From positions 62,001-126,000 of the forward strand of contig NZ_CALPBY010000005.1 in NCBI RefSeq assembly GCF_943181405.1: a DNA stretch of 64,000 bases, given 5' to 3'. The DNA is from Cellulosimicrobium sp. Marseille-Q4280. GTDB lineage: Bacteria > Actinomycetota > Actinomycetes > Actinomycetales > Cellulomonadaceae. The position numbers and the translations under genes are program-made. Under the pieces are notes generated by a model. It was not told the DNA's origin. It saw only the letters and a program-made list of their open reading frames with translations, and did not search any database. Of this stretch, positions 1-64,000 are shown one piece after another (position 1 is the first letter of the stretch; each line of letters begins with the position of its first letter).

Positions 1-333
1 TCGAACGCCGCCTGGACCTTCGACGAGATGATCGCGTACGCCTCCCGCGGGACCTGGGTCATGCCCGGCGACGTCCTGGCGTCCGGGACCTGCGGCAACG
101 GGGGATGCCTCGCCGAGCTCTGGGGCCGGACCGGCGTCCAGGATCCGCCGCCGCTCGTGCCCGGTGACGTCGTCCGGCTCGCGGTCGAGGGGATCGGTGC
201 CGTCGAGAACCGCATCGTTCCCGGACCCTCCCTCAGCGACCTTCCTTTCATACCGCCCGCACGCTCCCGAGACCGACGGCGTGACCGAGCATCGGGCAGC
301 GCGACCCCCCACGCGCCGCAGGAGGTGAGATGA
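1..333 (+). CDS. Fumarylacetoacetate hydrolase family protein, C-terminal fragment
   Basis: The reading frame is open from base 1, so the gene starts upstream of the window. The visible 110 residues have the C-terminal signature of the FAH fold: a segment with Y-A-S-R-G-T, then P-G-D-V-L-A-S-G-T, and a late P-G-D-V-V-R-L with a following G-I-G. Enzymes of this family cleave C-C bonds in acylpyruvates or hydrate/decarboxylate ring-cleavage products in the cytoplasm. The last 30 residues, rich in Arg and Pro, extend past the fold. The stop TGA overlaps the ATG of the next gene (ATGA), so it is translationally coupled to the CoA-transferase. Together with the thiolase and MFS permease downstream this suggests catabolism of an aromatic or dicarboxylic acid. 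The exact substrate cannot be read from this fragment. Confidence 0.8.
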   Translation, partial: SNAAWTFDEMIAYASRGTWVMPGDVLASGTCGNGGCLAELWGRTGVQDPPPLVPGDVVRLAVEGIGAVENRIVPGPSLSDLPFIPPARSRDRRRDRASGSATPHAPQEVR

Positions 334-1088
334 CCACGCTCGAGCGTGACGCACACCAGGCTCTCGCTGGTGTGCTCCGAGACGGCATGACCATCGCCGT
401 CGGCGGGTTCGGCCTCTGCGGGGTGCCCTACGAGCTCATCGATGCCGTCCGTGCCTCCGGCGTCCGCGACCTCACCATCGTCTCCAACAACATGGGAGTG
501 GACGGCCTGGGCCTCGGGGTGCTGCTGGAGAACGACCAGGTCAGCCGGGTCCTCGCCTCGTACGTGGGCGAGAACAGGCTCTTCGCCCGCCGCTACCTGG
601 ACGGCGAGCTCGACGTCGAGCTGGTCCCGCAGGGCACCCTCGCCGAACGTCTTCGGGCCGGAGGAGCGGGCATCCCCGCCTTCTACACTCCCACGGGCGT
701 CGGCACAGCCGTCGCCGACGGCAAGCCCACCGCCGAGCTCGACGGCCGCACGTACATCCTCGAACGCGCGATCCGTGCCGACCTCGCGCTCGTCCACGCA
801 CACACGGCAGACGCGGCCGGCAACCTGCGATACCGGCTCACGGCGCGGAACTTCAACCCGGTCGTCGCGATGGCCGCTCCCGTCACGGTCGCGTCCGTCG
901 AGCACCTTCTCGACCCGACGGTCGAGGGATACCTCGACCCCGACGACGTCGTGACGCCTGGCGTGTTCGTGAACGCCGTCGTGACCACCGCGCACGACAA
1001 GCCGATCGAGAAGCGCACGGTGCGCGAGCGCACGCCTGAGGCCTCGGACGCCGCCGCACCCCACGCCGCAGCACCAGGAGGTGCCTGA
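330..1088 (+). CDS. 3-oxoacid CoA-transferase, subunit A
   Basis: Alpha subunit (252 residues) of a family I CoA-transferase, which moves CoA from succinyl-CoA to a 3-oxoacid such as acetoacetate or 3-oxoadipate. The N-terminus has the glycine-rich stretch G-G-F-G-L-C-G-V-P (about residues 25-33) and the S-N-N-M-G segment (about 53-57) typical of ScoA/AtoD/PcaI. Length fits the family (230-260). The start is the ATG that overlaps the upstream stop, with GGAGG at 321-325. The last 25 residues are Ala-rich and probably dispensable. The beta subunit begins two bases after the stop. The 3-oxoadipate (PcaI) and acetoacetate (ScoA) alternatives cannot be separated by eye, so no symbol is given. Confidence 0.9.
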
Positions 1089-1089
1089 C

Positions 1090-1767
1090 ATGCCCTGGAC
1101 CCGTGACCAGATGGCCGCACGAGCGGCGCTCGAGCTCCGTGACGGCGACTACGTCAATCTCGGCATCGGCATCCCCACGCTCGTCGCCGGGCACGTGCCA
1201 CGCGACGTCCGCGTGACCCTGCAGAGCGAGAACGGGCTCCTGGGGATCGGGCCGTTCCCCTTCGACGGCGACGAGGACCCCGACCTCGTCAACGCGGGCA
1301 AGCAGACGGTCACCATGCAGCCGGGCGCCAGCTGCTTCGACTCCGTCACGTCCTTCGCCATGATCCGCGGCGGGCACATCGCGGTGGCGATCCTCGGCGC
1401 GCTCCAGGTCTCGGCCTCCGGCGACCTCGCCAACTGGCAGGTGCCCGGGTCCATGGTCAAGGGCATGGGAGGGGCGATGGATCTCGTCGTGGGTGCGCGC
1501 CGCGTGGTCGTCCTCATGGACCACCTCACCCGGGACGGCGCACCCAAGATCGTCGAGGAGTGCGACCTGCCGTTGACGGCCCGGGGCGTCGTCGACCGCA
1601 TCATCACCGACCGTGCCGTGCTCGACGTCGCACCGGACGGGCTCGTCCTGCGCGAGCTGGCACCGGGCGTCACCGTCGAGGACCTGCGCACGTCGACGGG
1701 ACCAGCGTTCGGCGTTGACCTCGACCTCGACCCGGTGCGTCCCGCTGCCGCCGGCCTTCGCGCGTGA
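1090..1767 (+). CDS. 3-oxoacid CoA-transferase, subunit B
   Basis: Beta subunit (225 residues) of the same CoA-transferase. It carries the family motif [10 protein letters not shown] (about residues 47-56), whose glutamate forms the enzyme-CoA thioester, and the later [11 protein letters not shown] segment. The ATG at 1090 is chosen over the GTG at 1081 because AGGAGGTG at 1077-1084 is correctly placed for it. It begins just after the subunit A stop, and its own stop overlaps the GTG of the thiolase gene. The A and B subunits form the active complex, and the downstream thiolase would split the 3-oxoacyl-CoA product. Confidence 0.92.
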
Positions 1768-2957
1768 GCCGGACCAGGGAGGACGAGCTCGTCCTCGTCG
1801 GCGCTGCGCGGACACCGCAGGGGCGCCTCCGAGGCCAGCTCGCACCGGTGCCCGCCACCGAGCTCGGCACGATCGCTCTCCGGGGCGCGCTCGCCCAGGC
1901 CGAGGTCGACCCCCGCGTGGTGGACGCCGTGGTGATGGGGCACGTCCTGCAGGCCGGCGCCGGCCAGAACCCCGCCCGCCAGGCGGCGCTGCGCGCCGGC
2001 CTCGACGGGGCGGCTCGCGCCGTCACCGTCAACACGGTGTGCCTCTCAGGCCTCACCGCGATCATCGAAGCCGCTCGGTGGCTGCGGCTCGGCGAGGCGG
2101 AGGTCGTCGTCGCCGGTGGGATGGAGTCGATGACGCGGGCTCCCCACCTCCTCCCAGGATCTCGCGCGGGGTTCGCGTTCGGCGACGTCGGGCTCCTCGA
2201 CCACGCGCGTCACGACGGCCTCACCGACGCGTTCGACGGCGTGGCCATGGGCGAGCTGACAGAGCGCAGCATCGCCGGCCGGCCGGTCGGCCGGGTCCTC
2301 CAGGACGCCGTCGCGGCACGCTCCCACCGCCGAGCGGCACGGGCGCGCGCGGACGGCACCCTGCGCGCCGAGATCGTCCCGGTCCAGGTCCCGCACCGCC
2401 GCGGTGAGCCCCTCGTCGCGGACGACGAAGGCGTTCGCCCGGAGTCCACGGGCGACACGCTGGCGCGTCTCGCGCCGGCGTTCCACCCCGACGGCACCAT
2501 CACGGCCGGCAACGCCTCCCCGTTGTCCGACGGCGCAGCAGCGGTCGTCCTCACGACGCGCGCTCGCGCCGAGGCCGAGGCGTGGCCGGTGCTCGCCTCG
2601 CTGCGTGCGCACGCCGAGGTGGCGGGACCGGACAACACGCTCCTCGAACAGCCCGCCCGCGCGCTCACCGCGGCGCTCACGTCCGAGGGCTGGACCACCG
2701 ACCAGCTCAGCACGATCGAGATCAACGAAGCCTTCGCCGCCGTCGTGGCCGCATCGGCGCACGCCCTCGGCATCGACCCGGCCGACCCCCGGCTCAACAC
2801 CGACGGCGGCGGTATCGCGCTCGGTCACCCGCTCGGGGCGAGCGGCGCACGGCTCGTCGTCCACGCAGCGCACACCCTGCGTCGCGTCGGAGGGCGAGCG
2901 GGCGTCGCGCTCTGCGGCGGTGGCGGCCAGGGAGCCGCGCTCCTCCTCGACGGCTGA
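1764..2957 (+). CDS. Thiolase (acetyl-CoA C-acyltransferase)
   Basis: A 397-residue type II thiolase that cleaves a 3-oxoacyl-CoA with CoA to give acetyl-CoA plus a shortened acyl-CoA. The nucleophilic Cys93 lies in N-T-V-C-L-S-G-L. The C-terminal active-site elements are His355 in G-H-P-L-G-A-S-G-A and Cys384 in L-C-G-G-G-G-Q-G, with I-N-E-A-F-A before them. Length is normal for the family. The GTG start overlaps the upstream TGA (GTGA), so the three core enzymes form one coupled unit. With a 3-oxoadipate CoA-transferase it would be PcaF-like; with acetoacetate it would be AtoB-like. Confidence 0.93.
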
Positions 2958-3106
2958 GCCCTCGGCCGACCCCATCAGGCAGCGACCCGTCGCTCCCCAC
3001 GACCGCTGACAGGCGACGTCTCCCATCGTGCGCCTGCCCGCGACGTGCGCCTCGACGGCGAGACGCACGCAGCACCACACCACCGTCGAAGATCGAAGGA
3101 GATCTC

Positions 3107-4336
3107 ATGACCGACGTCGCTGAACGCTCCACGTCGACCCCACGCACAGCAGGCAGCGCCCAGGCCCTTCCCCTGCTCGCGGCCAGCTGCATGCCGGTGC
3201 TCGGGTCGGTCCTCATCACACCCGTGCTGCCGCAGATCTCGGAGCACTTCGCCACCACCCCCGGTGCTGCCGTGCTCGTGCCGATGATCGTCGCCGTACC
3301 GGCCCTGATGATCGCTCTCTTCGCGCCCTTCGCCGGACAGCTCGCCGACCGGGTCGCACGCAAGAAGCTCCTCCTGGGCGCACTCGTCGTCTACTCGGTC
3401 GTCGGCGTCGCCCCCGCGTTGATGGACGGACTACCGAGCATCCTCGTCAGCCGCGTCCTTCTCGGCATCTGCGAGGCCGCGATCATGACCGTCGCCACGG
3501 CACTCATCGTCGACTACTTCCCCGACGAGAAGCGCAGGAACCGCTACCTCGGGCTGCAGGCCGTCACGACGACTCTCGCGGCCACCGTGTTCATCGCCGT
3601 CGGCGGCGCACTGGGCGCCAACGGGTGGCACACGCCGTTCTGGATCTACGCGGCAGGCCTCGTGATCGCCGTCCCCGTCGCCCTCCTCCTCTGGGAGCCG
3701 ACGACCGAGCGCTCCGCTCCCGCTACGACGGCCCTTCCGCCGGCTCGCATCCCCTGGCGTGAGATCGGCGTCCCGCTCCTCGTGACGTTGACGGGCGGCG
3801 TCACCTTCTACGTGCTCATCGTGGAGATCAGCTACCTCGTGGTTGGTACCGGTGTCGATGCCGGGTCCACCGCCGTCATCGGTGCCGTCGCGGCCGGCGC
3901 ATCCCTGGCCACGGCCGCCGGCGGCCTCGTGTTCCCGCGGGTCGCACGGTTCACCCCCGCGAGGCTGCTCCCCACGGCCTTCGGTCTGCAGGCCGTCGGC
4001 ATGCTGGTGATCTGGCTCGCACCGGGCGGCCTCGCGGCGGTGGTCACCGGGGCAATGATCGCGTCCGTGGGATCCGGGTTGCTCCTGCCGACCCTGGTGG
4101 TGTGGGTCATCGCCCGCCAGCCGTTCGAGCGGCGTGGCCGTGTGTCGGGGCTGTGGAACTCGGCGTTCTACCTGGGCCAGTTCCTCGCTCCCCTCGTCGC
4201 CACCGGAGTCGCGGCCGCCCTCGGCGGCCTGCCCGCGGCGATCGGTGCCGTCGGGGCGGTCGCCCTCGTCGTCGCGCTCCTGCTCGCAGCACGGGCGCGG
4301 CGGGCCGCACCGGCCGCTGTCGCGCCCGCCGACTGA
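3107..4336 (+). CDS. Major facilitator superfamily transporter
   Basis: A 409-residue MFS permease with about 12 hydrophobic segments. After a short cytoplasmic N-terminus the first helices appear at about residues 22-45 and 57-80. The intracellular loop 2-3 signature reads G-Q-L-A-D-R-V-A-R-K-K, matching the MFS motif A. The ATG at 3107 follows GAAGGAGAT at 3095-3103; the same frame is open far upstream but only as an antisense shadow of the thiolase. It sits 149 bases after the thiolase gene on the same strand and probably imports (or exports) the acid degraded by that operon. The 149-base gap holds no gene that I can see. Confidence 0.88.
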   Translation: MTDVAERSTSTPRTAGSAQALPLLAASCMPVLGSVLITPVLPQISEHFATTPGAAVLVPMIVAVPALMIALFAPFAGQLADRVARKKLLLGALVVYSVVGVAPALMDGLPSILVSRVLLGICEAAIMTVATALIVDYFPDEKRRNRYLGLQAVTTTLAATVFIAVGGALGANGWHTPFWIYAAGLVIAVPVALLLWEPTTERSAPATTALPPARIPWREIGVPLLVTLTGGVTFYVLIVEISYLVVGTGVDAGSTAVIGAVAAGASLATAAGGLVFPRVARFTPARLLPTAFGLQAVGMLVIWLAPGGLAAVVTGAMIASVGSGLLLPTLVVWVIARQPFERRGRVSGLWNSAFYLGQFLAPLVATGVAAALGGLPAAIGAVGAVALVVALLLAARARRAAPAAVAPAD

Positions 4337-4359
4337 CGCGCGCCGCCGACGTCCGACGG

Positions 4360-4389
4360 CTGGGCCGGGAAGCCTGCTTCCCGGCCCAG
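4360..4389. terminator. Bidirectional terminator hairpin
   Basis: A perfect 13-bp stem (CTGGGCCGGGAAG and its complement) with a four-base loop lies between the converging MFS and rhamnulokinase genes. The symmetry suits termination from both sides. There is no long T-run, as is common in very GC-rich actinobacteria. Confidence 0.8.
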
Positions 4390-4417
4390 CCCGGTCGACC
4401 GAGGGGCCGGGGCGCCC

Positions 4418-5989
4418 TCAGAGCATCGGTTGCGCCGGCACGGGACGAGGGGAGGAGGCCGGCACGCTGGCCGGCTCGAACCGGCGCACGACGACGGACC
4501 GGCGCACGACGGCGCGCAGCGCGGCGAGGTCACCGTCGAGCACGCCGACGGCGCGCGCCTGGACGAGCAGGTTGCCCAGTGCGGCGCCCTCGACCGGTCC
4601 GGCGACGACCGGCAGCCCGGTCGCCTCGGCGGTCAGCCGGCACAGCAGCGCGTTCTGCGACCCGCCGCCCACGACGTGGACGACGTCGACCGCACGGCCG
4701 GACAGGGCCGTGACCTGCTCGAGCGCGCGCCGGTAGGCGTCGGCGAGCGAGTCCAGGACGCACCGCACGACCTCGCCGACGGTCGCCGGGACAGGCTGCA
4801 CGGAGGCGCGCGCGGCCGCGGCGAGGCGCGACGGCATGTCGCCGGGCGGGAGGAACGCGTCGTCGTCCAGGTCGACGACGGTGCGACCCGGCTCGGCCGC
4901 CTCGGCCGCGGGGAGGGCGTCGTCCAGGGTCACCGGGTCGCCCGCCTCGCGCCACGTCCGGAGCGTCTCGGACAGCACCCACAGGCCCATGACGTTCTTG
5001 AGGTAGCGCACGGTGCCGTCGACGCCGAGCTCGTTGGTGACGTTCGCCGCGCGGCTCTCCGCGGTGAGCACCGGGGCGTCGAGCTCGACGCCGACGAGGG
5101 ACCAGGTCCCGGAGGACACGTACGCGAAGCGCTCGTCGCTCGCGGGCACGCCGACGACCGCCGAGGCGGTGTCGTGCGACCCGACGGCGACGACCGGGAC
5201 GGGTCCGAGACCCGTCACGGCCTGCACCGCCGGGGTCAACGGCCCGAGCACCGTCCCGGGCTCCACGACCTCGGCCAGGCGACCGCGCAGCCCGGCGAGC
5301 TCGGGGTAGGCGTCCTCGAGCGCGGCGATCGTCCGGTCGGACCAGTCGCGCGTCGTGGCGTCGAGGAGCCCGGTCGTCGACGCGTTGGTGACCTCGCTCG
5401 CGACGACGCCCGTGAGCCACGACGCGAGGAGGTCCGGCACGAGGCGCACGGACGCGGCGAGCGGCCACGCGGCGTCGCGCCGGCCGGCGACGAGCTGGAA
5501 CGACGTGGTGAACGGGAGCACCTGGAGGCCGTCGACCGCGTACTGCTCGGCCGCGCCGAGCCGTCCGAGCACGTCGTCGGCCACGCCCGCGAGGCGCGGG
5601 TCGCGGTGGTGCCGCGGGTTGCCGAGGAGCGTGCCATCCGCGGCGACGAGACCGACGTCGACCGCCCACGAGTCGATGCCGATGCCGGCGAGCGCCAGCC
5701 CGAGCGAGCGCGCGTGCGCGCCCGCGGCGCGGAGCCCGTCCAGCGTGCCTCGCCAGAGATGGAGGAGGTCCCAGTACAGACCGGAGCCCGCGGCGTCGGG
5801 CACCTCGACCGGCCCGTTGGCGAAGCGCGCGACCTCGGTGAGGTCGACGCGCTCCTCCCCCGGCGCACCCCGCACGACCCCCACCACGACGCGTCCGCTC
5901 GACGCGCCGAGGTCCACCGCGGCGAAGGCCGCGCGGGGGCGGTCGTCCGGACGCCCGAGCGGCGGTGCGTCGTGCGGGGTGCCGCTCAT
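4418..5989 (-). CDS. rhaB: Rhamnulokinase
   Basis: FGGY-family sugar kinase (523 residues) that phosphorylates L-rhamnulose at O1 with ATP. The N-terminal actin-like domain has the phosphate-binding segment V-D-L-G-A-S-S-G-R (about residues 25-33) and the G-I-D-S-W-A-V-D motif typical of RhaB (about 104-111). The second domain has the adenosine-binding V-G-G-G-S-Q-N segment (about 435-441). It is somewhat longer than typical RhaB (about 480-490) because of extra residues at both ends. The start overlaps the stop of the upstream aldolase/dehydrogenase gene (ATGA). It is the last gene of the leftward rhamnose operon. Confidence 0.93.
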   Translation of the reverse strand: MSGTPHDAPPLGRPDDRPRAAFAAVDLGASSGRVVVGVVRGAPGEERVDLTEVARFANGPVEVPDAAGSGLYWDLLHLWRGTLDGLRAAGAHARSLGLALAGIGIDSWAVDVGLVAADGTLLGNPRHHRDPRLAGVADDVLGRLGAAEQYAVDGLQVLPFTTSFQLVAGRRDAAWPLAASVRLVPDLLASWLTGVVASEVTNASTTGLLDATTRDWSDRTIAALEDAYPELAGLRGRLAEVVEPGTVLGPLTPAVQAVTGLGPVPVVAVGSHDTASAVVGVPASDERFAYVSSGTWSLVGVELDAPVLTAESRAANVTNELGVDGTVRYLKNVMGLWVLSETLRTWREAGDPVTLDDALPAAEAAEPGRTVVDLDDDAFLPPGDMPSRLAAAARASVQPVPATVGEVVRCVLDSLADAYRRALEQVTALSGRAVDVVHVVGGGSQNALLCRLTAEATGLPVVAGPVEGAALGNLLVQARAVGVLDGDLAALRAVVRRSVVVRRFEPASVPASSPRPVPAQPML

Positions 5990-8070
5990 CGCAGGAACGC
6001 CGCGGCGACGCCCGAGTCGACGGGCACGTGCAGGCCGGTCGTCTGGGCGAGGTCCGGCCCGGTGAGCGCGAGGACCGCGGCCGCGACGTGCTCCGGGAGC
6101 ACCTCGCGCTTGAGCAGCGTGCGCTGCGCGTAGAACGCGCCGAGGTCCTTCTCGTCGACCCCGTACACCGCGGCGCGCTGCGCGCCCCAGCCCGCGGCGA
6201 AGATGCCCGAGCCGCGCACGACGCCGTCGGGGTTGATCCCGTTGACCCGGATCTGGTGCTCACCGAGCTCGGCCGCGAGCAGGCGGACCTGGTGCGCCTG
6301 GTCGGCCTTCGTCGCGGAGTAGGCGACGTTGTTCGGCCCGGCGAACACCGCGTTCTTCGACGCGATGTAGACGATGTCGCCGCCCATGCCCTGCGCGATC
6401 ATCGCTCGCGCCGACTCACGGGACACGAGGAACGACCCCTTGGCCATGACGTCGTGCTGCAGGTCCCAGTCCGCCTCGGTGGTCTCGAGCAGCGGCTTGG
6501 AGATCGACAGCCCGGCGTTGTTGACGACGAGGTCCACGCCACCGAACGCGAGGGCCGCGGCGTCGACCATCGCGGCGACGTCGCGGGCGGAGGTGACGTC
6601 TCCGCCGACGGCGACCGCGACGTCCGGACCGCCGAGCGCGTCGGCGACCTCGCGGGCACCGTCGAGGTTGCGGTCCGCGACGACGACGCAGGCCCCCTCG
6701 GCCGCGAGCCGCTCGGCGATGGCCTTGCCGATGCCCGACCCGCCGCCGGTGACGAGCGCGACCCGCGTGGCGAGCGTCTTCGGCTTCGGCATCCGCTGGA
6801 GCTTGGCCTCCTCGAGCGCCCAGTACTCGATGCGGAACTTCTCCGACTCCTCGATGGGCGCGTACGTGCTGATCGCCTCGGCGCCGCGCATGACGTTGAT
6901 CGCGTTGACGTAGAACTCCCCGGCGACGCGCGCGGTCTGCTTGTTCCTGCCGAACGAGAACATGCCGACGCCGGGCACGAGCACGATCGCGGGGTCGGCC
7001 CCGCGGATCGCCGGGCTGTCCGGGGTCGCGTGCCGGTCGTAGTAGGCGCGGTAGGCCTCGCGGTACGCGGCGTGCGCCGCGCGCAACGCCTCCACGGTCT
7101 CCTCGACGGACGCGTCGGCGGGCACGTCGACGACGAGCGGGCTGACCTTGGTGCGCAGGAAGTGGTCGGGGCAGGACGTGCCGAGCGCGGCGAGCGGGGT
7201 CAGCTTCTCGCGGGCCAGGAAGTCCAGCACGACGTCGGAGTCCGTGAAGTGCCCGACCTGCGGCGCGTCGGTCGACGCGAGGCCGCGGATCGTCGGCGCG
7301 AGAGCGGCCGCCTTGGCGCGCCGCTCGTCCTCGGCGAGCGCCTCGGACCCGGCGCGCACCGCGCCGAACGGGTGCTCGCCACGGTCGGCGAGCTGCGCCG
7401 TCCGACCGGCGATGAACTCCTCCGCGCGGCGGACGATGTCGAGCGAGCGCCGCTCGGCCTCCTCGGACGTCTCGCCCCACGCCGTGATGCCGTGCCCGCC
7501 GAGCACGCACCCGATCGCCTGCGGGTGCGCGTCCTTGATGGCTGCGATGTCCAGGCCGAGCTGGAAGCCGGGCCGCCGCCACGGCACCCACACCACCTCG
7601 TCGCCGAACGCCTCGCGCGTCAGGGCCTCGCCGTCCGCGGCGGTCGCGAGCGCGATGCCCGCGTCGGGGTGCAGGTGGTCGACGTGCGCGGCGTCGACGA
7701 GGCCGTGCATGGCCGTGTCGATCGACGGCGCCGCTCCGCCCTTGCCGTGCAGGCAGTAGTCGAACGCGGCGACCATCTCGTCCTCGCGCTCCACGCCCGG
7801 GTACACGCCGACGAGCGCGCGCAGACGGTCGAGGCGCAGGACCGCGAGGTTCTGCTCCGTGAGCGTGCCGAGGTCCCCGCCCGAGCCCTTGACCCAGAGC
7901 AGCTCGACGGGCTCGCCCGTGACCGGGTCGGTCTCGGTGCCCTTGGCGGACGTGTTCCCGCCCGCGTAGTTCGTCACGCGCGGGTCGGACCCCAGGCGGT
8001 TCGACCGGGCGACGAGGTCGGCGACGGCCTCGGTGGCGGGCTGGGTCGGGCTCGTGGTCGTGCCGGTCAT
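5986..8070 (-). CDS. Bifunctional rhamnulose-1-phosphate aldolase / lactaldehyde dehydrogenase
   Basis: A 694-residue fusion known from rhamnose operons of actinobacteria and bacilli. The N-terminal half (about 1-400) is a class II aldolase/adducin domain with a His-rich metal site (H-V-D-H-L-H, about 129-134), which splits rhamnulose-1-phosphate into DHAP and L-lactaldehyde. The C-terminal half (about 430-694) is a short-chain dehydrogenase with the NAD motif T-G-G-G-S-G-I-G (about 441-448) and catalytic Y584-x-x-x-K588, which oxidises lactaldehyde to lactate. The ATG at 8070 is preferred because GGGGAG lies just upstream; an in-frame start ten codons earlier would overlap the isomerase gene. 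It is one base from the isomerase stop. The lactate formed could feed lutABC at 41.7-45.0 kb. Confidence 0.93.
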   Translation of the reverse strand: MTGTTTSPTQPATEAVADLVARSNRLGSDPRVTNYAGGNTSAKGTETDPVTGEPVELLWVKGSGGDLGTLTEQNLAVLRLDRLRALVGVYPGVEREDEMVAAFDYCLHGKGGAAPSIDTAMHGLVDAAHVDHLHPDAGIALATAADGEALTREAFGDEVVWVPWRRPGFQLGLDIAAIKDAHPQAIGCVLGGHGITAWGETSEEAERRSLDIVRRAEEFIAGRTAQLADRGEHPFGAVRAGSEALAEDERRAKAAALAPTIRGLASTDAPQVGHFTDSDVVLDFLAREKLTPLAALGTSCPDHFLRTKVSPLVVDVPADASVEETVEALRAAHAAYREAYRAYYDRHATPDSPAIRGADPAIVLVPGVGMFSFGRNKQTARVAGEFYVNAINVMRGAEAISTYAPIEESEKFRIEYWALEEAKLQRMPKPKTLATRVALVTGGGSGIGKAIAERLAAEGACVVVADRNLDGAREVADALGGPDVAVAVGGDVTSARDVAAMVDAAALAFGGVDLVVNNAGLSISKPLLETTEADWDLQHDVMAKGSFLVSRESARAMIAQGMGGDIVYIASKNAVFAGPNNVAYSATKADQAHQVRLLAAELGEHQIRVNGINPDGVVRGSGIFAAGWGAQRAAVYGVDEKDLGAFYAQRTLLKREVLPEHVAAAVLALTGPDLAQTTGLHVPVDSGVAAAFLR

Positions 8071-8071
8071 C

Positions 8072-9250
8072 TCAGGCTCCCCATCCGGCCTGCGCGCCAC
8101 CGACGCGCTCGGCCACGATCGTCTCGGTGTAGCCCGACGCCGCGAACGCGGCCATCGGGTCGGGCGCGAGGCCCTGCTCGGTGCGCAGGTCCGCGAGCAG
8201 CGGGCGCACGTCGGTGCTGTACGCGTCCATGAGGACGCCGTTCGCGGCGAGCACGTCGCCCGAGACCTGGGCCGCCCCGAGCGCGTCCGCGTCGACGAGC
8301 AGCGCCTTGGCCGTCGCCTCCTGGACGTTCATCACGGACCGGATCTGGCCCGGGATCTTCGCCTCGACGTTGTGGCACTGGTCGAGCATGAAGTTCACGC
8401 CGCTGCTCGGGTCGAGCGCTCCGGCCTGGACGATCTCGTGCATGATCCGGAAGAGCTGGAACGGGTCCGCCGCGCCGGCCATGAGGTCGTCGTCCGCGTA
8501 GAAGCGCGAGTTGAAGTCGAAGGCGCCGAGCCGCCCCTGACGCAGGAGCTGCATGACGATGACCTCGATGTTCGTCCCCGGGGCGTGGTGGCCCGTGTCG
8601 AGCACGACCTTCGCGCGGTCGCCGAGCGCGAGGCAGTGCAGCAGCGACGTGCCCCAGTCCGGGATGTCCGTCGCGTAGAACGCGGGCTCGAAGAACTTGT
8701 ACTCGAGCACGAGCCGGTTCTCGGGGTGTGCGGCGGTCAGCGCCGCGTAGACCTCGGCCAGCGAGTCCGCGAGCCGGTCCTGCCGGGCGCGGAGCGAGTC
8801 CTGACCGGGGTAGTTGATGCCGTCCGGCAGCCACAGCTTGAGCTCGCGCGAGCCCGTCGCCGCCATGACCTCGAGGCACTGCAGGTGGTGGTCGACGGCC
8901 TTCTTGCGCACGACGGGGTCGGGGTGCGTGAGCGAGCCGAGCTTGTAGTCGTCGTCCTGGAAGAGGTTCGAGTTGATCATGCCGATCGACACGCCCTGCT
9001 CGGCGGCGTGCCGGGCCAGGTCCTCGTAGTCGTCCACGAGGTCCCACGGGATGTGCAGCGACACGCGCGGCGCGACGCCGGTGTACCGGTGCACCTGTGC
9101 GGCGTCCGCGATCTTCTCGTAGGGGTCGCGCGGCACGCCCGGCTGGGCGAAGACCTTGAAGCGCGTCCCCGAGTTGCCGAACGCCCACGAGGGGAGCTCG
9201 ATCGTCTGCTGCCGCAGCGCGGCACGCGCCGCCTCGGTGCGGTCCGTCAT
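8072..9250 (-). CDS. rhaI: L-rhamnose isomerase
   Basis: TIM-barrel isomerase of 392 residues converting L-rhamnose to L-rhamnulose. It resembles the RhaI (Pseudomonas stutzeri) group rather than E. coli RhaA. Metal-ligand-rich segments are visible, such as L-V-L-E-Y-K-F-F-E-P (with E), V-V-L-D-T-G-H-H-A-P and A-F-D-F-N-S-R-F-Y-A-D-D. The start at 9250 is supported by GGAGGAGGAG immediately upstream; the open frame beyond it runs through the operator and is not coding. First gene of the leftward isomerase-aldolase-kinase operon, with a 14-bp palindromic operator 73 bases upstream. Confidence 0.93.
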   Translation of the reverse strand: MTDRTEAARAALRQQTIELPSWAFGNSGTRFKVFAQPGVPRDPYEKIADAAQVHRYTGVAPRVSLHIPWDLVDDYEDLARHAAEQGVSIGMINSNLFQDDDYKLGSLTHPDPVVRKKAVDHHLQCLEVMAATGSRELKLWLPDGINYPGQDSLRARQDRLADSLAEVYAALTAAHPENRLVLEYKFFEPAFYATDIPDWGTSLLHCLALGDRAKVVLDTGHHAPGTNIEVIVMQLLRQGRLGAFDFNSRFYADDDLMAGAADPFQLFRIMHEIVQAGALDPSSGVNFMLDQCHNVEAKIPGQIRSVMNVQEATAKALLVDADALGAAQVSGDVLAANGVLMDAYSTDVRPLLADLRTEQGLAPDPMAAFAASGYTETIVAERVGGAQAGWGA

Positions 9251-9322
9251 GGTCCTTCTCCTCCTCCGCGCAGCCTCGCGCGCCGTCGCGGGCCGCCCTC
9301 GGCCCGTGTGTCCGATCCAGGA

Positions 9323-9336
9323 ATGAATCGATTCAT
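9323..9336. promoter_or_regulatory. LacI-type operator of the rhamnose operon
   Basis: The perfect palindrome ATGAATCGATTCAT lies between the isomerase and mutarotase genes, in front of the isomerase start. Its central CG and 14-bp size fit LacI-family operators. A one-mismatch version is at 9824-9835 near the LacI gene, which suggests that regulator binds both. Confidence 0.75.
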
Positions 9337-9441
9337 CGCGAGCGTACGGGAGCCTCTCTCTCGCGGTCAAGACGCCGACGGCGCATCCGGCGAAGGCTGT
9401 GACCGACACCGTGGCCAGGTGGCCGGAGCCCGCCCGGGCGG

Positions 9442-9804
9442 TCAGCCGGTCGGCAGGCCGGCGCGCTCGAGCTGGGCCTCGAGGTGGAAGACCTCGTCGA
9501 GCACGACGAAGCCCTCGTCGGGGCTGCCGTCGGCGACGAAGAAGTCACCCATCGCCGCCTGCCAGCGCGCGTTGACCGCCGTGCGGGACATCGCGGCCTG
9601 GGCCGCGGCGTAGTCGTCGGTCTCGAGGAACCCGACGAGGAGCCCGTCGGGACGCAGGAACAGGTGGTAGTCGCGCCAGCCGGAGTCACGCAGGGCCTCG
9701 AGCATCTCCGGCCACACGGCCCCGTGGACGGACCGGTACTCGTCGAGCCGCTCCGGGCGGACCTGTGAGGTGAAGCAGACGCGCGTCGCGCGAGATGCGG
9801 TCAT
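9442..9804 (-). CDS. rhaM: L-rhamnose mutarotase
   Basis: A 120-residue RhaM/RhaU-type protein that interconverts alpha- and beta-L-rhamnose before isomerisation. The ferredoxin-like fold is recognisable from V-R-P-E-R-L-D-E-Y, then V-H-G-A-V-W-P-E-M with the likely catalytic His, and a G-W-R-D-Y-H-L-F-L segment. It is slightly longer than the usual 104 residues because of a C-terminal extension. It is transcribed leftward, ahead of the isomerase operon, and faces the divergent LacI gene across a 62-base gap holding an operator. Confidence 0.92.
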   Translation of the reverse strand: MTASRATRVCFTSQVRPERLDEYRSVHGAVWPEMLEALRDSGWRDYHLFLRPDGLLVGFLETDDYAAAQAAMSRTAVNARWQAAMGDFFVADGSPDEGFVVLDEVFHLEAQLERAGLPTG

Positions 9805-9823
9805 CGGTACCCTTTCGTGTGCG

Positions 9824-9835
9824 TGAATCGCTTCA
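9824..9835. promoter_or_regulatory. Second rhamnose LacI-type operator
   Basis: TGAATCGCTTCA, one mismatch pair from a perfect palindrome, lies in the 62-base divergent gap between rhaM and the LacI gene. It matches the core of the operator at 9323-9336 and would allow control of rhaM and autoregulation. Confidence 0.65.
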
Positions 9836-9866
9836 TCATGGTGCCTGACCGACGAGAGAAGATCTC

Positions 9867-10892
9867 ATGACCACCGAGCCACAGCGCCGTCGCGCGTCGG
9901 TGAGCGACGTCGCGCGGCGGGCCCAGGTCTCGGTCGGCACCGTGTCGAACGTGCTCAACCGGCCCGACCGCGTCTCCCCCGCGACGCGCGAGCGCGTCCT
10001 CGCCGCGATCGACGACCTCTCGTTCGTGCCCAACGGGTCGGCACGCCAGCTCCGTGCGGGGACGATCACCACGGTCGGCGCGATCGTCCTCGACATCGCC
10101 AATCCGTTCTTCACCGACGTCGCGCGCGGCATCGAGGACCGCCTCGCGCGCGACGACTACACGCTCATGGTCGCGAGCTCTGAGGAGGACCCGGAGCGCG
10201 AGTCGCGCTACCTGCGCCTCTTCGAGGAGCACGGCGTCCGCGGCGTGATGGTCGTCCCGGCGACGGACCGGGTCGACCACCTGCTGGCCCTGCGCGAGCG
10301 CGGCGTCGGGGTCGTGCTCCTGGACCGCCCGGCACCGACCCCCGACCTGTCCTCGGTCGCCGTCGACGACGTGCGCGGCGGCGAGCTCGCCGCGCAGCAC
10401 CTCCTCGACCAGGGTCACACCCGGGTCGCGTTCCTCAACGGGCCCCACTCGATCCGCCAGTGCGCGGACCGCCTGCGCGGCGTCGAGCACGCGCTCGCGG
10501 CCGCGGGCCTCGACCCGGCGGAGCACCTCACGGAGATCACCCTCCCGTCGCTCAACGCCGACGGCGGCGAGGCCGCGACGCGCGCCCTGCTCGCGCGCGA
10601 GGACCGTCCCACCGCCCTGTTCTGCGTCAACGACCTCGCCGCGCTCGGCGCGCTGCGCACGCTGCGCCGCGAGGGGGTCGACGTCCCGGGCGAGGTCGCC
10701 GTCGTCGGGTACGACGACGTCGCGTTCGCCGCGGAGCTCGCGACCCCGCTCACGTCGGTGCGCCAACCGACCCACCTGCTCGGCGAGCGCGCCGCGGACC
10801 TGCTCCTGCGCGGACGGGACGCCGTCGCCGAGCAGGTGGTCTTCCAGCCGGAGCTCGTGGTCCGCGCGTCGAGCGCGGGCGACCGCGCCTGA
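9867..10892 (+). CDS. LacI-family regulator, probable rhamnose repressor
   Basis: A 341-residue LacI/GalR protein. The helix-turn-helix is at about residues 11-35 (S-V-S-D-V-A-R-R-A, then V-G-T-V-S-N-V-L-N), followed by the hinge with L-R-A-G. The periplasmic-binding-protein-like effector domain fills the rest (A-N-P-F-F near residue 78; V-A-V-V-G-Y-D-D near 270). It is divergent from the rhamnose mutarotase gene, and two matching palindromes lie at both rhamnose promoters, so a role as rhamnose-responsive repressor is likely. The ligand is inference from context. Confidence 0.9.
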   Translation: MTTEPQRRRASVSDVARRAQVSVGTVSNVLNRPDRVSPATRERVLAAIDDLSFVPNGSARQLRAGTITTVGAIVLDIANPFFTDVARGIEDRLARDDYTLMVASSEEDPERESRYLRLFEEHGVRGVMVVPATDRVDHLLALRERGVGVVLLDRPAPTPDLSSVAVDDVRGGELAAQHLLDQGHTRVAFLNGPHSIRQCADRLRGVEHALAAAGLDPAEHLTEITLPSLNADGGEAATRALLAREDRPTALFCVNDLAALGALRTLRREGVDVPGEVAVVGYDDVAFAAELATPLTSVRQPTHLLGERAADLLLRGRDAVAEQVVFQPELVVRASSAGDRA

Positions 10893-10916
10893 GACCCGGT
10901 CCGGGGCCCGCGCTCG

Positions 10917-11336
10917 TCAGTCGCTCGCGGCGTCGCCGCGAGCGGCGCCCCAGCCGTACCAGCGCTCGACCTCGATCCACGCGGAGACGCGCGGGTTCTC
11001 GCGGTTCGCGTACTCGTGACCGGTGTAGTGCGTCGAGATCCGGTCGATGTCGGCGAGGCCCTCGTCGTCGCGCAGCTCGACGACGCGGCCGAGGAGCGTC
11101 ACGTGGGTGTACCAGTTCTCGTCGAGCACCGTGATCGACACGCGCGGGTCACGACGCAGGTGCTGGAGCCGCACGCGGCTCTCGTCGAGGTTGACGAGCA
11201 CCCGGCCGTCGTCCTCGAGGACGTACCAGGTCGCGGCGGTGACCGGTGCGCCGTCGGACCGCGTGGTCGCCATCACGGCGGCGTTCGGTCGGCGCAGCAG
11301 GTCGACGAGCGAGGACGGCAGCGGGGGTCGGGGCAC
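10917..11336 (-). CDS. PPOX-class flavin/F420-binding small protein
   Basis: A 139-residue split-barrel protein of the pyridoxamine-phosphate-oxidase-like superfamily. It has the family opening with A-V-M-A-T-T-R-S-D-G-A-P (about 20-31) and a strand pair around V-S-I-T-V-L-D, plus a terminal W-Y-G-W-G segment. Actinobacterial members of this size usually bind F420 or FMN, and their substrates are mostly unknown. GTG start at 11336 with GAGGAG upstream. It converges with the rhamnose LacI gene and has no obvious link to either sugar cluster. Confidence 0.8.
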   Translation of the reverse strand: MPRPPLPSSLVDLLRRPNAAVMATTRSDGAPVTAATWYVLEDDGRVLVNLDESRVRLQHLRRDPRVSITVLDENWYTHVTLLGRVVELRDDEGLADIDRISTHYTGHEYANRENPRVSAWIEVERWYGWGAARGDAASD

Positions 11337-11439
11337 GACGGCTCCTCAGGTCGGCGGCTTCAGGAGTCTCGACCGTACGGCACGCCGCCCGCGCAGGCAC
11401 GGGACGGCGCCCGGTCCGGCCGCAGGACGACGCCCGGCC

Positions 11440-12564
11440 TCACGGCGTGCGGTAGCGGAAGGCGTCCCAGGCGCCGAGGAGGTACTGGATCCCCAGCGCG
11501 CGGTCGTAGAGGCCGTACCCGGGCCGTGGCTTGTTGGTCGTGTTCTCGTCCCACAGGTGGCGCCCGTGGTCGGGGCGCACGTACCCCTGGTAGTCCGCCT
11601 CCGCGTAGGCCCTCATGATGCCCGTCGTGTCGACGCTCCCCTCGCACGCCCGGTGCGCCACCTCGGTGAAGTCGCCGTTCCCCAGGTGCTTGATGTTGCG
11701 CACGTGGGTGAAGTGGATGCGGTCCATGAACGTGCGCACGGCGTCGACGGCGTCCGCGTCCGGGTCCGCCGAGAAGCTGCCCAGGCACAGGGTCAGGCCG
11801 TGATTGGGGCTGGGGTGGAGGCCGAGCACGGTGGCGAGGTCGTCCTTCGACGAGACCACGCGCGGCCAGCCGAACACGTCGAACGGCGGGTCGTCGGGGT
11901 GGACGCCGAGCTTGACGTCCACCTCCTCGCACACGGGGACGACCGCGTCGAGGAAGTACCGGTAGTGCGCATACATGTCCTCGTGCGTCACGCCCTCGTA
12001 CGCGGCGTTCAGCTCGCCGAAGCTCGCGAGCCGCTCCGGCTCCCAGCCCGGCAGCGTGAGCCCGTGGGTGTTCGCCTCCATGTCCGCGATCAGCCGCTCC
12101 GGGGACATCGCGTCCACGACGGCGCGCTCGAAGAACAGCGCGGTCGACCCGTCCGGCAGCGGGTGCCACAGGTCCGTGCGCAGCCAGTCGAAGACCGGCA
12201 TGAAGTTGTAGCAGACGACCTTCACCCCGGCCCGGCCCAGGCGACGGATCGTCGTCCGGTAGTTGTCGATCGCCTCGTCGCGACCCATCCCGAGGACGGT
12301 GCGGCCGAGCTTGATCGACTCGTGGACGTTCACGGACTCGACGACCTCGGCGTCGAACGTCCGCGTGATCCCGCGTGCGCGGGCCTCGTCCGTGAGGCCG
12401 ACGATCTTCGCGACCTCGGCGTCGATCTCCGCCTGCTCCCACACCTCGCCCGCCTGCTTGTCGTGCAGGCTCCACACGATCGTCTCCACGCCCGGGACCT
12501 GCCGGACGTGGTCGAGCGTGACGGTGTCGTTCCCCTCGCCGTACCAGCGGAAGCCCATCTTCAC
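11440..12564 (-). CDS. uxuA: Mannonate dehydratase
   Basis: TIM-barrel enzyme of 374 residues that dehydrates D-mannonate to 2-keto-3-deoxygluconate. Family features are the N-terminal M-G-F-R-W-Y-G, the central C-Y-N-F-M-P-V-F-D-W segment (about 105-114), G-V-H-P-D-D-P-P (about 222-229) and a late H-x-R-N-I-K-H segment. GTG at 12564 is preferred because it overlaps the upstream TGA (GTGA); an ATG two codons later is a possible alternative. It follows the fructuronate-reductase-like gene, so the two successive steps from fructuronate are encoded together. KDG kinase and aldolase are not in the window. Confidence 0.93.
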   Translation of the reverse strand: MKMGFRWYGEGNDTVTLDHVRQVPGVETIVWSLHDKQAGEVWEQAEIDAEVAKIVGLTDEARARGITRTFDAEVVESVNVHESIKLGRTVLGMGRDEAIDNYRTTIRRLGRAGVKVVCYNFMPVFDWLRTDLWHPLPDGSTALFFERAVVDAMSPERLIADMEANTHGLTLPGWEPERLASFGELNAAYEGVTHEDMYAHYRYFLDAVVPVCEEVDVKLGVHPDDPPFDVFGWPRVVSSKDDLATVLGLHPSPNHGLTLCLGSFSADPDADAVDAVRTFMDRIHFTHVRNIKHLGNGDFTEVAHRACEGSVDTTGIMRAYAEADYQGYVRPDHGRHLWDENTTNKPRPGYGLYDRALGIQYLLGAWDAFRYRTP

Positions 12565-14117
12565 GGCGCGCTCACCACCGTTCCCACGGCGGTGACGACC
12601 GCGTCGGCGAGGGCGTCGAGCGAGCCCGCGTCCGCGACGTCGGGCAGGAGCCCCGGCAGGCGCACGAGCGCGCGGACCGCCGCGGCGTCGCCGTCGGCCG
12701 CCTCCACGACCGAGCGCAGCTCCTCGGCACGGGGGTCGTCGACCGCGCGGCCGGCGCGCACCTCGGCGACCACGAACGCCGCCCAGGCCGCGAGCGCGGC
12801 CACGACGCCCTGCGGCAGCGCATCTCCGGCGGACCTGTCGGCGAGACGGTCCGCGAGCGTCCCGCCCCAGCGGAACGGGATCTTCTGCGTCCCGTCCATC
12901 GCGACCTGGCGGGTCGTGTGCCCCGTCGCGGGGTTGGCGAACCGCTCGAGCAGCTCGTCGGCGTAGGCGGCGAGGTCGATCCCGTCGGGGGCCTCGAGCG
13001 TCGCGATCGCGTCGGCCTGCAGCGCGCGGGCCTGCGCCGCGAGCGCCGGGTCCGCGACGGCCTCGGCGATCGTCGCGTACCCGGCGAGGGAGCCCGCGTA
13101 CGCGAGGAGCGAGTGGGCGCCGTTGAGCAGGCGCAGCTTGGCGCGCTCGTACGGCGCGACGTCGTGGGTGAACGTCGCCCCGGCCTGCTCCCACGCCGGT
13201 CGTGGGCCGGCGAAGCGGTCCTCGATGACCCACTGGAGGAACGGCTCGGCGACGACGAGGCCCTCGTCGCGCGCGCCGAGAAGCGTCTCGACCTCGTCGC
13301 GCTGGGCGGGTGTCGTCGCGGGGACGATGCGGTCGACCATGCTGCACGGGAACGTGACCGACGCCGCGAGCCACGCCCGCAGGTCGTCGCCCTCCACGCC
13401 GGGCAGGGCTGTGTCCACGGCCTCCCGGACGAGCGCGGCGAGGACGCGGCCGTTGTCGGCGAGGTTGTCACAGCTCAGCACCGTGAGGGGTGCGCCACCG
13501 GCCCGACGGCGCGCGGCCAGGCCGCGCACGAGCAGCCCGACGGCGCTCGTCGCCGTCTCGACCTCCTCGCGGTACCCCGCGACGTCCTCCTCGCGGGCGA
13601 GCGCGTCGAGGTCGCGGCGCACGGCCTCGACGTCGAGACCGCCACCGGCCCCGCGCGAGTAGCCCTTCTCCGTGATGGTGAGCGTCACGACGTGGGTCGT
13701 CGGCGTGGCGAGCGCGGCGAGGATGCGCGGCGTCTCCTCCGCCGGCCACGCGACGTCGGTCACGGAACCGACGACGCGCGGGGACCCGCCCTCGGGGCCG
13801 ACCGTGAGCACGGTGTACACCCCGCCCTGCGGGCGCAGCTGGTCGCGGACCGACGCGGAGCGCTGCGTCACGCCGAGGATCCCCCAGCGCGTGTCGCCCG
13901 TGGCGAGCGCGGCGTCCTCGGTGGCGACGGCCTGGTGGGCGCGGTGGAACGCCCCGATGCCGAGGTGCACGATCCCGACCTGCGTCGGCCGCACGGGCGC
14001 GGGCAGGTCCGAGGGCACCGTGTCGCGGTGCAGGCGCGTGTCGTCACGGTCGTCCGGCGCCGCGCCCGACAGGGCGTCCGGGGCCGGCGGCGTCGGGGTG
14101 GCGGTCGGGGCGGTCAC
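12561..14117 (-). CDS. uxuB: Mannitol dehydrogenase-family fructuronate reductase
   Basis: A 518-residue long-chain NAD-dependent polyol/uronate dehydrogenase. It has the N-terminal nucleotide-binding segment V-G-I-V-H-L-G-I-G-A-F-H-R-A-H (about 43-57), the S-C-D-N-L segment, and the catalytic-region motif with K-L-R-L-L-N-G-A-H-S (about 344-353). Next to mannonate dehydratase it most likely reduces D-fructuronate to D-mannonate. GTG at 14117 follows AGGAGG and overlaps the stop of the LacI gene. It is a little longer than typical UxuB (about 490) because of a Pro/Thr/Ala-rich N-terminus. Mannitol or arabinitol as substrate is possible but less consistent with context. Confidence 0.88.
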   Translation of the reverse strand: MTAPTATPTPPAPDALSGAAPDDRDDTRLHRDTVPSDLPAPVRPTQVGIVHLGIGAFHRAHQAVATEDAALATGDTRWGILGVTQRSASVRDQLRPQGGVYTVLTVGPEGGSPRVVGSVTDVAWPAEETPRILAALATPTTHVVTLTITEKGYSRGAGGGLDVEAVRRDLDALAREEDVAGYREEVETATSAVGLLVRGLAARRRAGGAPLTVLSCDNLADNGRVLAALVREAVDTALPGVEGDDLRAWLAASVTFPCSMVDRIVPATTPAQRDEVETLLGARDEGLVVAEPFLQWVIEDRFAGPRPAWEQAGATFTHDVAPYERAKLRLLNGAHSLLAYAGSLAGYATIAEAVADPALAAQARALQADAIATLEAPDGIDLAAYADELLERFANPATGHTTRQVAMDGTQKIPFRWGGTLADRLADRSAGDALPQGVVAALAAWAAFVVAEVRAGRAVDDPRAEELRSVVEAADGDAAAVRALVRLPGLLPDVADAGSLDALADAVVTAVGTVVSAP

Positions 14118-15190
14118 ACGGCCTCCTGCGGTTCGGTGGTGCTCGGGCGGGCCCCGGGGGGCACCGTGGTCGGTGGGACGGTCGTCGAGTCGCGCACGAC
14201 GAGCTCGACGGGCAGCTCGTCCTCGGGACCGGTCGGTGGCCCGACGGCGCTGTCCGCGCCGGTCGCCGGGACGCGCGCGGCGCGCCGCGCGTCGAGCAGG
14301 GCCACGAGCCGGTCGACGGCCCGCGCGCCGAGCAGCGAGAGGTCCGTGCGCACGGTCGTGAGGGGCGGCGAGGAGAGCGTCGCGACGAACGTGTCGTCGA
14401 AGCCGACCACGCTGAGGTCGTCCGGGACGGACAGGCCACGCTCCCGGAGCCGCGCCACGAGGCCGAGCGCGACGAGGTCGTTGTAGGCGAGCACCGCCGA
14501 CGCGCCGGAGGCGACCACGAGGTCGGCCGCGGCCCGCCCACCCTCGACGCGCGGACGGAAGGAACCGACCGCGACCGTCTCGACGTCGGGGAAGCGCGCG
14601 TGCGCGAGCTCGAGCCCGTCGCGACGGCGGGCGTCCGACCAGGACCGCTCGGGGCCGCCGACGTAGGCCACGCGCCGGTGCCCGAGCGCTCGCAGGTGCT
14701 CGACGGCGAGCACGACACCGTGCGCGTCGTCGGACGAGACCGCGGGGATCCCGTCGATGCGGAGGTTCACCAGGACGACGGGGGTGTCGCGGGCGACCTC
14801 GAGGTCGGCCTCGACGGCGCGCGGGGAGCACAGGACCAGGCCGTCGGTCTGCGGGCGCAGGCCTTCGACGAGCTCGGTCTCCAGCCCCGGGTCCTCGCCC
14901 GCGTCGACGACGAACACCGCGTGGCCCGTCCTCCGGGCGCGCGCCTGGACACCCTTGGTGACGGAGGCGAAGTAGGGGTTCTCGAGGTCCGGCACGACGA
15001 GGCCCAGCGCACCGGTGCGGCCGGCGCGCAGGCCGCTCGCGGCACGGTTCGGCCGGTAGCCGAGCCGGGTCGCGACGGCGACCACGCGGTCACGCGTCTC
15101 GGGAGCGACGCGCTCGGGCTCCGCGAGTGCTCGCGAGACCGTGGAGATCGACACGCCGCTCTCCCGAGCGACGTCGCGGACTGTGACCAC
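14114..15190 (-). CDS. LacI-family regulator of hexuronate genes
   Basis: A 358-residue LacI/GalR protein. The helix-turn-helix begins almost at the N-terminus (V-T-V-R-D-V-A-R-E-S-G, then I-S-T-V-S-R-A-L). GTG at 15190 is preferred because GAGGAGGGG lies five bases upstream; an ATG at 15211 lacks a good site. The effector domain is normal (L-E-N-P-Y-F, V-V-G-F-D-D). About 25 C-terminal residues rich in Thr/Pro are extra. It heads the leftward operon with the reductase and dehydratase. The same two operator sequences occur before this gene and before uronate isomerase at 26.0 kb, which argues that it controls both units and itself. Confidence 0.9.
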   Translation of the reverse strand: MVTVRDVARESGVSISTVSRALAEPERVAPETRDRVVAVATRLGYRPNRAASGLRAGRTGALGLVVPDLENPYFASVTKGVQARARRTGHAVFVVDAGEDPGLETELVEGLRPQTDGLVLCSPRAVEADLEVARDTPVVLVNLRIDGIPAVSSDDAHGVVLAVEHLRALGHRRVAYVGGPERSWSDARRRDGLELAHARFPDVETVAVGSFRPRVEGGRAAADLVVASGASAVLAYNDLVALGLVARLRERGLSVPDDLSVVGFDDTFVATLSSPPLTTVRTDLSLLGARAVDRLVALLDARRAARVPATGADSAVGPPTGPEDELPVELVVRDSTTVPPTTVPPGARPSTTEPQEAV

Positions 15191-15228
15191 GGTTCCCCTC
15201 CTCGACGTCATCGATCCCGGCATGCTTC

Positions 15229-15242
15229 TGCGAACGATTGTA
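15229..15242. promoter_or_regulatory. Hexuronate operator O1, LacI-gene side
   Basis: TGCGAACGATTGTA lies 39 bases upstream of the LacI/uxuBA operon start. It differs at two positions from TGCAAACGATTGTC at 25911-25924 near uronate isomerase. Imperfect LacI-type dyad with a central CG. Confidence 0.65.
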
Positions 15243-15286
15243 GCGGCAGGCACTCCGGAGCCCTACCACCACTGGTCCCGGACGGA

Positions 15287-15300
15287 TGCGAACGTTTGCA
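15287..15300. promoter_or_regulatory. Hexuronate operator O2, LacI-gene side
   Basis: TGCGAACGTTTGCA, a near-perfect dyad, is the exact reverse complement of the site at 25967-25980 in front of uronate isomerase. It lies 58 bp from O1, comparable to the 56-bp spacing at the other promoter. Confidence 0.75.
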
Positions 15301-15331
15301 CCAACCGTGCCACGGCGGCTCCGACACCGCG

Positions 15332-16375
15332 TCAGACGGCCGGTGCGCGCGATCCCAGGTCCTGCGGCCTGACCGTCGCGCCGGTCGCGGCCGCCTCGTA
15401 GATCGCGCACAGGAGCCGGACGGTCTCGACGGCCTCCTCGATCCCGACCGGGACCGCCGTCGACGTCTCGAGCGCGGCGACGATCCGCTGCCACTGGGCG
15501 AGGTGCCCCGCGTGCCCGATCGCCAGCGGGTCGGCCGCACCGCTGGCGATGTTCCGCGTCCGCGGCTCCGGCACCCCCGGCACGTCCCACCGGCGCACCT
15601 CGCCCTGGCCGAGCTCGACCGAGCCGCGGGAGCCGTACAGCGCGAGGCTCGCGGGGAAGCCCGGCGGCGTCGCCGTCGTCGTGGTGACCACGCCCAGGGC
15701 GCCCGAGGCGAACCGGACCGTCGCGACGGTGGTGTCCTCGGCCGCCATCGCGTGCCCGAGGGTCCCGGACTGCGCGGTCACCGACTCGACCGGGCCGCAG
15801 AGCCAGCGCAGGAGGTCCACGTTGTGCACGCCCTGGTTCATCAACGACCCCCCTCCCTGCTCGGTCGTGGACCGCCACGCCGCGGCGCGGTAGTAGTCGT
15901 CGTCGCGGAACCAGTGGACGTGGGTCGTGGCGAGACGGAGCTCGCCCAGCGCCCCGTCCTCGAAGGCCTTCTTGAGCGCGGCGTGCTCGGTCTCGAAACG
16001 GCGCTGGGAGATCATGGACACCATCAGCCCGCGCTCGCGGGCCGTGCGGGCGACGCGCAGCGCGTCGTCGACGTCCAGGGCGAGCGGCTTCTCGACGACC
16101 ACGTGCCGACCGGCCTCGAGCGCCGCCAGCGCGAGGTCGGCGTGCGTCCCGCTCGGCGAGCAGATCGCCACCACGTCGACCTCCGGGTGCGTGACCACGT
16201 CGTCCGGCTCGAGGTGCTCCGCGGGCCAGCCCGCGAGCTCCTCCGCGGTGGCGGCCCTCGCGCCGCTGTAGGCGACGAGCCGCGCCCGGTCCCCCAGCTC
16301 GCGCAACGCCCGCGCGTGCATCGTGCCGATGCCCCCCATCCCGACGATGCCGACGCCGGTGCGCTTCGCGGTCAT
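15332..16375 (-). CDS. Gfo/Idh/MocA-family sugar oxidoreductase
   Basis: A 347-residue NAD(P)-dependent dehydrogenase. The Rossmann motif is G-I-V-G-M-G-G-I-G (residues 9-17), the conserved E-K-P is at 95-97, and the catalytic-region His184/Asp187 pair is in G-V-H-N-V-D-L-L. Enzymes of this family oxidise or reduce a sugar hydroxyl, often C3 of a glycoside. It is the last gene of the leftward operon (isomerase, permease, binding protein, ATPase, oxidoreductase), 82 bases after the ATPase stop. Regulatory sequence and gene content link this operon to the secreted DUF1080 protein at 22.5-25.8 kb, so generating or consuming a 3-keto sugar is a reasonable inference. The substrate is not known. 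Confidence 0.9.
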   Translation of the reverse strand: MTAKRTGVGIVGMGGIGTMHARALRELGDRARLVAYSGARAATAEELAGWPAEHLEPDDVVTHPEVDVVAICSPSGTHADLALAALEAGRHVVVEKPLALDVDDALRVARTARERGLMVSMISQRRFETEHAALKKAFEDGALGELRLATTHVHWFRDDDYYRAAAWRSTTEQGGGSLMNQGVHNVDLLRWLCGPVESVTAQSGTLGHAMAAEDTTVATVRFASGALGVVTTTTATPPGFPASLALYGSRGSVELGQGEVRRWDVPGVPEPRTRNIASGAADPLAIGHAGHLAQWQRIVAALETSTAVPVGIEEAVETVRLLCAIYEAAATGATVRPQDLGSRAPAV

Positions 16376-16457
16376 GCTGGGTCCTCCTGGGGTCTCGTGG
16401 TGTCCTCGAGGGCCGTGCGGCCGGCACCCGCGGGCGCGGGTGCCGCGCCGGCCGTCG

Positions 16458-17276
16458 TCACTCGGCGACGTGGCTGGCGCCGAGCAGGTCGCGCAGGTGC
16501 TCGGCCGCCGCGGTGAACCGCGGGTCCGCGAGGGTCGTCGCGTACTCGCGGCGGTCCGGCAGGCCGGGTTCGAGCGTCTCGACGATGCGACCGGGGCGCG
16601 GGCTCATCACGACGATCCTGCTGCCGAGGAACACCGCCTCCGGCACCGAGTGCGTGACGAGCACGATGGTCGTCCCCGTCTCGCGCCAGATCCGGTTCAT
16701 CTCGATGTTCATCTGCTCGCGCGTCAGCGCGTCCAGGGCACCGAACGGCTCGTCCATGAGCAGGACGCGCGGCTCGTGCAGGAGCGCCCGGCACAGGGCG
16801 ACGCGCTGCTGCATGCCGCCGGAGAGCTCGTGCGGGAGCGCCTTCTCGAAGCCGCTGAGCCCCGTGAGCTCGATGAGGTGGTCCGCCCGTGCCTCCGCAC
16901 GACGGCGGTCCATCCCGCGCATCTCGGCCTGGAGGAGGATGTTCTTGCGCACCCCGCGCCACTCGAGCAGCGCCGACCGCTGGAAGGCGAACCCGATCTC
17001 GCGCTGTGGCCGGGTGACCCGCTCGCCGTAGAGCCGCACGTCGCCCTCGGAGACGAGCGTCAGCCCCGCCACGATCTTGAGCAGCGTCGACTTCCCGCAG
17101 CCCGACGGGCCCGCGATCGTGACGAACTCGCCGGGCATGACGGTCAGCGACACGTCGTCGAGTGCCACGGTCTCGGACCGCTTCGAGCGGAAGCGCATCG
17201 TGAGGTGCGAGACCTCGATGATCGGTTCCGCGTCGACCGACCGGGTCGGTGCGACGAGCCCGGTCGTGGCGGTCAC
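16458..17276 (-). CDS. ABC transporter ATP-binding protein (NitT/TauT type)
   Basis: A 272-residue ABC ATPase of the nitrate/taurine/sulfonate/thiamine-precursor class. Walker A is G-P-S-G-C-G-K-S-T (residues 56-64), the signature is L-S-G-G-M-Q-Q-R, Walker B is L-L-M-D-E-P-F-G-A-L-D, and the switch His is in V-T-H-S. GTG at 17276 overlaps the stop of the binding-protein gene (GTGA). It powers the importer formed with the permease and NMT1-type lipoprotein upstream. Confidence 0.93.
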   Translation of the reverse strand: MTATTGLVAPTRSVDAEPIIEVSHLTMRFRSKRSETVALDDVSLTVMPGEFVTIAGPSGCGKSTLLKIVAGLTLVSEGDVRLYGERVTRPQREIGFAFQRSALLEWRGVRKNILLQAEMRGMDRRRAEARADHLIELTGLSGFEKALPHELSGGMQQRVALCRALLHEPRVLLMDEPFGALDALTREQMNIEMNRIWRETGTTIVLVTHSVPEAVFLGSRIVVMSPRPGRIVETLEPGLPDRREYATTLADPRFTAAAEHLRDLLGASHVAE

Positions 17277-18301
17277 AGGTCCTCCCCGAAGGTCTGGTCC
17301 CAGTAGTCGGCCGGCGCGTCCGTGCCCTCGAACTCCGTGTTCTCCGACAGGAAGGTCAGCGTGTCCGTCCACTGCTGCTCGGTGTTGACACCGGGAGCCG
17401 GTGCGTCCTCGAGGTTGAGGAGGCCGATCGTCGCCTCGAGCTGCGCCGCGAGGACGCTCTCGTCCGGAGCCTGCTCCGCGCCCGCCGCCATCGCGGCGAC
17501 GGCGGCCTCGGGGTCCTCCGACGCCGCGAGGAACGACTGCGACGTCGCACGCAGCATCGCCTGGACGAGCTCGGGGTCGCTCTCGATCGTCGCCTCGTTC
17601 ACCACGAGGCCCGTGCCGAGCAGGTTCATGCCGAAGTCCGAGAAGGGCAGCGCGGACACCTCGCGGCCCGTCTGGTTCTCGATCGTCGGTGCCTGGTCGT
17701 GGTAGAAGCCCTGGATGGCGTCGACCTTGCCCTCGATGAGCGCGGCGACCTTGCCCGCCGCGTCGACGTTGACCACGGTCACGTCCGCCGGGTCGACGCC
17801 GTTGATCTCGAGCCACGCCGGGAACGTGCCGTACATGGCGTCGCCGGGGGTCCCGCCGACGGTCTTGCCGACGAGGTCGGCCGGTTCGGTGATCCCCTGG
17901 TCGTCGAAGAACTCCACGGAGCTCGGACCGGTCTGCAGGAAGACGCCGACGCTGCGCACCGGCATGCCGGAGCTGATCCCGTTCGCGAGCGGCGGGGTGT
18001 CCGCCCACCCGAAGTCGGTGTTGCGCTGCGCGACCTGCTGGACCGTGTTCCCGGAGCCGTTGCCCGGCTGGATCGTCAGGTCGATGCCCTCCTCCTCGAA
18101 GATCCCCTGCTCGACCCCCAGGTAGAACGGCGCGTGCTCCCCGTACGGCACCCAGTTGAGGGTGACCGTGACCTCCGTCAGTCCGCCGTCCCCCTCACCG
18201 CCCCCGGATCCCGAGGGGTCGGACGACTGCCCGCAGGCCGACGTCCCTGCCACCACGACGCCGGCCACCACCAGCGAAACTCCCAGCCTGCCACCACGCA
18301 T
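17273..18301 (-). CDS. NMT1/THI5-like ABC substrate-binding lipoprotein
   Basis: A 342-residue solute-binding protein with a lipoprotein signal (hydrophobic 6-18, lipobox ending in A-C at about 23). The mature N-terminus has L-N-W-V-P-Y-G-E-H-A-P-F-Y, the hallmark of the NMT1/THI5-like family that in known cases binds thiamine-pyrimidine precursors, riboflavin-like compounds or small organic acids. Finding it in a LacI-controlled operon with sugar enzymes is unusual, because sugar operons normally use CUT1/CUT2 transporters. The ligand may be an aglycone or a glycoside with an aromatic part; that is inference. ATG at 18301 follows an AGAAGGG site. Confidence 0.88.
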   Translation of the reverse strand: MRGGRLGVSLVVAGVVVAGTSACGQSSDPSGSGGGEGDGGLTEVTVTLNWVPYGEHAPFYLGVEQGIFEEEGIDLTIQPGNGSGNTVQQVAQRNTDFGWADTPPLANGISSGMPVRSVGVFLQTGPSSVEFFDDQGITEPADLVGKTVGGTPGDAMYGTFPAWLEINGVDPADVTVVNVDAAGKVAALIEGKVDAIQGFYHDQAPTIENQTGREVSALPFSDFGMNLLGTGLVVNEATIESDPELVQAMLRATSQSFLAASEDPEAAVAAMAAGAEQAPDESVLAAQLEATIGLLNLEDAPAPGVNTEQQWTDTLTFLSENTEFEGTDAPADYWDQTFGEDL

Positions 18302-18378
18302 GGAATGAGCCCTTCTTCTCGTGCCGTCCTCGCGGACGGCGGAAACCGTGGGAAGTTGCCTGTCAGTTCGGGGAAGGG

Positions 18379-19332
18379 TCACGCCGCCGCGAGGGCGAGG
18401 TTGCCCCGTCGGGAGGCGTGCCAGGGGATGAGGATCCGCTCGAGCAGCTCGACCAGCAGGAACAGGACCACGCCGATCATCGACATGAGGATGAGGTCGG
18501 CGAAGAGCAGCGGGGCGTCCAGGTTCCCGCTCGCGAGCAGGAGGACGTACCCCAGTCCCCGGTCCGCACCCACGAACTCGCCGACGACCGCGCCCACGAC
18601 GGCGAGGGTGACGGCCACCTTCAGGCCGGACATGAGCTGCGGGAGGGATCCCGGGAAGCGGATCTTCCGGAACGTCTTCCACCGCGAGGCGCCCATGGTC
18701 GCCGACAGCTCCAGCAGCTCGGGGTCGACCGAGCGCAGGCCTGCGACGGCGGACACCACGACGGGGAAGAAGGCGATGAGGACGGCGAGGATGATCTTCG
18801 GCGTCAGCCCGAACCCGAACCAGACCACGAGGATCGGGGCGATGGCGATCTTGGGGATGACCTGCGCGAAGAGGATCAGCGGGTACAGCGACTTCTCCGC
18901 GGTCGGCGAGTAGACGAGGAGGACGGCCGTCGCGACGCCGATCACGGCGGCGAGCACGAAGCCGATGACGGTCTCCATCGTGGTCACCCAGGTGTGCTCG
19001 AGCAGCATCGCCCAGTCCTCGACCATGGTGTCCCACACCGCGCCGGGGGCCGGCACGAGGTACGCCGGGACGAGCTCGCGCCACGCGACGAACCACCACA
19101 CGGCGAACAGGGCCAGGAGCACCAGTGCGGGCCGCCACGCCGCGGAGGCCACCGCGAGCACCCGGCTGCGGAACGACGTCGTGCCGCGGTCCTCGGGAGA
19201 GCGGTCGCGGCCCGTGGTCGGCGGTGCCGGTCGTCTGGCGGGTCGTACGTCCTGGGCAGTCGTCATCGCGCTGTCCTCCATCGTCGTCGTCCTGGTGCTC
19301 GGGGGTCCGGCCGGGGTCGGCGCGTCCGTCAT
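18379..19332 (-). CDS. ABC transporter permease (NitT/TauT type)
   Basis: A 317-residue inner-membrane permease with about six hydrophobic helices after a 60-residue polar N-terminus. The EAA loop is visible as E-L-S-A-T-M-G-A-S-R-W-K-T-F-R-K-I (about 200-216), which docks to the ATPase. The ATG at 19332 overlaps the stop of the isomerase gene (ATGA), so I prefer it, although two later in-frame ATGs would remove the long polar leader. Partner of the binding protein and ATPase downstream. Confidence 0.9.
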   Translation of the reverse strand: MTDAPTPAGPPSTRTTTMEDSAMTTAQDVRPARRPAPPTTGRDRSPEDRGTTSFRSRVLAVASAAWRPALVLLALFAVWWFVAWRELVPAYLVPAPGAVWDTMVEDWAMLLEHTWVTTMETVIGFVLAAVIGVATAVLLVYSPTAEKSLYPLILFAQVIPKIAIAPILVVWFGFGLTPKIILAVLIAFFPVVVSAVAGLRSVDPELLELSATMGASRWKTFRKIRFPGSLPQLMSGLKVAVTLAVVGAVVGEFVGADRGLGYVLLLASGNLDAPLLFADLILMSMIGVVLFLLVELLERILIPWHASRRGNLALAAA

Positions 19333-20156
19333 CGGAACGGCACCCCCTCGGCGGCGAGGATGCCGCTGAAGGCCTCCCAGGCCTCGGTGAACAGCTCCGG
19401 GCCGGAGAAGCCACCGAGGCGGTGGGCGGTGCCCAGGTGCGGCTCGAGCGAGAAGAAGCCGTCGAACCCGTCGTCGCGCAGGGCCCGGACGGTCTCGACG
19501 AGCTCGCCGTCGCCGTGGCCCGCGGGCACGACCTCCCCCGTGTCGCGCCGGGCGTCCTTCACCTGCACGTACTCCAGGTGCGGGCGCAGCAGCGCATAGC
19601 CGTCGGTGTAGGGGCGCACGCCGACCTGCACGAAGTTCGCGGAGTCCCACGCGAGCGTCAGGTGCGGCGACCCGACGGACTCCACGACGTCCAGGCAGCG
19701 CTCGGGGACGTCCCCGTAGATGCCCTTCTCGTTCTCGTGGAGCAGGACGACGCCGGCCTCGCGCGCCACGTCCGCGAGCGCTGTCATGCGGTGCAGCACG
19801 ACGTCGCGGCACGACGTGGGGTCCGTCCCCGGACGCACGAAGAACGAGAAGACCCGGACGTACGGGGCGTCGAGCCGCTGCGCGACGTGCGCGGCGTGCC
19901 GCATCCGGGCGAGGTGGGCGTCGAAGTCCTCGTCCACCGAGATCTTGCCGATCGGCGACCCGATGCTCGACACCCGCAGGTCGTACCGCTGCAGCAGCCG
20001 CTCGACCCGGTCGAGCTGCTCGTCGTCGAGGTCGAGGACGTTCGTGTCCCAGGCGCTGCGGAGCTCGACGAACCGCAGGCCGAGCTCGGTCGCCACCACG
20101 CACTGCGTCTCGAGATCAGGCGAGATCTCGTCCGCGAAGCCCGAGAGCGTCCACAC
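19329..20156 (-). CDS. Sugar phosphate isomerase/epimerase-like TIM-barrel protein
   Basis: A 275-residue member of the AP-endonuclease-2/xylose-isomerase-like barrel family. Metal-binding acidic/His segments are visible: L-L-H-E-N-E-K-G (about 137-144), L-A-W-D-S-A-N-F (about 168-175), Y-V-Q-V-K-D (about 196-201) and a late F-S-L-E-P-H-L. Relatives isomerise ketoses, epimerise, or catalyse beta-elimination of 3-keto-glycosides together with a Gfo/Idh/MocA partner. GTG at 20156 follows AGGGAGG. First gene of the leftward five-gene operon; a 28-bp operator-like element lies 160 bases upstream. Confidence 0.87.
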   Translation of the reverse strand: MWTLSGFADEISPDLETQCVVATELGLRFVELRSAWDTNVLDLDDEQLDRVERLLQRYDLRVSSIGSPIGKISVDEDFDAHLARMRHAAHVAQRLDAPYVRVFSFFVRPGTDPTSCRDVVLHRMTALADVAREAGVVLLHENEKGIYGDVPERCLDVVESVGSPHLTLAWDSANFVQVGVRPYTDGYALLRPHLEYVQVKDARRDTGEVVPAGHGDGELVETVRALRDDGFDGFFSLEPHLGTAHRLGGFSGPELFTEAWEAFSGILAAEGVPFR

Positions 20157-20315
20157 GTCGTGCCCTCCCTTTCTCGTCGTCCGTCCCGGGCCGACCCGTG
20201 CCGTCGTCGGCAGCCTCCGGGAGGCTCGGGTCGGGGGACGTGTGTCGAGGAACTGCGCACGGAGCTCGTTCTCGGTGCGTCTGCATGGACAGTAGGGGGC
20301 CGGTCGTGACGGGAA

Positions 20316-20343
20316 CAACGAGTTGCCACTTGTTGCACCTGTC
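20316..20343. promoter_or_regulatory. 28-bp operator element, leftward operon copy
   Basis: This 28-bp segment is repeated exactly, in reverse complement, at 22358-22385. It contains the core AACGAGTTGCCACTTGTTGC, which reads as overlapping LacI-type half-sites (GGCAAC/GTTGCC). It lies upstream of the isomerase-ABC-oxidoreductase operon, while the other copy precedes the secreted DUF1080 gene. The LacI regulator gene lies between the two. Confidence 0.8.
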
Positions 20344-20396
20344 CGGGTCCGACGGGGCGGTGAGGCACTGGCGCGCGCGCAGGGAGGAACCACGCC

Positions 20397-20415
20397 GGTT
20401 GCCACCGGTTGCCAC
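20397..20415. promoter_or_regulatory. Tandem GGTTGCCAC half-sites
   Basis: GGTTGCCAC occurs twice at a 10-bp spacing (20397-20405 and 20407-20415), between the end of the LarE-like gene and the 28-bp element. The half-site matches the core of that element, so this may be an auxiliary binding site for the same LacI protein. Confidence 0.5.
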
Positions 20416-20451
20416 GGTCCGGGTGCGCCGTCGGGGCGGGACGGTGCGGAC

Positions 20452-21183
20452 TCAGGCCTCGTGGGCGTCCGCGAGCGCACCGAGGTCGAGCGCGACACGC
20501 CGGTACCCCGCCGAGCGGACGGCTCGCAGGACCTCTCCGCGCAGGGGCTCGGCGGCGACCGCAGCCACGTCGGTGTGCGGCGCCTCGACGCGGGCGAGCT
20601 CGCCGTGGTGGTGGACGCGGAGCTCTTCGAGACCGAGCCGGCGCAGCTCGCTCTCGGCCGCCTCGACCTGGACGGCGTCCTCGTCCGCGCGCGAACGGTC
20701 CTGCGGCGGGCCGGAGAGCCCGAGCGTCGCGAGGTCGAGCCCTGCCAGCGCGAGCGGGACGACGAGGGCCGACCCGTCGGCGAGGTGCGCGTCCTCGGCG
20801 ACGACGGCGGCTGCCAGGTCGAGCGCACGGACCGCCTCGCCGACCCCGCGCCCGCCCAGGTCGAAGACCGGCGCGCCGAGTCCGTTCGCGGCCTGCACGA
20901 CGACGCAGCGCCGGGACGGCGTGGCTGCGGTCGTGGCGTCCACGAGGGCGACGACGCGGGAGCGGCCGACCGCGCCGACCGTCAGTCCGAGCAGGACCTG
21001 CGAGCTCTCGTCCCCGGAGAAGACGACGCCCAGGCGACCTCCGTCGCCCACCGCGGCGATCCGGGCGGTGACCGCCCGGACGACCTCGTCGACCGTCGTC
21101 GTACCGGGGTGCCCCGAGGCCCGCGGCCGACTCGCCGTCGGGACAGGCAGGGGCGCGTCTGCGCGCCTCGTCACGGTTGCCAT
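20452..21183 (-). CDS. Degenerate LarE-like PP-loop protein
   Basis: A 243-residue protein I recognise as related to LarE, the ATP-dependent sacrificial sulfur transferase that builds the nickel-pincer cofactor. The N-terminal region aligns with the PP-loop domain (R-L-G-V-V-F-S-G-D-E-S-S, then L-G-L-T-V-G-A-V-G-R-S-R-V). The C-terminal region aligns well with the LarE tail (L-R-R-L-G-L-E-E-L-R-V-H-H-H-G-E-L-A-R-V-E; G-Y-R-R-V-A-L-D-L-G). However, SGGxDS has become SGDESS, the sacrificial-cysteine segment has no Cys, and the protein stops before the R-S-G-x-M-N end motif. LarA, LarB and LarC are not nearby. Start ATG at 21183 is chosen on position; its ribosome site is weak. It lies between the two copies of the 28-bp operator. 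Function unknown. Confidence 0.7.
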   Translation of the reverse strand: MATVTRRADAPLPVPTASRPRASGHPGTTTVDEVVRAVTARIAAVGDGGRLGVVFSGDESSQVLLGLTVGAVGRSRVVALVDATTAATPSRRCVVVQAANGLGAPVFDLGGRGVGEAVRALDLAAAVVAEDAHLADGSALVVPLALAGLDLATLGLSGPPQDRSRADEDAVQVEAAESELRRLGLEELRVHHHGELARVEAPHTDVAAVAAEPLRGEVLRAVRSAGYRRVALDLGALADAHEA

Positions 21184-21257
21184 TGGAGAGCCGCCGTCAG
21201 GGCGCGTCAAGCAGTTGCCATCACTTGCCTTCCGGCGTCTCAGCGGGCCGACGCGGC

Positions 21258-21269
21258 GCAACCGGTTGT
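21258..21269. promoter_or_regulatory. LacI-type operator upstream of the central LacI gene
   Basis: GCAACCGGTTGT, with a perfect 10-bp core CAACCGGTTG, lies 37 bases before the LacI start and within the divergent promoter region shared with the LarE-like gene. Related GTTGCCA half-sites lie at about 21174-21180 and 21214-21220. Probable autoregulatory site. Confidence 0.6.
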
Positions 21270-21305
21270 TGTCCAGCGCTGTCAGCACCGTTACAGTCCG
21301 AGCGC

Positions 21306-22313
21306 ATGACCCCAGCCGGCAATGGTGCCAGCCCGACGATCTACGACGTGGCCAAGGCGGCCGGCGTCGCGCCCTCGACCGTCTCGCGCGCGTTCTCGCG
21401 CCCCGGCCGCGTCAACGCGGAGACCGCGGAACGCATCCGCCAGGTCGCGAGCGAGCTCGGCTACCGGACGAACCCGCTCGCTCGCGGCCTGCCGACGGGC
21501 CGGACGTCGCTCCTCGGGATCGTGGTGGCGGACGTGACCAACCCGTTCTTCTTCGAGATCATCCGCGGCGCCGAGGCCACCGCACGAGACGCCGGGTACA
21601 CGCTCCTCATGGTCGACGCCCACGAGTCCGACGAGGCGGAGCGCCAGGCCCTCGACCGCACCCTGCCCCTCGTGGAGGGCATGATCCTGGCGACGTCACG
21701 GCTGTCGGACTCCTCGATCCGGGTCGCCGCCAAGCAGCGTCCGACCGTCGTCATGAACCGTCTGATGACCGACGTCCCGAGCGTCCTGACGGACAACGCC
21801 CAGGGGATGCGGAGCGCCGTCGAGCACCTGGCGGGCCTCGGGCACACGAGCCTCGCCTACCTCGCCGGACCGGAGGCGTCGTGGGCGGACGGCATGCGCT
21901 GGCGCGCGTTCCGCGAGGCGACGCGCGAGAGCGACCTGCAGGCACGCCGGCTCGGCCCCTACGCGCCGACCCTCGCCGGCGGCCTCTCGGCGGCGAAGAC
22001 GCTGGTCAAGCACTCGGCGACCGCCGCCGTCGCGTACAACGACCTCATCGCGATCGGCGCGATGCGCGGCATGGGGCGCCTCGGCGTCGAGGTACCGCGG
22101 GACATGAGCATCGTCGGGTTCGACAACATCTTCGGCTCGGACTTCTGCTCCCCGCCGCTCACGACGGTCGCCGCGCCCCTGCGCCACTTCGGGTCGTTCG
22201 CGGTCCAGCGGCTCCTGGCCCAGCTGCGCACGACCCCGGCGCAGGCCGCCGGGGCGACCTTGCTCCCGGCGAAGCTCGTGGAACGGGGCTCGACCGGCCG
22301 CCGCCGCGCCTGA
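21306..22313 (+). CDS. LacI-family regulator of the glycoside locus
   Basis: A 335-residue LacI/GalR protein. Helix-turn-helix at about residues 11-32 (I-Y-D-V-A-K-A-A-G, P-S-T-V-S-R-A-F), hinge L-P-T-G, then the effector domain with T-N-P-F-F-F near residue 78 and I-V-G-F-D-N near 269. ATG at 21306; the frame is open further upstream but lacks a helix-turn-helix-compatible start. It sits between the leftward ABC/oxidoreductase operon and the rightward secreted DUF1080 gene, and GGCAAC/GTTGCC-type sites flank both sides, so it is the obvious candidate to control all of them. Confidence 0.9.
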   Translation: MTPAGNGASPTIYDVAKAAGVAPSTVSRAFSRPGRVNAETAERIRQVASELGYRTNPLARGLPTGRTSLLGIVVADVTNPFFFEIIRGAEATARDAGYTLLMVDAHESDEAERQALDRTLPLVEGMILATSRLSDSSIRVAAKQRPTVVMNRLMTDVPSVLTDNAQGMRSAVEHLAGLGHTSLAYLAGPEASWADGMRWRAFREATRESDLQARRLGPYAPTLAGGLSAAKTLVKHSATAAVAYNDLIAIGAMRGMGRLGVEVPRDMSIVGFDNIFGSDFCSPPLTTVAAPLRHFGSFAVQRLLAQLRTTPAQAAGATLLPAKLVERGSTGRRRA

Positions 22314-22357
22314 GGGACGGGGCGGAGCGGCTCCACCGGCTGCGGCCGGCGGCGCGC

Positions 22358-22385
22358 GACAGGTGCAACAAGTGGCAACTCGTTG
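22358..22385. promoter_or_regulatory. 28-bp operator element, secreted-hydrolase copy
   Basis: Exact reverse complement of 20316-20343. It contains GGCAACTCGTTGCC when extended to 22387, a LacI-type dyad. It lies 45 bases after the LacI stop and 104 bases before the start of the secreted multi-domain gene, where it would act on a promoter for that gene. Confidence 0.8.
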
Positions 22386-22488
22386 CCCCTGCACGTCGCG
22401 GCCGCCGATAGTGGCGAGGCAGCGCACCGATGCGCACGTCCTGTGCACCTTCCCAGGCACGCAAGGCCCTCGACGGAGAGGCAGGCTG

Positions 22489-25400
22489 ATGGATCTCACC
22501 CCGCTCGACGAAAGACCCCCACGCACCCCGGACCAGCGGCGCAGACGACGGGCGGCCGTGGCCGCGATCGTCGCGCTGGCCGTGCCGTTCGGCGTCCTGA
22601 CGGCCCAGGCCGCGGTACCGACGGCCGCCGACGACGACATCCGGCCGCAGGAGCCCGGCGTCACGCTGCGCGTCTTCGACGTCCAGTTCCCGCTCGTGGA
22701 GTACTGCACGCTCAAGCCGGGGCAGACCCCCAACGTCGACAAGATCATGCCGACGATCGACTGGACCACCGCCGCGGACTTCGGGCTCGGGGACCAGTTC
22801 GTCACCGAGGTCACCGGATACCTGAACGTCGCCACGGCAGGGACGTACGACTTCCGCATCACGAGCGACGACGGCGCCCGGCTCCTGCTCGACGACGAGC
22901 TCGTGGTCGACCACCCGGGCCGGCACGGCGCCACGTCCAAGGACGGGTCGATCGACCTCGAGGCGGGCTACCGCGCGCTGCACATCGACCACTTCGACGG
23001 CGCCTTCGACCAGCGGCTCAAGCTGGAGTGGCGGCCGCCGGGCTCGCAGGACTTCGTCCTCGTGCCGAACAGCGTCCTGAGCACCGACGCCGACGTCACG
23101 CGCGTCACGTCGCCCGGTCGCAAGTCCTGCGAGGGCATCACCGAGACCCCGGGCGACGGCCTGCCCCTCACCGAGGTGCACCCGGACTACACGCTGACCG
23201 ACCTGCGCCCCGAGGGCTTCGAGCCCCAGGTGACGGGCATGGACTGGCTGCCCGACGGCCGTCTGGCCATCTCCTCGTGGGGCGGCGACCGGCTCACGGA
23301 GCTCGGCGAGGTGTACCTGATCGACCACGTGACCGGCGACGGCGGCGCGGACGAGGTGACCTACACGAAGGTCGCCGAGGGCCTGACGGAGCCGATGGGG
23401 ATCAAGTACGTCGACGGCACGCTCTACGTGTCCGAGAAGGACGGCCTCACGGCGCTGGTCGACGAGGACGGCGACGAGGTCGCCGACGAGTACCGCACGA
23501 TCGCGACGTGGCCGTTCGGCGGCAACTACCACGAGTTCGCGTTCGGCCTGCTGTACGAGGAGGGGTACTTCTACGTCACCACGGGCATCGCGATGGTGCC
23601 CGGCGGCAACTCGCTCGACCCGCAGCTCGCCGAGAACCGCGGATCGGTCATGAAGATCGACAAGGACACCGGCGAGGTCGAGTACGTCGCGGGCGGCCTG
23701 CGCACGCCGAACGGGCTCGGCTGGGGCGCCGACGGGGGCATGTACGTCACGGACAACCAGGGGGTGCGCATCCCGACGTCGAAGCTCGTGCGCGTCGAGG
23801 AGGGTGCGTTCTACAACCACTTCACCAACCCCGACGGCCCCTACGACGACCAGCCCGTCACCGAGCCGGTCCTGTGGATGCCCCACAGCGAGATCTCGAA
23901 CTCGCCGAGCAACCCGGTCGTGCTGACCGAGGGCGTCTTCGCGGGGCAGATGGCGATCGGCGACGTGACGTACGGCGGCCTCCAGCGCGCCTACCTCGAG
24001 GACGTCGCGGGCCAGGAGCAGGGCGCCGTGTTCCGGATGACGCAGGGCCTCGAGTCCGGCGTCAGCCGCACGAGCGTCGGCCCCGACGGCGCGATCTACG
24101 TCGGCGGCATCGGCTGGTCGGGCAACTGGGGGCAGGCGGGCAAGCTCTCGTACGGCCTCCAGAAGCTCACCTACGACGACAACCACGCGTTCGACATGCT
24201 CGAGATGCGCGCCGTCGAGGGCGGGTTCGAGATCGAGTACACGCAGCCGCTGTCCGAGGAGACGGCGCAGGACCTCGCGTCGAAGTACACGGCCGCGCAG
24301 TGGCGCTACGTCGCGACCCCGCAGTACGGCGGCCCGAAGGTCGACGAGGAGGACCTCGACGTGACGGCCGCGACGCTGTCGGACGACGGGAAGACGGTGT
24401 CGCTCCAGATCGACGGGCTCAAGCCCGGTCGGGTCGTGAACGTCCACTCCCCGCGTCCCTTCGCGTCGGAGAGCGGCGCCGAGCTGTGGAGCACCGAGGC
24501 CTGGTACACGCTCACGCGCCTGCCGGACGGCTCGGTCGCGCCGCCGGTGTACGAGGCCGAGGCCGCCGACATCGGCGGTGGCGCCGGCTGGAACAGCAAC
24601 CACGCCGGCTACTCGGGCTCCGGGTTCGTCGACCGCAACTGGGAGCCGGGTGCCCGCACGACGTTCGCGGTCCGCGCCGAGGAGGCCGGCCTGCACGACC
24701 TCGCGATCCGCTACGCCAACGGGCAGAACAGCGACCCGCAGCCGACGCCGAGGAACCTGAGCCTCTACGTCAACGGCGAGAAGCTCAAGCAGGTCTGGTT
24801 CGACAGCACGGTGAGCTGGGCGACGTGGGCGACCCAGGTCGAGACCGTGCCGCTGCGCGAGGGCGCGAACACCATCACGATCCAGCACGACGACGACGAC
24901 ATCGGTCACGTCAACCTCGACAGCCTCACCGTCACGCCGAACGAGCGGATCACCCTGTTCGACGGCACGGACCTCGACGCGTGGGCGGCGGTCAACGGCG
25001 GCGGTCCTGCGACGTGGCCGATCGCGGACGGCTCGTTCGAGTCCTTCGGCGGCGACATCCGGACGAAGGAGAAGTTCGACGACTTCCGGATGCACGTGGA
25101 GTGGTACCAGCCCGAGCACGCCCCCACGCAGACCGGCCAGGCCCGCGGCAACAGCGGCGTCTACATCCAGGAGCGCTACGAGGTCCAGGTGCTCGAGTCG
25201 TTCGGCATCGACCCGCCGAAGAACAACGACGCCGGCGCGATCTACCTCAAGAAGGCGCCGGACGTGAACGCCGCGACCCCGATGGGCACGTGGCAGACGT
25301 ACGACCTCACGTTCCGGGGGGCACGCTTCGGGCCCGACGGCACCAAGACCGAGGACGCGCGCATCACGCTCGTGTGGAACGGGCAGCTCGTGCACGACGA

Positions 25401-25845
25401 CGTCGCGGTCGACGGAAAGACCGGGAACGGCAAGGACGAGGGTCCGACGTCGGGGTACATCAAGCTGCAGGACCACGGCGACCCGGGCCTCAACCCGCGG
25501 TTCAGGAACGTCTGGATCGAGCGCCTCCCGAGCCAGGAGGAGCCCGCGCAGGAGGAGGTCGCGATCACCGCGACCGCCGAGGTCAGGTGTCTCGCGGGCA
25601 CGCCGTACGTCGCGGTCCGCGCCGTCAACGACGACACCGTCCCCCTGGACGTCGCCGTCGACACGCCGTTCGGGTCGAAGACCTTCGCCGACGTCGCGCC
25701 CGGCAAGAGCGCCTACCAGGCGTTCCCGGTCCGTGACGCCGAACCGGCGGCAGGCTCCGTGACCGTCACCGCCCGTCCGTCCGACACCTCAGACGAGCGG
25801 GAGACCGTCACGGAACCGGAGCACGACCAGCCCGACTGCGGCTGA
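22489..25845 (+). CDS. Secreted PA14 / beta-propeller / CBM / DUF1080 multi-domain protein
   Basis: An 1118-residue exported protein. Signal peptide about 1-41 (five Arg, hydrophobic core, A-Q-A). A PA14-like domain follows (about 58-195: V-A-T-A-G-T-Y-D-F-R-I-T-S-D-D-G-A-R-L). Then a six-bladed soluble glucose/sorbosone-dehydrogenase-like propeller (about 225-590), a carbohydrate-binding module starting V-Y-E-A-E-A-A (about 685-815), and a DUF1080/3-keto-disaccharide hydrolase domain (about 820-1010: L-F-D-G-T-D-L-D-A-W; G-N-S-G-V-Y-I-Q; W-Q-T-Y-D-L-T-F). The last 100 residues are an unassigned beta-rich tail with two Cys. PA14 and the CBM should bind glycans and the DUF1080 domain should cleave a 3-keto-glycoside. 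ATG at 22489 is placed by the signal peptide; ribosome site GGAGAGGCAGGCTG is just upstream. Substrate unknown. Confidence 0.88.
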   Translation: MDLTPLDERPPRTPDQRRRRRAAVAAIVALAVPFGVLTAQAAVPTAADDDIRPQEPGVTLRVFDVQFPLVEYCTLKPGQTPNVDKIMPTIDWTTAADFGLGDQFVTEVTGYLNVATAGTYDFRITSDDGARLLLDDELVVDHPGRHGATSKDGSIDLEAGYRALHIDHFDGAFDQRLKLEWRPPGSQDFVLVPNSVLSTDADVTRVTSPGRKSCEGITETPGDGLPLTEVHPDYTLTDLRPEGFEPQVTGMDWLPDGRLAISSWGGDRLTELGEVYLIDHVTGDGGADEVTYTKVAEGLTEPMGIKYVDGTLYVSEKDGLTALVDEDGDEVADEYRTIATWPFGGNYHEFAFGLLYEEGYFYVTTGIAMVPGGNSLDPQLAENRGSVMKIDKDTGEVEYVAGGLRTPNGLGWGADGGMYVTDNQGVRIPTSKLVRVEEGAFYNHFTNPDGPYDDQPVTEPVLWMPHSEISNSPSNPVVLTEGVFAGQMAIGDVTYGGLQRAYLEDVAGQEQGAVFRMTQGLESGVSRTSVGPDGAIYVGGIGWSGNWGQAGKLSYGLQKLTYDDNHAFDMLEMRAVEGGFEIEYTQPLSEETAQDLASKYTAAQWRYVATPQYGGPKVDEEDLDVTAATLSDDGKTVSLQIDGLKPGRVVNVHSPRPFASESGAELWSTEAWYTLTRLPDGSVAPPVYEAEAADIGGGAGWNSNHAGYSGSGFVDRNWEPGARTTFAVRAEEAGLHDLAIRYANGQNSDPQPTPRNLSLYVNGEKLKQVWFDSTVSWATWATQVETVPLREGANTITIQHDDDDIGHVNLDSLTVTPNERITLFDGTDLDAWAAVNGGGPATWPIADGSFESFGGDIRTKEKFDDFRMHVEWYQPEHAPTQTGQARGNSGVYIQERYEVQVLESFGIDPPKNNDAGAIYLKKAPDVNAATPMGTWQTYDLTFRGARFGPDGTKTEDARITLVWNGQLVHDDVAVDGKTGNGKDEGPTSGYIKLQDHGDPGLNPRFRNVWIERLPSQEEPAQEEVAITATAEVRCLAGTPYVAVRAVNDDTVPLDVAVDTPFGSKTFADVAPGKSAYQAFPVRDAEPAAGSVTVTARPSDTSDERETVTEPEHDQPDCG

Positions 25846-25857
25846 GGCTCCGTGAGC

Positions 25858-25903
25858 GGGCCCGGTCCGGCCTCGCCCCCAGGGGCGGGACCGGACCGGG
25901 CCC
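25858..25903 (+). terminator. Terminator after the secreted hydrolase gene
   Basis: A perfect 13-bp stem (GGGCCCGGTCCGG and complement) encloses a 20-base GC-rich loop that can itself pair, and is followed by CTTTCTCT. It separates the secreted hydrolase from the uronate isomerase promoter region. Confidence 0.85.
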
Positions 25904-25910
25904 CTTTCTC

Positions 25911-25924
25911 TGCAAACGATTGTC
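25911..25924. promoter_or_regulatory. Hexuronate operator, distal site at uxaC
   Basis: TGCAAACGATTGTC, matching the O1 site at 15229-15242 at 12 of 14 positions in the same + strand reading. Lies 56 bp upstream of the proximal site. Confidence 0.65.
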
Positions 25925-25966
25925 GTAGTGCTCCCAGATCATCGAAGCGCTGCGATTGACGTAGGA

Positions 25967-25980
25967 TGCAAACGTTCGCA
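25967..25980. promoter_or_regulatory. Hexuronate operator, proximal site at uxaC
   Basis: TGCAAACGTTCGCA, the exact reverse complement of the site at 15287-15300 before the hexuronate LacI operon. It is 21 bases upstream of the uxaC GTG start, where a bound repressor would block initiation. Confidence 0.78.
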
Positions 25981-26001
25981 ACGACGCTTCAGGAGGATTC
26001 C

Positions 26002-27501
26002 GTGACGAGCACGGCCCACGCTGTCCCGACCACCGCGACGGCGTCGTGGTCCCTGCACCCCGACCGCGCGCTGCCCGCGGACCCGGTCCAGCGCCCGATC
26101 GCCCGTGAGGTCTACGCGGCGACGCGCGACCTGCCGATCGTGTCGATGCACGGCCACGTCGACGTCGCGCTGTTCGCCGACGACACGCCGTTCGGCAACC
26201 CCGCGGAGCTGTTCGTCACGCCCGACCACTACCTCGTGCGCATGCTCGTCGCCCAGAGCACGTCGCCGCACGGCGCGCCCGGCGTCCGGGGGGTCCAGGA
26301 CCTCGGCGTCGCACCGGTCCCCGGCGCACCCGCCGGGACCGCACCGGCGGAGGCCGACCCTCGCGAGATCTGGCGCCGGTTCTGCGCCGGGTGGCGCCTG
26401 TTCCGCGGCACGCCGACGCGCTACTGGACGGAGCACGCGCTCGTCGAGGTGTTCGACGCACCCGTCCGCCCGTCGGCCGAGACCGCCGACGAGCTCTACG
26501 ACCACCTCGTCGACCGCCTCGCCCGCCCGGAGTTCCGCCCGCGAGCCCTGTTCGAGCGGTTCGGGATCGAGATCCTCGCGACGACCGACCCCGCGCAGTC
26601 GCCGCTCGCCGACCACGCGCGCCTCGCGGCGGACGGCTGGGGCGAGCGGGTCGTGCCGACGTTCCGCCCGGACCCGCTCCTGCACGTCGACCGCACGGAC
26701 TGGACGGAGCAGGTGCGCGCGCTCGGCGCCGCGGCGGGGGGCGACGTCGTCGACTACCGCTCGTACCTCGACGCTCTGCGCTCCCGGCGCGCCGCGTTCG
26801 TCGCCGCGGGCGCCCGCGCGACCGACCACGGCCACCTCCGCGCCGACACCACGCCCCTCGACGACGCGGACGCGGCCCGGATCCTCGACGCCGCGCTGCG
26901 GGGCGAGGTCACGACGGCGGAAGCGGACGCGTTCTCGGCGCACATGCTCTTCCAGATGGCCGCGATGTCCGCCGAGGACGGCCTCGTCATGCAGCTGCAC
27001 CCGGGTGTGCTCCGCGACCACTGCGAGGGCGTCGCGCGCGCCTACGGCTCGGACAAGGGATACGACATCCCCGAGCAGACGGAGTACGTGCGCTCCCTGC
27101 GCCCCGTGCTCGAGGCCTTCGGCCACCACCCGGGGTTCCGGATGATCGCCTTCACCGTCGACGAGACGTCGTTCTCGCGCGAGCTCGCACCGCTCGCGGG
27201 CGTCTACCCCGCGCTGCGCCTCGGCGCGCCGTGGTGGTTCCTCGACACGCCCGAGGGCATGCGCCGCTTCCGCGAGGCGGCGACGGACTCCGCGGGCTTC
27301 TACAACACGAGCGGGTTCGTCGACGACACGCGCGCGTTCTGCTCGATCCCGGCCCGGCACGACCTCGCGCGGCGCATCGACGCCGGTCACCTCGCGCGCC
27401 TCGTCGCGGAGCACCGGCTCGACCTCGACGAGGCGCTGGAGACCGCCGTCGACCTGGCGTACCACCTGCCGAAGGCGTCGTACCCCGCGCTGCGGGCCTG
27501 A
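26002..27501 (+). CDS. uxaC: Uronate (glucuronate/galacturonate) isomerase
   Basis: A 499-residue amidohydrolase-fold isomerase converting D-glucuronate to D-fructuronate (and D-galacturonate to D-tagaturonate). The metal motif H-G-H-V-D is at about residues 38-42, followed by the family segments L-F-A-D-D, R-Y-W-T-E-H and M-Q-L-H-P-G-V-L-R-D-H, with W-W-F-L-D-T-P near the C-terminal third. GTG at 26002 is chosen because AGGAGG ends six bases upstream; an earlier ATG at 25966 would place coding sequence over the operator. Product feeds the fructuronate reductase and mannonate dehydratase at 11.4-14.1 kb. Confidence 0.93.
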   Translation: MTSTAHAVPTTATASWSLHPDRALPADPVQRPIAREVYAATRDLPIVSMHGHVDVALFADDTPFGNPAELFVTPDHYLVRMLVAQSTSPHGAPGVRGVQDLGVAPVPGAPAGTAPAEADPREIWRRFCAGWRLFRGTPTRYWTEHALVEVFDAPVRPSAETADELYDHLVDRLARPEFRPRALFERFGIEILATTDPAQSPLADHARLAADGWGERVVPTFRPDPLLHVDRTDWTEQVRALGAAAGGDVVDYRSYLDALRSRRAAFVAAGARATDHGHLRADTTPLDDADAARILDAALRGEVTTAEADAFSAHMLFQMAAMSAEDGLVMQLHPGVLRDHCEGVARAYGSDKGYDIPEQTEYVRSLRPVLEAFGHHPGFRMIAFTVDETSFSRELAPLAGVYPALRLGAPWWFLDTPEGMRRFREAATDSAGFYNTSGFVDDTRAFCSIPARHDLARRIDAGHLARLVAEHRLDLDEALETAVDLAYHLPKASYPALRA

Positions 27502-27516
27502 CCGCCTCGTGCGGGC

Positions 27517-27547
27517 CGACCGTCCTGCGCCCGGGGTTCGACGGTCG
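27517..27547. terminator. Bidirectional terminator hairpin
   Basis: CGACCGTC and its complement GACGGTCG (8-bp stem, 15-base loop) fill the 48-base gap between the converging uronate isomerase and sigma-factor genes. Confidence 0.6.
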
Positions 27548-27549
27548 CG

Positions 27550-28455
27550 TCAGGCGGATGTCTCGACGGCGGTCGCCGCGACCTCGGCCGGTTCCGCGAC
27601 GAGGTCGAGCGCCACGACGCGCCCGTCGCGGACCGTGACCACGAGCACCGACCGCACCACGCCGCCCGGCGCGTAGACCGCGCCCCACGCGCCGTCGACG
27701 AGCGCGACCTGCGCCTGGCGGGCCCGGCCGACGAACGCCTGCGCGACGGCGTGGGCGCCGACGAGCTCCGGCTCGACCGCCGGGGCGCCGTGGGCGAGCG
27801 CGGCCCGCGCGGACTCGACGGCGGCGGGGTCGGCCCGCAGGACGACGTCCGGGTCGAGCAGCGTCAGCAGGCGCTCGAACCGGCCCTCGCGCGACGCCGC
27901 GAGGAACGCCTCGACCACCTCGCGCTCCCGGGCCGCGTCGGGCTCGGGGTCGCCGCCGCCCTGCACACGGCGCCGGGCGCGCGACGCGAGCTGGCGCGTC
28001 GCGGGCACCGACCTCCCCACGACGGTCGCGACGTCCTCGAACGGGACTGCGAAGAGGTCGTGCAGGACGAACGCGAGCCGCTCCGCCGGCGAGAGCGTGT
28101 CGAGCACGAGCAGGAGCGCCGCCCCGACGGCGTCCGCCTCCTCGGCCAGCGCCTCGGGCCCCGGACCCGGCGCGGCCCGGTCGAACGCACGTCCGCCGTC
28201 GGACCCCGGCACGTCCCAGGACGTCTCGCGGCGCGTGCCGCGCGAGCGCAGGAGGTCGAGGCAGATGCGCGACACGACGGTCGTGAGCCAGCCCTGCAGG
28301 TTCACGACGTCGCTCGTGTCCGAGCGCTGCAGCCGCAGCCACGCCTCCTGGACGGCGTCGTCGGCCTCCGCGGAGCTGCCCAGCACCCGGTACGCGACCG
28401 CGCGCAGGTGGGGGCGGAACTCCTCGAACACCTCGGTCAGTCGGTCCTGCTCCAT
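27550..28455 (-). CDS. ECF RNA polymerase sigma factor with SnoaL-like C-terminal domain (ECF41-like)
   Basis: A 301-residue extracytoplasmic-function sigma factor. Region 2 (about 1-75) has R-A-V-A-Y-R-V-L-G-S-x-A-E-A-D-D-A-V-Q-E and L-x-G-W-L-T-T-V-V-S-R-I. Region 4 (about 115-165) has L-S-P-A-E-R-L-A-F-V-L-H-D. A 130-residue NTF2/SnoaL-like domain follows, which in this class modulates sigma activity and replaces an anti-sigma factor. ECF41 genes usually sit beside a carboxymuconolactone-decarboxylase-type or other redox target gene; none is adjacent here. It converges with uxaC and is 84 bases from the end of the GH43 gene upstream. Confidence 0.88.
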   Translation of the reverse strand: MEQDRLTEVFEEFRPHLRAVAYRVLGSSAEADDAVQEAWLRLQRSDTSDVVNLQGWLTTVVSRICLDLLRSRGTRRETSWDVPGSDGGRAFDRAAPGPGPEALAEEADAVGAALLLVLDTLSPAERLAFVLHDLFAVPFEDVATVVGRSVPATRQLASRARRRVQGGGDPEPDAAREREVVEAFLAASREGRFERLLTLLDPDVVLRADPAAVESARAALAHGAPAVEPELVGAHAVAQAFVGRARQAQVALVDGAWGAVYAPGGVVRSVLVVTVRDGRVVALDLVAEPAEVAATAVETSA

Positions 28456-28539
28456 GCGGCCATCCTCTCGTCGTCGCCACGTGTCGGGCCTGCCGACATG
28501 ACGCGCGGGACGCCGGGAACGTGACAGGGAGGACGCGCC

Positions 28540-30195
28540 TCAGCGCACGGTCCCGCTCGCACGGTCCTCGACGCGCACGGGACCGAACGCGACGCGCGCA
28601 CCGTCGGGGACGGCCCCCGTCGCCGACGTGCCGCCCGCGAACAGCGCGACCTCGGCCCCGATCCAGTGGCCCTCGACGGCCTCGAAGGGCGTGTCCACCG
28701 CGCGCCACGCGCGGTCTGCGCCGGCGCGCCACGCGAACGTGACCTTCCCGGTGTCGTCGGTCTCGAGCCGCAGGTCGACCGGCCCGTGCCCGGCGGGGAG
28801 GTCGACCGGTTCCATGAGCTCCGTCTCGGGCACGCGCAACGAGTCCTCGTCGCGGCGGCGCGCGACGACGCGCGACCGGCCGCCCGACCTCTCGACCCCG
28901 ACCCACGCGTACGCGCGGCCCAGCACGAGCAGACCGGCGCGCAGGTCCGGCACGGCACCCGCCCGCCCGTCGGCACCTGCGCGCGCACCGCCGACAGCCT
29001 CACCGTCCGCGCCGCCGGCCCCGCCGTCGTCCGGACGGTCCACGTCGACGCTCGTCGTGATACGGCACGGGTAGCCCGGGAGCTGCTGGCCGAGGACGCC
29101 CGCGACGTCGCGCAGGGTGCCGAGGTCGTCCGGTGCGACGGCGAGGCGCAGCGTCCCGGCGGCGGTGACGGCGGTCGAGGCCGGCACGTTGCCCTGGAAG
29201 TGCCACTGCGGCCCGGGAGCCGAGCCGTCGAACAGGTCTGTGCGCCGCGGCTCGCCCTCGCCCCAGGCGACGTCCGGACCCACGGACGTCGCGGCGTCGG
29301 GCACCGCGTGCCGCAGGACGGGCTGCCCGCAGCGGGGGTCGTCCGCCGTCGGCTCGCCGATCACCGGCCAGCCGTCGTCGCCCCAGGTCATCGGCTGCAG
29401 GTGGACCACGCGCCCGAAGACGCCGCGGTCCTGGAAGTGCACGAACCAGTCCTCGCCGCCGGGCGTCGTGACCCAGGCGCCCTGGTGGGGACCGTTGACC
29501 GGGGTCTCTCCCTGGCGCAGCACGATCCGGTACTCGTAGGGCCCGAACGGCGAGTCGGCGCGGAAGACCGACTGCCACCCCGTCGCGACACCGCCCGCGG
29601 GCGCGAAGATCCAGTACGACCCGTCACGCTTGTACAGCTTCGGGCCCTCGAGCGTGCGGTACCCCGGGAGCAGGTCGCCGTCGACGACCGTCGCGCGGCG
29701 CCCGACCACGCGCGTGAGCCCCTCGTCCACCTCGACGAGCGTGAGCAGGTTCTTCTGCCCGCTGCGGCTCGCGGCCCAGCCGTGCACGAGGTAGGTGCGG
29801 CCGTCGTCGTCCCACAGCGGGCACGGGTCGATGAGACCGCGCCCCTCGAGCAGCAGGTGCGGCGCTGACCACTCCCCGAACGGGTCGCGCGTGCGCGTGA
29901 CGAAGATGCCGTGGTCGGGGTCGGGGTGGACGACGACGTACTCGCCGTCGTGGTATCGGATGCTCGGCGCCCACACGCCCGAGCCGTGCCGGGGGCGGCG
30001 GTAGTGCTCGGCGGGCTCGACGCGGGGCGCCGCGTGGCTCGCGATCGTCCACGTCACGAGGTCCGTCGAGTGGAGGACCGGCAGCCCCGGGCTGCGGTTG
30101 AACGACGACGCGACGAGGAAGTAGTCCGGACCGACGCGGATCACGTCGGGGTCGGGCCAGTCGGCGTCGAGCACGGGGTTCGTGTAGGTGCGCAT
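28540..30195 (-). CDS. Glycoside hydrolase family 43 beta-xylosidase/arabinosidase
   Basis: A 551-residue GH43 enzyme, apparently cytoplasmic since no signal peptide is seen. The five-bladed propeller (about 1-320) has the catalytic base Asp15 in W-P-D-P-D, the pKa-modulating Asp123 in L-I-D-P-C-P-L-W, and the general acid Glu183 in L-E-G-P-K-L-Y. A C-terminal beta-sandwich (about 340-551) is typical of xylosidase-type GH43, here interrupted by an Ala/Gly-rich insertion (about 412-440). It would cleave xylo- or arabino-oligosaccharides imported by the transporter encoded nearby. It faces the serine hydrolase gene across a 178-base gap containing a LacI-like operator shared with the importer and esterase promoters. 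Confidence 0.92.
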   Translation of the reverse strand: MRTYTNPVLDADWPDPDVIRVGPDYFLVASSFNRSPGLPVLHSTDLVTWTIASHAAPRVEPAEHYRRPRHGSGVWAPSIRYHDGEYVVVHPDPDHGIFVTRTRDPFGEWSAPHLLLEGRGLIDPCPLWDDDGRTYLVHGWAASRSGQKNLLTLVEVDEGLTRVVGRRATVVDGDLLPGYRTLEGPKLYKRDGSYWIFAPAGGVATGWQSVFRADSPFGPYEYRIVLRQGETPVNGPHQGAWVTTPGGEDWFVHFQDRGVFGRVVHLQPMTWGDDGWPVIGEPTADDPRCGQPVLRHAVPDAATSVGPDVAWGEGEPRRTDLFDGSAPGPQWHFQGNVPASTAVTAAGTLRLAVAPDDLGTLRDVAGVLGQQLPGYPCRITTSVDVDRPDDGGAGGADGEAVGGARAGADGRAGAVPDLRAGLLVLGRAYAWVGVERSGGRSRVVARRRDEDSLRVPETELMEPVDLPAGHGPVDLRLETDDTGKVTFAWRAGADRAWRAVDTPFEAVEGHWIGAEVALFAGGTSATGAVPDGARVAFGPVRVEDRASGTVR

Positions 30196-30302
30196 GCGTC
30201 GGTGAGGTCCTCGTCGTCGTTCCGTCGGTGCATCGATCCGTCTGCCACGGAGGGCACGGAAGGCACGGAAGCCGCGGCGCGAGCGCTCGCCCGGGAGCCG
30301 CG

Positions 30303-30316
30303 GGAAACCGATTACC
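30303..30316. promoter_or_regulatory. Shared LacI-like operator, GH43 / serine hydrolase promoters
   Basis: GGAAACCGATTACC lies between the divergent GH43 and serine hydrolase genes. It reads as the reverse of GGTAACCGGTTTCC at 37986-37999 with one change, giving a near-palindromic consensus GGTAACCGGTTNCC. Confidence 0.65.
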
Positions 30317-30373
30317 CTCACCCTATCGTCCCGGTCCGGGACGTCCGCGCGCCGTCCGTCCGAGAGGTTCACC

Positions 30374-31753
30374 GTGCTCGACCTGACGCCCTTCGTCCGC
30401 GAGTCCGCCGCGCTCGGCGCGGCCCTGCACGCCGTCGAGGTCACCGTCGCCGGCGACCCCGTGGTCGTCGGCGCGAGCCCGTTCACCGGCCCCGACGTCC
30501 CGCAGCGGCAGTACTCGGTGAGCAAGACCGTGACCGGGATCGCCGTCGGCCTGCTGGCCGCCGAGGGCGGGCTGCGCCTCGAGGACGGCGTCAGCACGTA
30601 CTTCCCCGAGCAGGGCGAGTGTCACCCCTGGGTCGCACGGACCACCGTCCGCGACCTCCTGACGATGCGCGGGCCGCACGCCTCCACGACCTACAAGCTC
30701 TCCGAGGGGTCGTGGCTCTCGTCGTGGTTCACCGTGCCGCCCACGCACCCGCCGGGCTCGCTGTTCACCTATGACACGAGCGGTTCGTACGTGCTCGCCG
30801 CGCTCGTGGAGAGGCTCGCCGGCACGACGCTCGCGGAGTACCTGCGCCCGCGCCTGCTCGACCCCCTCGGGGTCTCCCCCGACCTGCGGTTCCTCACCGG
30901 GCCGGACGACGTGAGCCACGGCGGGTCCGGGCTCGTGTGCCGCCCGCACGACCTCACGCTGCTCGCGCGCCTGCTCCTCGACGACGGCGTGCACGACGGC
31001 GCGAGCCTCCTCCCGCGGGAGTTCGTCCGCGAAGCCACGACCGCCCACGCCGACACGTCGGCGGTGACGTGGGGGGCGCCGTTCCGCGGCGGCTACGGGT
31101 ACCAGCTCTGGGTCCCCGAGCGCGGCGGCTTCCTCGCGTTCGGGCTCGGGGGCCAGATCGTCCACGGGCTGCCGGAGCGCGACCTCACGGTCGTCGTCAC
31201 GGCCGACGCGCAGGCGTGCCAGAGCGGCGACCAGCGCCTCCTCGACCTCGTCCTGCGCCACCTCGTCGACCCGTTCCTCGAGCCGCCCGCCGACATCGCC
31301 CCCCACCTCCCGGGCGCGCCGCCGCACAGCCCGACGCCTGACGCCCTCGCCTGGCCGATGCCGCGTCACGACGACGCGCACGCCGTCCCCGCGCGCGGCC
31401 GGCACGTCGCCGTCGCGCCGGGCACGTGGCCCCACGACCTGGAGCTCGACCTCGGCGCCCGCGCCGGCGTCGTCGCCTCCCGCACGGGCGGCTGGCGCCT
31501 GGAGTACGACGTCGACGCCCCGCGGCGCCAGGTGCTCGGCTCCGCGGGGCGGTCGGTCGTGACGGCGGGCTGGTCCGCGCCGCGCGCGCTCGACGTCGAG
31601 TGCCGGGTGCTCGACGACGAGCTCGCCGTCGTGCGCCTGCGGCTGGTCGTGGACGTCGACGGCACGGTCGCCGTCCGAGGTCAGGGGTTCGGGGAGACCC
31701 TCGACCCGCGCTGGTCGTCCGTCGGGGCGTTCAGCCCTTCACGGAGCCGATGA
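30374..31753 (+). CDS. Serine hydrolase of the beta-lactamase/esterase (class C) family
   Basis: A 459-residue protein with the class-C beta-lactamase/EstB fold. Catalytic Ser48 and Lys51 form S-V-S-K, and a Tyr-containing second motif is in F-T-Y-D-T-S-G-S-Y (about 131-139). The third motif is seen only as F-G-L-G-G-Q, so a beta-lactamase role is unlikely. A C-terminal beta domain (about 330-459) is extra. No signal peptide is evident. GTG at 30374 follows GAGAGG. Divergent from GH43 with a shared operator, so it may deacylate imported plant oligosaccharides. Its 3' end overlaps the converging permease gene by 23 bases. Confidence 0.8.
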   Translation: MLDLTPFVRESAALGAALHAVEVTVAGDPVVVGASPFTGPDVPQRQYSVSKTVTGIAVGLLAAEGGLRLEDGVSTYFPEQGECHPWVARTTVRDLLTMRGPHASTTYKLSEGSWLSSWFTVPPTHPPGSLFTYDTSGSYVLAALVERLAGTTLAEYLRPRLLDPLGVSPDLRFLTGPDDVSHGGSGLVCRPHDLTLLARLLLDDGVHDGASLLPREFVREATTAHADTSAVTWGAPFRGGYGYQLWVPERGGFLAFGLGGQIVHGLPERDLTVVVTADAQACQSGDQRLLDLVLRHLVDPFLEPPADIAPHLPGAPPHSPTPDALAWPMPRHDDAHAVPARGRHVAVAPGTWPHDLELDLGARAGVVASRTGGWRLEYDVDAPRRQVLGSAGRSVVTAGWSAPRALDVECRVLDDELAVVRLRLVVDVDGTVAVRGQGFGETLDPRWSSVGAFSPSRSR

Positions 31754-32645
31754 GCGCGCCCTTGACGAAGTACTTCTGCAGCACCGGGTAGAGGATCAGC
31801 ATCGGCAGCGTCGCGACCACGATCACGGCCATCTTGATCGACTGCGCCGGCGGCACCACCTCGACCGCGCCCGCGTCGGCGTTCATGCCGCTCGACACCA
31901 GGACGATCTGGCGCAGGAGCACCTGGATCGGCCACAGGTCCGAGGAGTTGATGTAGAGGATCGCGGACTGGTACGTGTTCCAGTACGACACGGCGTAGAA
32001 CAGGCCGATCGTGGCGATCGACGCGAGCGACAGCGGCAGGACGATCCGCAGGAACACCCCGAGGTCGGAGCACCCGTCGATGCGCGCGGCCTCCTCGAGG
32101 CTGTCGGGGATCGCCTGGAAGAAGCTGCGCATGATGACGAAGTTGAACGCGTTGATCGCGACCGGGAGGATCAGCGACCACAGCGAGTCGATGAGCCCGA
32201 GCTCCTTGACGACGATGAACGTCGGGATCATGCCGCCGCTGAAGAGCATCGTGAACACGACGAGGAAGTTCAGCACGCGCCGCCCGCGCAGGTACCGCTT
32301 CGACAGCCCGTACGCCATGAGCGACGTGAGCACGAGGCTGACGAACGTCCCGACGACGGTCACGAACACCGAGACGCCCATGGCCCGGAAGATCGTCGGC
32401 GTCGACAGGATGTACCGGTACGCGTCGAGCGTGAAGGCCTCCGGCACGATGATGAACGGGCGGCGGGTGAGCTCCCCCGGCGTCGCGAACGAGCTGCCGA
32501 TGATGTTGAGGAACGGCAGCAGGCAGATCGCGGCGAACCCGCCGAGCACCAGGACGTTGACCACCTGGAAGGCCCGCCGGCCCGCCGTCGGCCGACGGCG
32601 CCGACCCGACCTGCTCGTGACGACCTTCGTCGCTGTCGTGCTCAT
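31731..32645 (-). CDS. Carbohydrate ABC transporter permease, LplC/YtcP type
   Basis: A 304-residue permease with six hydrophobic helices and the EAA loop E-E-A-A-R-I-D-G-C-S-D (about 188-198). The N-terminus is Arg-rich and cytoplasmic. LplC-type permeases work with an LplB permease and a large LplA-like binding lipoprotein, and use a shared ATPase encoded elsewhere; no ATPase is present in this operon. The ATG overlaps the stop of the upstream membrane-protein gene (ATGA). Last gene of the leftward pectin-oligosaccharide operon. Confidence 0.92.
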   Translation of the reverse strand: MSTTATKVVTSRSGRRRRPTAGRRAFQVVNVLVLGGFAAICLLPFLNIIGSSFATPGELTRRPFIIVPEAFTLDAYRYILSTPTIFRAMGVSVFVTVVGTFVSLVLTSLMAYGLSKRYLRGRRVLNFLVVFTMLFSGGMIPTFIVVKELGLIDSLWSLILPVAINAFNFVIMRSFFQAIPDSLEEAARIDGCSDLGVFLRIVLPLSLASIATIGLFYAVSYWNTYQSAILYINSSDLWPIQVLLRQIVLVSSGMNADAGAVEVVPPAQSIKMAVIVVATLPMLILYPVLQKYFVKGALIGSVKG

Positions 32646-33202
32646 CGTCGTACTCCCATGCTCTGCGCAGCGACGCTGCTCTTCTGGCCGCTGCTGGTCT
32701 GGATGCTCCTGGTCCGGTGCACGGAGGTGCGACCGGCGCCGCCGCCGGTCCGGCCCGTCCCCCGCGGCTCCTCGCGCGGGACCTGCCGCACCACGAACAG
32801 CGCGGCCGCGGCGAGGAAGAAGAACGCGACGGGGTAGAGGATCAGCTGGCTCCCGACGAGGCACACGAGGCCCGCGACGAGGAACAGCACCCCGGCGGCC
32901 CGTCCCCGGGGCCGGGACCGCGCGAGGACGATGCCCGGGACCGCGGTCGCGAGGACCGCGACGAGCGTGAAGCCGAACCAGGCGGCGAGCGTCCGGGCGG
33001 CCTCGTAGGCGTCGGCCTCGGCGACGGCGATCCCCGCGTCCGTCATCGCGGGGTGCACGTCCCGGAGGAAGGCCTGCTCGTCCACGCCGTTCACGACCCC
33101 GGCGAACCCGCCGAGGAACAGCAGGCTGAGGGCGAGGCCCAGCCCGGCGAGCACGATCTCCCAGGTCCGGCGCACCGCTACCCGCTCAGTCGACGTACGC
33201 AC
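32642..33202 (-). CDS. Small membrane protein of unknown function
   Basis: A 186-residue protein with about four hydrophobic segments (near residues 15-35, 70-92, 100-120 and 123-140) and a Gly/Arg/Ser-rich polar tail of 45 residues. The layout resembles DUF4064-like four-helix membrane proteins, but I am not certain of the family. GTG at 33202 has GAGGA eight bases upstream and overlaps the end of the polygalacturonase gene by 17 bases; its stop overlaps the permease start. Fully embedded in the importer operon, so a role in uptake or membrane adaptation is possible. Confidence 0.7.
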   Translation of the reverse strand: MRTSTERVAVRRTWEIVLAGLGLALSLLFLGGFAGVVNGVDEQAFLRDVHPAMTDAGIAVAEADAYEAARTLAAWFGFTLVAVLATAVPGIVLARSRPRGRAAGVLFLVAGLVCLVGSQLILYPVAFFFLAAAALFVVRQVPREEPRGTGRTGGGAGRTSVHRTRSIQTSSGQKSSVAAQSMGVRR

Positions 33203-34487
33203 CGTTGATCCTCACGTCGCGGTACCGCACGTCGTCGCCGGGTTCGGTGGTGACGCCGGGGCCCTCGCACCCGTCGACGCGGACTCCCGAGAGCGCGAGG
33301 CCCGCGGCGAACGCGACGACCAGTCCGGCCCGCGCGACGTCGTCCACGTCCGCCGCCATCGCCGGGGCACCCGGGACCGCGTCGGGGGCGAACGAGATCG
33401 CGACGTCCTCGAGCGTGACGTCGGCGACCGGCTGCTCGGGCAGACCACGCACGTACGCGGCCGCGGCGTGCACGTTGCGCGCCGTGACGTGCGCGAGGTG
33501 GATGCGGCGGAAGAGCGGCGTCGTGGCGTCGACGGGCTGCGGCGACCGGTCGGCGACCACGGGGTCCTTGCCGCCGGGACCGCAGAAGTAGGCGGTGTTG
33601 AGGACGAACGGGCACAGGACGCCGTCCATGACGACGTTCGACACCCGGACGTCCTCGACGACTCCCCCACGGCCGCGCCGCGACTTGACGCGGATGCCGC
33701 GGTCGGTGCCCTGGAAGACGCAGCCGGTGATGACGACGTTGCGCACGCCGCCGCTCATCTCGGAGCCGATGACGACGCCGCCGTGCCCGTGCACCATCGT
33801 GCAGCCGGTGATCGTGATGTTCTCGCACGGGACGCGCTCGGCCGTGGCCTCCGTGCCCGCCTTGATCGCGATGCAGTCGTCGCCGACGTCGATGTGGCAG
33901 TCGCTGATCCGCACGTTGCGGCACGACTCGGGGTCGATGCCGTCGGTGTTCGGCGAGTCCGCGGGGTTGAGGATCCGGACGTTCGAGATCGTCACGTCCT
34001 CGCACAGCAGCGGGTGCACGGTCCAGCTCGGGGAGTCGCGCAGCGTCACGTCGCGGATCGTCACGCGCCGGCACTCGTGCAGCCCCACGAGCGTGGGACG
34101 CGGGTGGGCGAGGGAGGCACGGTCGCGGCGGAAGGCGTCCCACCACGGCCGCCCCCCGCCGTCGACCGTGCCGAACCCGGTGATCGCGACGTCCGTCTCG
34201 CCGTGCGCGTAGAGGCACGGCGAGTAGATGCGCGCGGGCGCACCCTCCCACCGGGCGTCGACGACCGGGTAGAGGTCCCGGTCGTCGACGAACGCGAGCA
34301 CCGACCCCGACTCGAGGTGGAGCTCGACGTGCGAGCGCAGCCGCAGCGCGCCCGTCTGCCAGCGACCGGCGGGGACGACCACCCTCCCGCCCCCGGCCGA
34401 CGCCGCGGCGTCGATCGCGGACTGGATCGCCTCGGTCACGAGGGTTCCCGGCTCGGCGCCGAGGTCTCGGATGTCGTGCGTGGACAA
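33186..34487 (-). CDS. Glycoside hydrolase family 28 polygalacturonase
   Basis: A 433-residue right-handed beta-helix enzyme that hydrolyses galacturonan or rhamnogalacturonan oligomers. GH28 motifs are visible in order: N-T-D-G-I-D (about 157-162), G-D-D-C-I-A-I-K-A-G (about 180-189, the catalytic Asp pair), G-H-G-G-V-V-I-G-S-E (about 209-218, catalytic His), and R-V-K-S-R (about 246-250). No signal peptide, so it probably acts on imported oligomers. TTG at 34487 is chosen because AGGAG lies six bases upstream; a GTG at 34529 would start inside the perfect palindrome at 34521-34542. It is preceded by the binding-protein gene. Confidence 0.9.
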   Translation of the reverse strand: MSTHDIRDLGAEPGTLVTEAIQSAIDAAASAGGGRVVVPAGRWQTGALRLRSHVELHLESGSVLAFVDDRDLYPVVDARWEGAPARIYSPCLYAHGETDVAITGFGTVDGGGRPWWDAFRRDRASLAHPRPTLVGLHECRRVTIRDVTLRDSPSWTVHPLLCEDVTISNVRILNPADSPNTDGIDPESCRNVRISDCHIDVGDDCIAIKAGTEATAERVPCENITITGCTMVHGHGGVVIGSEMSGGVRNVVITGCVFQGTDRGIRVKSRRGRGGVVEDVRVSNVVMDGVLCPFVLNTAYFCGPGGKDPVVADRSPQPVDATTPLFRRIHLAHVTARNVHAAAAYVRGLPEQPVADVTLEDVAISFAPDAVPGAPAMAADVDDVARAGLVVAFAAGLALSGVRVDGCEGPGVTTEPGDDVRYRDVRINGAYVD

Positions 34488-34520
34488 CGTGGTCTCCTGT
34501 CGGTGCTGGTGCTGTCGCCG

Positions 34521-34542
34521 GGAGGGCACCGCGGTGCCCTCC
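34521..34542. other. 22-bp perfect palindrome between binding-protein and GH28 genes
   Basis: A perfect 22-bp palindrome with half-site GGAGGGCACCG lies in the 89-base gap inside the operon. As RNA it gives a stable hairpin with very short loop. Such intercistronic hairpins after solute-binding-protein genes usually protect the upstream transcript or partly terminate, giving more binding protein than downstream products. No T-run follows. Confidence 0.7.
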
Positions 34543-34576
34543 CGGCGATGTCGTGCGAGGCTGGGTCAGCCGTGCG

Positions 34577-36088
34577 TCAGCCCTGGGTCTCGGCGTACGC
34601 GGCGGTGAGCTCCTCGATCACCGCGTCGACGCCCTGGCCGCGTAGGCCCTCGACGACGTCCTCGAAGCCCGCCATGTCGATCTGGCCGGTGATGTACTGG
34701 TTGTAGGCGTCCATGACCTGCTGGTCGATGAGCGACCACTGCGCGTTGTACGTCTCGGACGTCAGGGCCTGCGCCGGGTTGGCGACCATGAACTCGTCGT
34801 TCTCCTTCATGAGCTCGTTGGCGAGGTTCGTGTAGGGGTTCGAGGACTTGAACGCCTTGACGACCTCGGACGGGCGCGACGAGCCGAACGGCTGCACCTC
34901 CTGCTCCCACACGGCCTCGTCGAGGATCGTGACCACACCGTCGGCGTCGAGCTCGTAGTGCGTGCCCTCGATGCCGTTGGTCATGAGGTCGAACGCCTCC
35001 TCGTCCATGAGGTCGTTGATGAAGCCGAGGACGACCTTGAGGTCCGCCTCCGTCTCGACGCTCGACTTCGGGATCGCGAGCCAGCCGCCCATGCCGCCGT
35101 TGGTGTCGGTGAGGATGCGGCGCGGGACGTCCTCGAACGTCATGTCGTTGATCAGCGCCCACTCCTGCGGCGTGCTCGGGTCGGCGGCGCGAGCGGCCTC
35201 CTGGAAGTTCTTCGCCTCGAACAGGCCGCTGACGACGATGCCGCCCTTGCCCTGGGCGATGCCGTCCTTCTGGACCTGCTTCTGCACGGTGACGAACTCC
35301 TGGTTCACCCACCCGTTCTCGTAGACGCCGCGGTACCACTCCATGGCGTCCTTGAACTCGTCCGTGGTGAAGCTGGGGACGACCTCGTCGTCCTCGGTGA
35401 CCGAGAAGTACTGCCCGGCGCCGAAGTAGCCCGCGAGCGAGCGGAACCCGACCGCGTAGGACTCCTCGCGGTCGTAGAAGCCGACCGTGTCGGCGACGCC
35501 GTTGCCGTCGGGGTCGTTCTCGGTGAACGCCTTCGCGACCTCGGTGAGGTCCTCGATCGTGTGCGGGACCTCGAGGCCGAGGTTGTCGAGCCAGTCCTGG
35601 CGCACGAGGACGCCGTAGCGCGCCTGCGGCTTCTGGTACGGGACGCCGTAGAGCCCGCCGTCGACCCGGGCGACGTCGATCGTCGTCTCGGGGATCTCGG
35701 CGAGGTTCGGGAACTCCGCGAGGTACTCCTCGACCTCCCAGAACTGTCCTTGCGACATCGCCTGGCGGACGGTCGTGTTGTTGATGCTCGTGAGCGAGAC
35801 GACGTCGGCGAGCGAGTCGGAGGCGAGCGCCGCGTTGATCTTCTCGTCGCGCGAGGCGTCGGGGACCCACTGGAACTCGATCGACAGCCCCGTGTGCTCC
35901 TCGAGGGCGGCCTCGACGACGCCGTCCGTCTCCGGGGTGGTCGCCGTGTGCAGCATCGTCATCCACGAGATGCTGTCCTTGGTGCTCGCCTCGGCGTCCT
36001 GCTCGGCCTCGCCGTCGCCGCACGCCGTGAGCGCGAGCGCGATCACCGCGGACGCCGCCATGGTGGCTCCGAACCTGGTCTTCCTCAT
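34577..36088 (-). CDS. LplA-like carbohydrate ABC substrate-binding lipoprotein
   Basis: A 503-residue extracellular solute-binding protein (family 1). Lipoprotein signal: hydrophobic stretch about 9-21 with L-T-A-C at 20-23, so Cys23 is lipidated. The mature part has D-G-L-Y-G-V-P-Y-Q-K near residue 140 and a calcium-binding-like D-P-D-G-N-G-V-A-D loop (about 192-200) typical of the large LplA/YtcQ class that binds oligosaccharides. ATG at 36088 overlaps the YesL stop and has AGGAAG upstream. Works with the LplB and LplC permeases of this operon, probably on pectin-derived oligomers given GH28. Confidence 0.92.
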   Translation of the reverse strand: MRKTRFGATMAASAVIALALTACGDGEAEQDAEASTKDSISWMTMLHTATTPETDGVVEAALEEHTGLSIEFQWVPDASRDEKINAALASDSLADVVSLTSINNTTVRQAMSQGQFWEVEEYLAEFPNLAEIPETTIDVARVDGGLYGVPYQKPQARYGVLVRQDWLDNLGLEVPHTIEDLTEVAKAFTENDPDGNGVADTVGFYDREESYAVGFRSLAGYFGAGQYFSVTEDDEVVPSFTTDEFKDAMEWYRGVYENGWVNQEFVTVQKQVQKDGIAQGKGGIVVSGLFEAKNFQEAARAADPSTPQEWALINDMTFEDVPRRILTDTNGGMGGWLAIPKSSVETEADLKVVLGFINDLMDEEAFDLMTNGIEGTHYELDADGVVTILDEAVWEQEVQPFGSSRPSEVVKAFKSSNPYTNLANELMKENDEFMVANPAQALTSETYNAQWSLIDQQVMDAYNQYITGQIDMAGFEDVVEGLRGQGVDAVIEELTAAYAETQG

Positions 36089-36825
36089 GCTGGGTCTTCC
36101 TCTCGTGACAGGCGACGAACCACGCGCGCCCTTGCTGCTGTGGTGATGAGGTCGCCGGAGGCGCTGACGCCTGCCGGCACGGCACCTGGCTCCGGCGCCA
36201 GGTGCGTGGTGCGTGCGACGGGGGTCTCCCCGTCGAGGTCCCGGTAGACGACCCGGGTGACGAACCCGACCACGGCGGCCGGGAGAGCTGCCCCCAGCAG
36301 CCCGAGGACCGGGAGGGCGTACTGGGACAGGAGGTACCCCGCCCCGAGCACCGCGGTGCCGCCGAGGACGGTCCAGTGCAGCGAGCCGAAGCCGAGCATC
36401 AGCGACGCCGCGACCGTCTCGCGCAGCGTGCGCAGGTCCAGCGCCGCCATGACCGAGAACACGTAGAAGAGCGAGACGGCGTAGACGACGAGGGCGACGA
36501 CGTTGAGCATCTGGACGTACCAGCTCGTGCCCCCGAAGACGTTCGTGAGGATCACGGCGCCGGCGGCGAGGTAGATCCAGCTCACGACCACCGAGCGCCC
36601 GTACTGCTCGCGCACGGCGGCGAAGAACGTGCGCGTGAGGGGCGGTTCCTCGCCGAGGCGGAACCACCGGTCCACGTACCGGGCGAGGGCGTAGGACGCG
36701 GGCCCGACGCCGAGCACCCCCAGGCCGAGCACCGTGGTGACGAGCCAGAGAAGGTTCAGGTAGACGAGCTTGTAGGCGCCCGTCAGGACCGTGTTGACGC
36801 GGACGAAGCCCTCGAAGGAGAACAC
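36085..36825 (-). CDS. YesL-family (DUF624) membrane protein
   Basis: A 246-residue integral membrane protein with five or six hydrophobic segments and the DUF624 opening N-L-L-W-L-V-T-T-V-L-G-L-G-V-L-G-V-G-P-A (family pattern N-L-x-W-x-x-x-x-L-x-G-x-x-x-x-G-x-x-P-A). YesL proteins are commonly encoded with LplABC-type oligosaccharide importers, for example in rhamnogalacturonan loci of Bacillus, but their role is not established. The C-terminal 40 residues are polar. Stop overlaps the binding-protein start. Confidence 0.88.
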   Translation of the reverse strand: MFSFEGFVRVNTVLTGAYKLVYLNLLWLVTTVLGLGVLGVGPASYALARYVDRWFRLGEEPPLTRTFFAAVREQYGRSVVVSWIYLAAGAVILTNVFGGTSWYVQMLNVVALVVYAVSLFYVFSVMAALDLRTLRETVAASLMLGFGSLHWTVLGGTAVLGAGYLLSQYALPVLGLLGAALPAAVVGFVTRVVYRDLDGETPVARTTHLAPEPGAVPAGVSASGDLITTAARARVVRRLSREEDPA

Positions 36826-36856
36826 GGCGGTGCCGTTCCACCGACGGCCGGGGCCG

Positions 36857-37837
36857 TCAGTAGACCCCTTCTTCGCCGAGGCGCTTCGCGAGCTTGTTGG
36901 CGGCCACCACGAGCAGGAGCCCCACGAGGCCCTTGAACAGGCCGACCGCCGTCGCGTAGCTGAACTGCCCGTTGACGATGCCCGTCGTGTACACGTAGGT
37001 GTCGAAGATGTCGGCGACCTCGCGGTTGAGCGAGTTCATCACGAGGAACATGTGCTCGAAGCCGAGCTCCATGATGTCGCCGATGCTCAGGATGAGCATG
37101 ACGATGATCGTGGGCCGGATCGCGGGCAGCGTGATGTGCCAGGTCTGGCGCAGCCGACCGGCCCCGTCGAGCTCGGACGCCTCGTAGAGCTGCTCGTCCA
37201 CCGCGGTGATGGCCGCGAGGTAGACGATCGTGCCCCACCCCGCGCCGCGCCAGATCTCCTGGAACACGTACAGCGGGCGCAGCCAGTCCGGGTCGGTGAG
37301 GAACGGCACCGGCTCGAAGCCCATCGAGACGATGACGTTGTTGATGCTGCCGCCGTCGATCGTGAGCATGACGTAGAAGATCGAGACGATGATGACCCAC
37401 GACATGAAGTGGGGCAGGTAGACGATCGTCTGCACGCTCTTCTTGAGGAACGTGGTGCGCACCTCGTTGAGCAGCAGCGCGAGCACGATCGGCATGGGGA
37501 ACGCGAACAGCAGGAGCAGCCCGGAGATCACGAGCGTGTTGCGCAGCAGGACGAAGAACGTGTCCTCCGTGAAGAGGCGCACGAAGTGCTCGAACCCGAC
37601 CCACTCGCTCCCCGTGAACCCGAGGAACGGCTGGTAGTTCTGGAAGGCGATTACCAGGCCGCCCATGGGGACGTACTTGAACACCAGGAAGTACAGGACC
37701 CCGGGAAGGATCATCAGGTACAGCGCCCGGTGCTTCCAGAAGCCGCCGCCCGGGTGCTTGCGCTGCGTCACCGCGGGGGGAAGCGTGTCCGTCCGCTCGG
37801 CACGCCCCCGCGGGCGCACGGGGGTCGCGACGCTCAC
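36857..37837 (-). CDS. Carbohydrate ABC transporter permease, LplB type
   Basis: A 326-residue permease with six hydrophobic helices after a polar N-terminus. The EAA loop reads Y-E-A-S-E-L-D-G-A-G (about 219-228). The opening segment Y-L-M-I-L-P-G-V-L-Y-F-L-V-F-K-Y-V-P-M-G is characteristic of LplB. First gene of the leftward operon LplB-YesL-LplA-GH28-membrane protein-LplC. A GGTAACCGGTTTCC operator lies 149 bases upstream. Confidence 0.93.
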   Translation of the reverse strand: MSVATPVRPRGRAERTDTLPPAVTQRKHPGGGFWKHRALYLMILPGVLYFLVFKYVPMGGLVIAFQNYQPFLGFTGSEWVGFEHFVRLFTEDTFFVLLRNTLVISGLLLLFAFPMPIVLALLLNEVRTTFLKKSVQTIVYLPHFMSWVIIVSIFYVMLTIDGGSINNVIVSMGFEPVPFLTDPDWLRPLYVFQEIWRGAGWGTIVYLAAITAVDEQLYEASELDGAGRLRQTWHITLPAIRPTIIVMLILSIGDIMELGFEHMFLVMNSLNREVADIFDTYVYTTGIVNGQFSYATAVGLFKGLVGLLLVVAANKLAKRLGEEGVY

Positions 37838-37985
37838 GCGAGCTCCCCCCGTCGCGGGTCGCGGGCGGTCGCCGACAGGCGGTGAGCGCGGGGCTCACCG
37901 ACCGTCGTCACCATCGTCGTCGCCGGCATCGGCATCCTCATCTCTTCCTCGAGCGTGGTGCCCGGCAGCCGCGACATCCTCGGCG

Positions 37986-37999
37986 GGTAACCGGTTTCC
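37986..37999. promoter_or_regulatory. Shared LacI-like operator, pectin importer operon
   Basis: GGTAACCGGTTTCC, nearly palindromic with central CCGG, lies in the 246-base gap upstream of the LplB-type permease operon. Related sites are at 30303, 38838 and 38970. Confidence 0.72.
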
Positions 38000-38083
38000 C
38001 GCACGCAAGTTAGCAGCCCCGGGCGCCAGCACCAAACGGCGTCCGCGGGCGAGGGGGACGCGCCGACGACGCGCCGACGGAGG

Positions 38084-38815
38084 TCAGGCGTTCGGGTCCG
38101 CGTCCGCCCAGGTGAGCCGCGAGGCGGGTACGTCCTCGTCGAGCCGCCCGACGTCGTCGGGCCCCAGCACGCCCACCTCGACGAGCCCGGACGCGACGAG
38201 GCGCGCGACGGCGGCGGCCCCGAGCGGGCTCAAGTGGGTGTCGTCGCGCCGCCCGTCGGGCGTGTGGAGGAAGTACCGGCGCGTCTCGTCCGGGCCGAGC
38301 TGTTGCCACAGCGCGAGGGAGCCCGCCTGCACGTCGACCAGCGGGACGCCCTCCCGGCGCGCGAGCTCCCGCATCGCCGCGGGGTACTCCCCGTGGGTCG
38401 CGACCGCTCGGCCCGCGGCGTCGAACGAGCGCCGCTCGACGGACGTCGCCAGCACCGGGTGCGCCCCGTGGCGTCGCGCTACCTCGAGATGGGCCCTCAG
38501 CGACTCCTGGTACGTGGTCCAGGGCTCGGTGTAACGCACCGGGTCCTCGGCCTTCGCGTCGTTGTGCCCGAACTGGACGAGGAGCAGGTCGCCCTCGCGC
38601 AGCGCCGCGTCGACCAGGTCGAGGTGGCCGAGGCTGATGAAGGACGCGCTGCTGCGACCGTTGCGCGCGTGGTTCACGACCTCGAGCCCGGGGACGTAGA
38701 ACGGCAGAGCCATTCCCCAGCCCGTCTCCGGTGCGGCAGCCACGCCCTTCGGCGCGGCGGTCGAGTCACCGGCGATGTGGAGGGCGCGTGCCCGGTCGTC
38801 CCTGGTGGTGCGCAT
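38084..38815 (-). CDS. SGNH/GDSL hydrolase, rhamnogalacturonan acetylesterase-like
   Basis: A 243-residue esterase of the SGNH fold. Block I is G-D-S-T with catalytic Ser18, block II Gly is in R-N-G-R-S-S, block III is G-H-N-D (Asn85), and block V is D-D-T-H-L-S with Asp192 and His194. G-D-S-T and the D-T-H-L spacing match rhamnogalacturonan acetylesterases (RhgT/YesT). No signal peptide, so it should deacetylate imported oligomers. ATG at 38815 is chosen by length and block I position; the frame is open upstream across the operator but not plausibly coding. A shared-type operator lies 23 bases upstream. Confidence 0.88.
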   Translation of the reverse strand: MRTTRDDRARALHIAGDSTAAPKGVAAAPETGWGMALPFYVPGLEVVNHARNGRSSASFISLGHLDLVDAALREGDLLLVQFGHNDAKAEDPVRYTEPWTTYQESLRAHLEVARRHGAHPVLATSVERRSFDAAGRAVATHGEYPAAMRELARREGVPLVDVQAGSLALWQQLGPDETRRYFLHTPDGRRDDTHLSPLGAAAVARLVASGLVEVGVLGPDDVGRLDEDVPASRLTWADADPNA

Positions 38816-38837
38816 GGTGCCGATCGTCCTCTCGATG

Positions 38838-38851
38838 GGTAAGCGGTTGCC
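38838..38851. promoter_or_regulatory. Shared LacI-like operator, esterase promoter
   Basis: GGTAAGCGGTTGCC lies 23 bases upstream of the SGNH esterase start. It matches the 37986 operator at most positions (GGTAA-CGGTT-CC). Confidence 0.65.
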
Positions 38852-38969
38852 GGAGCCTAGACCATCCACCGTGCCGCCTGTCGGGATCCGCCGGTGCGCG
38901 GCCTGGCAACCTCCGGAACAGCTATACCCCCACGAACCGGACGGGCACCGCTCGCCGATAAAACGGTAT

Positions 38970-38983
38970 CGATAACGGTTGCC
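38970..38983. promoter_or_regulatory. Shared LacI-like operator, xylanase promoter
   Basis: CGATAACGGTTGCC lies about 90 bases upstream of the xylanase start and shares TAACGGTTGCC with the consensus of the 37986 and 38838 sites. The 258-base gap between the divergent esterase and xylanase genes thus has one operator per gene. Confidence 0.55.
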
Positions 38984-39004
38984 ACGAGAACAGGATGTGA
39001 CTAG

Positions 39005-40678
<1,674 letters not shown>

Positions 40679-40764
40679 CCCTCACGCCGCCGGGGCGGCG
40701 GGCCCCCACAGGGCCCCCGCCTCGGCGGTCTCGGTCCGACGGTCCTGCCGCTGGACGAACGAGG

Positions 40765-41520
40765 TCACAGCCCCGTCTCGCGGTAGAACCCCTCGATGTG
40801 CTCCGCCACGAGGCGCTCGGCGAGCGCGCCGTCGCCGGCGGCCACCGCGTCGAGCACCGCGCGGTGCTCGACCCGCAGGCGCTCGGCCGTCCGCTCCCAC
40901 GACGCCAGCCCGGCGCTGCCCGCGGCGACGTAGGACTCGATCGCACCCCGCAGCCCGGTCATGACCGCCTCGACGAGCACGTTGCCCGCAAGACGCACGA
41001 GGACGAGGTGGAACGACGCGTCGAGCTCGCGGAACGCGCCGGCCGAGAGGTCCGGGGAGTCCATGCGGTCGAGCAGCGCACGCGCCTCGGCGAGCGCTTC
41101 CGCCCGGGCCTCCGTGACCTCCGCGCCCCCCGCCACCCCCGTGGCGTCCGTCGCGTCAGCGGCGGGCGACGGCACCGAGCGCCCGGCTGCCTCGCGCACC
41201 GCCCAGGTCTCCAGCAGCACGCGGGTCTCGACGACGTCGCGCACCGCGAGCGTGCCGGACGCGACGTGGAGCCGCACCGCGGCCCCGAGCCCGGCGGCCG
41301 GCCGGTCGACGACGGTCGCCCCGGCGTCGGGCCCCGAGCCGACCGCCGTGCGGACGATGCCCATCGCCTCGAGCACGCGGATCGCCTCGCGGACCGACGA
41401 CCGCGAGACGCCGAGCTCGTCGGCGAGCGCCCGCTCGGCGGGGAGCCGCTCGCCGAGGGCCCAGCGCCCGCCGGCGAGGTCGGCCTCGATGCTCGCGAGG
41501 ACGCGTTCGTGGGTGCGCAC
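40765..41520 (-). CDS. FadR-type GntR regulator, probable L-lactate-responsive repressor
   Basis: A 251-residue GntR-family regulator. Winged helix at about 5-70 (L-P-A-E-R-A-L-A-D-E-L-G-V-S-R-S-S-V-R-E-A-I-R-V-L-E), then an all-helical FCD ligand domain with metal-binding-type residues (D-A-S-F-H; E-H-R-A-V-L-D-A; E-H-I). An Ala/Thr-rich insertion sits at about 130-150. GTG at 41520 is chosen because the winged helix starts right after it; no good ribosome site is seen, so a leaderless transcript is possible. Divergent from lutABC with two 15-bp FadR-type operators between, so it is likely LldR/LutR. Confidence 0.85.
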   Translation of the reverse strand: MRTHERVLASIEADLAGGRWALGERLPAERALADELGVSRSSVREAIRVLEAMGIVRTAVGSGPDAGATVVDRPAAGLGAAVRLHVASGTLAVRDVVETRVLLETWAVREAAGRSVPSPAADATDATGVAGGAEVTEARAEALAEARALLDRMDSPDLSAGAFRELDASFHLVLVRLAGNVLVEAVMTGLRGAIESYVAAGSAGLASWERTAERLRVEHRAVLDAVAAGDGALAERLVAEHIEGFYRETGL

Positions 41521-41557
41521 AGGGTCAGCGTAGGCGCTCGGGCGCACCCGGGCTGGC

Positions 41558-41572
41558 TGTGGTCGGACCACA
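41558..41572. promoter_or_regulatory. FadR/LldR-type operator 1
   Basis: TGTGGTCGGACCACA, a 15-bp dyad with a single central base, containing the TGGTC-N-GACCA form typical of FadR-type GntR regulators. Between the regulator gene and lutA. Confidence 0.85.
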
Positions 41573-41590
41573 TGGTCTACGGTGGCGCGG

Positions 41591-41605
41591 TGTGGTCCGA
41601 CCACA
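41591..41605. promoter_or_regulatory. FadR/LldR-type operator 2
   Basis: TGTGGTCCGACCACA, the exact reverse complement of operator 1, centred 33 bp away (about three helical turns), so two regulator dimers could lie on the same face of the DNA. Confidence 0.85.
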
Positions 41606-41708
41606 CGTCCCGTCACGGCCCTCAGCGGGTCCTCGTCGGCTCGTTCCTCGCGCGCCCCGGGTGCCGGGAGACGAGACTGGACCGAACCGCCTCTCCCCCG
41701 GAGCACCG

Positions 41709-42575
41709 ATGCGCATCGCCCTCGCCGCCACCTGCATCGGGGACGTCATGTTCCCGCAGGCGCCCCGTGCCACCGCCCTGCTGCTGGAACGCCTCGGGCA
41801 CGAGGTCCACGTCCCCGACGGCCAGGCGTGCTGCGGGCAGATGCACGTCAACACCGGGTACATGGCCGAGGCGGTGCCGGTCGTGCGCAACCACGTCGAG
41901 GCGTTCTCGCCCGTGCTCGACGGCGAGTGGGACGCGATCGTGGTGCCGTCCGGGTCGTGCACGGGATCGATCCGCCACCAGCAGGGCATGGTGTGCCGCC
42001 GCGCAGGGCTGGAGGCGCTCGGGAAGACGGCCGACGCCGTCGCGGCGAAGACCTACGAGCTGTCCGAGCTGCTCGTCGACGTGCTCGGCCTGACCGACGT
42101 CGGCGCCTACTTCCCGCACCGCGTCACCTACCACCCCACGTGCCACTCGCTCCGGATGCTGCACGTCGGCGACAAGCCGCTGCGGCTCCTGCGGGCCGTC
42201 GAGGGGATCGACCTCGTCGAGCTGCCCGGCGCGGAGTCGTGCTGCGGGTTCGGCGGCACGTTCGCGCTGAAGAACACGGAGACGTCGACCGCGATGCTCG
42301 CCGACAAGATGACGTCCGTGAAGTCCACCGGTGCCGAGGTGCTCACGGCGGGCGACTCGTCCTGCCTCATGCACATCGGTGGCGGGCTCTCGCGCATCCG
42401 GGCCGGCGTGCGGACCCTGCACCTCGCCGAGATCCTCGCCTCGACACGCGTGTCAGGTCCACAGGTCACCGGGGCGTCCTCTCGCCCTGACACGTCGGGG
42501 GCGAACGCCACCGTGTCAGGGCCACGCGTCACCGGGGCGTCCTCTCGCCCTGACACGGTCGGGGGTGCGCGATGA
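41709..42575 (+). CDS. lutA: Lactate utilisation protein A (CCG-domain Fe-S protein)
   Basis: A 288-residue (Fe-S)-binding protein with two CCG domains: C-C-G at 41-43 and again at 178-180, each preceded by the usual upstream Cys pattern (S-C-T-G; T-C-H). With LutB and LutC it oxidises L-lactate to pyruvate in the cytoplasm. ATG at 41709 is placed by the conserved N-terminus M-R-I-A-L-A-A-T-C-I-G-D. LutA proteins are normally about 240-250 residues; the extra 40 residues here are encoded by two copies of a palindromic 46-bp repeat. Stop overlaps the lutB ATG. Confidence 0.93.
   Translation: MRIALAATCIGDVMFPQAPRATALLLERLGHEVHVPDGQACCGQMHVNTGYMAEAVPVVRNHVEAFSPVLDGEWDAIVVPSGSCTGSIRHQQGMVCRRAGLEALGKTADAVAAKTYELSELLVDVLGLTDVGAYFPHRVTYHPTCHSLRMLHVGDKPLRLLRAVEGIDLVELPGAESCCGFGGTFALKNTETSTAMLADKMTSVKSTGAEVLTAGDSSCLMHIGGGLSRIRAGVRTLHLAEILASTRVSGPQVTGASSRPDTSGANATVSGPRVTGASSRPDTVGGAR
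42449..42557. repeat. Two copies of a 46-bp palindromic repeat inside the lutA 3' end
   Basis: Copies at 42449-42494 and 42512-42557, 63 bp apart (21 codons, so in frame). Each starts with CGTGTCAGG and ends with CCTGACACG, so each can form a hairpin. They encode V-S-G-P-x-V-T-G-A-S-S-R-P-D-T twice, beyond the normal end of LutA. Confidence 0.88.
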
Positions 42576-44323
42576 GCCGGAGCACGTTCCTGGGCCTTCC
42601 GGTGCCGCGCCGGTCGGCGTCCGGTGCCCGCACCCTGCCCGACGACGCCGCTCGCCCGGGCGACCACGGCACCTCCACCGGTGCAGGGGCGGCGTCGGAC
42701 ACGTTCGGCGACGTGCCGCACCCCGACGAGCCGCTGCGCTGGGGCGACGACTTCCCCACCGCCGCGCGGCAGGCGCTGCAGAACACGCAGCTGCGCCGGA
42801 ACCTCGCGCACGCGACGTCGACGATCCGCGCCAAGCGTGCCGCGGTGGTCGGCGAGGTGCCCGACTGGGAAGCCCTGCGCGACGCCGGGTCCGCGATCAA
42901 GACCGACGTCATGGCGCGCCTGCCCGAGCTCCTGGAGGAGCTGGAGCGCAACGTGGTGGCGCGCGGCGGCGTCGTGCACTGGGCGCGCGACGCCGACGAG
43001 GCGAACCGCATCGTCGCGGACCTCGTGAAGGCCAAGGGCGTCGACGAGGTCGTCAAGGTCAAGTCGATGGCGACCCAGGAGATCGGGCTCAACGAGGCGC
43101 TCGCCGCCGAGGGGGTCGCGGCCTACGAGACCGACCTCGCCGAGCTCATCGTGCAGCTCGCCGACGACATGCCGTCGCACATCCTCGTGCCCGCGATCCA
43201 CCGCAACCGCGCGGAGATCCGCGAGATCTTCCTCGAGCGCATGGGCGACGCCCCGCCCGACCTGTCCGACGTGCCGCGCGAGCTCGCGATGGCCGCGCGC
43301 GCCCACCTGCGCCGCAAGTTCCTCTCCGCGAAGGTCGCGATCAGCGGAGCGAACTTCGGCGTCGCGGACACGGGCACGCTCACCGTCGTGGAGTCCGAGG
43401 GCAACGGGCGCATGTGCCTCACGCTGCCCGAGACGCTCATCACGGTCATGGGCATCGAGAAGATCGTGCCCACCTACACCGACCTCGAGGTGTTCCTCCA
43501 GCTCCTGCCGCGCTCGTCGACGGGCGAGCGCATGAACCCGTACACGTCCCTGTGGACGGGCGTCACGCCGGGCGACGGCCCGCAGGAGTTCCACCTCGTG
43601 CTGCTCGACAACGGGCGCACCGACGTCCTCGCCGACGAGGTGGGCCGCGCCGCGCTGCACTGCATCCGCTGCTCGGCGTGCCTCAACGTGTGCCCGGTGT
43701 ACGAGCGCGTGGGCGGGCACGCGTACGGGTCGGTGTACCCCGGCCCGATCGGCGCGATCCTCACGCCGCAGCTCACGAAGTCGTCGGGCGGCCTCTCCGG
43801 TCATCACGACCCGAACGCGTCGCTCCCCTACGCGTCGACGCTGTGCGGCGCGTGCTACGAGGTGTGCCCGGTGAAGATCGACATCCCGTCGATCCTCGTC
43901 GAGCTGCGGGCCCGAGAGGTCGACGCGGACCGCGGCGGTCTGCCCACCGGCTGGGGCGCCGCGATGAAGGCCGCGTCGTTCGTCATGTCCGACGCGCGGC
44001 GGTTCGAGCTCGCGGAGAAGGCGGCGGTGCTCGGGCGCGTGGTCGCCGGGCCGAAGGGCCGCATCTCGACGCTGCCGCCGCCCGCCAGTGCCTGGACCCG
44101 GTCACGCGACCTGCCCGCGCCCGCGAAGCAGACGTTCCGCGACTGGTGGCGGACCGAGCACGTCGCCCCGCCGGGCGCGGGATCCGCCGGGACCGTGGCT
44201 GCCGAACCGGGGGTCGCGCGTCACGAGGACGCACCGTCCGCTGCCGAACCCGGGGTTACGCGGCAGGAAGAGCCTCCCGTGCCGCGCAACCCAGGGTTCG
44301 GCGAGGAGGGTGGGGCCCGATGA
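42572..44323 (+). CDS. lutB: Lactate utilisation protein B (iron-sulfur cluster protein)
   Basis: A 583-residue LutB. The N-terminal two-thirds is a LUD-type domain with V-K-V-K-S-M and G-I-T-G/A-D-T-G-T-L-T-V-V-E-S-E-G-N-G-R-like segments. Two 4Fe-4S motifs follow: C-I-R-C-S-A-C-L-N-V-C-P from residue 364 and C-G-A-C-Y-E-V-C-P from 425. Longer than usual (480-510): about 45 variable residues at the N-terminus and about 40 Pro/Glu-rich residues at the C-terminus, the latter encoded by repeats with the A-E-P-G-V-x-R-x-E pattern. ATGA overlaps with lutA and lutC make one coupled operon. Confidence 0.93.
   Translation: MSRSTFLGLPVPRRSASGARTLPDDAARPGDHGTSTGAGAASDTFGDVPHPDEPLRWGDDFPTAARQALQNTQLRRNLAHATSTIRAKRAAVVGEVPDWEALRDAGSAIKTDVMARLPELLEELERNVVARGGVVHWARDADEANRIVADLVKAKGVDEVVKVKSMATQEIGLNEALAAEGVAAYETDLAELIVQLADDMPSHILVPAIHRNRAEIREIFLERMGDAPPDLSDVPRELAMAARAHLRRKFLSAKVAISGANFGVADTGTLTVVESEGNGRMCLTLPETLITVMGIEKIVPTYTDLEVFLQLLPRSSTGERMNPYTSLWTGVTPGDGPQEFHLVLLDNGRTDVLADEVGRAALHCIRCSACLNVCPVYERVGGHAYGSVYPGPIGAILTPQLTKSSGGLSGHHDPNASLPYASTLCGACYEVCPVKIDIPSILVELRAREVDADRGGLPTGWGAAMKAASFVMSDARRFELAEKAAVLGRVVAGPKGRISTLPPPASAWTRSRDLPAPAKQTFRDWWRTEHVAPPGAGSAGTVAAEPGVARHEDAPSAAEPGVTRQEEPPVPRNPGFGEEGGAR
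44243..44302. repeat. Long imperfect palindrome in the lutB 3' end
   Basis: A 60-base imperfect inverted repeat with arms of about 23 bases (GCCGAACCC...GGGTTCGGC outside, GGTTACGCGGCA...TGCCGCGCAACC inside). A partial copy of the left arm lies at about 44201-44228. It is translated as part of the C-terminal tail of LutB. Confidence 0.78.
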
Positions 44324-45039
44324 GCGCGCGCGACGACGTCCTGGCCCGTGTCCGCGCCGCGCTGGTCCCGACCGCGAGCGGCAGCCCGGTCACCAGCAGC
44401 GGCCCGACGGCGGACACCCACCCGGGTCCGGTCGGTGACCCCGCGGCGTCGGTCACCGACGTGCCGCGGACGTACCGGGCGACCGGTGAGCACGCGCCGG
44501 GATCGGACGCGGCGGTCGAGATCCTCGTCGACCGGCTCGTCGACTACCGGGCGCACGTGCACCGCGCGGCGTCGCCGGAGGAGGTCGCGGGGATCGTCGG
44601 CGAGCTGCTCGCGGAGGCGCGCTCCGTCGTCGTGCCGCCGGCGCTCGACGACGCGTGGCTCGCCGCGCTGCCCGCGACGGCGGCCCGCGTCGCGGACTCG
44701 CGAGAGGACCCCCGGACCGCCGACGAGCTCGACGCCGTCGACGCCGTCGTGACGGCCGCCCGCGTCGCGATCGCCGACACCGGGACGATCGTGCTCGACG
44801 GCGAGCCCGACCAGGGTCGTCGCGCGATCACGCTCGTGCCGGACCTGCACGTGTGCGTCGTGCGCACGGACCAGGTGGTGCACACCGTGCCGGAGGGAGT
44901 GCGGCTGCTCGCCGAGCACCCCGAGCGCCCGCAGACCTGGATCAGCGGCCCGAGCGCGACGAGCGACATCGAGCTGTCCCGCGTCGAGGGCGTGCACGGC
45001 CCCCGCACGCTCCACGTCGTCCTCGCCTCGCCGAGGTAG
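44320..45039 (+). CDS. lutC: Lactate utilisation protein C (LUD domain)
   Basis: A 239-residue LUD-domain protein, third component of the LutABC lactate oxidation complex. The core has V-V-T-A-A-R-V-A-I-A-D-T-G-T-I-V-L (about 144-160), the R-R-A-I-T-L-V-P-D-L-H segment and the terminal G-P-S-A-T-S-D-I-E-L-S-R-V-E-G-V-H-G-P-R-T-L, which are hallmarks of LutC/YkgG. The stop codon TAG is provided by the first unit (CGAGGTAGTA) of the repeat array that follows. Confidence 0.93.
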   Translation: MSARDDVLARVRAALVPTASGSPVTSSGPTADTHPGPVGDPAASVTDVPRTYRATGEHAPGSDAAVEILVDRLVDYRAHVHRAASPEEVAGIVGELLAEARSVVVPPALDDAWLAALPATAARVADSREDPRTADELDAVDAVVTAARVAIADTGTIVLDGEPDQGRRAITLVPDLHVCVVRTDQVVHTVPEGVRLLAEHPERPQTWISGPSATSDIELSRVEGVHGPRTLHVVLASPR

Positions 45040-45190
45040 TACCCCGGTCACCGAGGTAGTACCGCGGTCGCCGACCGGGGTACTACCTCGCAGGCTGGGG
45101 TACTACCTCGCGGATCGCCGTACTACCTCGCGGACTGGGGTCCTACCTCGCGGATTGCGGTACTACCTCGGGGGCTGGGGTACTACCTCG
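45032..45190. repeat. 20-bp-period repeat array, two inverted then six direct units
   Basis: CGAGGTAGTA occurs at 45032 and 45052. Its reverse complement TACTACCTCG occurs at 45081, 45101, 45121, 45161 and 45181, with TCCTACCTCG at 45141. The six forward units are spaced exactly 20 bp apart, and so are the two inverted ones. Unit spacers are mostly CGGANTGGGG-like. The first unit supplies the TAG stop of lutC and the last supplies the TAG stop of the converging NUDIX gene. The inverted and direct units can pair, so bidirectional termination is possible. Confidence 0.9.
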
Positions 45191-45887
45191 CGGCCCGACG
45201 GCGGTGGCGGACCTCCGCGAGGACCGTCGCCAGGCGCTCCGGGAAGTCGGGCGGCGTGCCGGCCGGCAGGTCGTCGACGGGGAACCACGCGACGTCCTCG
45301 CTCTCGTCGCTCACGGTCGTGCGGGCGACAGGATCGGCGAACGCGACGAACCCGACGTCCCAGTGCGTGCGGCACGCGCCGAACGCCGCCGCGAGGTCGT
45401 GCCGGTGCACGTCGACGGGCGGCGCCGGAGCGGGGAGCTGCCCGGCGTCGTCCGGCTCGTCCGGCTCGAACGGCTCGAACGGCCGCAGATCGGCGAGCCC
45501 GCTCTCCTCGCGCGCCTCGCGGTACGCGGCGCCGGCGAGCGTCGTGTCGCCCGGCTCGACGTGCCCGCCCACCTGGACCCAGAACTGTCCCTTGCGGTGG
45601 AAGCACAGCAGCACGCGCGACAGGTCCGGGCTGAGCACGAAGCAGCTCGCGGTGAGGTGCTCGGGGCCGCCGTCGCGCCGCACCGCGTCGGGCCGGGCAG
45701 CGTCGGCGCGCGCCGCGTCGGGCCCGGCGGCATCGGGCCCGGCGGCATCCGGCCGGGCGGCGTCGTCCCGGACGAACGCGACGTACTCGGCCGCGAGCGC
45801 CGCCTGCGCGGGGTCGGTGGGGTGGAACCCCTCCAGCCGCCGCAGGGCGTCGAGCGCGAGGACGGCAGCAGGGTCGGGCGAGGTCAT
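45183..45887 (-). CDS. NUDIX hydrolase
   Basis: A 234-residue NUDIX-fold pyrophosphohydrolase. The NUDIX box spans about residues 107-129, beginning G-H-V-E-P-G-D and ending R-E-A-R-E-E-S-G-L; the REUXEEXGU half is intact but the first conserved Glu (GX5E) is Asp. Residues about 43-68 are a low-complexity D-A-A-G-P/R-P repeat encoded by about five 15-bp DNA repeats. The substrate is unknown. Ends at a TAG formed by the last unit of the repeat array. Divergent from the P-loop kinase gene across a 115-base gap with a large palindrome. Confidence 0.88.
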   Translation of the reverse strand: MTSPDPAAVLALDALRRLEGFHPTDPAQAALAAEYVAFVRDDAARPDAAGPDAAGPDAARADAARPDAVRRDGGPEHLTASCFVLSPDLSRVLLCFHRKGQFWVQVGGHVEPGDTTLAGAAYREAREESGLADLRPFEPFEPDEPDDAGQLPAPAPPVDVHRHDLAAAFGACRTHWDVGFVAFADPVARTTVSDESEDVAWFPVDDLPAGTPPDFPERLATVLAEVRHRRRAAR

Positions 45888-45908
45888 CCGCGCAGGCTAC
45901 GTCGAGAT

Positions 45909-45972
45909 CGCCGAGAAGTGACCTTCCGCCCCGGATCTGGGCAGATCCAGGGCGGATGCTCACTTCTCGGCG
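45909..45972. repeat. 64-base palindromic element between NUDIX and kinase genes
   Basis: Outer arms CGCCGAGAAGTGA (45909-45921) and TCACTTCTCGGCG (45960-45972) are perfectly complementary. Inside, CCGCCC/GGGCGG and GGATCTG/CAGATCC also pair, so nearly the whole element folds into one long hairpin. It lies in the divergent promoter region. It looks like a miniature intergenic repeat rather than a simple operator. Confidence 0.8.
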
Positions 45973-46002
45973 CGGTCGGCACGCCTGGGAGAATGGGTTC
46001 CC

Positions 46003-46677
46003 GTGACTGCCAGCCCTCCTCCCGACCCGACGGACGTGGACCCGGCCGACGCCGGCCCCGAGGCCGCGCTGTTCGACGTGCCGCCCGGTTCGCGCGAGGT
46101 GCCGACGCGCGTCGTGCTCCTCACGGGAGCGTCCGGCTCCGGCAAGACGTCGCTCACCCGGCGGCTCGGGCTCCCGGTCGTCGCGCTCGACGACTTCTAC
46201 CTCGACCACGACCACCCCGGCCTCCCTCAGCGGTTCGGCATCGTCGACTGGGACGACCCCCGCAGCTGGGACGCGGACGGCGCGGTCGCGGCGCTCGTCG
46301 AGCTGGCGCGCACCGGGCACACCGACGTGCCCGTCTACGACATCCCGACGTCCCGCCGCACCGGGACGACGCACGTCGACGTCACCGGGTCGCGGGTCGT
46401 GCTCGCCGAGGGCATCTTCGCCGCGGAGATCGTCGCGAGGTGCCGCGAGGAGGACGTGCTCGCGGACGCGATCTGCCTGCGCCGCCCGCGGCTCGTGTCG
46501 TTCTGGTTCCGGCTGCTGCGCGACCTCGCGGAGATGCGCAAGCCGCCGCTCACGCTCGTGCGACGTGGCTGGGCGCTGCTGCGGGCCGAACCCGGGCTCG
46601 TGCGGCACTGGGTGTCGCTCGGCTGCCGGGCGCTCACCCCGGCCCAGGCCGAGAAGGAGATCCGGGCGCTGCTCTGA
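46003..46677 (+). CDS. Uridine kinase-like P-loop protein
   Basis: A 224-residue P-loop kinase related to uridine/phosphoribulokinase. Walker A is G-A-S-G-S-G-K-T-S (about 42-50), followed by V-V-A-L-D-D-F-Y-L-D-H-D (about 58-69), I-V-D-W-D-D-P-R-S-W-D, and Y-D-I-P-T-S with a late V-L-A-E-G-I-F-A motif, as in actinobacterial uridine-kinase-like proteins. It probably phosphorylates a nucleoside or similar small molecule, but the substrate is unproven. GTG at 46003 follows a GGGAGAATGGG segment. No operon partners. Confidence 0.82.
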   Translation: MTASPPPDPTDVDPADAGPEAALFDVPPGSREVPTRVVLLTGASGSGKTSLTRRLGLPVVALDDFYLDHDHPGLPQRFGIVDWDDPRSWDADGAVAALVELARTGHTDVPVYDIPTSRRTGTTHVDVTGSRVVLAEGIFAAEIVARCREEDVLADAICLRRPRLVSFWFRLLRDLAEMRKPPLTLVRRGWALLRAEPGLVRHWVSLGCRALTPAQAEKEIRALL

Positions 46678-46692
46678 CGCGTCCGGAGGACG

Positions 46693-47085
46693 TCAGCGGT
46701 CGACGAGGCTCACGACGGCCTCCCGCGGACCGCCGCACTGCTCCCGGTCCGGGTCGACGAGGCGGAACCTCGGCTCGACGGTGCGCACCTGGACGACGGA
46801 ACCGGTCCCGACCTCCGTCACGCGCACCTCGACCTCGTCGACCTCGCCCGCGCTCCCGCGCCACACCGGCCCTTCCGGTTCCTCGTCCTCGCCGACGGAG
46901 CAGTCCTCCGCGGCCGGCGGGCAGGACACCTCCACCGCGTACCGGTCGCGCTCGGGCCAGCCGTCGAACAACCGCACCGCGAGGACGGACCCGTACCCGA
47001 CCGGCGCACACGGCGCCGGGCGGGAGCACCCGGCGACGGCGAGCGCCACCAGGAGCAGCACGGCGAGTGCTCGCGCCGGCCTCAC
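46693..47085 (-). CDS. Small putative lipoprotein
   Basis: A 130-residue exported protein. The N-terminus is a lipoprotein signal (R-P-A-R-A-L-A-V-L-L-L-V-A-L-A-V-A-G-C), so Cys at about 19 is likely lipidated. The mature part has four more Cys residues and an acidic patch (V-G-E-D-E-E-P-E-G), and is predicted mainly beta. No family recognised. GTG at 47085 overlaps the stop of the PrmC-like gene (GTGA), so the two are co-translated. Confidence 0.72.
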   Translation of the reverse strand: MRPARALAVLLLVALAVAGCSRPAPCAPVGYGSVLAVRLFDGWPERDRYAVEVSCPPAAEDCSVGEDEEPEGPVWRGSAGEVDEVEVRVTEVGTGSVVQVRTVEPRFRLVDPDREQCGGPREAVVSLVDR

Positions 47086-47966
47086 GAGAACGTCCTGAGC
47101 GGAGCGCCCGGTGCCGACGTCGGAGCGGTCCCCACGACGGCCGTCGCGCCGATCTCGTCGTCTCGCACCACGCGCGCGTCGAGCCCGGCGCGCTCGAGGA
47201 TCCCGACGGCGCCCGGTGCCTGCCGCTCGCCCGACTCGGTGAGCAGCGATCCGCCCGGCGCGAGCCATGCCGCGGCGTCGGCGGTGACGCGACGCAGGAC
47301 GTCGAGGCCGTCCGCACCGCCGTCGAGCGCGACCCGGTGCTCGTGGTCACGCGCCTCGGGCGGCAGGTGCGCGATCTCGTCCGTCGGCACGTAGGGCACG
47401 TTCGCGAGCAGGACGTCGACCCGACCGCGCAGCGCCGCCGGGAGCGCATCGAACAGGTCGCCCGCGGACGCAGTCCCGCCGACGGGCGCGACGTTGCGCG
47501 CCGCGCACGCGACGGCGTCCGGGTCGACGTCCGCCGCGTGGAGCTCCACCGGCGTCCCCGCGACGGCGGACTCGGTCGCGAGCGCCAGACCGATCGCGCC
47601 GCTGCCGCAGCACAGGTCGACGACGAGCGGCCTTCCCCCGTCCGCCCCGCCCAGGGCGCCCGACGACGCGCGGCCGACCGGGCGGCGTCGGGCCAGGAGC
47701 GCGAGCGCCTCCTCCACGAGGAGGCCCGTGCGGCGCCGGGGCACGAAGACGCCCGGCGTGACGTCCACGCGCAGCCCGCGGAACTCGGCCCAGCCGAGCA
47801 CCTGCTCGAGCGGCTCGCCCGCGACCCGGCGCGAGACCAGGGCGTCGAGCGCGGCGTCCGACGCCGCGGCGTCGAGCAGGAGCGCCGCCTCGTCCTCGGC
47901 GAAGACGCAGCCGGCAGCGCGCAGCAGCGCGACGACGTCAGGCCGGTCGGTCGCGTGCGCACCCAT
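47082..47966 (-). CDS. PrmC/HemK-like putative protein N5-glutamine methyltransferase
   Basis: A 294-residue SAM-dependent methyltransferase of the HemK type. The SAM motif is D-L-C-C-G-S-G-A-I-G (117-126), and the acidic end of strand 2 is in A-A-D-V-D-P-D. The substrate-binding N-P-P-Y of true PrmC is replaced by N-V-P-Y (189-192). The small N-terminal helical domain is present. This NVPY subgroup is found in actinobacteria besides canonical PrmC and its target is not established. Leftward, upstream partner of the lipoprotein gene. Confidence 0.83.
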   Translation of the reverse strand: MGAHATDRPDVVALLRAAGCVFAEDEAALLLDAAASDAALDALVSRRVAGEPLEQVLGWAEFRGLRVDVTPGVFVPRRRTGLLVEEALALLARRRPVGRASSGALGGADGGRPLVVDLCCGSGAIGLALATESAVAGTPVELHAADVDPDAVACAARNVAPVGGTASAGDLFDALPAALRGRVDVLLANVPYVPTDEIAHLPPEARDHEHRVALDGGADGLDVLRRVTADAAAWLAPGGSLLTESGERQAPGAVGILERAGLDARVVRDDEIGATAVVGTAPTSAPGAPLRTFS

Positions 47967-47999
47967 GGCCGAGGACCCTACCGGCCCGCCGGGCCGCGC

Positions 48000-48416
48000 T
48001 CACCCCACGGTGACCCATTCCGACCGCCAGGGCTGCGGCTCGAACGGCTCGGCCCACTGTGCGGTCTCGTGCGCGATCCTCCCGTCGCGCAGCTCGAAGA
48101 CGAACACCGTCTCGAAGACGGGCCCGTCGTAGTCGAGCCGTGCCATCAGGACGGCCAGGTCGCCCGAGACGAGCACGCGCCACGGCGAGATGGTCGGCAG
48201 CTGCGGGAACGCCCCGTAGACGCCCCTGCGGTTCTCGGCGCCGACGACCTTCTCGCCGGACTGCGGCCAGTCCATCACGGCGTCGTCGTGGAACAGCTCG
48301 TCCATGACGCTCACGTCGCGCGCGTTGATGCACTCGACCAGGCGCCGCACGACGGTGGCGTTCTCTTCCTCGTGGCGGTCCAGCGGTGTACCGCCCGGAC
48401 CTGTCGCGTCGACCAT
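48000..48416 (-). CDS. NTF2/SnoaL-like protein
   Basis: A 138-residue cone-shaped alpha+beta fold protein of the SnoaL/nuclear-transport-factor-2-like type: helix V-V-R-R-L-V-E-C-I-N-A-R-D, then L-F-H-D-D-A-V-M-D-W-P, and paired strands ending V-F-V-F-E-L-R-D-G-R-I. Such proteins are ligand-binding or isomerase-like; the function is not predictable. ATG at 48416 follows GGAGGA. Ends 33 bases from the PrmC-like start on the same strand. The 175 bases upstream, to the LLM monooxygenase end, hold no gene that I see. Confidence 0.8.
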   Translation of the reverse strand: MVDATGPGGTPLDRHEEENATVVRRLVECINARDVSVMDELFHDDAVMDWPQSGEKVVGAENRRGVYGAFPQLPTISPWRVLVSGDLAVLMARLDYDGPVFETVFVFELRDGRIAHETAQWAEPFEPQPWRSEWVTVG

Positions 48417-48591
48417 GGCCGTCCTCCGTCCCGCGTCTGCCGCGGACGTCGTCCGGACGGCGGCGAGCTGAGCAGGCGCACCTCTCCTCACGGCCATCGT
48501 CCTCCCCGGGGCGGGTACCGTCCACAGCACGCGGGACGGCACCCGCCACCGGGCCGCACGGTGCGTCGACCGTTGCCCGTGCGGTTCCCCG

Positions 48592-49674
48592 TCAGGCGCG
48601 GAGCAGCGGGAGGAGCTGCTCTCCCTGCCTCTCGATCTCGCGCAGGTACGGGGTGTCCGAGAGCACGAAGTGCGTGACTCCCAGGTCCTGGTACCGGCGC
48701 AGCGACTTGGCGACGTCCTGCGCCGAGCCGACGAGCCACGTCGTGCCGGCTCCCCCGCCGCCGAACCGCCCGGGCGTCGTCCACAGGTTCTCGTCGAGCA
48801 CCTCGCCGCGCGCGGCGAGGTCGAGCAGTCGCTGCTGCCCGACGGCGGTCCGCCGCCCACGGTCGCGCGCGGACCACGCGTCCCCCTGCGCGGCGCGGTC
48901 CGCGAGCTGCGCGACCTTGGCCTCGGCGTCGGCCCAGGCCTCCTCGGTCGTGTCGCGCACGAACGTCGTGACGCGCAGCCCGAACTCGAGCGGTGCGTGC
49001 TCGCGGCCGAGCTCGGCGCTGAGCCGCTCGAGCCGGTCGATCCGCTCGGCGACCCCGTCGAGCGGCTCGCCCCAGAAGAGCTGCACGTCGGCCTCCGTGG
49101 CGGCGACCTGTTCGGCCGCCTCGGACGCGCCGCCGAAGTAGAGCCGCGGGTGCTTGCGCTCTCCCCGGACCACCGGTCGCGGCCCGAGCCGCGACCCGGT
49201 CACGGAGAAGTGCTCGCCCTCGTAGGTGACCTCCTCCTGCGTCCACAGGCGCCGGACGATCTGCAGGAACTCCCGCGTGCGCGCGTAGCGGTGCGCGGGA
49301 TCCGCCTCGCCGTCCCCGTACGCCGCTTGCCCGTCCGACCCCGAGACGATGTTCACGAGCAGCCGGCCACCGCTCAGGTGGTCGAGCGTCGCGGCGGCCG
49401 ACGCGAAGTGCGCCGGTCGCCAGAACCCCGGCCGGATCGCGACGAGCGGCTTGAACGTCGTCGTGCGGGCGGCGAGCGCCGTCGCGACGGTGAACGTGTC
49501 GGGACGGCCCCAGCTCGTCCCGAGCAGCGCCCCTCCCCAGCCGTGCCGTTCCAGCGCGAGCGCGTGGCTCGTGAGCGTGTCGAGGCTGTTGTGGTCCTCG
49601 ACCGCGTCGTCGCCGCGGTGCCCGGGACGGACCTGGTTGGGGACGTACCAGAGGTGCTCCGACGCGCCGCTCAT
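48592..49674 (-). CDS. LLM-class flavin-dependent alkanesulfonate monooxygenase (SsuD-like)
   Basis: A 360-residue FMNH2-dependent monooxygenase of the bacterial luciferase-like fold. SsuD-like features are L-E-R-H-G-W-G-G-A-L-L-G-T-S-W (about 40-54), the R-P-G-F-W-R-P segment near 80 and L-S-G-G-R-L-L-V-N-I-V-S-G-S (about 99-112). It would desulfonate alkanesulfonates to aldehyde and sulfite using reduced flavin from a separate reductase, which is not seen here. Start overlaps the stop of the other LLM gene (ATGA). Last gene of the five-gene sulfur operon. Confidence 0.88.
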   Translation of the reverse strand: MSGASEHLWYVPNQVRPGHRGDDAVEDHNSLDTLTSHALALERHGWGGALLGTSWGRPDTFTVATALAARTTTFKPLVAIRPGFWRPAHFASAAATLDHLSGGRLLVNIVSGSDGQAAYGDGEADPAHRYARTREFLQIVRRLWTQEEVTYEGEHFSVTGSRLGPRPVVRGERKHPRLYFGGASEAAEQVAATEADVQLFWGEPLDGVAERIDRLERLSAELGREHAPLEFGLRVTTFVRDTTEEAWADAEAKVAQLADRAAQGDAWSARDRGRRTAVGQQRLLDLAARGEVLDENLWTTPGRFGGGGAGTTWLVGSAQDVAKSLRRYQDLGVTHFVLSDTPYLREIERQGEQLLPLLRA

Positions 49675-51112
49675 GCCAGGGATCCAGCGAGATCCGGGAT
49701 CACGGGCGCGGACACGTCCGTCGTCGGTGCCGACGCCGCCGCGTACCGGTTGGCGGGACGGTCGAGCCCGTAGTGCTCGCGCAGCGTCGTGCCCTCGTAC
49801 TCGTCGCGGAACAGGCCGCGCTCGCGCAGCACGGGCAGGACGTGGTCGACGAACTGCTCGAGCCCCGACGGCAGGACGGCGGGCATGATGTTGAACCCGT
49901 CGGCGGCCTCGGCGTCGTACCAGTCCTGGATCGCGTCGGCGACCTGCTCGGGCGTGCCCGCGAACGTGCGGTGGCCGCGCCCGCCCCCGAGCCGCCCGAT
50001 GAGCTCGCGCACGGTGAGCCGCTCACGGCGCGCGAGCTCGACGACGAGCGTGTACCGGCTCTTCGCCCCCTCGATCTCGTCCTCGGACGGCAGGTCGGCG
50101 GGCAGCTCGCGGTCGAGCGGGAGGTCCTCGGGCGCGAGGCGCAGGGTCTTCGCGAGCTGGGCGCGCGCGTACTCGGGGACGATGAGCTCGTCGAGCTCGC
50201 GCTCCGCGGCGAGCGCCTCGGCCTCGGTCGACCCGATGACGGGGACGATCCCCGGCAGGATCTTCACGGTCCCGGGGTCGCGGCCCACTGCAAGGGCCCG
50301 CGCCTTGAGGTCGGCGTAGAAGTCCTGGGCGTCGCCCAGCGTCTGGTGCGCCGTGAACACGGCCTCCGCGTACCGGGCCGCGAGGTCCTTGCCGTCGTCG
50401 GACGACCCGGCCTGCACGACGAGCGGCCGCGCCTGCGGGGACCGGGGCGTCGTGAGCGCGCCGTGCACCGAGAAGTGCTCGCCGACGTGCCCCGGCGCGT
50501 GGATCTTCGTCGCGTCCGCCCACACGCCCGCCGCCTTGTCGGCGAGAACCGCGTCGTCCTCCCACGAGTCCCAGAGCGCGAACGCGACCTCGAGGAACTC
50601 CGCGGCGCGCTCGTAGCGGACCGCGTGGGCGGGCTGGTCGTCGAGGCCGAAGTTCCGCGCGATGTCCGGACCCGCGGTCGTCACGACGTTCCAGCCCGCA
50701 CGTCCGCCCGAGACGTGGTCGATCGACGCGAAGCGCCGTGCGAGGTTGTACGGCGAGTTGTACGTCGTCGACGCGGTCGCGATGAGCCCGATGCGCTCGG
50801 TCACGGTCGCGATCGCGGTGAGCACGATGAGCGGGTCGAGCGAGCCCGACGGTCGGCGTCCGACGTCGGACCGCAGCCCCGGCCCGTCGGCGAAGAAGAT
50901 CGAGTCGAGCTTCCCCGCCTCGGCGGTCTGCGCGAGCCGCTGGAGGTGCGCGATGTTCGTCGACGTCCAGGCGGGGTCGCTCTCGGGGAGCCGCCACGAC
51001 GCCTCGTGGTGCCCGGTGCTCATGAGGAACGCGTTGAGGTGCAGCCGTCCGGGGCGGTGGCCGTCGCGGCCTGCGGCGCGCGGGACGCCGGCGGAGCCGG
51101 TGAGGGGGGTGG

Positions 51113-51116
<4 letters not shown>
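49671..51116 (-). CDS. LLM-class flavin-dependent monooxygenase (NtaA/SnaA/DszA type)
   Basis: A 481-residue monooxygenase of the longer NtaA/SnaA/DszA/SoxA subgroup. Visible motifs are H-L-Q-R-L-A-Q-T-A-E-A-G-K-L-D-S-I-F-F-A-D (about 56-76), the S-x-T-Y-N-S-P-Y-N-L-A-R-R segment, and G-G-R-A-G-W-N-V-V-T-T (about 137-147). Members oxidise sulfones, aminopolycarboxylates or similar compounds. Encoded inside an Ssu-type operon, it probably broadens the range of organosulfur compounds used. ATG at 51116 overlaps the ATPase stop. Confidence 0.9.
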
Positions 51117-51936
<820 letters not shown>

Positions 51937-51961
<25 letters not shown>

Positions 51962-52797
51962 GACAGCACCTTCCTCTGCAGGAGGCGGACGCCGAGGTCC
52001 GCCGAGTAGCCCAGGACCCCGTACACGACGAGACCGACGAGGATGATCTCCGTCTGCCCGTACGTGCGCGCGAGCTCCATCATGTAGCCGATCCCGGCGG
52101 TCGCGTTGACCTGCTCCACCACGACGAGCGCGAGCATCGACCCGGTGACCGCGAAGCGCAGCCCGAGGAAGAAGCCCGGCAGCGCGCCGGGCAGGATGAC
52201 GCGGCGCACGAACTGGCGCCGCGAGAGCTGGACCGTCTCCGCGAGCTCGACGTACCGGCTGTCGATCGCCCGCAGGCCGTTGTGCGTGTGCAGGTAGATG
52301 GGGATGAAGACGCCGAGCGCGATGGTGATGACCTTCATCTCCTCGCCGATCCCGAACCACAGGATCAGCAGCGGCAGGAGGGCGAGGTTGGGGATCGCGC
52401 GCTTGACCTGGATCGGACCGTCGAGGACGGCGTCGCCCACCCGGCTGAGCCCCGCGGCGAGCGCGAGCGCCACGCCCGCGACGATGCCGAAGGAGAGACC
52501 GAGGGCGGCGCGCGTGAGCGAGACCGCGAGGTGCCCGCCGAGCCTTCCGTCCGCGACCAGCTCGCTACCCGTCGTCAGGACCGTCCACGGGGCGCTGAGC
52601 ACGCGCGGGTCGATGAACCCGGTCGCGGACCCGACCGACCAGACCCCGACGATCAGCGCCACCCCGACGAGGGCGGCGAGCGGGATCGGACGGCCGAGCC
52701 CGAGGCGCGTGCCGCGCGGGCGCACGTCCGTCACGACCGGTGGTGCGTCGACCTTCGGGACCAGCAGGTCCGCCCGGTCGACGACGGTGGCGCTCAC
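51937..52797 (-). CDS. Sulfonate ABC transporter permease (SsuC-like)
   Basis: A 286-residue permease with six hydrophobic helices and the EAA loop V-E-L-A-E-T-V-Q-L-S-R-R-Q-F-V-R-R-V-I-L-P (about 178-198). Belongs to the NitT/TauT class. GTG at 52797 overlaps the stop of the binding-protein gene (GTGA). Confidence 0.92.
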
Positions 52798-53924
52798 CGG
52801 TCGCCCCCGCCGTCCGCCGTCGCGGCGGCGGCGGCCTCGCCCGCGACGGGCCCGAAGCGCTCGTCGAACAGGTCGGCCGCGGGGAAGGGCTCGCGGTCGA
52901 GCTCGGTCGCGAGCAGGTCGATCGTCGCCTGCGTCCGCTCGATGCCCTCGGTGAGGTCCTCGGGGACGTCCGGCACCGGCGCGTTGTCGATGAGGTACTG
53001 CGCGTCCTCCTCGCTCAGGCCCTGGTCCTCGACGTAGTACCCCTGCTTCCACTCCTCGGGGTGCTCGAAGACCCAGACCTTCGCCGCCGCCCACGTCTCG
53101 ACGTACTCGCGCAGCGCCGCGGCCTTCGCCGGGTCCTGGACGACCTCCGTCGGCCCGTAGAGGTGGGACGCGTCGTCGCGCAGGTGGTGCTTGACGGACG
53201 TCGCGCCGTCGGCCTCGTACGTCTCCAGGTAGCGGTAGAGCTGCGTCCCGCCAAGCGGGGCGATGTCCACCTCGCCCGCGGCCAGAGCCGTCGAGTACAC
53301 GTCGCCCGTGCTCGGCAGCTCGACGAGCTCGACGTCGTCCTGGGTCAGACCCGCCTCCTGCAGGGCCTTGAGGACGATGGCCCCCTGCGCCTGGCCCGGG
53401 CTGAAGGCGATGCGGTGGCCGCGGAAGTCCTCGAGCGCGTCGAGCTCGACGCCGGGCGCGCCCGCGAACTCGTAGATCGGCACGTCCTCCCAGTTGTCGC
53501 GGTAGACCGAGGCGTAGATCTGCACGTCCAGCCCGGTCCACGTCGCGTGGATCGGCGGGATCTCGGCGACGGCGCCGATGTCGAGCGAGTCGGCCCGGAA
53601 CGCCTCGGTCGTCGCGGGGCCTCCGGAGATGTTGGCCCACTCGACCTCGAACGAGAAGTCGCCGTCGAGCTCGTCGCCCGCGAGCTCGATCGCCTTCTGG
53701 GTGGTCGGGTCGCCGATGCGCAGGACCGTCCCCTCCGGGACCTCGGTCGGCAGCTCGGCGTCCGGGGCGAGCGCGCCGGCAGGGGCGTCGCCGGACGCCT
53801 GGGCGGCGCTGCACGCGCCGGTCGCGAGGACGGCGGCCAGCGAGAGCGCGGCGAGGGCGGCGGTGCGCGACGAGGTGCTCGGGCGGTCGGCGTGCGGCGG
53901 GACGGTGCGGTGGTGCTGGGTCAT
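52794..53924 (-). CDS. Sulfonate ABC substrate-binding lipoprotein (SsuA-like)
   Basis: A 376-residue solute-binding protein. Lipoprotein signal with hydrophobic A-A-L-A-A-L-S-L-A-A-V-L-A-T-G-A-C, Cys at about 38. The mature part is SsuA/TauA-like: L-R-I-G-D-P-T-T-Q-K-A near the N-terminus, D-I-G-A-V-A-E-I-P-P, and F-S-P-G-Q-A-Q-G-A near the middle. A 30-residue His/Pro-rich stretch precedes the hydrophobic core. ATG at 53924 follows AGAGGACC. First gene of the leftward sulfonate operon. Confidence 0.9.
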   Translation of the reverse strand: MTQHHRTVPPHADRPSTSSRTAALAALSLAAVLATGACSAAQASGDAPAGALAPDAELPTEVPEGTVLRIGDPTTQKAIELAGDELDGDFSFEVEWANISGGPATTEAFRADSLDIGAVAEIPPIHATWTGLDVQIYASVYRDNWEDVPIYEFAGAPGVELDALEDFRGHRIAFSPGQAQGAIVLKALQEAGLTQDDVELVELPSTGDVYSTALAAGEVDIAPLGGTQLYRYLETYEADGATSVKHHLRDDASHLYGPTEVVQDPAKAAALREYVETWAAAKVWVFEHPEEWKQGYYVEDQGLSEEDAQYLIDNAPVPDVPEDLTEGIERTQATIDLLATELDREPFPAADLFDERFGPVAGEAAAAATADGGGDR

Positions 53925-54054
53925 GTCAGGTCCTCTCGGGGCGGGTCTGCGGACGCGGCGGTACGCGGGTCGTGGGAGCGCTCGAGAGGGCGACAGCGGA
54001 GGGGTGCGACAGTCGGCGTGGTCGTCGTCATGGAGCACGACGCTAGAGAAAGCC

Positions 54055-54067
54055 GACTAGATCAGTC
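54055..54067. promoter_or_regulatory. Imperfect dyad upstream of the sulfonate operon
   Basis: GACTAGATCAGTC is an imperfect dyad (GACT...AGTC) about 130 bases upstream of the binding-protein start, in the most AT-rich part of the gap. It may belong to a sulfur-responsive promoter, but I cannot assign a regulator. Confidence 0.3.
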
Positions 54068-54121
54068 CAGTTTGTTCTGAGGGATGGGCCGTTGTAACGC
54101 TGCGTGAACGCGACGGGCGCG

Positions 54122-54163
54122 ACGACGGCCCCGGCCCTCCCGCAGGAGGTCCGGGGCCGTCGT
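54122..54163. terminator. clpC terminator hairpin
   Basis: ACGACGGCCCCGG and its exact complement form a 13-bp stem around a 16-base loop, about 70 bases beyond the clpC stop. It lies between clpC and the sulfonate promoter. Between 53925 and 54231 no further gene is seen. Confidence 0.75.
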
Positions 54164-54231
54164 GGTCAGGCTGTGCCGGTCGAGCCGGTCGAGCCGGTCA
54201 GGCGTCGCGCGTCAGGCGCGGCGGGAGCGTG

Positions 54232-56799
<2,568 letters not shown>

Positions 56800-56872
56800 G
56801 TGCTGCTCCTCACGAGCGGCCTACACCTGCGCACCGACGTCCCTGGCCTCCAGGAATCGCCGAGTACAGCCT

Positions 56873-56895
56873 GACCGCATTGACTCTATGCGGTC
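56873..56895. promoter_or_regulatory. Inverted repeat in the clpC upstream region
   Basis: GACCGCAT and ATGCGGTC, perfectly complementary with a seven-base spacer, lie 73 bases upstream of clpC. Further upstream TTCGCCAGGGGCG (56929-56941 region) resembles a degenerate CGC-N-GCG site of the ClgR type. Either could regulate clpC; evidence is only positional. Confidence 0.4.
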
Positions 56896-57102
56896 CGAAC
56901 GAGGCACACCCCCTCCGTATGCCGTTGTTCGCCAGGGGCGTGATTGAGGGGTCACGCCGTGACCTGCGGGTGCTCGCGCCGCGGGTCCGGCGCGTCTCCT
57001 CGACGCCCGGCAGGGACGACACGCGCCCCGGGCGTTGACCCGGCCCCTCCGCGGCGGCAGGCTCGGGGTGCGGCCCCCGCACCGGCAGAAGGGTGGGCGA
57101 TC

Positions 57103-57750
57103 ATGACGCACGGACCGGACCAGCAGCCCGAGGAGCCGACCGCGCGCCGCGAGCACGGCGCCGTCGGACGTCCCGACGGGACCCCGGCGACGTGGGAGCA
57201 GGTGGTCGACCGGTTCCACGGCGTCGTCGCCGAGGTCGCCGACCCGCTCACGTGGGGCCTCGACCTCGACGAGGAGACCATCACCGGTGTCGGCGACGGC
57301 ACCCACGACCTCACGGACGAGCGGTTCCTGCGCTCCTACGTCTCGTTCTCCGGGGAGACGCTCGACGTCGAGACGCTGCGCGTCGTCGCGGCCGACGACG
57401 AGCAGTCCGCGGAGATCCTGCGGACCGCGCTGAGCAGCGCGCTCGCCGCGCCGCTGCACGCCGACTCCGCGGACGACGACTTCCTCGACTCCTACCAGGA
57501 GTACCGCGCGGCCATGCGCTCTATCGTCGAGGAGGTCGACGCCGCATCGCTCTCCCGCGCGCCGTTCGTCGTGGACGGCGCCGAGGTCGCCGGGCTGCAC
57601 GCGCGGGTGCGCGACAGCGCCGCGGTGTACGTGGTGGTGGAGGACCGGGCGGTCGTGATCGCCGGGCCGGGCGACCTGCTGGAGCGGGTCGACGTCGTGA
57701 CCGCGCCGTTGCGCGCGATCCTCCACGGCGAGGACCACGGCGAGCTCTGA
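57103..57750 (+). CDS. Hypothetical protein
   Basis: A 215-residue soluble, acidic protein (many Asp/Glu, pattern V-V-A-A-D-D-E-Q-S). No signal peptide or membrane segment. I do not recognise a domain. The middle is helical-looking (A-E-I-L-R-T-A-L-S-S-A-L-A-A-P-L) and the C-terminus has beta strands (A-V-Y-V-V-V-E-D-R-A-V-V-I-A-G-P). ATG at 57103; a longer open frame upstream is Arg-rich and unlikely. It ends 27 bases before the universal stress protein gene and may be co-transcribed with it. Confidence 0.65.
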   Translation: MTHGPDQQPEEPTARREHGAVGRPDGTPATWEQVVDRFHGVVAEVADPLTWGLDLDEETITGVGDGTHDLTDERFLRSYVSFSGETLDVETLRVVAADDEQSAEILRTALSSALAAPLHADSADDDFLDSYQEYRAAMRSIVEEVDAASLSRAPFVVDGAEVAGLHARVRDSAAVYVVVEDRAVVIAGPGDLLERVDVVTAPLRAILHGEDHGEL

Positions 57751-57777
57751 CCGGTTACGGGACACGGAGGTGGCGCG

Positions 57778-58767
57778 GTGCGCGGGGTGATCGTCGGTGT
57801 GGACGGGTCCGAGGGGTCGGACGAGGCGCTCGACTGGGCGCTGCACGAGGCCGCGTCGCGCGGGACGCGCCTCACGGCCGTGCTCGCGTGGGACCCGGGA
57901 CGTCACGCCGGCCGCGAGGACACCGGTGACGAGGACGCTCGGGGCGCCCGTCGGCGTGACGCGGTCGCCGGCTGGGTCGAGGCGGCGCGCGAGCGCACGG
58001 GGCTCGGCGCGGCGGACGTGGACGTCGTCGCGACGGAGGTCCGCGGCAACGCCGCGACGTCCCTGCTCGCGCTCGCCGAGGGCGAGGGTGCGGCCAAGGC
58101 CAAGGTCGAGGTAGAGATCGACGGCGGCAGCGACGGTGACGGTGACGGTGACAGCAGGGCCGAGGGCGGCCCCGCCGACCTGCTCGTGGTCGGTCGCTGC
58201 GGCCGCGGCCGGGTCAGCCGCATGGTGCTCGGCTCGGTGCCGTCGGCCGTCCTGCAGCACGCGACGGTGCCCGTGACGGTCGTCCGCGGCACGACCGCGA
58301 ACCGGGTGGGGCCCGTCGTCGTCGGGGTCGACGGCTCCGCGACGTCGGTGCACGCGCTGCGGCACGGGGCGGACGTCGCCCGCCGCACGGGCGCGACCCT
58401 CGAGGCGCTGTTCTGCTGGCAGATCGTCACGCTCGCCCCGCTGCCCGACTCGTGGGGCTGGGCCCCGCCGATCGACGACTACGAGGCCTTCGCCGCCGCG
58501 ACGCTCGACACCGCGCTCGAGACAGCGGGCGTCGACCTGCCCGACGACCGCGTGGTCCGCACGGTCCGGCACGTACAGGCCGCGAAGGGCGTCATCGAGG
58601 CGTCGTCGCATGCGTCGCGACTGGTGCTCGGCAACCGCGGCGTGGGCGGGTTCGACCGCCTCCTCCTCGGCTCGGTGAGCCGGCACGCGACGGAGTACGC
58701 GCACTGCCCCGTCACGGTCGTACGCCCGCCCGAGGCGACGCACCCCTCGGGCTCCACGGAACTCTGA
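57778..58767 (+). CDS. Universal stress protein with two UspA domains
   Basis: A 329-residue tandem USP. Domain 1 (about 1-170) opens with G-V-I-V-G-V-D-G-S-E-G-S and ends with the ATP-binding G-R-C-G-R-G-R-V-S-R-M-V-L-G-S-V motif. Domain 2 (about 178-320) has V-V-V-G-V-D-G-S-A-T-S and G-N-R-G-V-G-G-F-D-R-L-L-L-G-S-V. Both have the G-2x-G-9x-G-S/T pattern of ATP-binding USPs. A Gly/Asp-repeat insertion (about 115-128) interrupts domain 1 and is encoded by repeats of GGTGAC. GTG at 57778 follows GGAGGTGG. Confidence 0.92.
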   Translation: MRGVIVGVDGSEGSDEALDWALHEAASRGTRLTAVLAWDPGRHAGREDTGDEDARGARRRDAVAGWVEAARERTGLGAADVDVVATEVRGNAATSLLALAEGEGAAKAKVEVEIDGGSDGDGDGDSRAEGGPADLLVVGRCGRGRVSRMVLGSVPSAVLQHATVPVTVVRGTTANRVGPVVVGVDGSATSVHALRHGADVARRTGATLEALFCWQIVTLAPLPDSWGWAPPIDDYEAFAAATLDTALETAGVDLPDDRVVRTVRHVQAAKGVIEASSHASRLVLGNRGVGGFDRLLLGSVSRHATEYAHCPVTVVRPPEATHPSGSTEL

Positions 58768-58909
58768 ACCCGGCCAGGGCTCTCGCTGCTCTCTCGCCTC
58801 GCCGAACCACCTGACGAAACTGAACGTCGGAGGGAAGGACTCCCGGGTGCCCGGGCAAGAGGTTGCTTATCGGCGCGGAGTTTTGACTGGTTAAAAGGGT
58901 TGTGAAGCC

Positions 58910-59967
58910 TCAGGCGCGGTGGTCGAGCTCGTCCTCGATCACGGCCTCGAGCTCGGCCGCGCTCGGCAGCGCGCCGCGGGCGTCCGCGGGGCGGCCCTGG
59001 TAGTCCGCGACGGCGATCGGCACCCGGGTACCGGCCAGCGCGTACCGCACCGTGGGGCCGGTATTGCCCGTGCACAGCAGGATCCCGATCGTCGGGGCGT
59101 GGATCTCGGGCCGGCGGAACTGGTCGTCGACGATCGCGACGTACGTGCCGAGCTGGCCGACGTGGGCGGGCTCGAACGGCCCGATCTTGAGCTCGACGAC
59201 GACGTACCGCAGCTGCTCGACGTGGAAGAAGAGCAAGTCCACGTAGAACTCGTCCACCCGGTCGCTCGCGTCGTCCGGCACGGTCAGGCGCACCTGGCGC
59301 CCGACGAACGCCATGCCGCGACCGAGCTCGAGCATCGTGTCCTGCAGCCGGTCCATCAGCGCCTGCTCGACGTCGCGCTCCGCGATGCGCTCGACCAGGC
59401 CCAGGTGCTCGAACACGTACGGGTCCTTGACCAGCTGCTGCGCCAGCTCAGAATCCGGGGCCTCGAGCGCATCGGTGAAGTTCGTCGGCGCCGCCCCGAC
59501 GGCGCGACGCAGGTCGGCCTTGATCTGGTGCTCGAGCACCGCGCGCGACCAGCCGTACTCGGCCGCACTCGCGGCGTACCAGTCCCGCTCCTCGCGGGTC
59601 TTCAGCCGGTCGAGCAGGACCGTGACATGGCACCACGGCAATCGTCCACCAACGTGGTGGACGAACTCCTCCTCCGTCGGCCACGCCTCCGCAGCCCGCG
59701 CATGTACAGCAGGTTCGACCGTGACCAGCCGCGCTGGTCGGGGAACTCGCGCTGCAGGTCCGCGGCCAGCGACGTGACGACCTTGCTTCCCCAGCCCGCC
59801 GCGCGCTGCCGATCGAGGATGTCGCGCCCGACCGACCAATACAGGCGTAGCACCTCGGTGTTCGCCGCGCGTGCCGCGCGGAACCGCGTCGCGCGCACCC
59901 GCGCCTTCAGCTCCGCCAGGAGCTCGGCGTACCCGGCTGGCTCCAGCTCACTCCCCGACGACACCAT
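58910..59967 (-). pseudogene. YhcG/DUF1016 PDDEXK nuclease gene, frameshifted
   Basis: Two frames together encode one YhcG-type protein of about 350 residues. The N-terminal DUF1016_N part (from ATG 59967) runs through W-S-V-G-R-D-I-L and R-G-W-S-R-S-N-L-L-Y-M-R. It then loses frame, and the continuation A-A-E-A-W-P-T-E-E-E-F-V-H-H-V-G through W-S-R-A-V-L-E-H-Q-I to the PDDEXK core with F-Y-V-D-L-L-F-F-H and V-V-V-E-L-K-I-G is in a second frame. Adding one G to the GGG run (CCC at 59695-59697 on the + strand) would restore Y-M-R-G-A-A-E-A-W. It may be a true pseudogene or a homopolymer sequencing error. YhcG nucleases often accompany defence or mobile regions. Confidence 0.85.
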
Positions 59968-60113
59968 GCGCGACATCCTGCCGCACCGCGCCCACGGGCC
60001 GATCCGCAGTGCGCCGGTGCCTCCCCGACCCTGTGGTGCTGGCTCGATCAGCAAGATCGCGACAGATCCACGACGATCAGTGAGGCCCTGCGCCCGATCA
60101 CTACTGTGCTCTC

Positions 60114-60911
60114 ATGGGGGATCGACGGCCGACACACGCCGACGTGGAGCTGCTCGAGGCGGAGTTGCGCTTCCTGCGGGCGATCGCGCTTGCACAGACT
60201 CGATGGCGGGAGGTCACCGCGGCGATCGCGGCGGGCGAGCCGTTGCCGCTGGCTGACCTGACGCCCGAGCAGGAGAGAGCTGTCCTGAACCTGCAGCTCA
60301 GGCGGCTCTCGCCGCAGGAAGGCGAACGGGTTCGTGCCGACATCGCCGCCATGGAGGCCGCCCTGCGACGCTTACGCGCCGGGGGAACCGTGCACGGATC
60401 CGGCGTCGACCAGTCAACGCGAGCAGACACTCCGTGTGAGACCCCTGCCGCTGCCCCGCCAGACGGGCGCTGGTTCGCCGTGGCCCCTCGCACGGGCACC
60501 GTCTTCAGCCCAGGCCGCGCATCAACCGCGGCGGCGCAACACTGTGAGTCGCGGCCCGACCCGCACGCGGTCCGCCTGATGAACGACTACACCGTGAAAT
60601 GGCCCCTGTGGCCGGTGTCCAACGGGGCGGCCGAGGAGATGAAAAGCCTGCTCGACGAAGGGCTCGCGACGCGACTTCGCCAGTGGGCACAGGTCTTCAA
60701 CACCCACTACGACCACGTCGACGGCTGGGTCGACCCAGCTCTCGCCGCCGAGCATCGCGCCGAAGCCGACCGCCTGCTCGCCGCGCTGCGCGCGGCGCTG
60801 CCGTCACCGTGGACGGTCACCCTCGACTACTGGGAGACGAACGGCGCTGACGGTGACGACCGAGGGTCGAGGAGAGCACCACGTGGTCCGAATCGGTCAG
60901 ATACGCCATAA
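60114..60911 (+). CDS. Hypothetical protein with a GyrA-coil-like N-terminus and a KWPLW-type C-terminus
   Basis: A 265-residue frame with two modules. Residues about 8-90 resemble the coiled-coil/dimerisation region of DNA gyrase subunit A (V-E-L-L-E-A-E-L-R-F-L-R-A-I, then R-A-V-L-N-L-Q-L-R-R-L-S-P-Q-E-G-E-R-V). Residues about 156-245 are a separate small domain seen in many actinobacterial hypothetical proteins (V-K-W-P-L-W-P-V; F-N-T-H-Y-D-H-V-D-G-W). The linker (about 95-150) is Pro/Ser/Thr-rich with less biased codon use and may not be real coding; an internal ATG at 60579 could start a second gene. No ribosome site at 60114, but TACTGT seven bases upstream suggests a leaderless mRNA. 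Function unknown. Confidence 0.6.
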   Translation: MGDRRPTHADVELLEAELRFLRAIALAQTRWREVTAAIAAGEPLPLADLTPEQERAVLNLQLRRLSPQEGERVRADIAAMEAALRRLRAGGTVHGSGVDQSTRADTPCETPAAAPPDGRWFAVAPRTGTVFSPGRASTAAAQHCESRPDPHAVRLMNDYTVKWPLWPVSNGAAEEMKSLLDEGLATRLRQWAQVFNTHYDHVDGWVDPALAAEHRAEADRLLAALRAALPSPWTVTLDYWETNGADGDDRGSRRAPRGPNRSDTP

Positions 60912-60958
60912 TGGTCGATATAGGCCAGAAACGGGTGCAAGGTGCGGAGCCACCCGGC

Positions 60959-61600
60959 TTAGCCGATGAGCGGAACCTCCGGGTAGGCCGCGAACATCGC
61001 GTCGGCTCGCGCTAGTGCACCGTCACGGGTCGGGGCGATCGCCGAGCCGAACGAGGCTGAGTCCGGGATGTTGAGGCCGCTGACGCGGTAGTTCAGCTCC
61101 ACGACGCGGTTGCCATGAACGGTCGCAGCGCGGGTCACGTAGAACGCCTGCAGACCGGCGGCCTGCATCGCCTTGTTCTGGGTCTGCGCAGCGACGGCCA
61201 TGTCCGAAACGTCTTGCGCAGTGAATGGCCGCGAGGACAGCGACATGATGTCGGTCCATACTCGCTCGGGCAGGTGGGCGGTCGGGTCGACGACCAGGCC
61301 TGAGCCGTCGCCGTTCGGGGAGACGTACACGCTCGCACCTGTCGCACGGGTGGCGTCGACGAGGTCGGGAGGAACCGCCGCGCCGAGTCCGGTGGGCGCG
61401 ACCGGCTCTTGAGCGGGCGACTCGGTGCTCGGGAGTTCTGTGGCCCTCATTTCCGCCGTTGGCGCCGGGCTCGCGCCGGTCGCTTGCGCGCCGACGTCGG
61501 GCCCGTTCGGCCCGAGGACCAGGACCGCGCCCACGGCGACCCCCACAGCCAGAACGCCGCAGGCCACCGTGGTGACGATGCGCGTGCGACGGGGCCCCAT
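60959..61600 (-). CDS. Hypothetical membrane-anchored or exported protein
   Basis: A 213-residue protein with an N-terminal hydrophobic segment (about 9-30: T-T-V-A-C-G-V-L-A-V-G-V-A-V-G-A-V-L-V-L-G) preceded by Arg, consistent with a signal anchor. A Pro/Thr/Glu-rich linker (about 40-70) leads to a globular region with S-P-N-G-D-G-S-G-L-V-V-D and A-F-Y-V-T-R-A-A-T-V-H. No family recognised. ATG at 61600. Codon bias is milder than in the sugar clusters. Converges with the preceding hypothetical gene. Confidence 0.65.
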   Translation of the reverse strand: MGPRRTRIVTTVACGVLAVGVAVGAVLVLGPNGPDVGAQATGASPAPTAEMRATELPSTESPAQEPVAPTGLGAAVPPDLVDATRATGASVYVSPNGDGSGLVVDPTAHLPERVWTDIMSLSSRPFTAQDVSDMAVAAQTQNKAMQAAGLQAFYVTRAATVHGNRVVELNYRVSGLNIPDSASFGSAIAPTRDGALARADAMFAAYPEVPLIG

Positions 61601-61827
61601 GGACTCATCATCCCCACCTTTGTCCTCAGCAGGAAGGAGAGGCTGGCTCCGGTGGCCGTCTGGAGCAACTCGCACCTCCCGAGCACGCACCCCTACCAGG
61701 TAAGTAGTGCGAGCTGATTGGACGCATGGGCTCGCCCCTCGCGGCGAAGTCCGCGTCTGTGCAGGTCAAGGCACGGTTATGGATACGGCCGACCGCTCGC
61801 ATCGTCGACGGCTGCGATGATCGTCGC

Positions 61828-62253
61828 GTGACGACAACGCCGCGGATCGACGACGGTCCCTTCTTCCACGGCACGCGCGCGCGGCTTCGGCCCGGTGACC
61901 GGCTCATCGCGGGCCGCGCCTCCAACTATCGGCCGGAGGTCGTCATGAACCACGTCTACTTCACCGCGCTGCGTGACGGCGCGGGCCTCGCGGCGCAGAT
62001 CGCCGCGATGCTCGGACCGGACGGTGCCGAACCTCACGTCTACCTCGTCGAGCCGACCGGTGCCTTCGAAGACGACCCGAACGTGACCGACAAGAAGTTC
62101 CCCGGCAACCCCACCCGCTCCTACCGGACGAGCTCGCCGCTGGCCGTCGTCGAGGAGGTGACGGACTGGGTCCGGCAGACACCCGAGGCGCTGGCGGCCT
62201 GGCGGGAGCGAGTCACGGCCATGCGAGACAGCGGCGCCGAGATCATCAACTGA
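61828..62253 (+). CDS. arr: NAD(+)-rifampin ADP-ribosyltransferase
   Basis: A 141-residue protein clearly of the Arr family, which inactivates rifampin by ADP-ribosylation of its C23 hydroxyl. The sequence follows Arr throughout: P-F-F-H-G-T with His14, H-V-Y-F-T-A with Tyr44, Y-L-V-E-P-T-G-A-F-E-D-D-P-N-V-T (acidic pair 82-83), and K-K-F-P-G-N-P-T-R-S-Y-R-T. These positions correspond to the His/Tyr/Asp active-site set of Arr. GTG at 61828 gives the usual length (about 140); the frame upstream is not conserved. Stands alone, with no integron or transposase seen nearby. Confidence 0.93.
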   Translation: MTTTPRIDDGPFFHGTRARLRPGDRLIAGRASNYRPEVVMNHVYFTALRDGAGLAAQIAAMLGPDGAEPHVYLVEPTGAFEDDPNVTDKKFPGNPTRSYRTSSPLAVVEEVTDWVRQTPEALAAWRERVTAMRDSGAEIIN

Positions 62254-62580
62254 CGTGCCCAGGAACTCGCCCCTGACGAACGCGCACCTCTAGCAGCCGC
62301 CTGGTGCGGGTTGCACCGGACGGGCCGCCGCGATTCGGCACGTCGGAACTGACCGATGCTGAGCCACGCCAGAATCGGTTTCCGGATGCTTGGAAACCCC
62401 TCCTTCGGTGGGTTCCCGGCCGCGCGCCCTCCCGCGCTGGCCCTGGTCGACCATCCGCTACTCCGCCGTGTCGCCGGGCATGCCGATGCGCGTCGAGAGC
62501 GCCGGGCAGGCGTGCGCGGTGGGTGCTGGTGCTGAGCCAGGTGCCTCCGTGATCGGTTGGATCGCGGAGGCACTCAGGAT
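62254..62580. other. No gene recognised
   Basis: This 327-base stretch between arr and the end of ctaA has open frames on both strands but none with a family match, a ribosome site or convincing codon bias. I see no strong hairpin or repeat. It may be degraded coding DNA. Confidence 0.5.
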
Positions 62581-63546
62581 TCAGCCTCGGGTCCTGGATG
62601 CGGTGGGCTGTGCCCCCGAGGTCGATACTGGTCCGTGCTCGACGTCGCCGCGTGCATCGAGCAGGACCCGAACGGCGCCGATCCAGACCAACGCAGACCC
62701 GAGAAGGTGCAGCACGACGGCGAGCTCCGGCAGGCCGGACGCCACCTGGAAGACCCCGACCGCTGCCTGGGTGGCGAAGAGCACGAGGAACACCGTCGTG
62801 CGCCAGTGCACCCTGGCGGTGACGGTGTGCCGGCTGGCGAACCACAGCGCGAGAGCGACAATCCCGGCGAGGGCAGCCACCGCGCCATGCAGGACGGTGA
62901 CGACGGTCCAGTCGAACGGCATGCGCGGGACGTCCGCCGAGTCGCCGGCGTGAGGCCCGGTCCCGGTCACCAGCGCCCCCAGGAACACGAGCGCAGCCGT
63001 GGCAGTCAGCAGGACGCCCGCGAGCCGCCGGACCTTCGGGCCCGAAGCCTCCGGCGGGCGAGCGTCCTCACGCGCCCGCACCTTGTGCCATGTCACGGTG
63101 GCTGCGGTCACGAGCAGCATCGCGGCGAGGAAGTGGCCGGCGACGACGTACGGGCTGAGCCGGGTCCACACGGTGATCCCCCCGACGACCGCATTCAGCA
63201 CGATGACCCAGAACTGCGCCCAGGCCCATCGGGTGATGACCGAGTCCGCGTCCCGCTGCAGTCGGGCGACGACGATGAGCCATCCGACGATCACGCACAG
63301 AACGACCGCCAAGAGCCGGTTGCCGAACTCGATCAGGCCGTGCACGCCCATCTCGGCGGTGGGCGCCAGTGTTTCGGCGGTGCAGTTCGGCCAGGTGTCG
63401 CAGCCGAGACCAGACCCGGTGACGCGGACGATCGAGCCGGTGACGACGATCATCACGCTGGCCACCAGGGCCGTGCCGGCCGCGATCGTCAGGTTGGCGG
63501 GCCCGACCTGGACCCGTTCAGCGAGCCAGCTCAGGGGCGTCTTCAT
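62581..63546 (-). CDS. ctaA: Heme A synthase (CtaA/COX15)
   Basis: A 321-residue membrane enzyme with eight hydrophobic helices that oxidises the C8 methyl of heme O to give heme A for cytochrome c oxidase. Motifs: G-S-G-L-G-C-D-T-W-P-N-C (about 44-55, the Cys pair), E-F-G-N-R with H-G upstream (about 68-77), G-H-F in helix 4, and V-T-G-T-G-P-H-A-G-D (about 192-201), and a C-terminal H-L-L-G-S. The two Cys in the first loop match the Gram-positive/actinobacterial type. The start ATG overlaps the stop of a short upstream frame (TGATG). ctaB and oxidase genes are not in view. Confidence 0.92.
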   Translation of the reverse strand: MKTPLSWLAERVQVGPANLTIAAGTALVASVMIVVTGSIVRVTGSGLGCDTWPNCTAETLAPTAEMGVHGLIEFGNRLLAVVLCVIVGWLIVVARLQRDADSVITRWAWAQFWVIVLNAVVGGITVWTRLSPYVVAGHFLAAMLLVTAATVTWHKVRAREDARPPEASGPKVRRLAGVLLTATAALVFLGALVTGTGPHAGDSADVPRMPFDWTVVTVLHGAVAALAGIVALALWFASRHTVTARVHWRTTVFLVLFATQAAVGVFQVASGLPELAVVLHLLGSALVWIGAVRVLLDARGDVEHGPVSTSGAQPTASRTRG

Positions 63547-63760
63547 CAGTCAGGCTCCGTCGGGGTGATAAGCAGCCAGGTTCGCGGGTGCCCGGCGATG
63601 TCGGCCCCACGATATTCGGAGAGCACGAGATCGACGGCGTCTGCCTCGCCCGCCGGGATACCTCGAGGGTGGTGCAGGTCAGGATCGCGCTGAGCCCGGG
63701 GCCGCCACGCTCGCGCGCACGGATACCGATGCGGAGGGCGTTCCGGGCCCACACGGGTGC
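63546..63760 (-). pseudogene. Possible degraded small gene upstream of ctaA
   Basis: Two overlapping leftward frames each look coding for part of their length: one reads L-R-I-G-I-R-A-R-E-R-G-G-P-G-L-S-A-I, the other A-V-D-L-V-L-S-E-Y-R-G-A-D-I-A-G-H and ends in a stop that overlaps the ctaA start. This pattern suggests a short gene with a frameshift. The alternative is chance. The rest of 63548-63844 shows nothing else. Confidence 0.25.
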
Positions 63761-63844
63761 CCACGATCCCGTCCGCGGAGGTGCGCAGCTCGGCTGACCT
63801 ACCGGGCGACCCGGCGGGGCAGCGAGCCGTGCATCGGATCGTGG

Positions 63845-64000
63845 TCACGTGTCCGTCGGCGCGCTTCCCTCGCCGGCCATCTCGTACGCGCCCCCTTCGA
63901 GCCGCTCGATGAGGCCCTGGGTCCACTGGATCGCGGCGTCGGCGGTGTGCGCCCACAGGCGTACGGCCTCGACGTGGTGCTGCCAGTCGCCGTCGGGTTC
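63845..64000 (-). CDS. Hypothetical protein, C-terminal fragment
   Basis: An open leftward frame runs in from the right edge and stops with TGA at 63847-63845. The 51 visible residues (W-Q-H-H-V-E-A-V-R-L-W-A-H-T, then I-Q-W-T-Q-G-L-I-E-R-L-E-G) look like a real amphipathic helical C-terminus with normal codon bias. No family can be assigned from this piece. Confidence 0.6.
   Translation of the reverse strand, partial: EPDGDWQHHVEAVRLWAHTADAAIQWTQGLIERLEGGAYEMAGEGSAPTDT

Follow-up and report, generated by a model that had tools for sequence, protein, structure and literature searches.

Two transcription units flank the LacI-family regulator LacI1 in Cellulosimicrobium sp. Marseille-Q4280, and one exact operator is common to both; this is a real, conserved regulon. 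We hold with about even confidence that it serves the use of a glucuronic-acid-containing glycoside by a two-compartment 3-keto route, and that a LarE-like gene would be left over from an earlier form of the system built on a nickel-pincer epimerase. What is established is that the two units share an operator, that the cassette is conserved, that operator and regulator are tied to glucuronide genes in relatives, and that the LarE domain is under selection.

The window analyzed is a stretch of 64,000 nucleotides, and all positions are counted within it. A preliminary description had placed a six-gene set under a LacI regulator, and open reading frames and Pfam domains bear out its gene content, order and coordinates. 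Gene starts come from a codon-usage gene caller and are approximate. The features are as follows.

11440-15190, minus strand: neighboring uronate operon with lacI2 (14114-15190), a uxuB-like gene (12561-14117) and the mannonate dehydratase gene uxuA (11440-12564)
15332-16375, minus strand: Gfo/Idh/MocA oxidoreductase, 347 aa (Pfam GFO_IDH_MocA)
16458-17276, minus strand: ABC transporter ATPase, 272 aa (Pfam ABC_tran)
17273-18301, minus strand: NMT1/THI5-type solute-binding protein, 342 aa (PF09084, 155.8 bits; lipobox-like leader, seen by eye)
18379-19332, minus strand: ABC permease, 317 aa (PF00528)
19329-20156, minus strand: xylose-isomerase-like TIM barrel (the cytosolic isomerase), 275 aa, first gene of its operon (PF01261)
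20316-20336, plus strand: LacI1 operator 1, before the isomerase operon, exact CAACGAGTTGCCACTTGTTGC, 21 bp
20452-21183, minus strand: degenerate LarE-like gene, 243 aa, a broken PP-loop half and a conserved C-terminal domain (TIGR00268, C-terminal part only)
21207-21229, plus strand: a site of the LacI1 type but weaker, between the LarE-like gene and LacI1 (scored 18.2 by the matrix when the window was scanned)
21306-22313, plus strand: LacI1, 335 aa (PF00356 and Peripla_BP_3)
22365-22385, minus strand: LacI1 operator 2, before the DUF1080 gene, exact inverted copy of CAACGAGTTGCCACTTGTTGC
22489-25845, plus strand: PA14, beta-propeller (DUF7133/SGL-like), CBM35 and DUF1080 protein, 1118 aa (signal-like N-terminus, seen by eye)
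26002-27501, plus strand: uxaC, glucuronate isomerase, a neighbor (PF02614 on 25966-27501; another operator at 25967-25980)

The DUF1080 gene lies on one side of LacI1. On the other side is the minus-strand operon that runs from 20156 to 15332 in the order isomerase, permease, NMT1-type binding protein, ATPase and Gfo oxidoreductase, with the LarE-like gene situated between LacI1 and the isomerase. The NCBIfam models nearest to the ATPase are of the taurine, SaoA and nitrate type, all below their cut-offs among the 25 matches listed. The shared operator that had been described earlier is confirmed: an exact CAACGAGTTGCCACTTGTTGC precedes each unit, and at three or fewer mismatches these two are the only matches in the genome of the strain. 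The same scan was applied to two congeners and three Promicromonospora genomes. Two sites each were found in G000, G013, G022, G046 and G089 and three in G012, while the reversed-pattern control gave no match at this threshold in any of the six genomes, the window's included. The third site in G012 is exact and is followed by two genes, one for an exported TIM barrel and one for a propeller protein of the GSDH type; in the congener G009 an exact site likewise stands ahead of exported TIM-barrel and GSDH-type genes. Sites resembling the weak one at 21207-21229 also occur in Promicromonospora.

The uronate genes on either side use a second operator, TGCAAACGTTCGCA, which is exact at 15287-15300 and 25967-25980 and serves the uxuB/uxuA side and uxaC, respectively; a scan allowing three mismatches returned 5 matches against 2.75 expected, which is not above chance. 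Being under a different operator, uxaC and uxuAB are neighbors of the LacI1 regulon and not members of it, and their adjacency is not coregulation. It was considered whether operator 2 drives uxaC too, through cotranscription with the DUF1080 gene, and this was rejected, as a GC hairpin followed by a short run rich in T, seen by eye, and the exact second operator intervene. The promoter and terminator scan returned no promoters and no terminators and also missed this hairpin, and an Rfam scan gave no matches at gathering scores.

Other genomes of Cellulosimicrobium carry the cassette, as do Oerskovia, Promicromonospora and one more genus, in line with the conserved co-occurrence predicted earlier. 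Of 149 relatives, 18 encode an orthologue of the binding protein at 82% identity or more (13 Cellulosimicrobium, 4 Promicromonospora and 1 Oerskovia), and the cassette was read around the orthologue in 17 genomes; a contig end truncates it in G003, its reading frames are interrupted in G004 and G014, and it is split across small contigs in G001. Four genomes form a further tier of binding proteins at 46-50%, and three of these four stretches also hold a LacI gene, a Gfo-like gene and a TIM-barrel-like gene, the last judged by eye. The isomerase has an orthologue of at least 55% identity in 25 of the 149 relatives. Homologues of the DUF1080 protein are more widespread, with 137 loci; Streptomyces and Amycolatopsis are among the best 80. 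Of these 80, 13 have the cassette, some of them incompletely because the contig stops or turns into N, 65 have no cassette orthologue within eight genes on either side, and two (L150 and L153) are unreadable for want of a called DUF1080 gene. By this distribution the cassette is a conserved unit of one family, not of all actinobacteria. The DUF1080 protein alone was rejected as a marker of the system, given the absence of the cassette from 65 of the 78 readable loci. The four congeners that lack the cassette also have a 49-51% paralogue of the protein.

The exported part of the system differs between genomes. The DUF1080 domain of the 1118-residue protein scores 135.5 bits against a gathering cut-off of 26.8 (PF06439), has 4qhz and 3h3l as solved relatives, and belongs to what is the exported component in the window and most congeners. 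Exported TIM-barrel and GSDH-type genes stand directly behind the DUF1080 gene in seven of the eight Promicromonospora loci read. In G258 a single operon with one operator runs exported TIM barrel, isomerase, permease, binding protein, ATPase, Gfo and GSDH, and has no DUF1080 gene. That gene is missing from a second cassette locus, in G267, as well; each of the two genomes has a 52% relative elsewhere and nothing closer. Export can thus involve the DUF1080 protein, the pair of GSDH and TIM-barrel proteins, or all three. The best solved relatives of the exported TIM barrel are 8tcs, 8tcd and 8tct; no orthologue is present in the window strain, where the best match is about 40%, and this counts against the glucuronide route for want of an oxidizing candidate. 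The preliminary description had 3-keto-glycosides or aglycones released outside the cell, imported and processed inside. Exported TIM-barrel and GSDH genes under the LacI1 operator or adjoining the DUF1080 gene, as in G009, G012 and Promicromonospora, strengthen this two-compartment idea, while the many DUF1080 homologues without a cassette and the two cassette loci without a DUF1080 gene weaken it.

The relatives of the regulator point to a substrate class. In an unrooted phylogeny LacI1 clusters, with support of 100/98, with LacI proteins from other genera that adjoin genes for GH2 beta-glucuronidase, uxaC, uxuB, LarA or LarE. The DNA-binding segment is nearly identical in relatives of at least 53% identity; those at 46-47%, which adjoin the isomerase gene, match it less closely. 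A matrix built from the cassette sites was applied to 18 of 28 noncassette loci, leaving out L078, L085, L094, L095, L096, L098, L099, L100, L103 and L105; three of the 18 (L077, L080 and L206) have no LacI1 homologue within the stretch examined. Scores of at least 19 were reached in 12 of the 18 versus none of 77 control loci, and scores of at least 15 in 15 of the 18 versus 4 of the 77. The remaining three scored below 10, and two of them are GH2 loci (L101 and L207), which counts against the link. LacI1-like sites precede GH2 genes in L081, L204 and L205, the gene for a GPH carrier in L077, uxaC in L076 (weaker in L082, L093 and L199), 6PGDH-LarE in L084 and L097 (weaker in L206) and the isomerase gene in L076, L082 and L086. 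A site lies between uxaC and LarA in L084 (weaker in L079), and others precede transporter genes. Regulator and operator are thereby common to beta-glucuronidase, uxaC or a glucuronide carrier in relatives, and with the LarA-type genes this makes a glucuronic-acid glycoside the likely substrate of the regulon. The isomerase accompanies uxaC and uxuB in relatives. The absence of uxu genes beside the Promicromonospora loci read counts against the glucuronide reading, as does the separate operator of the window's uxaC and uxuAB. Exclusion of GH2 beta-glucuronidase was rejected as evidence, its absence from the 18 cassette genomes having a P of 0.11 by a calculation that ignores the kinship of genomes. 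In the open PMC literature no paper with a 3-keto-glucuronide term was found, and the matches listed there hold nothing on Cellulosimicrobium glucuronide regulators.

The oxidoreductase also leans toward glucuronic acid. Its best solved relatives, over the full length, are 3q2k and 3q2i, which we take to be WlbA, a C3 dehydrogenase of nucleotide-linked glucuronic acid. Lower-ranked matches include DgpA (7xr9) and 8tdi, a chain named glucuronide-3-dehydrogenase; inositol dehydrogenases score about level with 8tdi, which counts against the glucuronide reading. The protein falls outside the NCBIfam 3-dehydrogenase families, at 36.3 bits against a cut-off of 650 for BT_2159 and 28.1 against 750 for BT_2158. 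An AlphaFold2 model of the isomerase (pLDDT 92.5) is equally close in fold to epimerases and to AtHYD and ranks with UlaE, IolI and allulose 3-epimerases, and the weak sequence matches include D-tagatose 3-epimerases; low-ranked or missing PDB folds were not counted as absence. Reading the reaction of the isomerase off its fold was therefore rejected, as epimerase and hydratase do not separate. The Gfo and TIM-barrel pair that had been proposed to act on 3-keto compounds gains from the presence of DgpA and 8tdi among the Gfo matches and is left without help from the isomerase fold.

The substrates first proposed were plant O- and C-glycosides. The regulon could be a 3-keto route for such natural products generally, above all glucosides, with an aglycone or 3-keto-glucoside imported and the uronate neighbors coincidental. 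The DUF1080 domain, the DgpA match, the likeness of the relatives' exported TIM barrels to 8tcs, 8tcd and 8tct, the Promicromonospora loci without uxu genes and the separate operator of uxaC and uxuAB would all suit it. We nonetheless consider it unlikely, because LacI1 relatives and sites occur at glucuronidase, glucuronide carrier and uxaC genes and because the Gfo protein is nearest to 3q2k and 3q2i. The 3-keto glycoside reading itself survives, with glucuronic-acid glycosides as the class to which the regulator's relatives point instead. Somewhat less probable still is ordinary catabolism of a sugar acid or ketose without any 3-keto chemistry, in which the TIM barrel would be a 3-epimerase, the Gfo protein a plain sugar or inositol dehydrogenase, and the DUF1080 protein a polysaccharide-binding hydrolase. 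The fold ranking of the isomerase and its tagatose epimerase matches, the inositol dehydrogenases among the Gfo matches, and the company that the isomerase keeps with uxaC and uxuB in relatives are consistent with this, but it leaves aside a regulon common to DUF1080, exported TIM-barrel and GSDH proteins. The two-compartment 3-keto reading is thus partly supported once modified, and our best guess for its substrates is glucuronides.

We infer the substrate of the glucuronide route, the direction of each reaction, the imported compound and every chemical step. The available part of one source (PMC10628242) describes an Agrobacterium pathway from a 3-keto-glucoside toward glucose that employs the OGE eliminase, AtHYD as hydratase and an oxidoreductase of the Gfo family, the last steps on preliminary evidence. 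Transferred to glucuronic acid, the same logic would have exported proteins carry out oxidation and cleavage, after which an acidic product would be imported and reduced to glucuronate. Outside the cell, the DUF1080 protein may oxidize and/or cleave a C3-oxidized glycoside, and in relatives exported GSDH-type and TIM-barrel proteins could act there also, or instead. An acidic product, perhaps 3-keto-glucuronate or its glycal, would enter through the NMT1-type ABC importer and be converted to glucuronate by the TIM-barrel isomerase and the Gfo protein. The products of the neighboring uxaC, uxuB and uxuA genes could then take glucuronate to 2-keto-3-deoxygluconate. The LarE-like gene would be left from an older regulon with a nickel-pincer epimerase, its C-terminal domain kept for another putative job.

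The LarE-like gene is the most surprising part of the locus and is absent from the preliminary description. TIGR00268 matches only residues 170-237 of its 243 (E 5.5e-10, 38.9 bits; whole-protein cut-off 150). In an alignment with 14 LarE proteins of 12 genomes, all with SGGVDS, the PP-loop motif SGGXDS is lost (SGDESS), and the region of the CXXC-C cluster and sacrificial Cys176 is missing. The fold of the C-terminal domain is present, and the domain folds alone as a predicted model (pLDDT 87). Neither LarA (PF09861) nor LarC (PF01969) was found in any of 17 genomes of the window's genus or in any of 19 genomes with a derived LarE.

Selection differs between the two halves of the gene. Among four sequences (window, L072, L073 and L074), pN/pS is 0.794 for the catalytic half and 0.312 for the C-terminal 64 codons. 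The pseudo-LarE core has a value of 0.275 over five sequences, the same four and L075, which begins at a contig end; L083 was left out of the pN/pS calculation because its assembly is broken by frame changes. Many relatives retain just the C-terminal domain, as a stand-alone protein of 88-111 residues with pN/pS of 0.19 (n=8) and 0.11 (n=4). Variable sites in the domain by codon position number 4/1/14, 8/2/35 and 15/7/40; for this count L073 too was omitted from the core set, and L083 contributed just its N-terminal half. A survey of 39 genomes, with surroundings read in all but G263, G041, G217 and G241, found the LarE-derived gene kept in the 13 Cellulosimicrobium genomes that have the cassette, in Oerskovia and in 9 genomes of Promicromonospora. 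The stand-alone domain also adjoins a LacI1 homologue in G090 and G218. Among the matches listed in the open PMC literature, no title concerns a stand-alone LarE domain.

A merely decaying, functionless pseudogene would explain the lost PP-loop and CXXC motifs, the nearly neutral catalytic half and the missing LarA and LarC, but this reading is already disfavored and very improbable against the constrained C-terminal codons, the codon-position pattern, the retention across three genera, the stand-alone forms beside LacI1 homologues and the predicted independent folding of the domain. A decaying catalytic half joined to a domain that is constrained, and stands alone in relatives, looks like exaptation of a domain from nickel-pincer cofactor biosynthesis. 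A more specific proposal, to which we give slightly less than even confidence, is that the freed domain became a small protein serving the glucuronide regulon, for example as a partner with which LacI1, the importer or the enzymes oligomerize or sense a ligand. The lineage would have passed from full LarE with LarA/B/C to a dead catalytic half and then to the bare domain, while the pathway moved from beta-glucuronidase and a nickel epimerase to exported 3-keto chemistry and mannonate dehydratase.

If these readings are true, a recent but known 3-keto glycoside route has been wired as an inducible, two-compartment glucuronide system in soil actinomycetes. The NMT1-type importer would be of a class seldom met for sugars. 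A cofactor-biosynthesis enzyme would also have been caught losing its catalytic half, with the other domain recruited to a new role.

Several known systems share elements with the locus. Unlike LarE, a sulfur transferase of nickel-pincer cofactor synthesis, the window protein has neither SGGXDS nor CXXC-C, its genus has no LarA or LarC in 17 genomes, and many relatives encode a bare C-terminal domain. UxuR, UxaR and KdgR of Bacteroides are LacI-type uronate regulators in the part of PMC4052901 available. They share with LacI1 a LacI-family control over uronate use, a likeness drawn without a common tree, but the LacI1 group is actinobacterial, and LacI1 also runs the DUF1080 protein and the NMT1 importer. 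GntE/LarAH19 gluconate 2-epimerases occur in a uronic-acid context, according to the accessible text of PMC7583248, and several relatives' loci similarly hold LarA homologues, at the family level, beside uxaC and uxuB. LarA was not found in the window's genus, where uxuA is present instead in 13 of 17 genomes; LarA and UxuA never co-occur across the 149 genomes. Breakdown of 3-keto-glycosides (BT2157-type DUF1080; Agrobacterium OGE, AtHYD and Gfo; DgpA) is the subject of a Nature 2024 paper, as cited in the part of PMC12550630 available, and the excerpted text of PMC9007349 proposes that a DUF1080 protein of a single domain acts as a 3-keto hydrolase in the periplasm. The window differs in that its Gfo protein lies outside the BT_2158 and BT_2159 families, its importer is NMT1-type, and its regulator and context point to glucuronides. 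It resembles these systems in encoding DUF1080, Gfo and xylose-isomerase-like TIM-barrel proteins together, and cleavage followed by hydration and reduction, so far as the available text describes it, serves as the template for the route proposed here.

Two LacI regulons lie side by side in the window. LacI1, the regulator of the cassette, has its own 21-bp operator, and a second, distinct LacI-type operator, TGCAAACGTTCGCA, occurs in two exact copies, one before the uronate operon lacI2-uxuB-uxuA and the other before the glucuronate isomerase gene uxaC. The neighbourhood resembles a plant-polysaccharide hub: it encodes a rhamnose mutarotase, GH28, GH43 and GH10 enzymes, an SBP_bac_1-type binding protein and what is likely a pathway of rhamnose catabolism. 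The features are as follows:

4418-9804 and 28540-40678, genes of the apparent plant-polysaccharide hub
15287-15300, operator copy before lacI2-uxuB-uxuA
25967-25980, operator copy before uxaC
25537-25845 (+), C-terminal end (~100 residues) of the DUF1080 protein
L116:2395-7041 and L117:2857-9119, elsewhere in the same genome, exported-looking GSDH-like proteins with fused or adjoining TIM-barrel domains

The exported 1118-residue DUF1080 protein had 25 to 53 matches per genome in six Cellulosimicrobium genomes, and most of the matches listed fall on its residues ~1000-1118, within large open frames. This suggests that the last ~100 residues form a repeated domain, which may be a tag for surface display or export in the genus. 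A Pfam search reported no family over this stretch; one Promicromonospora homologue has a Big_3_5 domain at the corresponding place.

The strain's genome seems to hold several GSDH-like and TIM-barrel sets, the TIM-barrel domains at L116 and L117 being 28-40% identical to the exported TIM barrel encoded with a GSDH-type gene in congeners and Promicromonospora.

One locus of a relative (L097) holds uxaC, uxuB, an FGGY kinase, a LarA homologue, 6-phosphogluconate dehydrogenase, LarE and LarB, and three others (L084, L076 and L082) hold subsets; UxuA had no match in the relatives with these genes. The set is predicted to form a nickel-dependent glucuronate-to-gluconate route.
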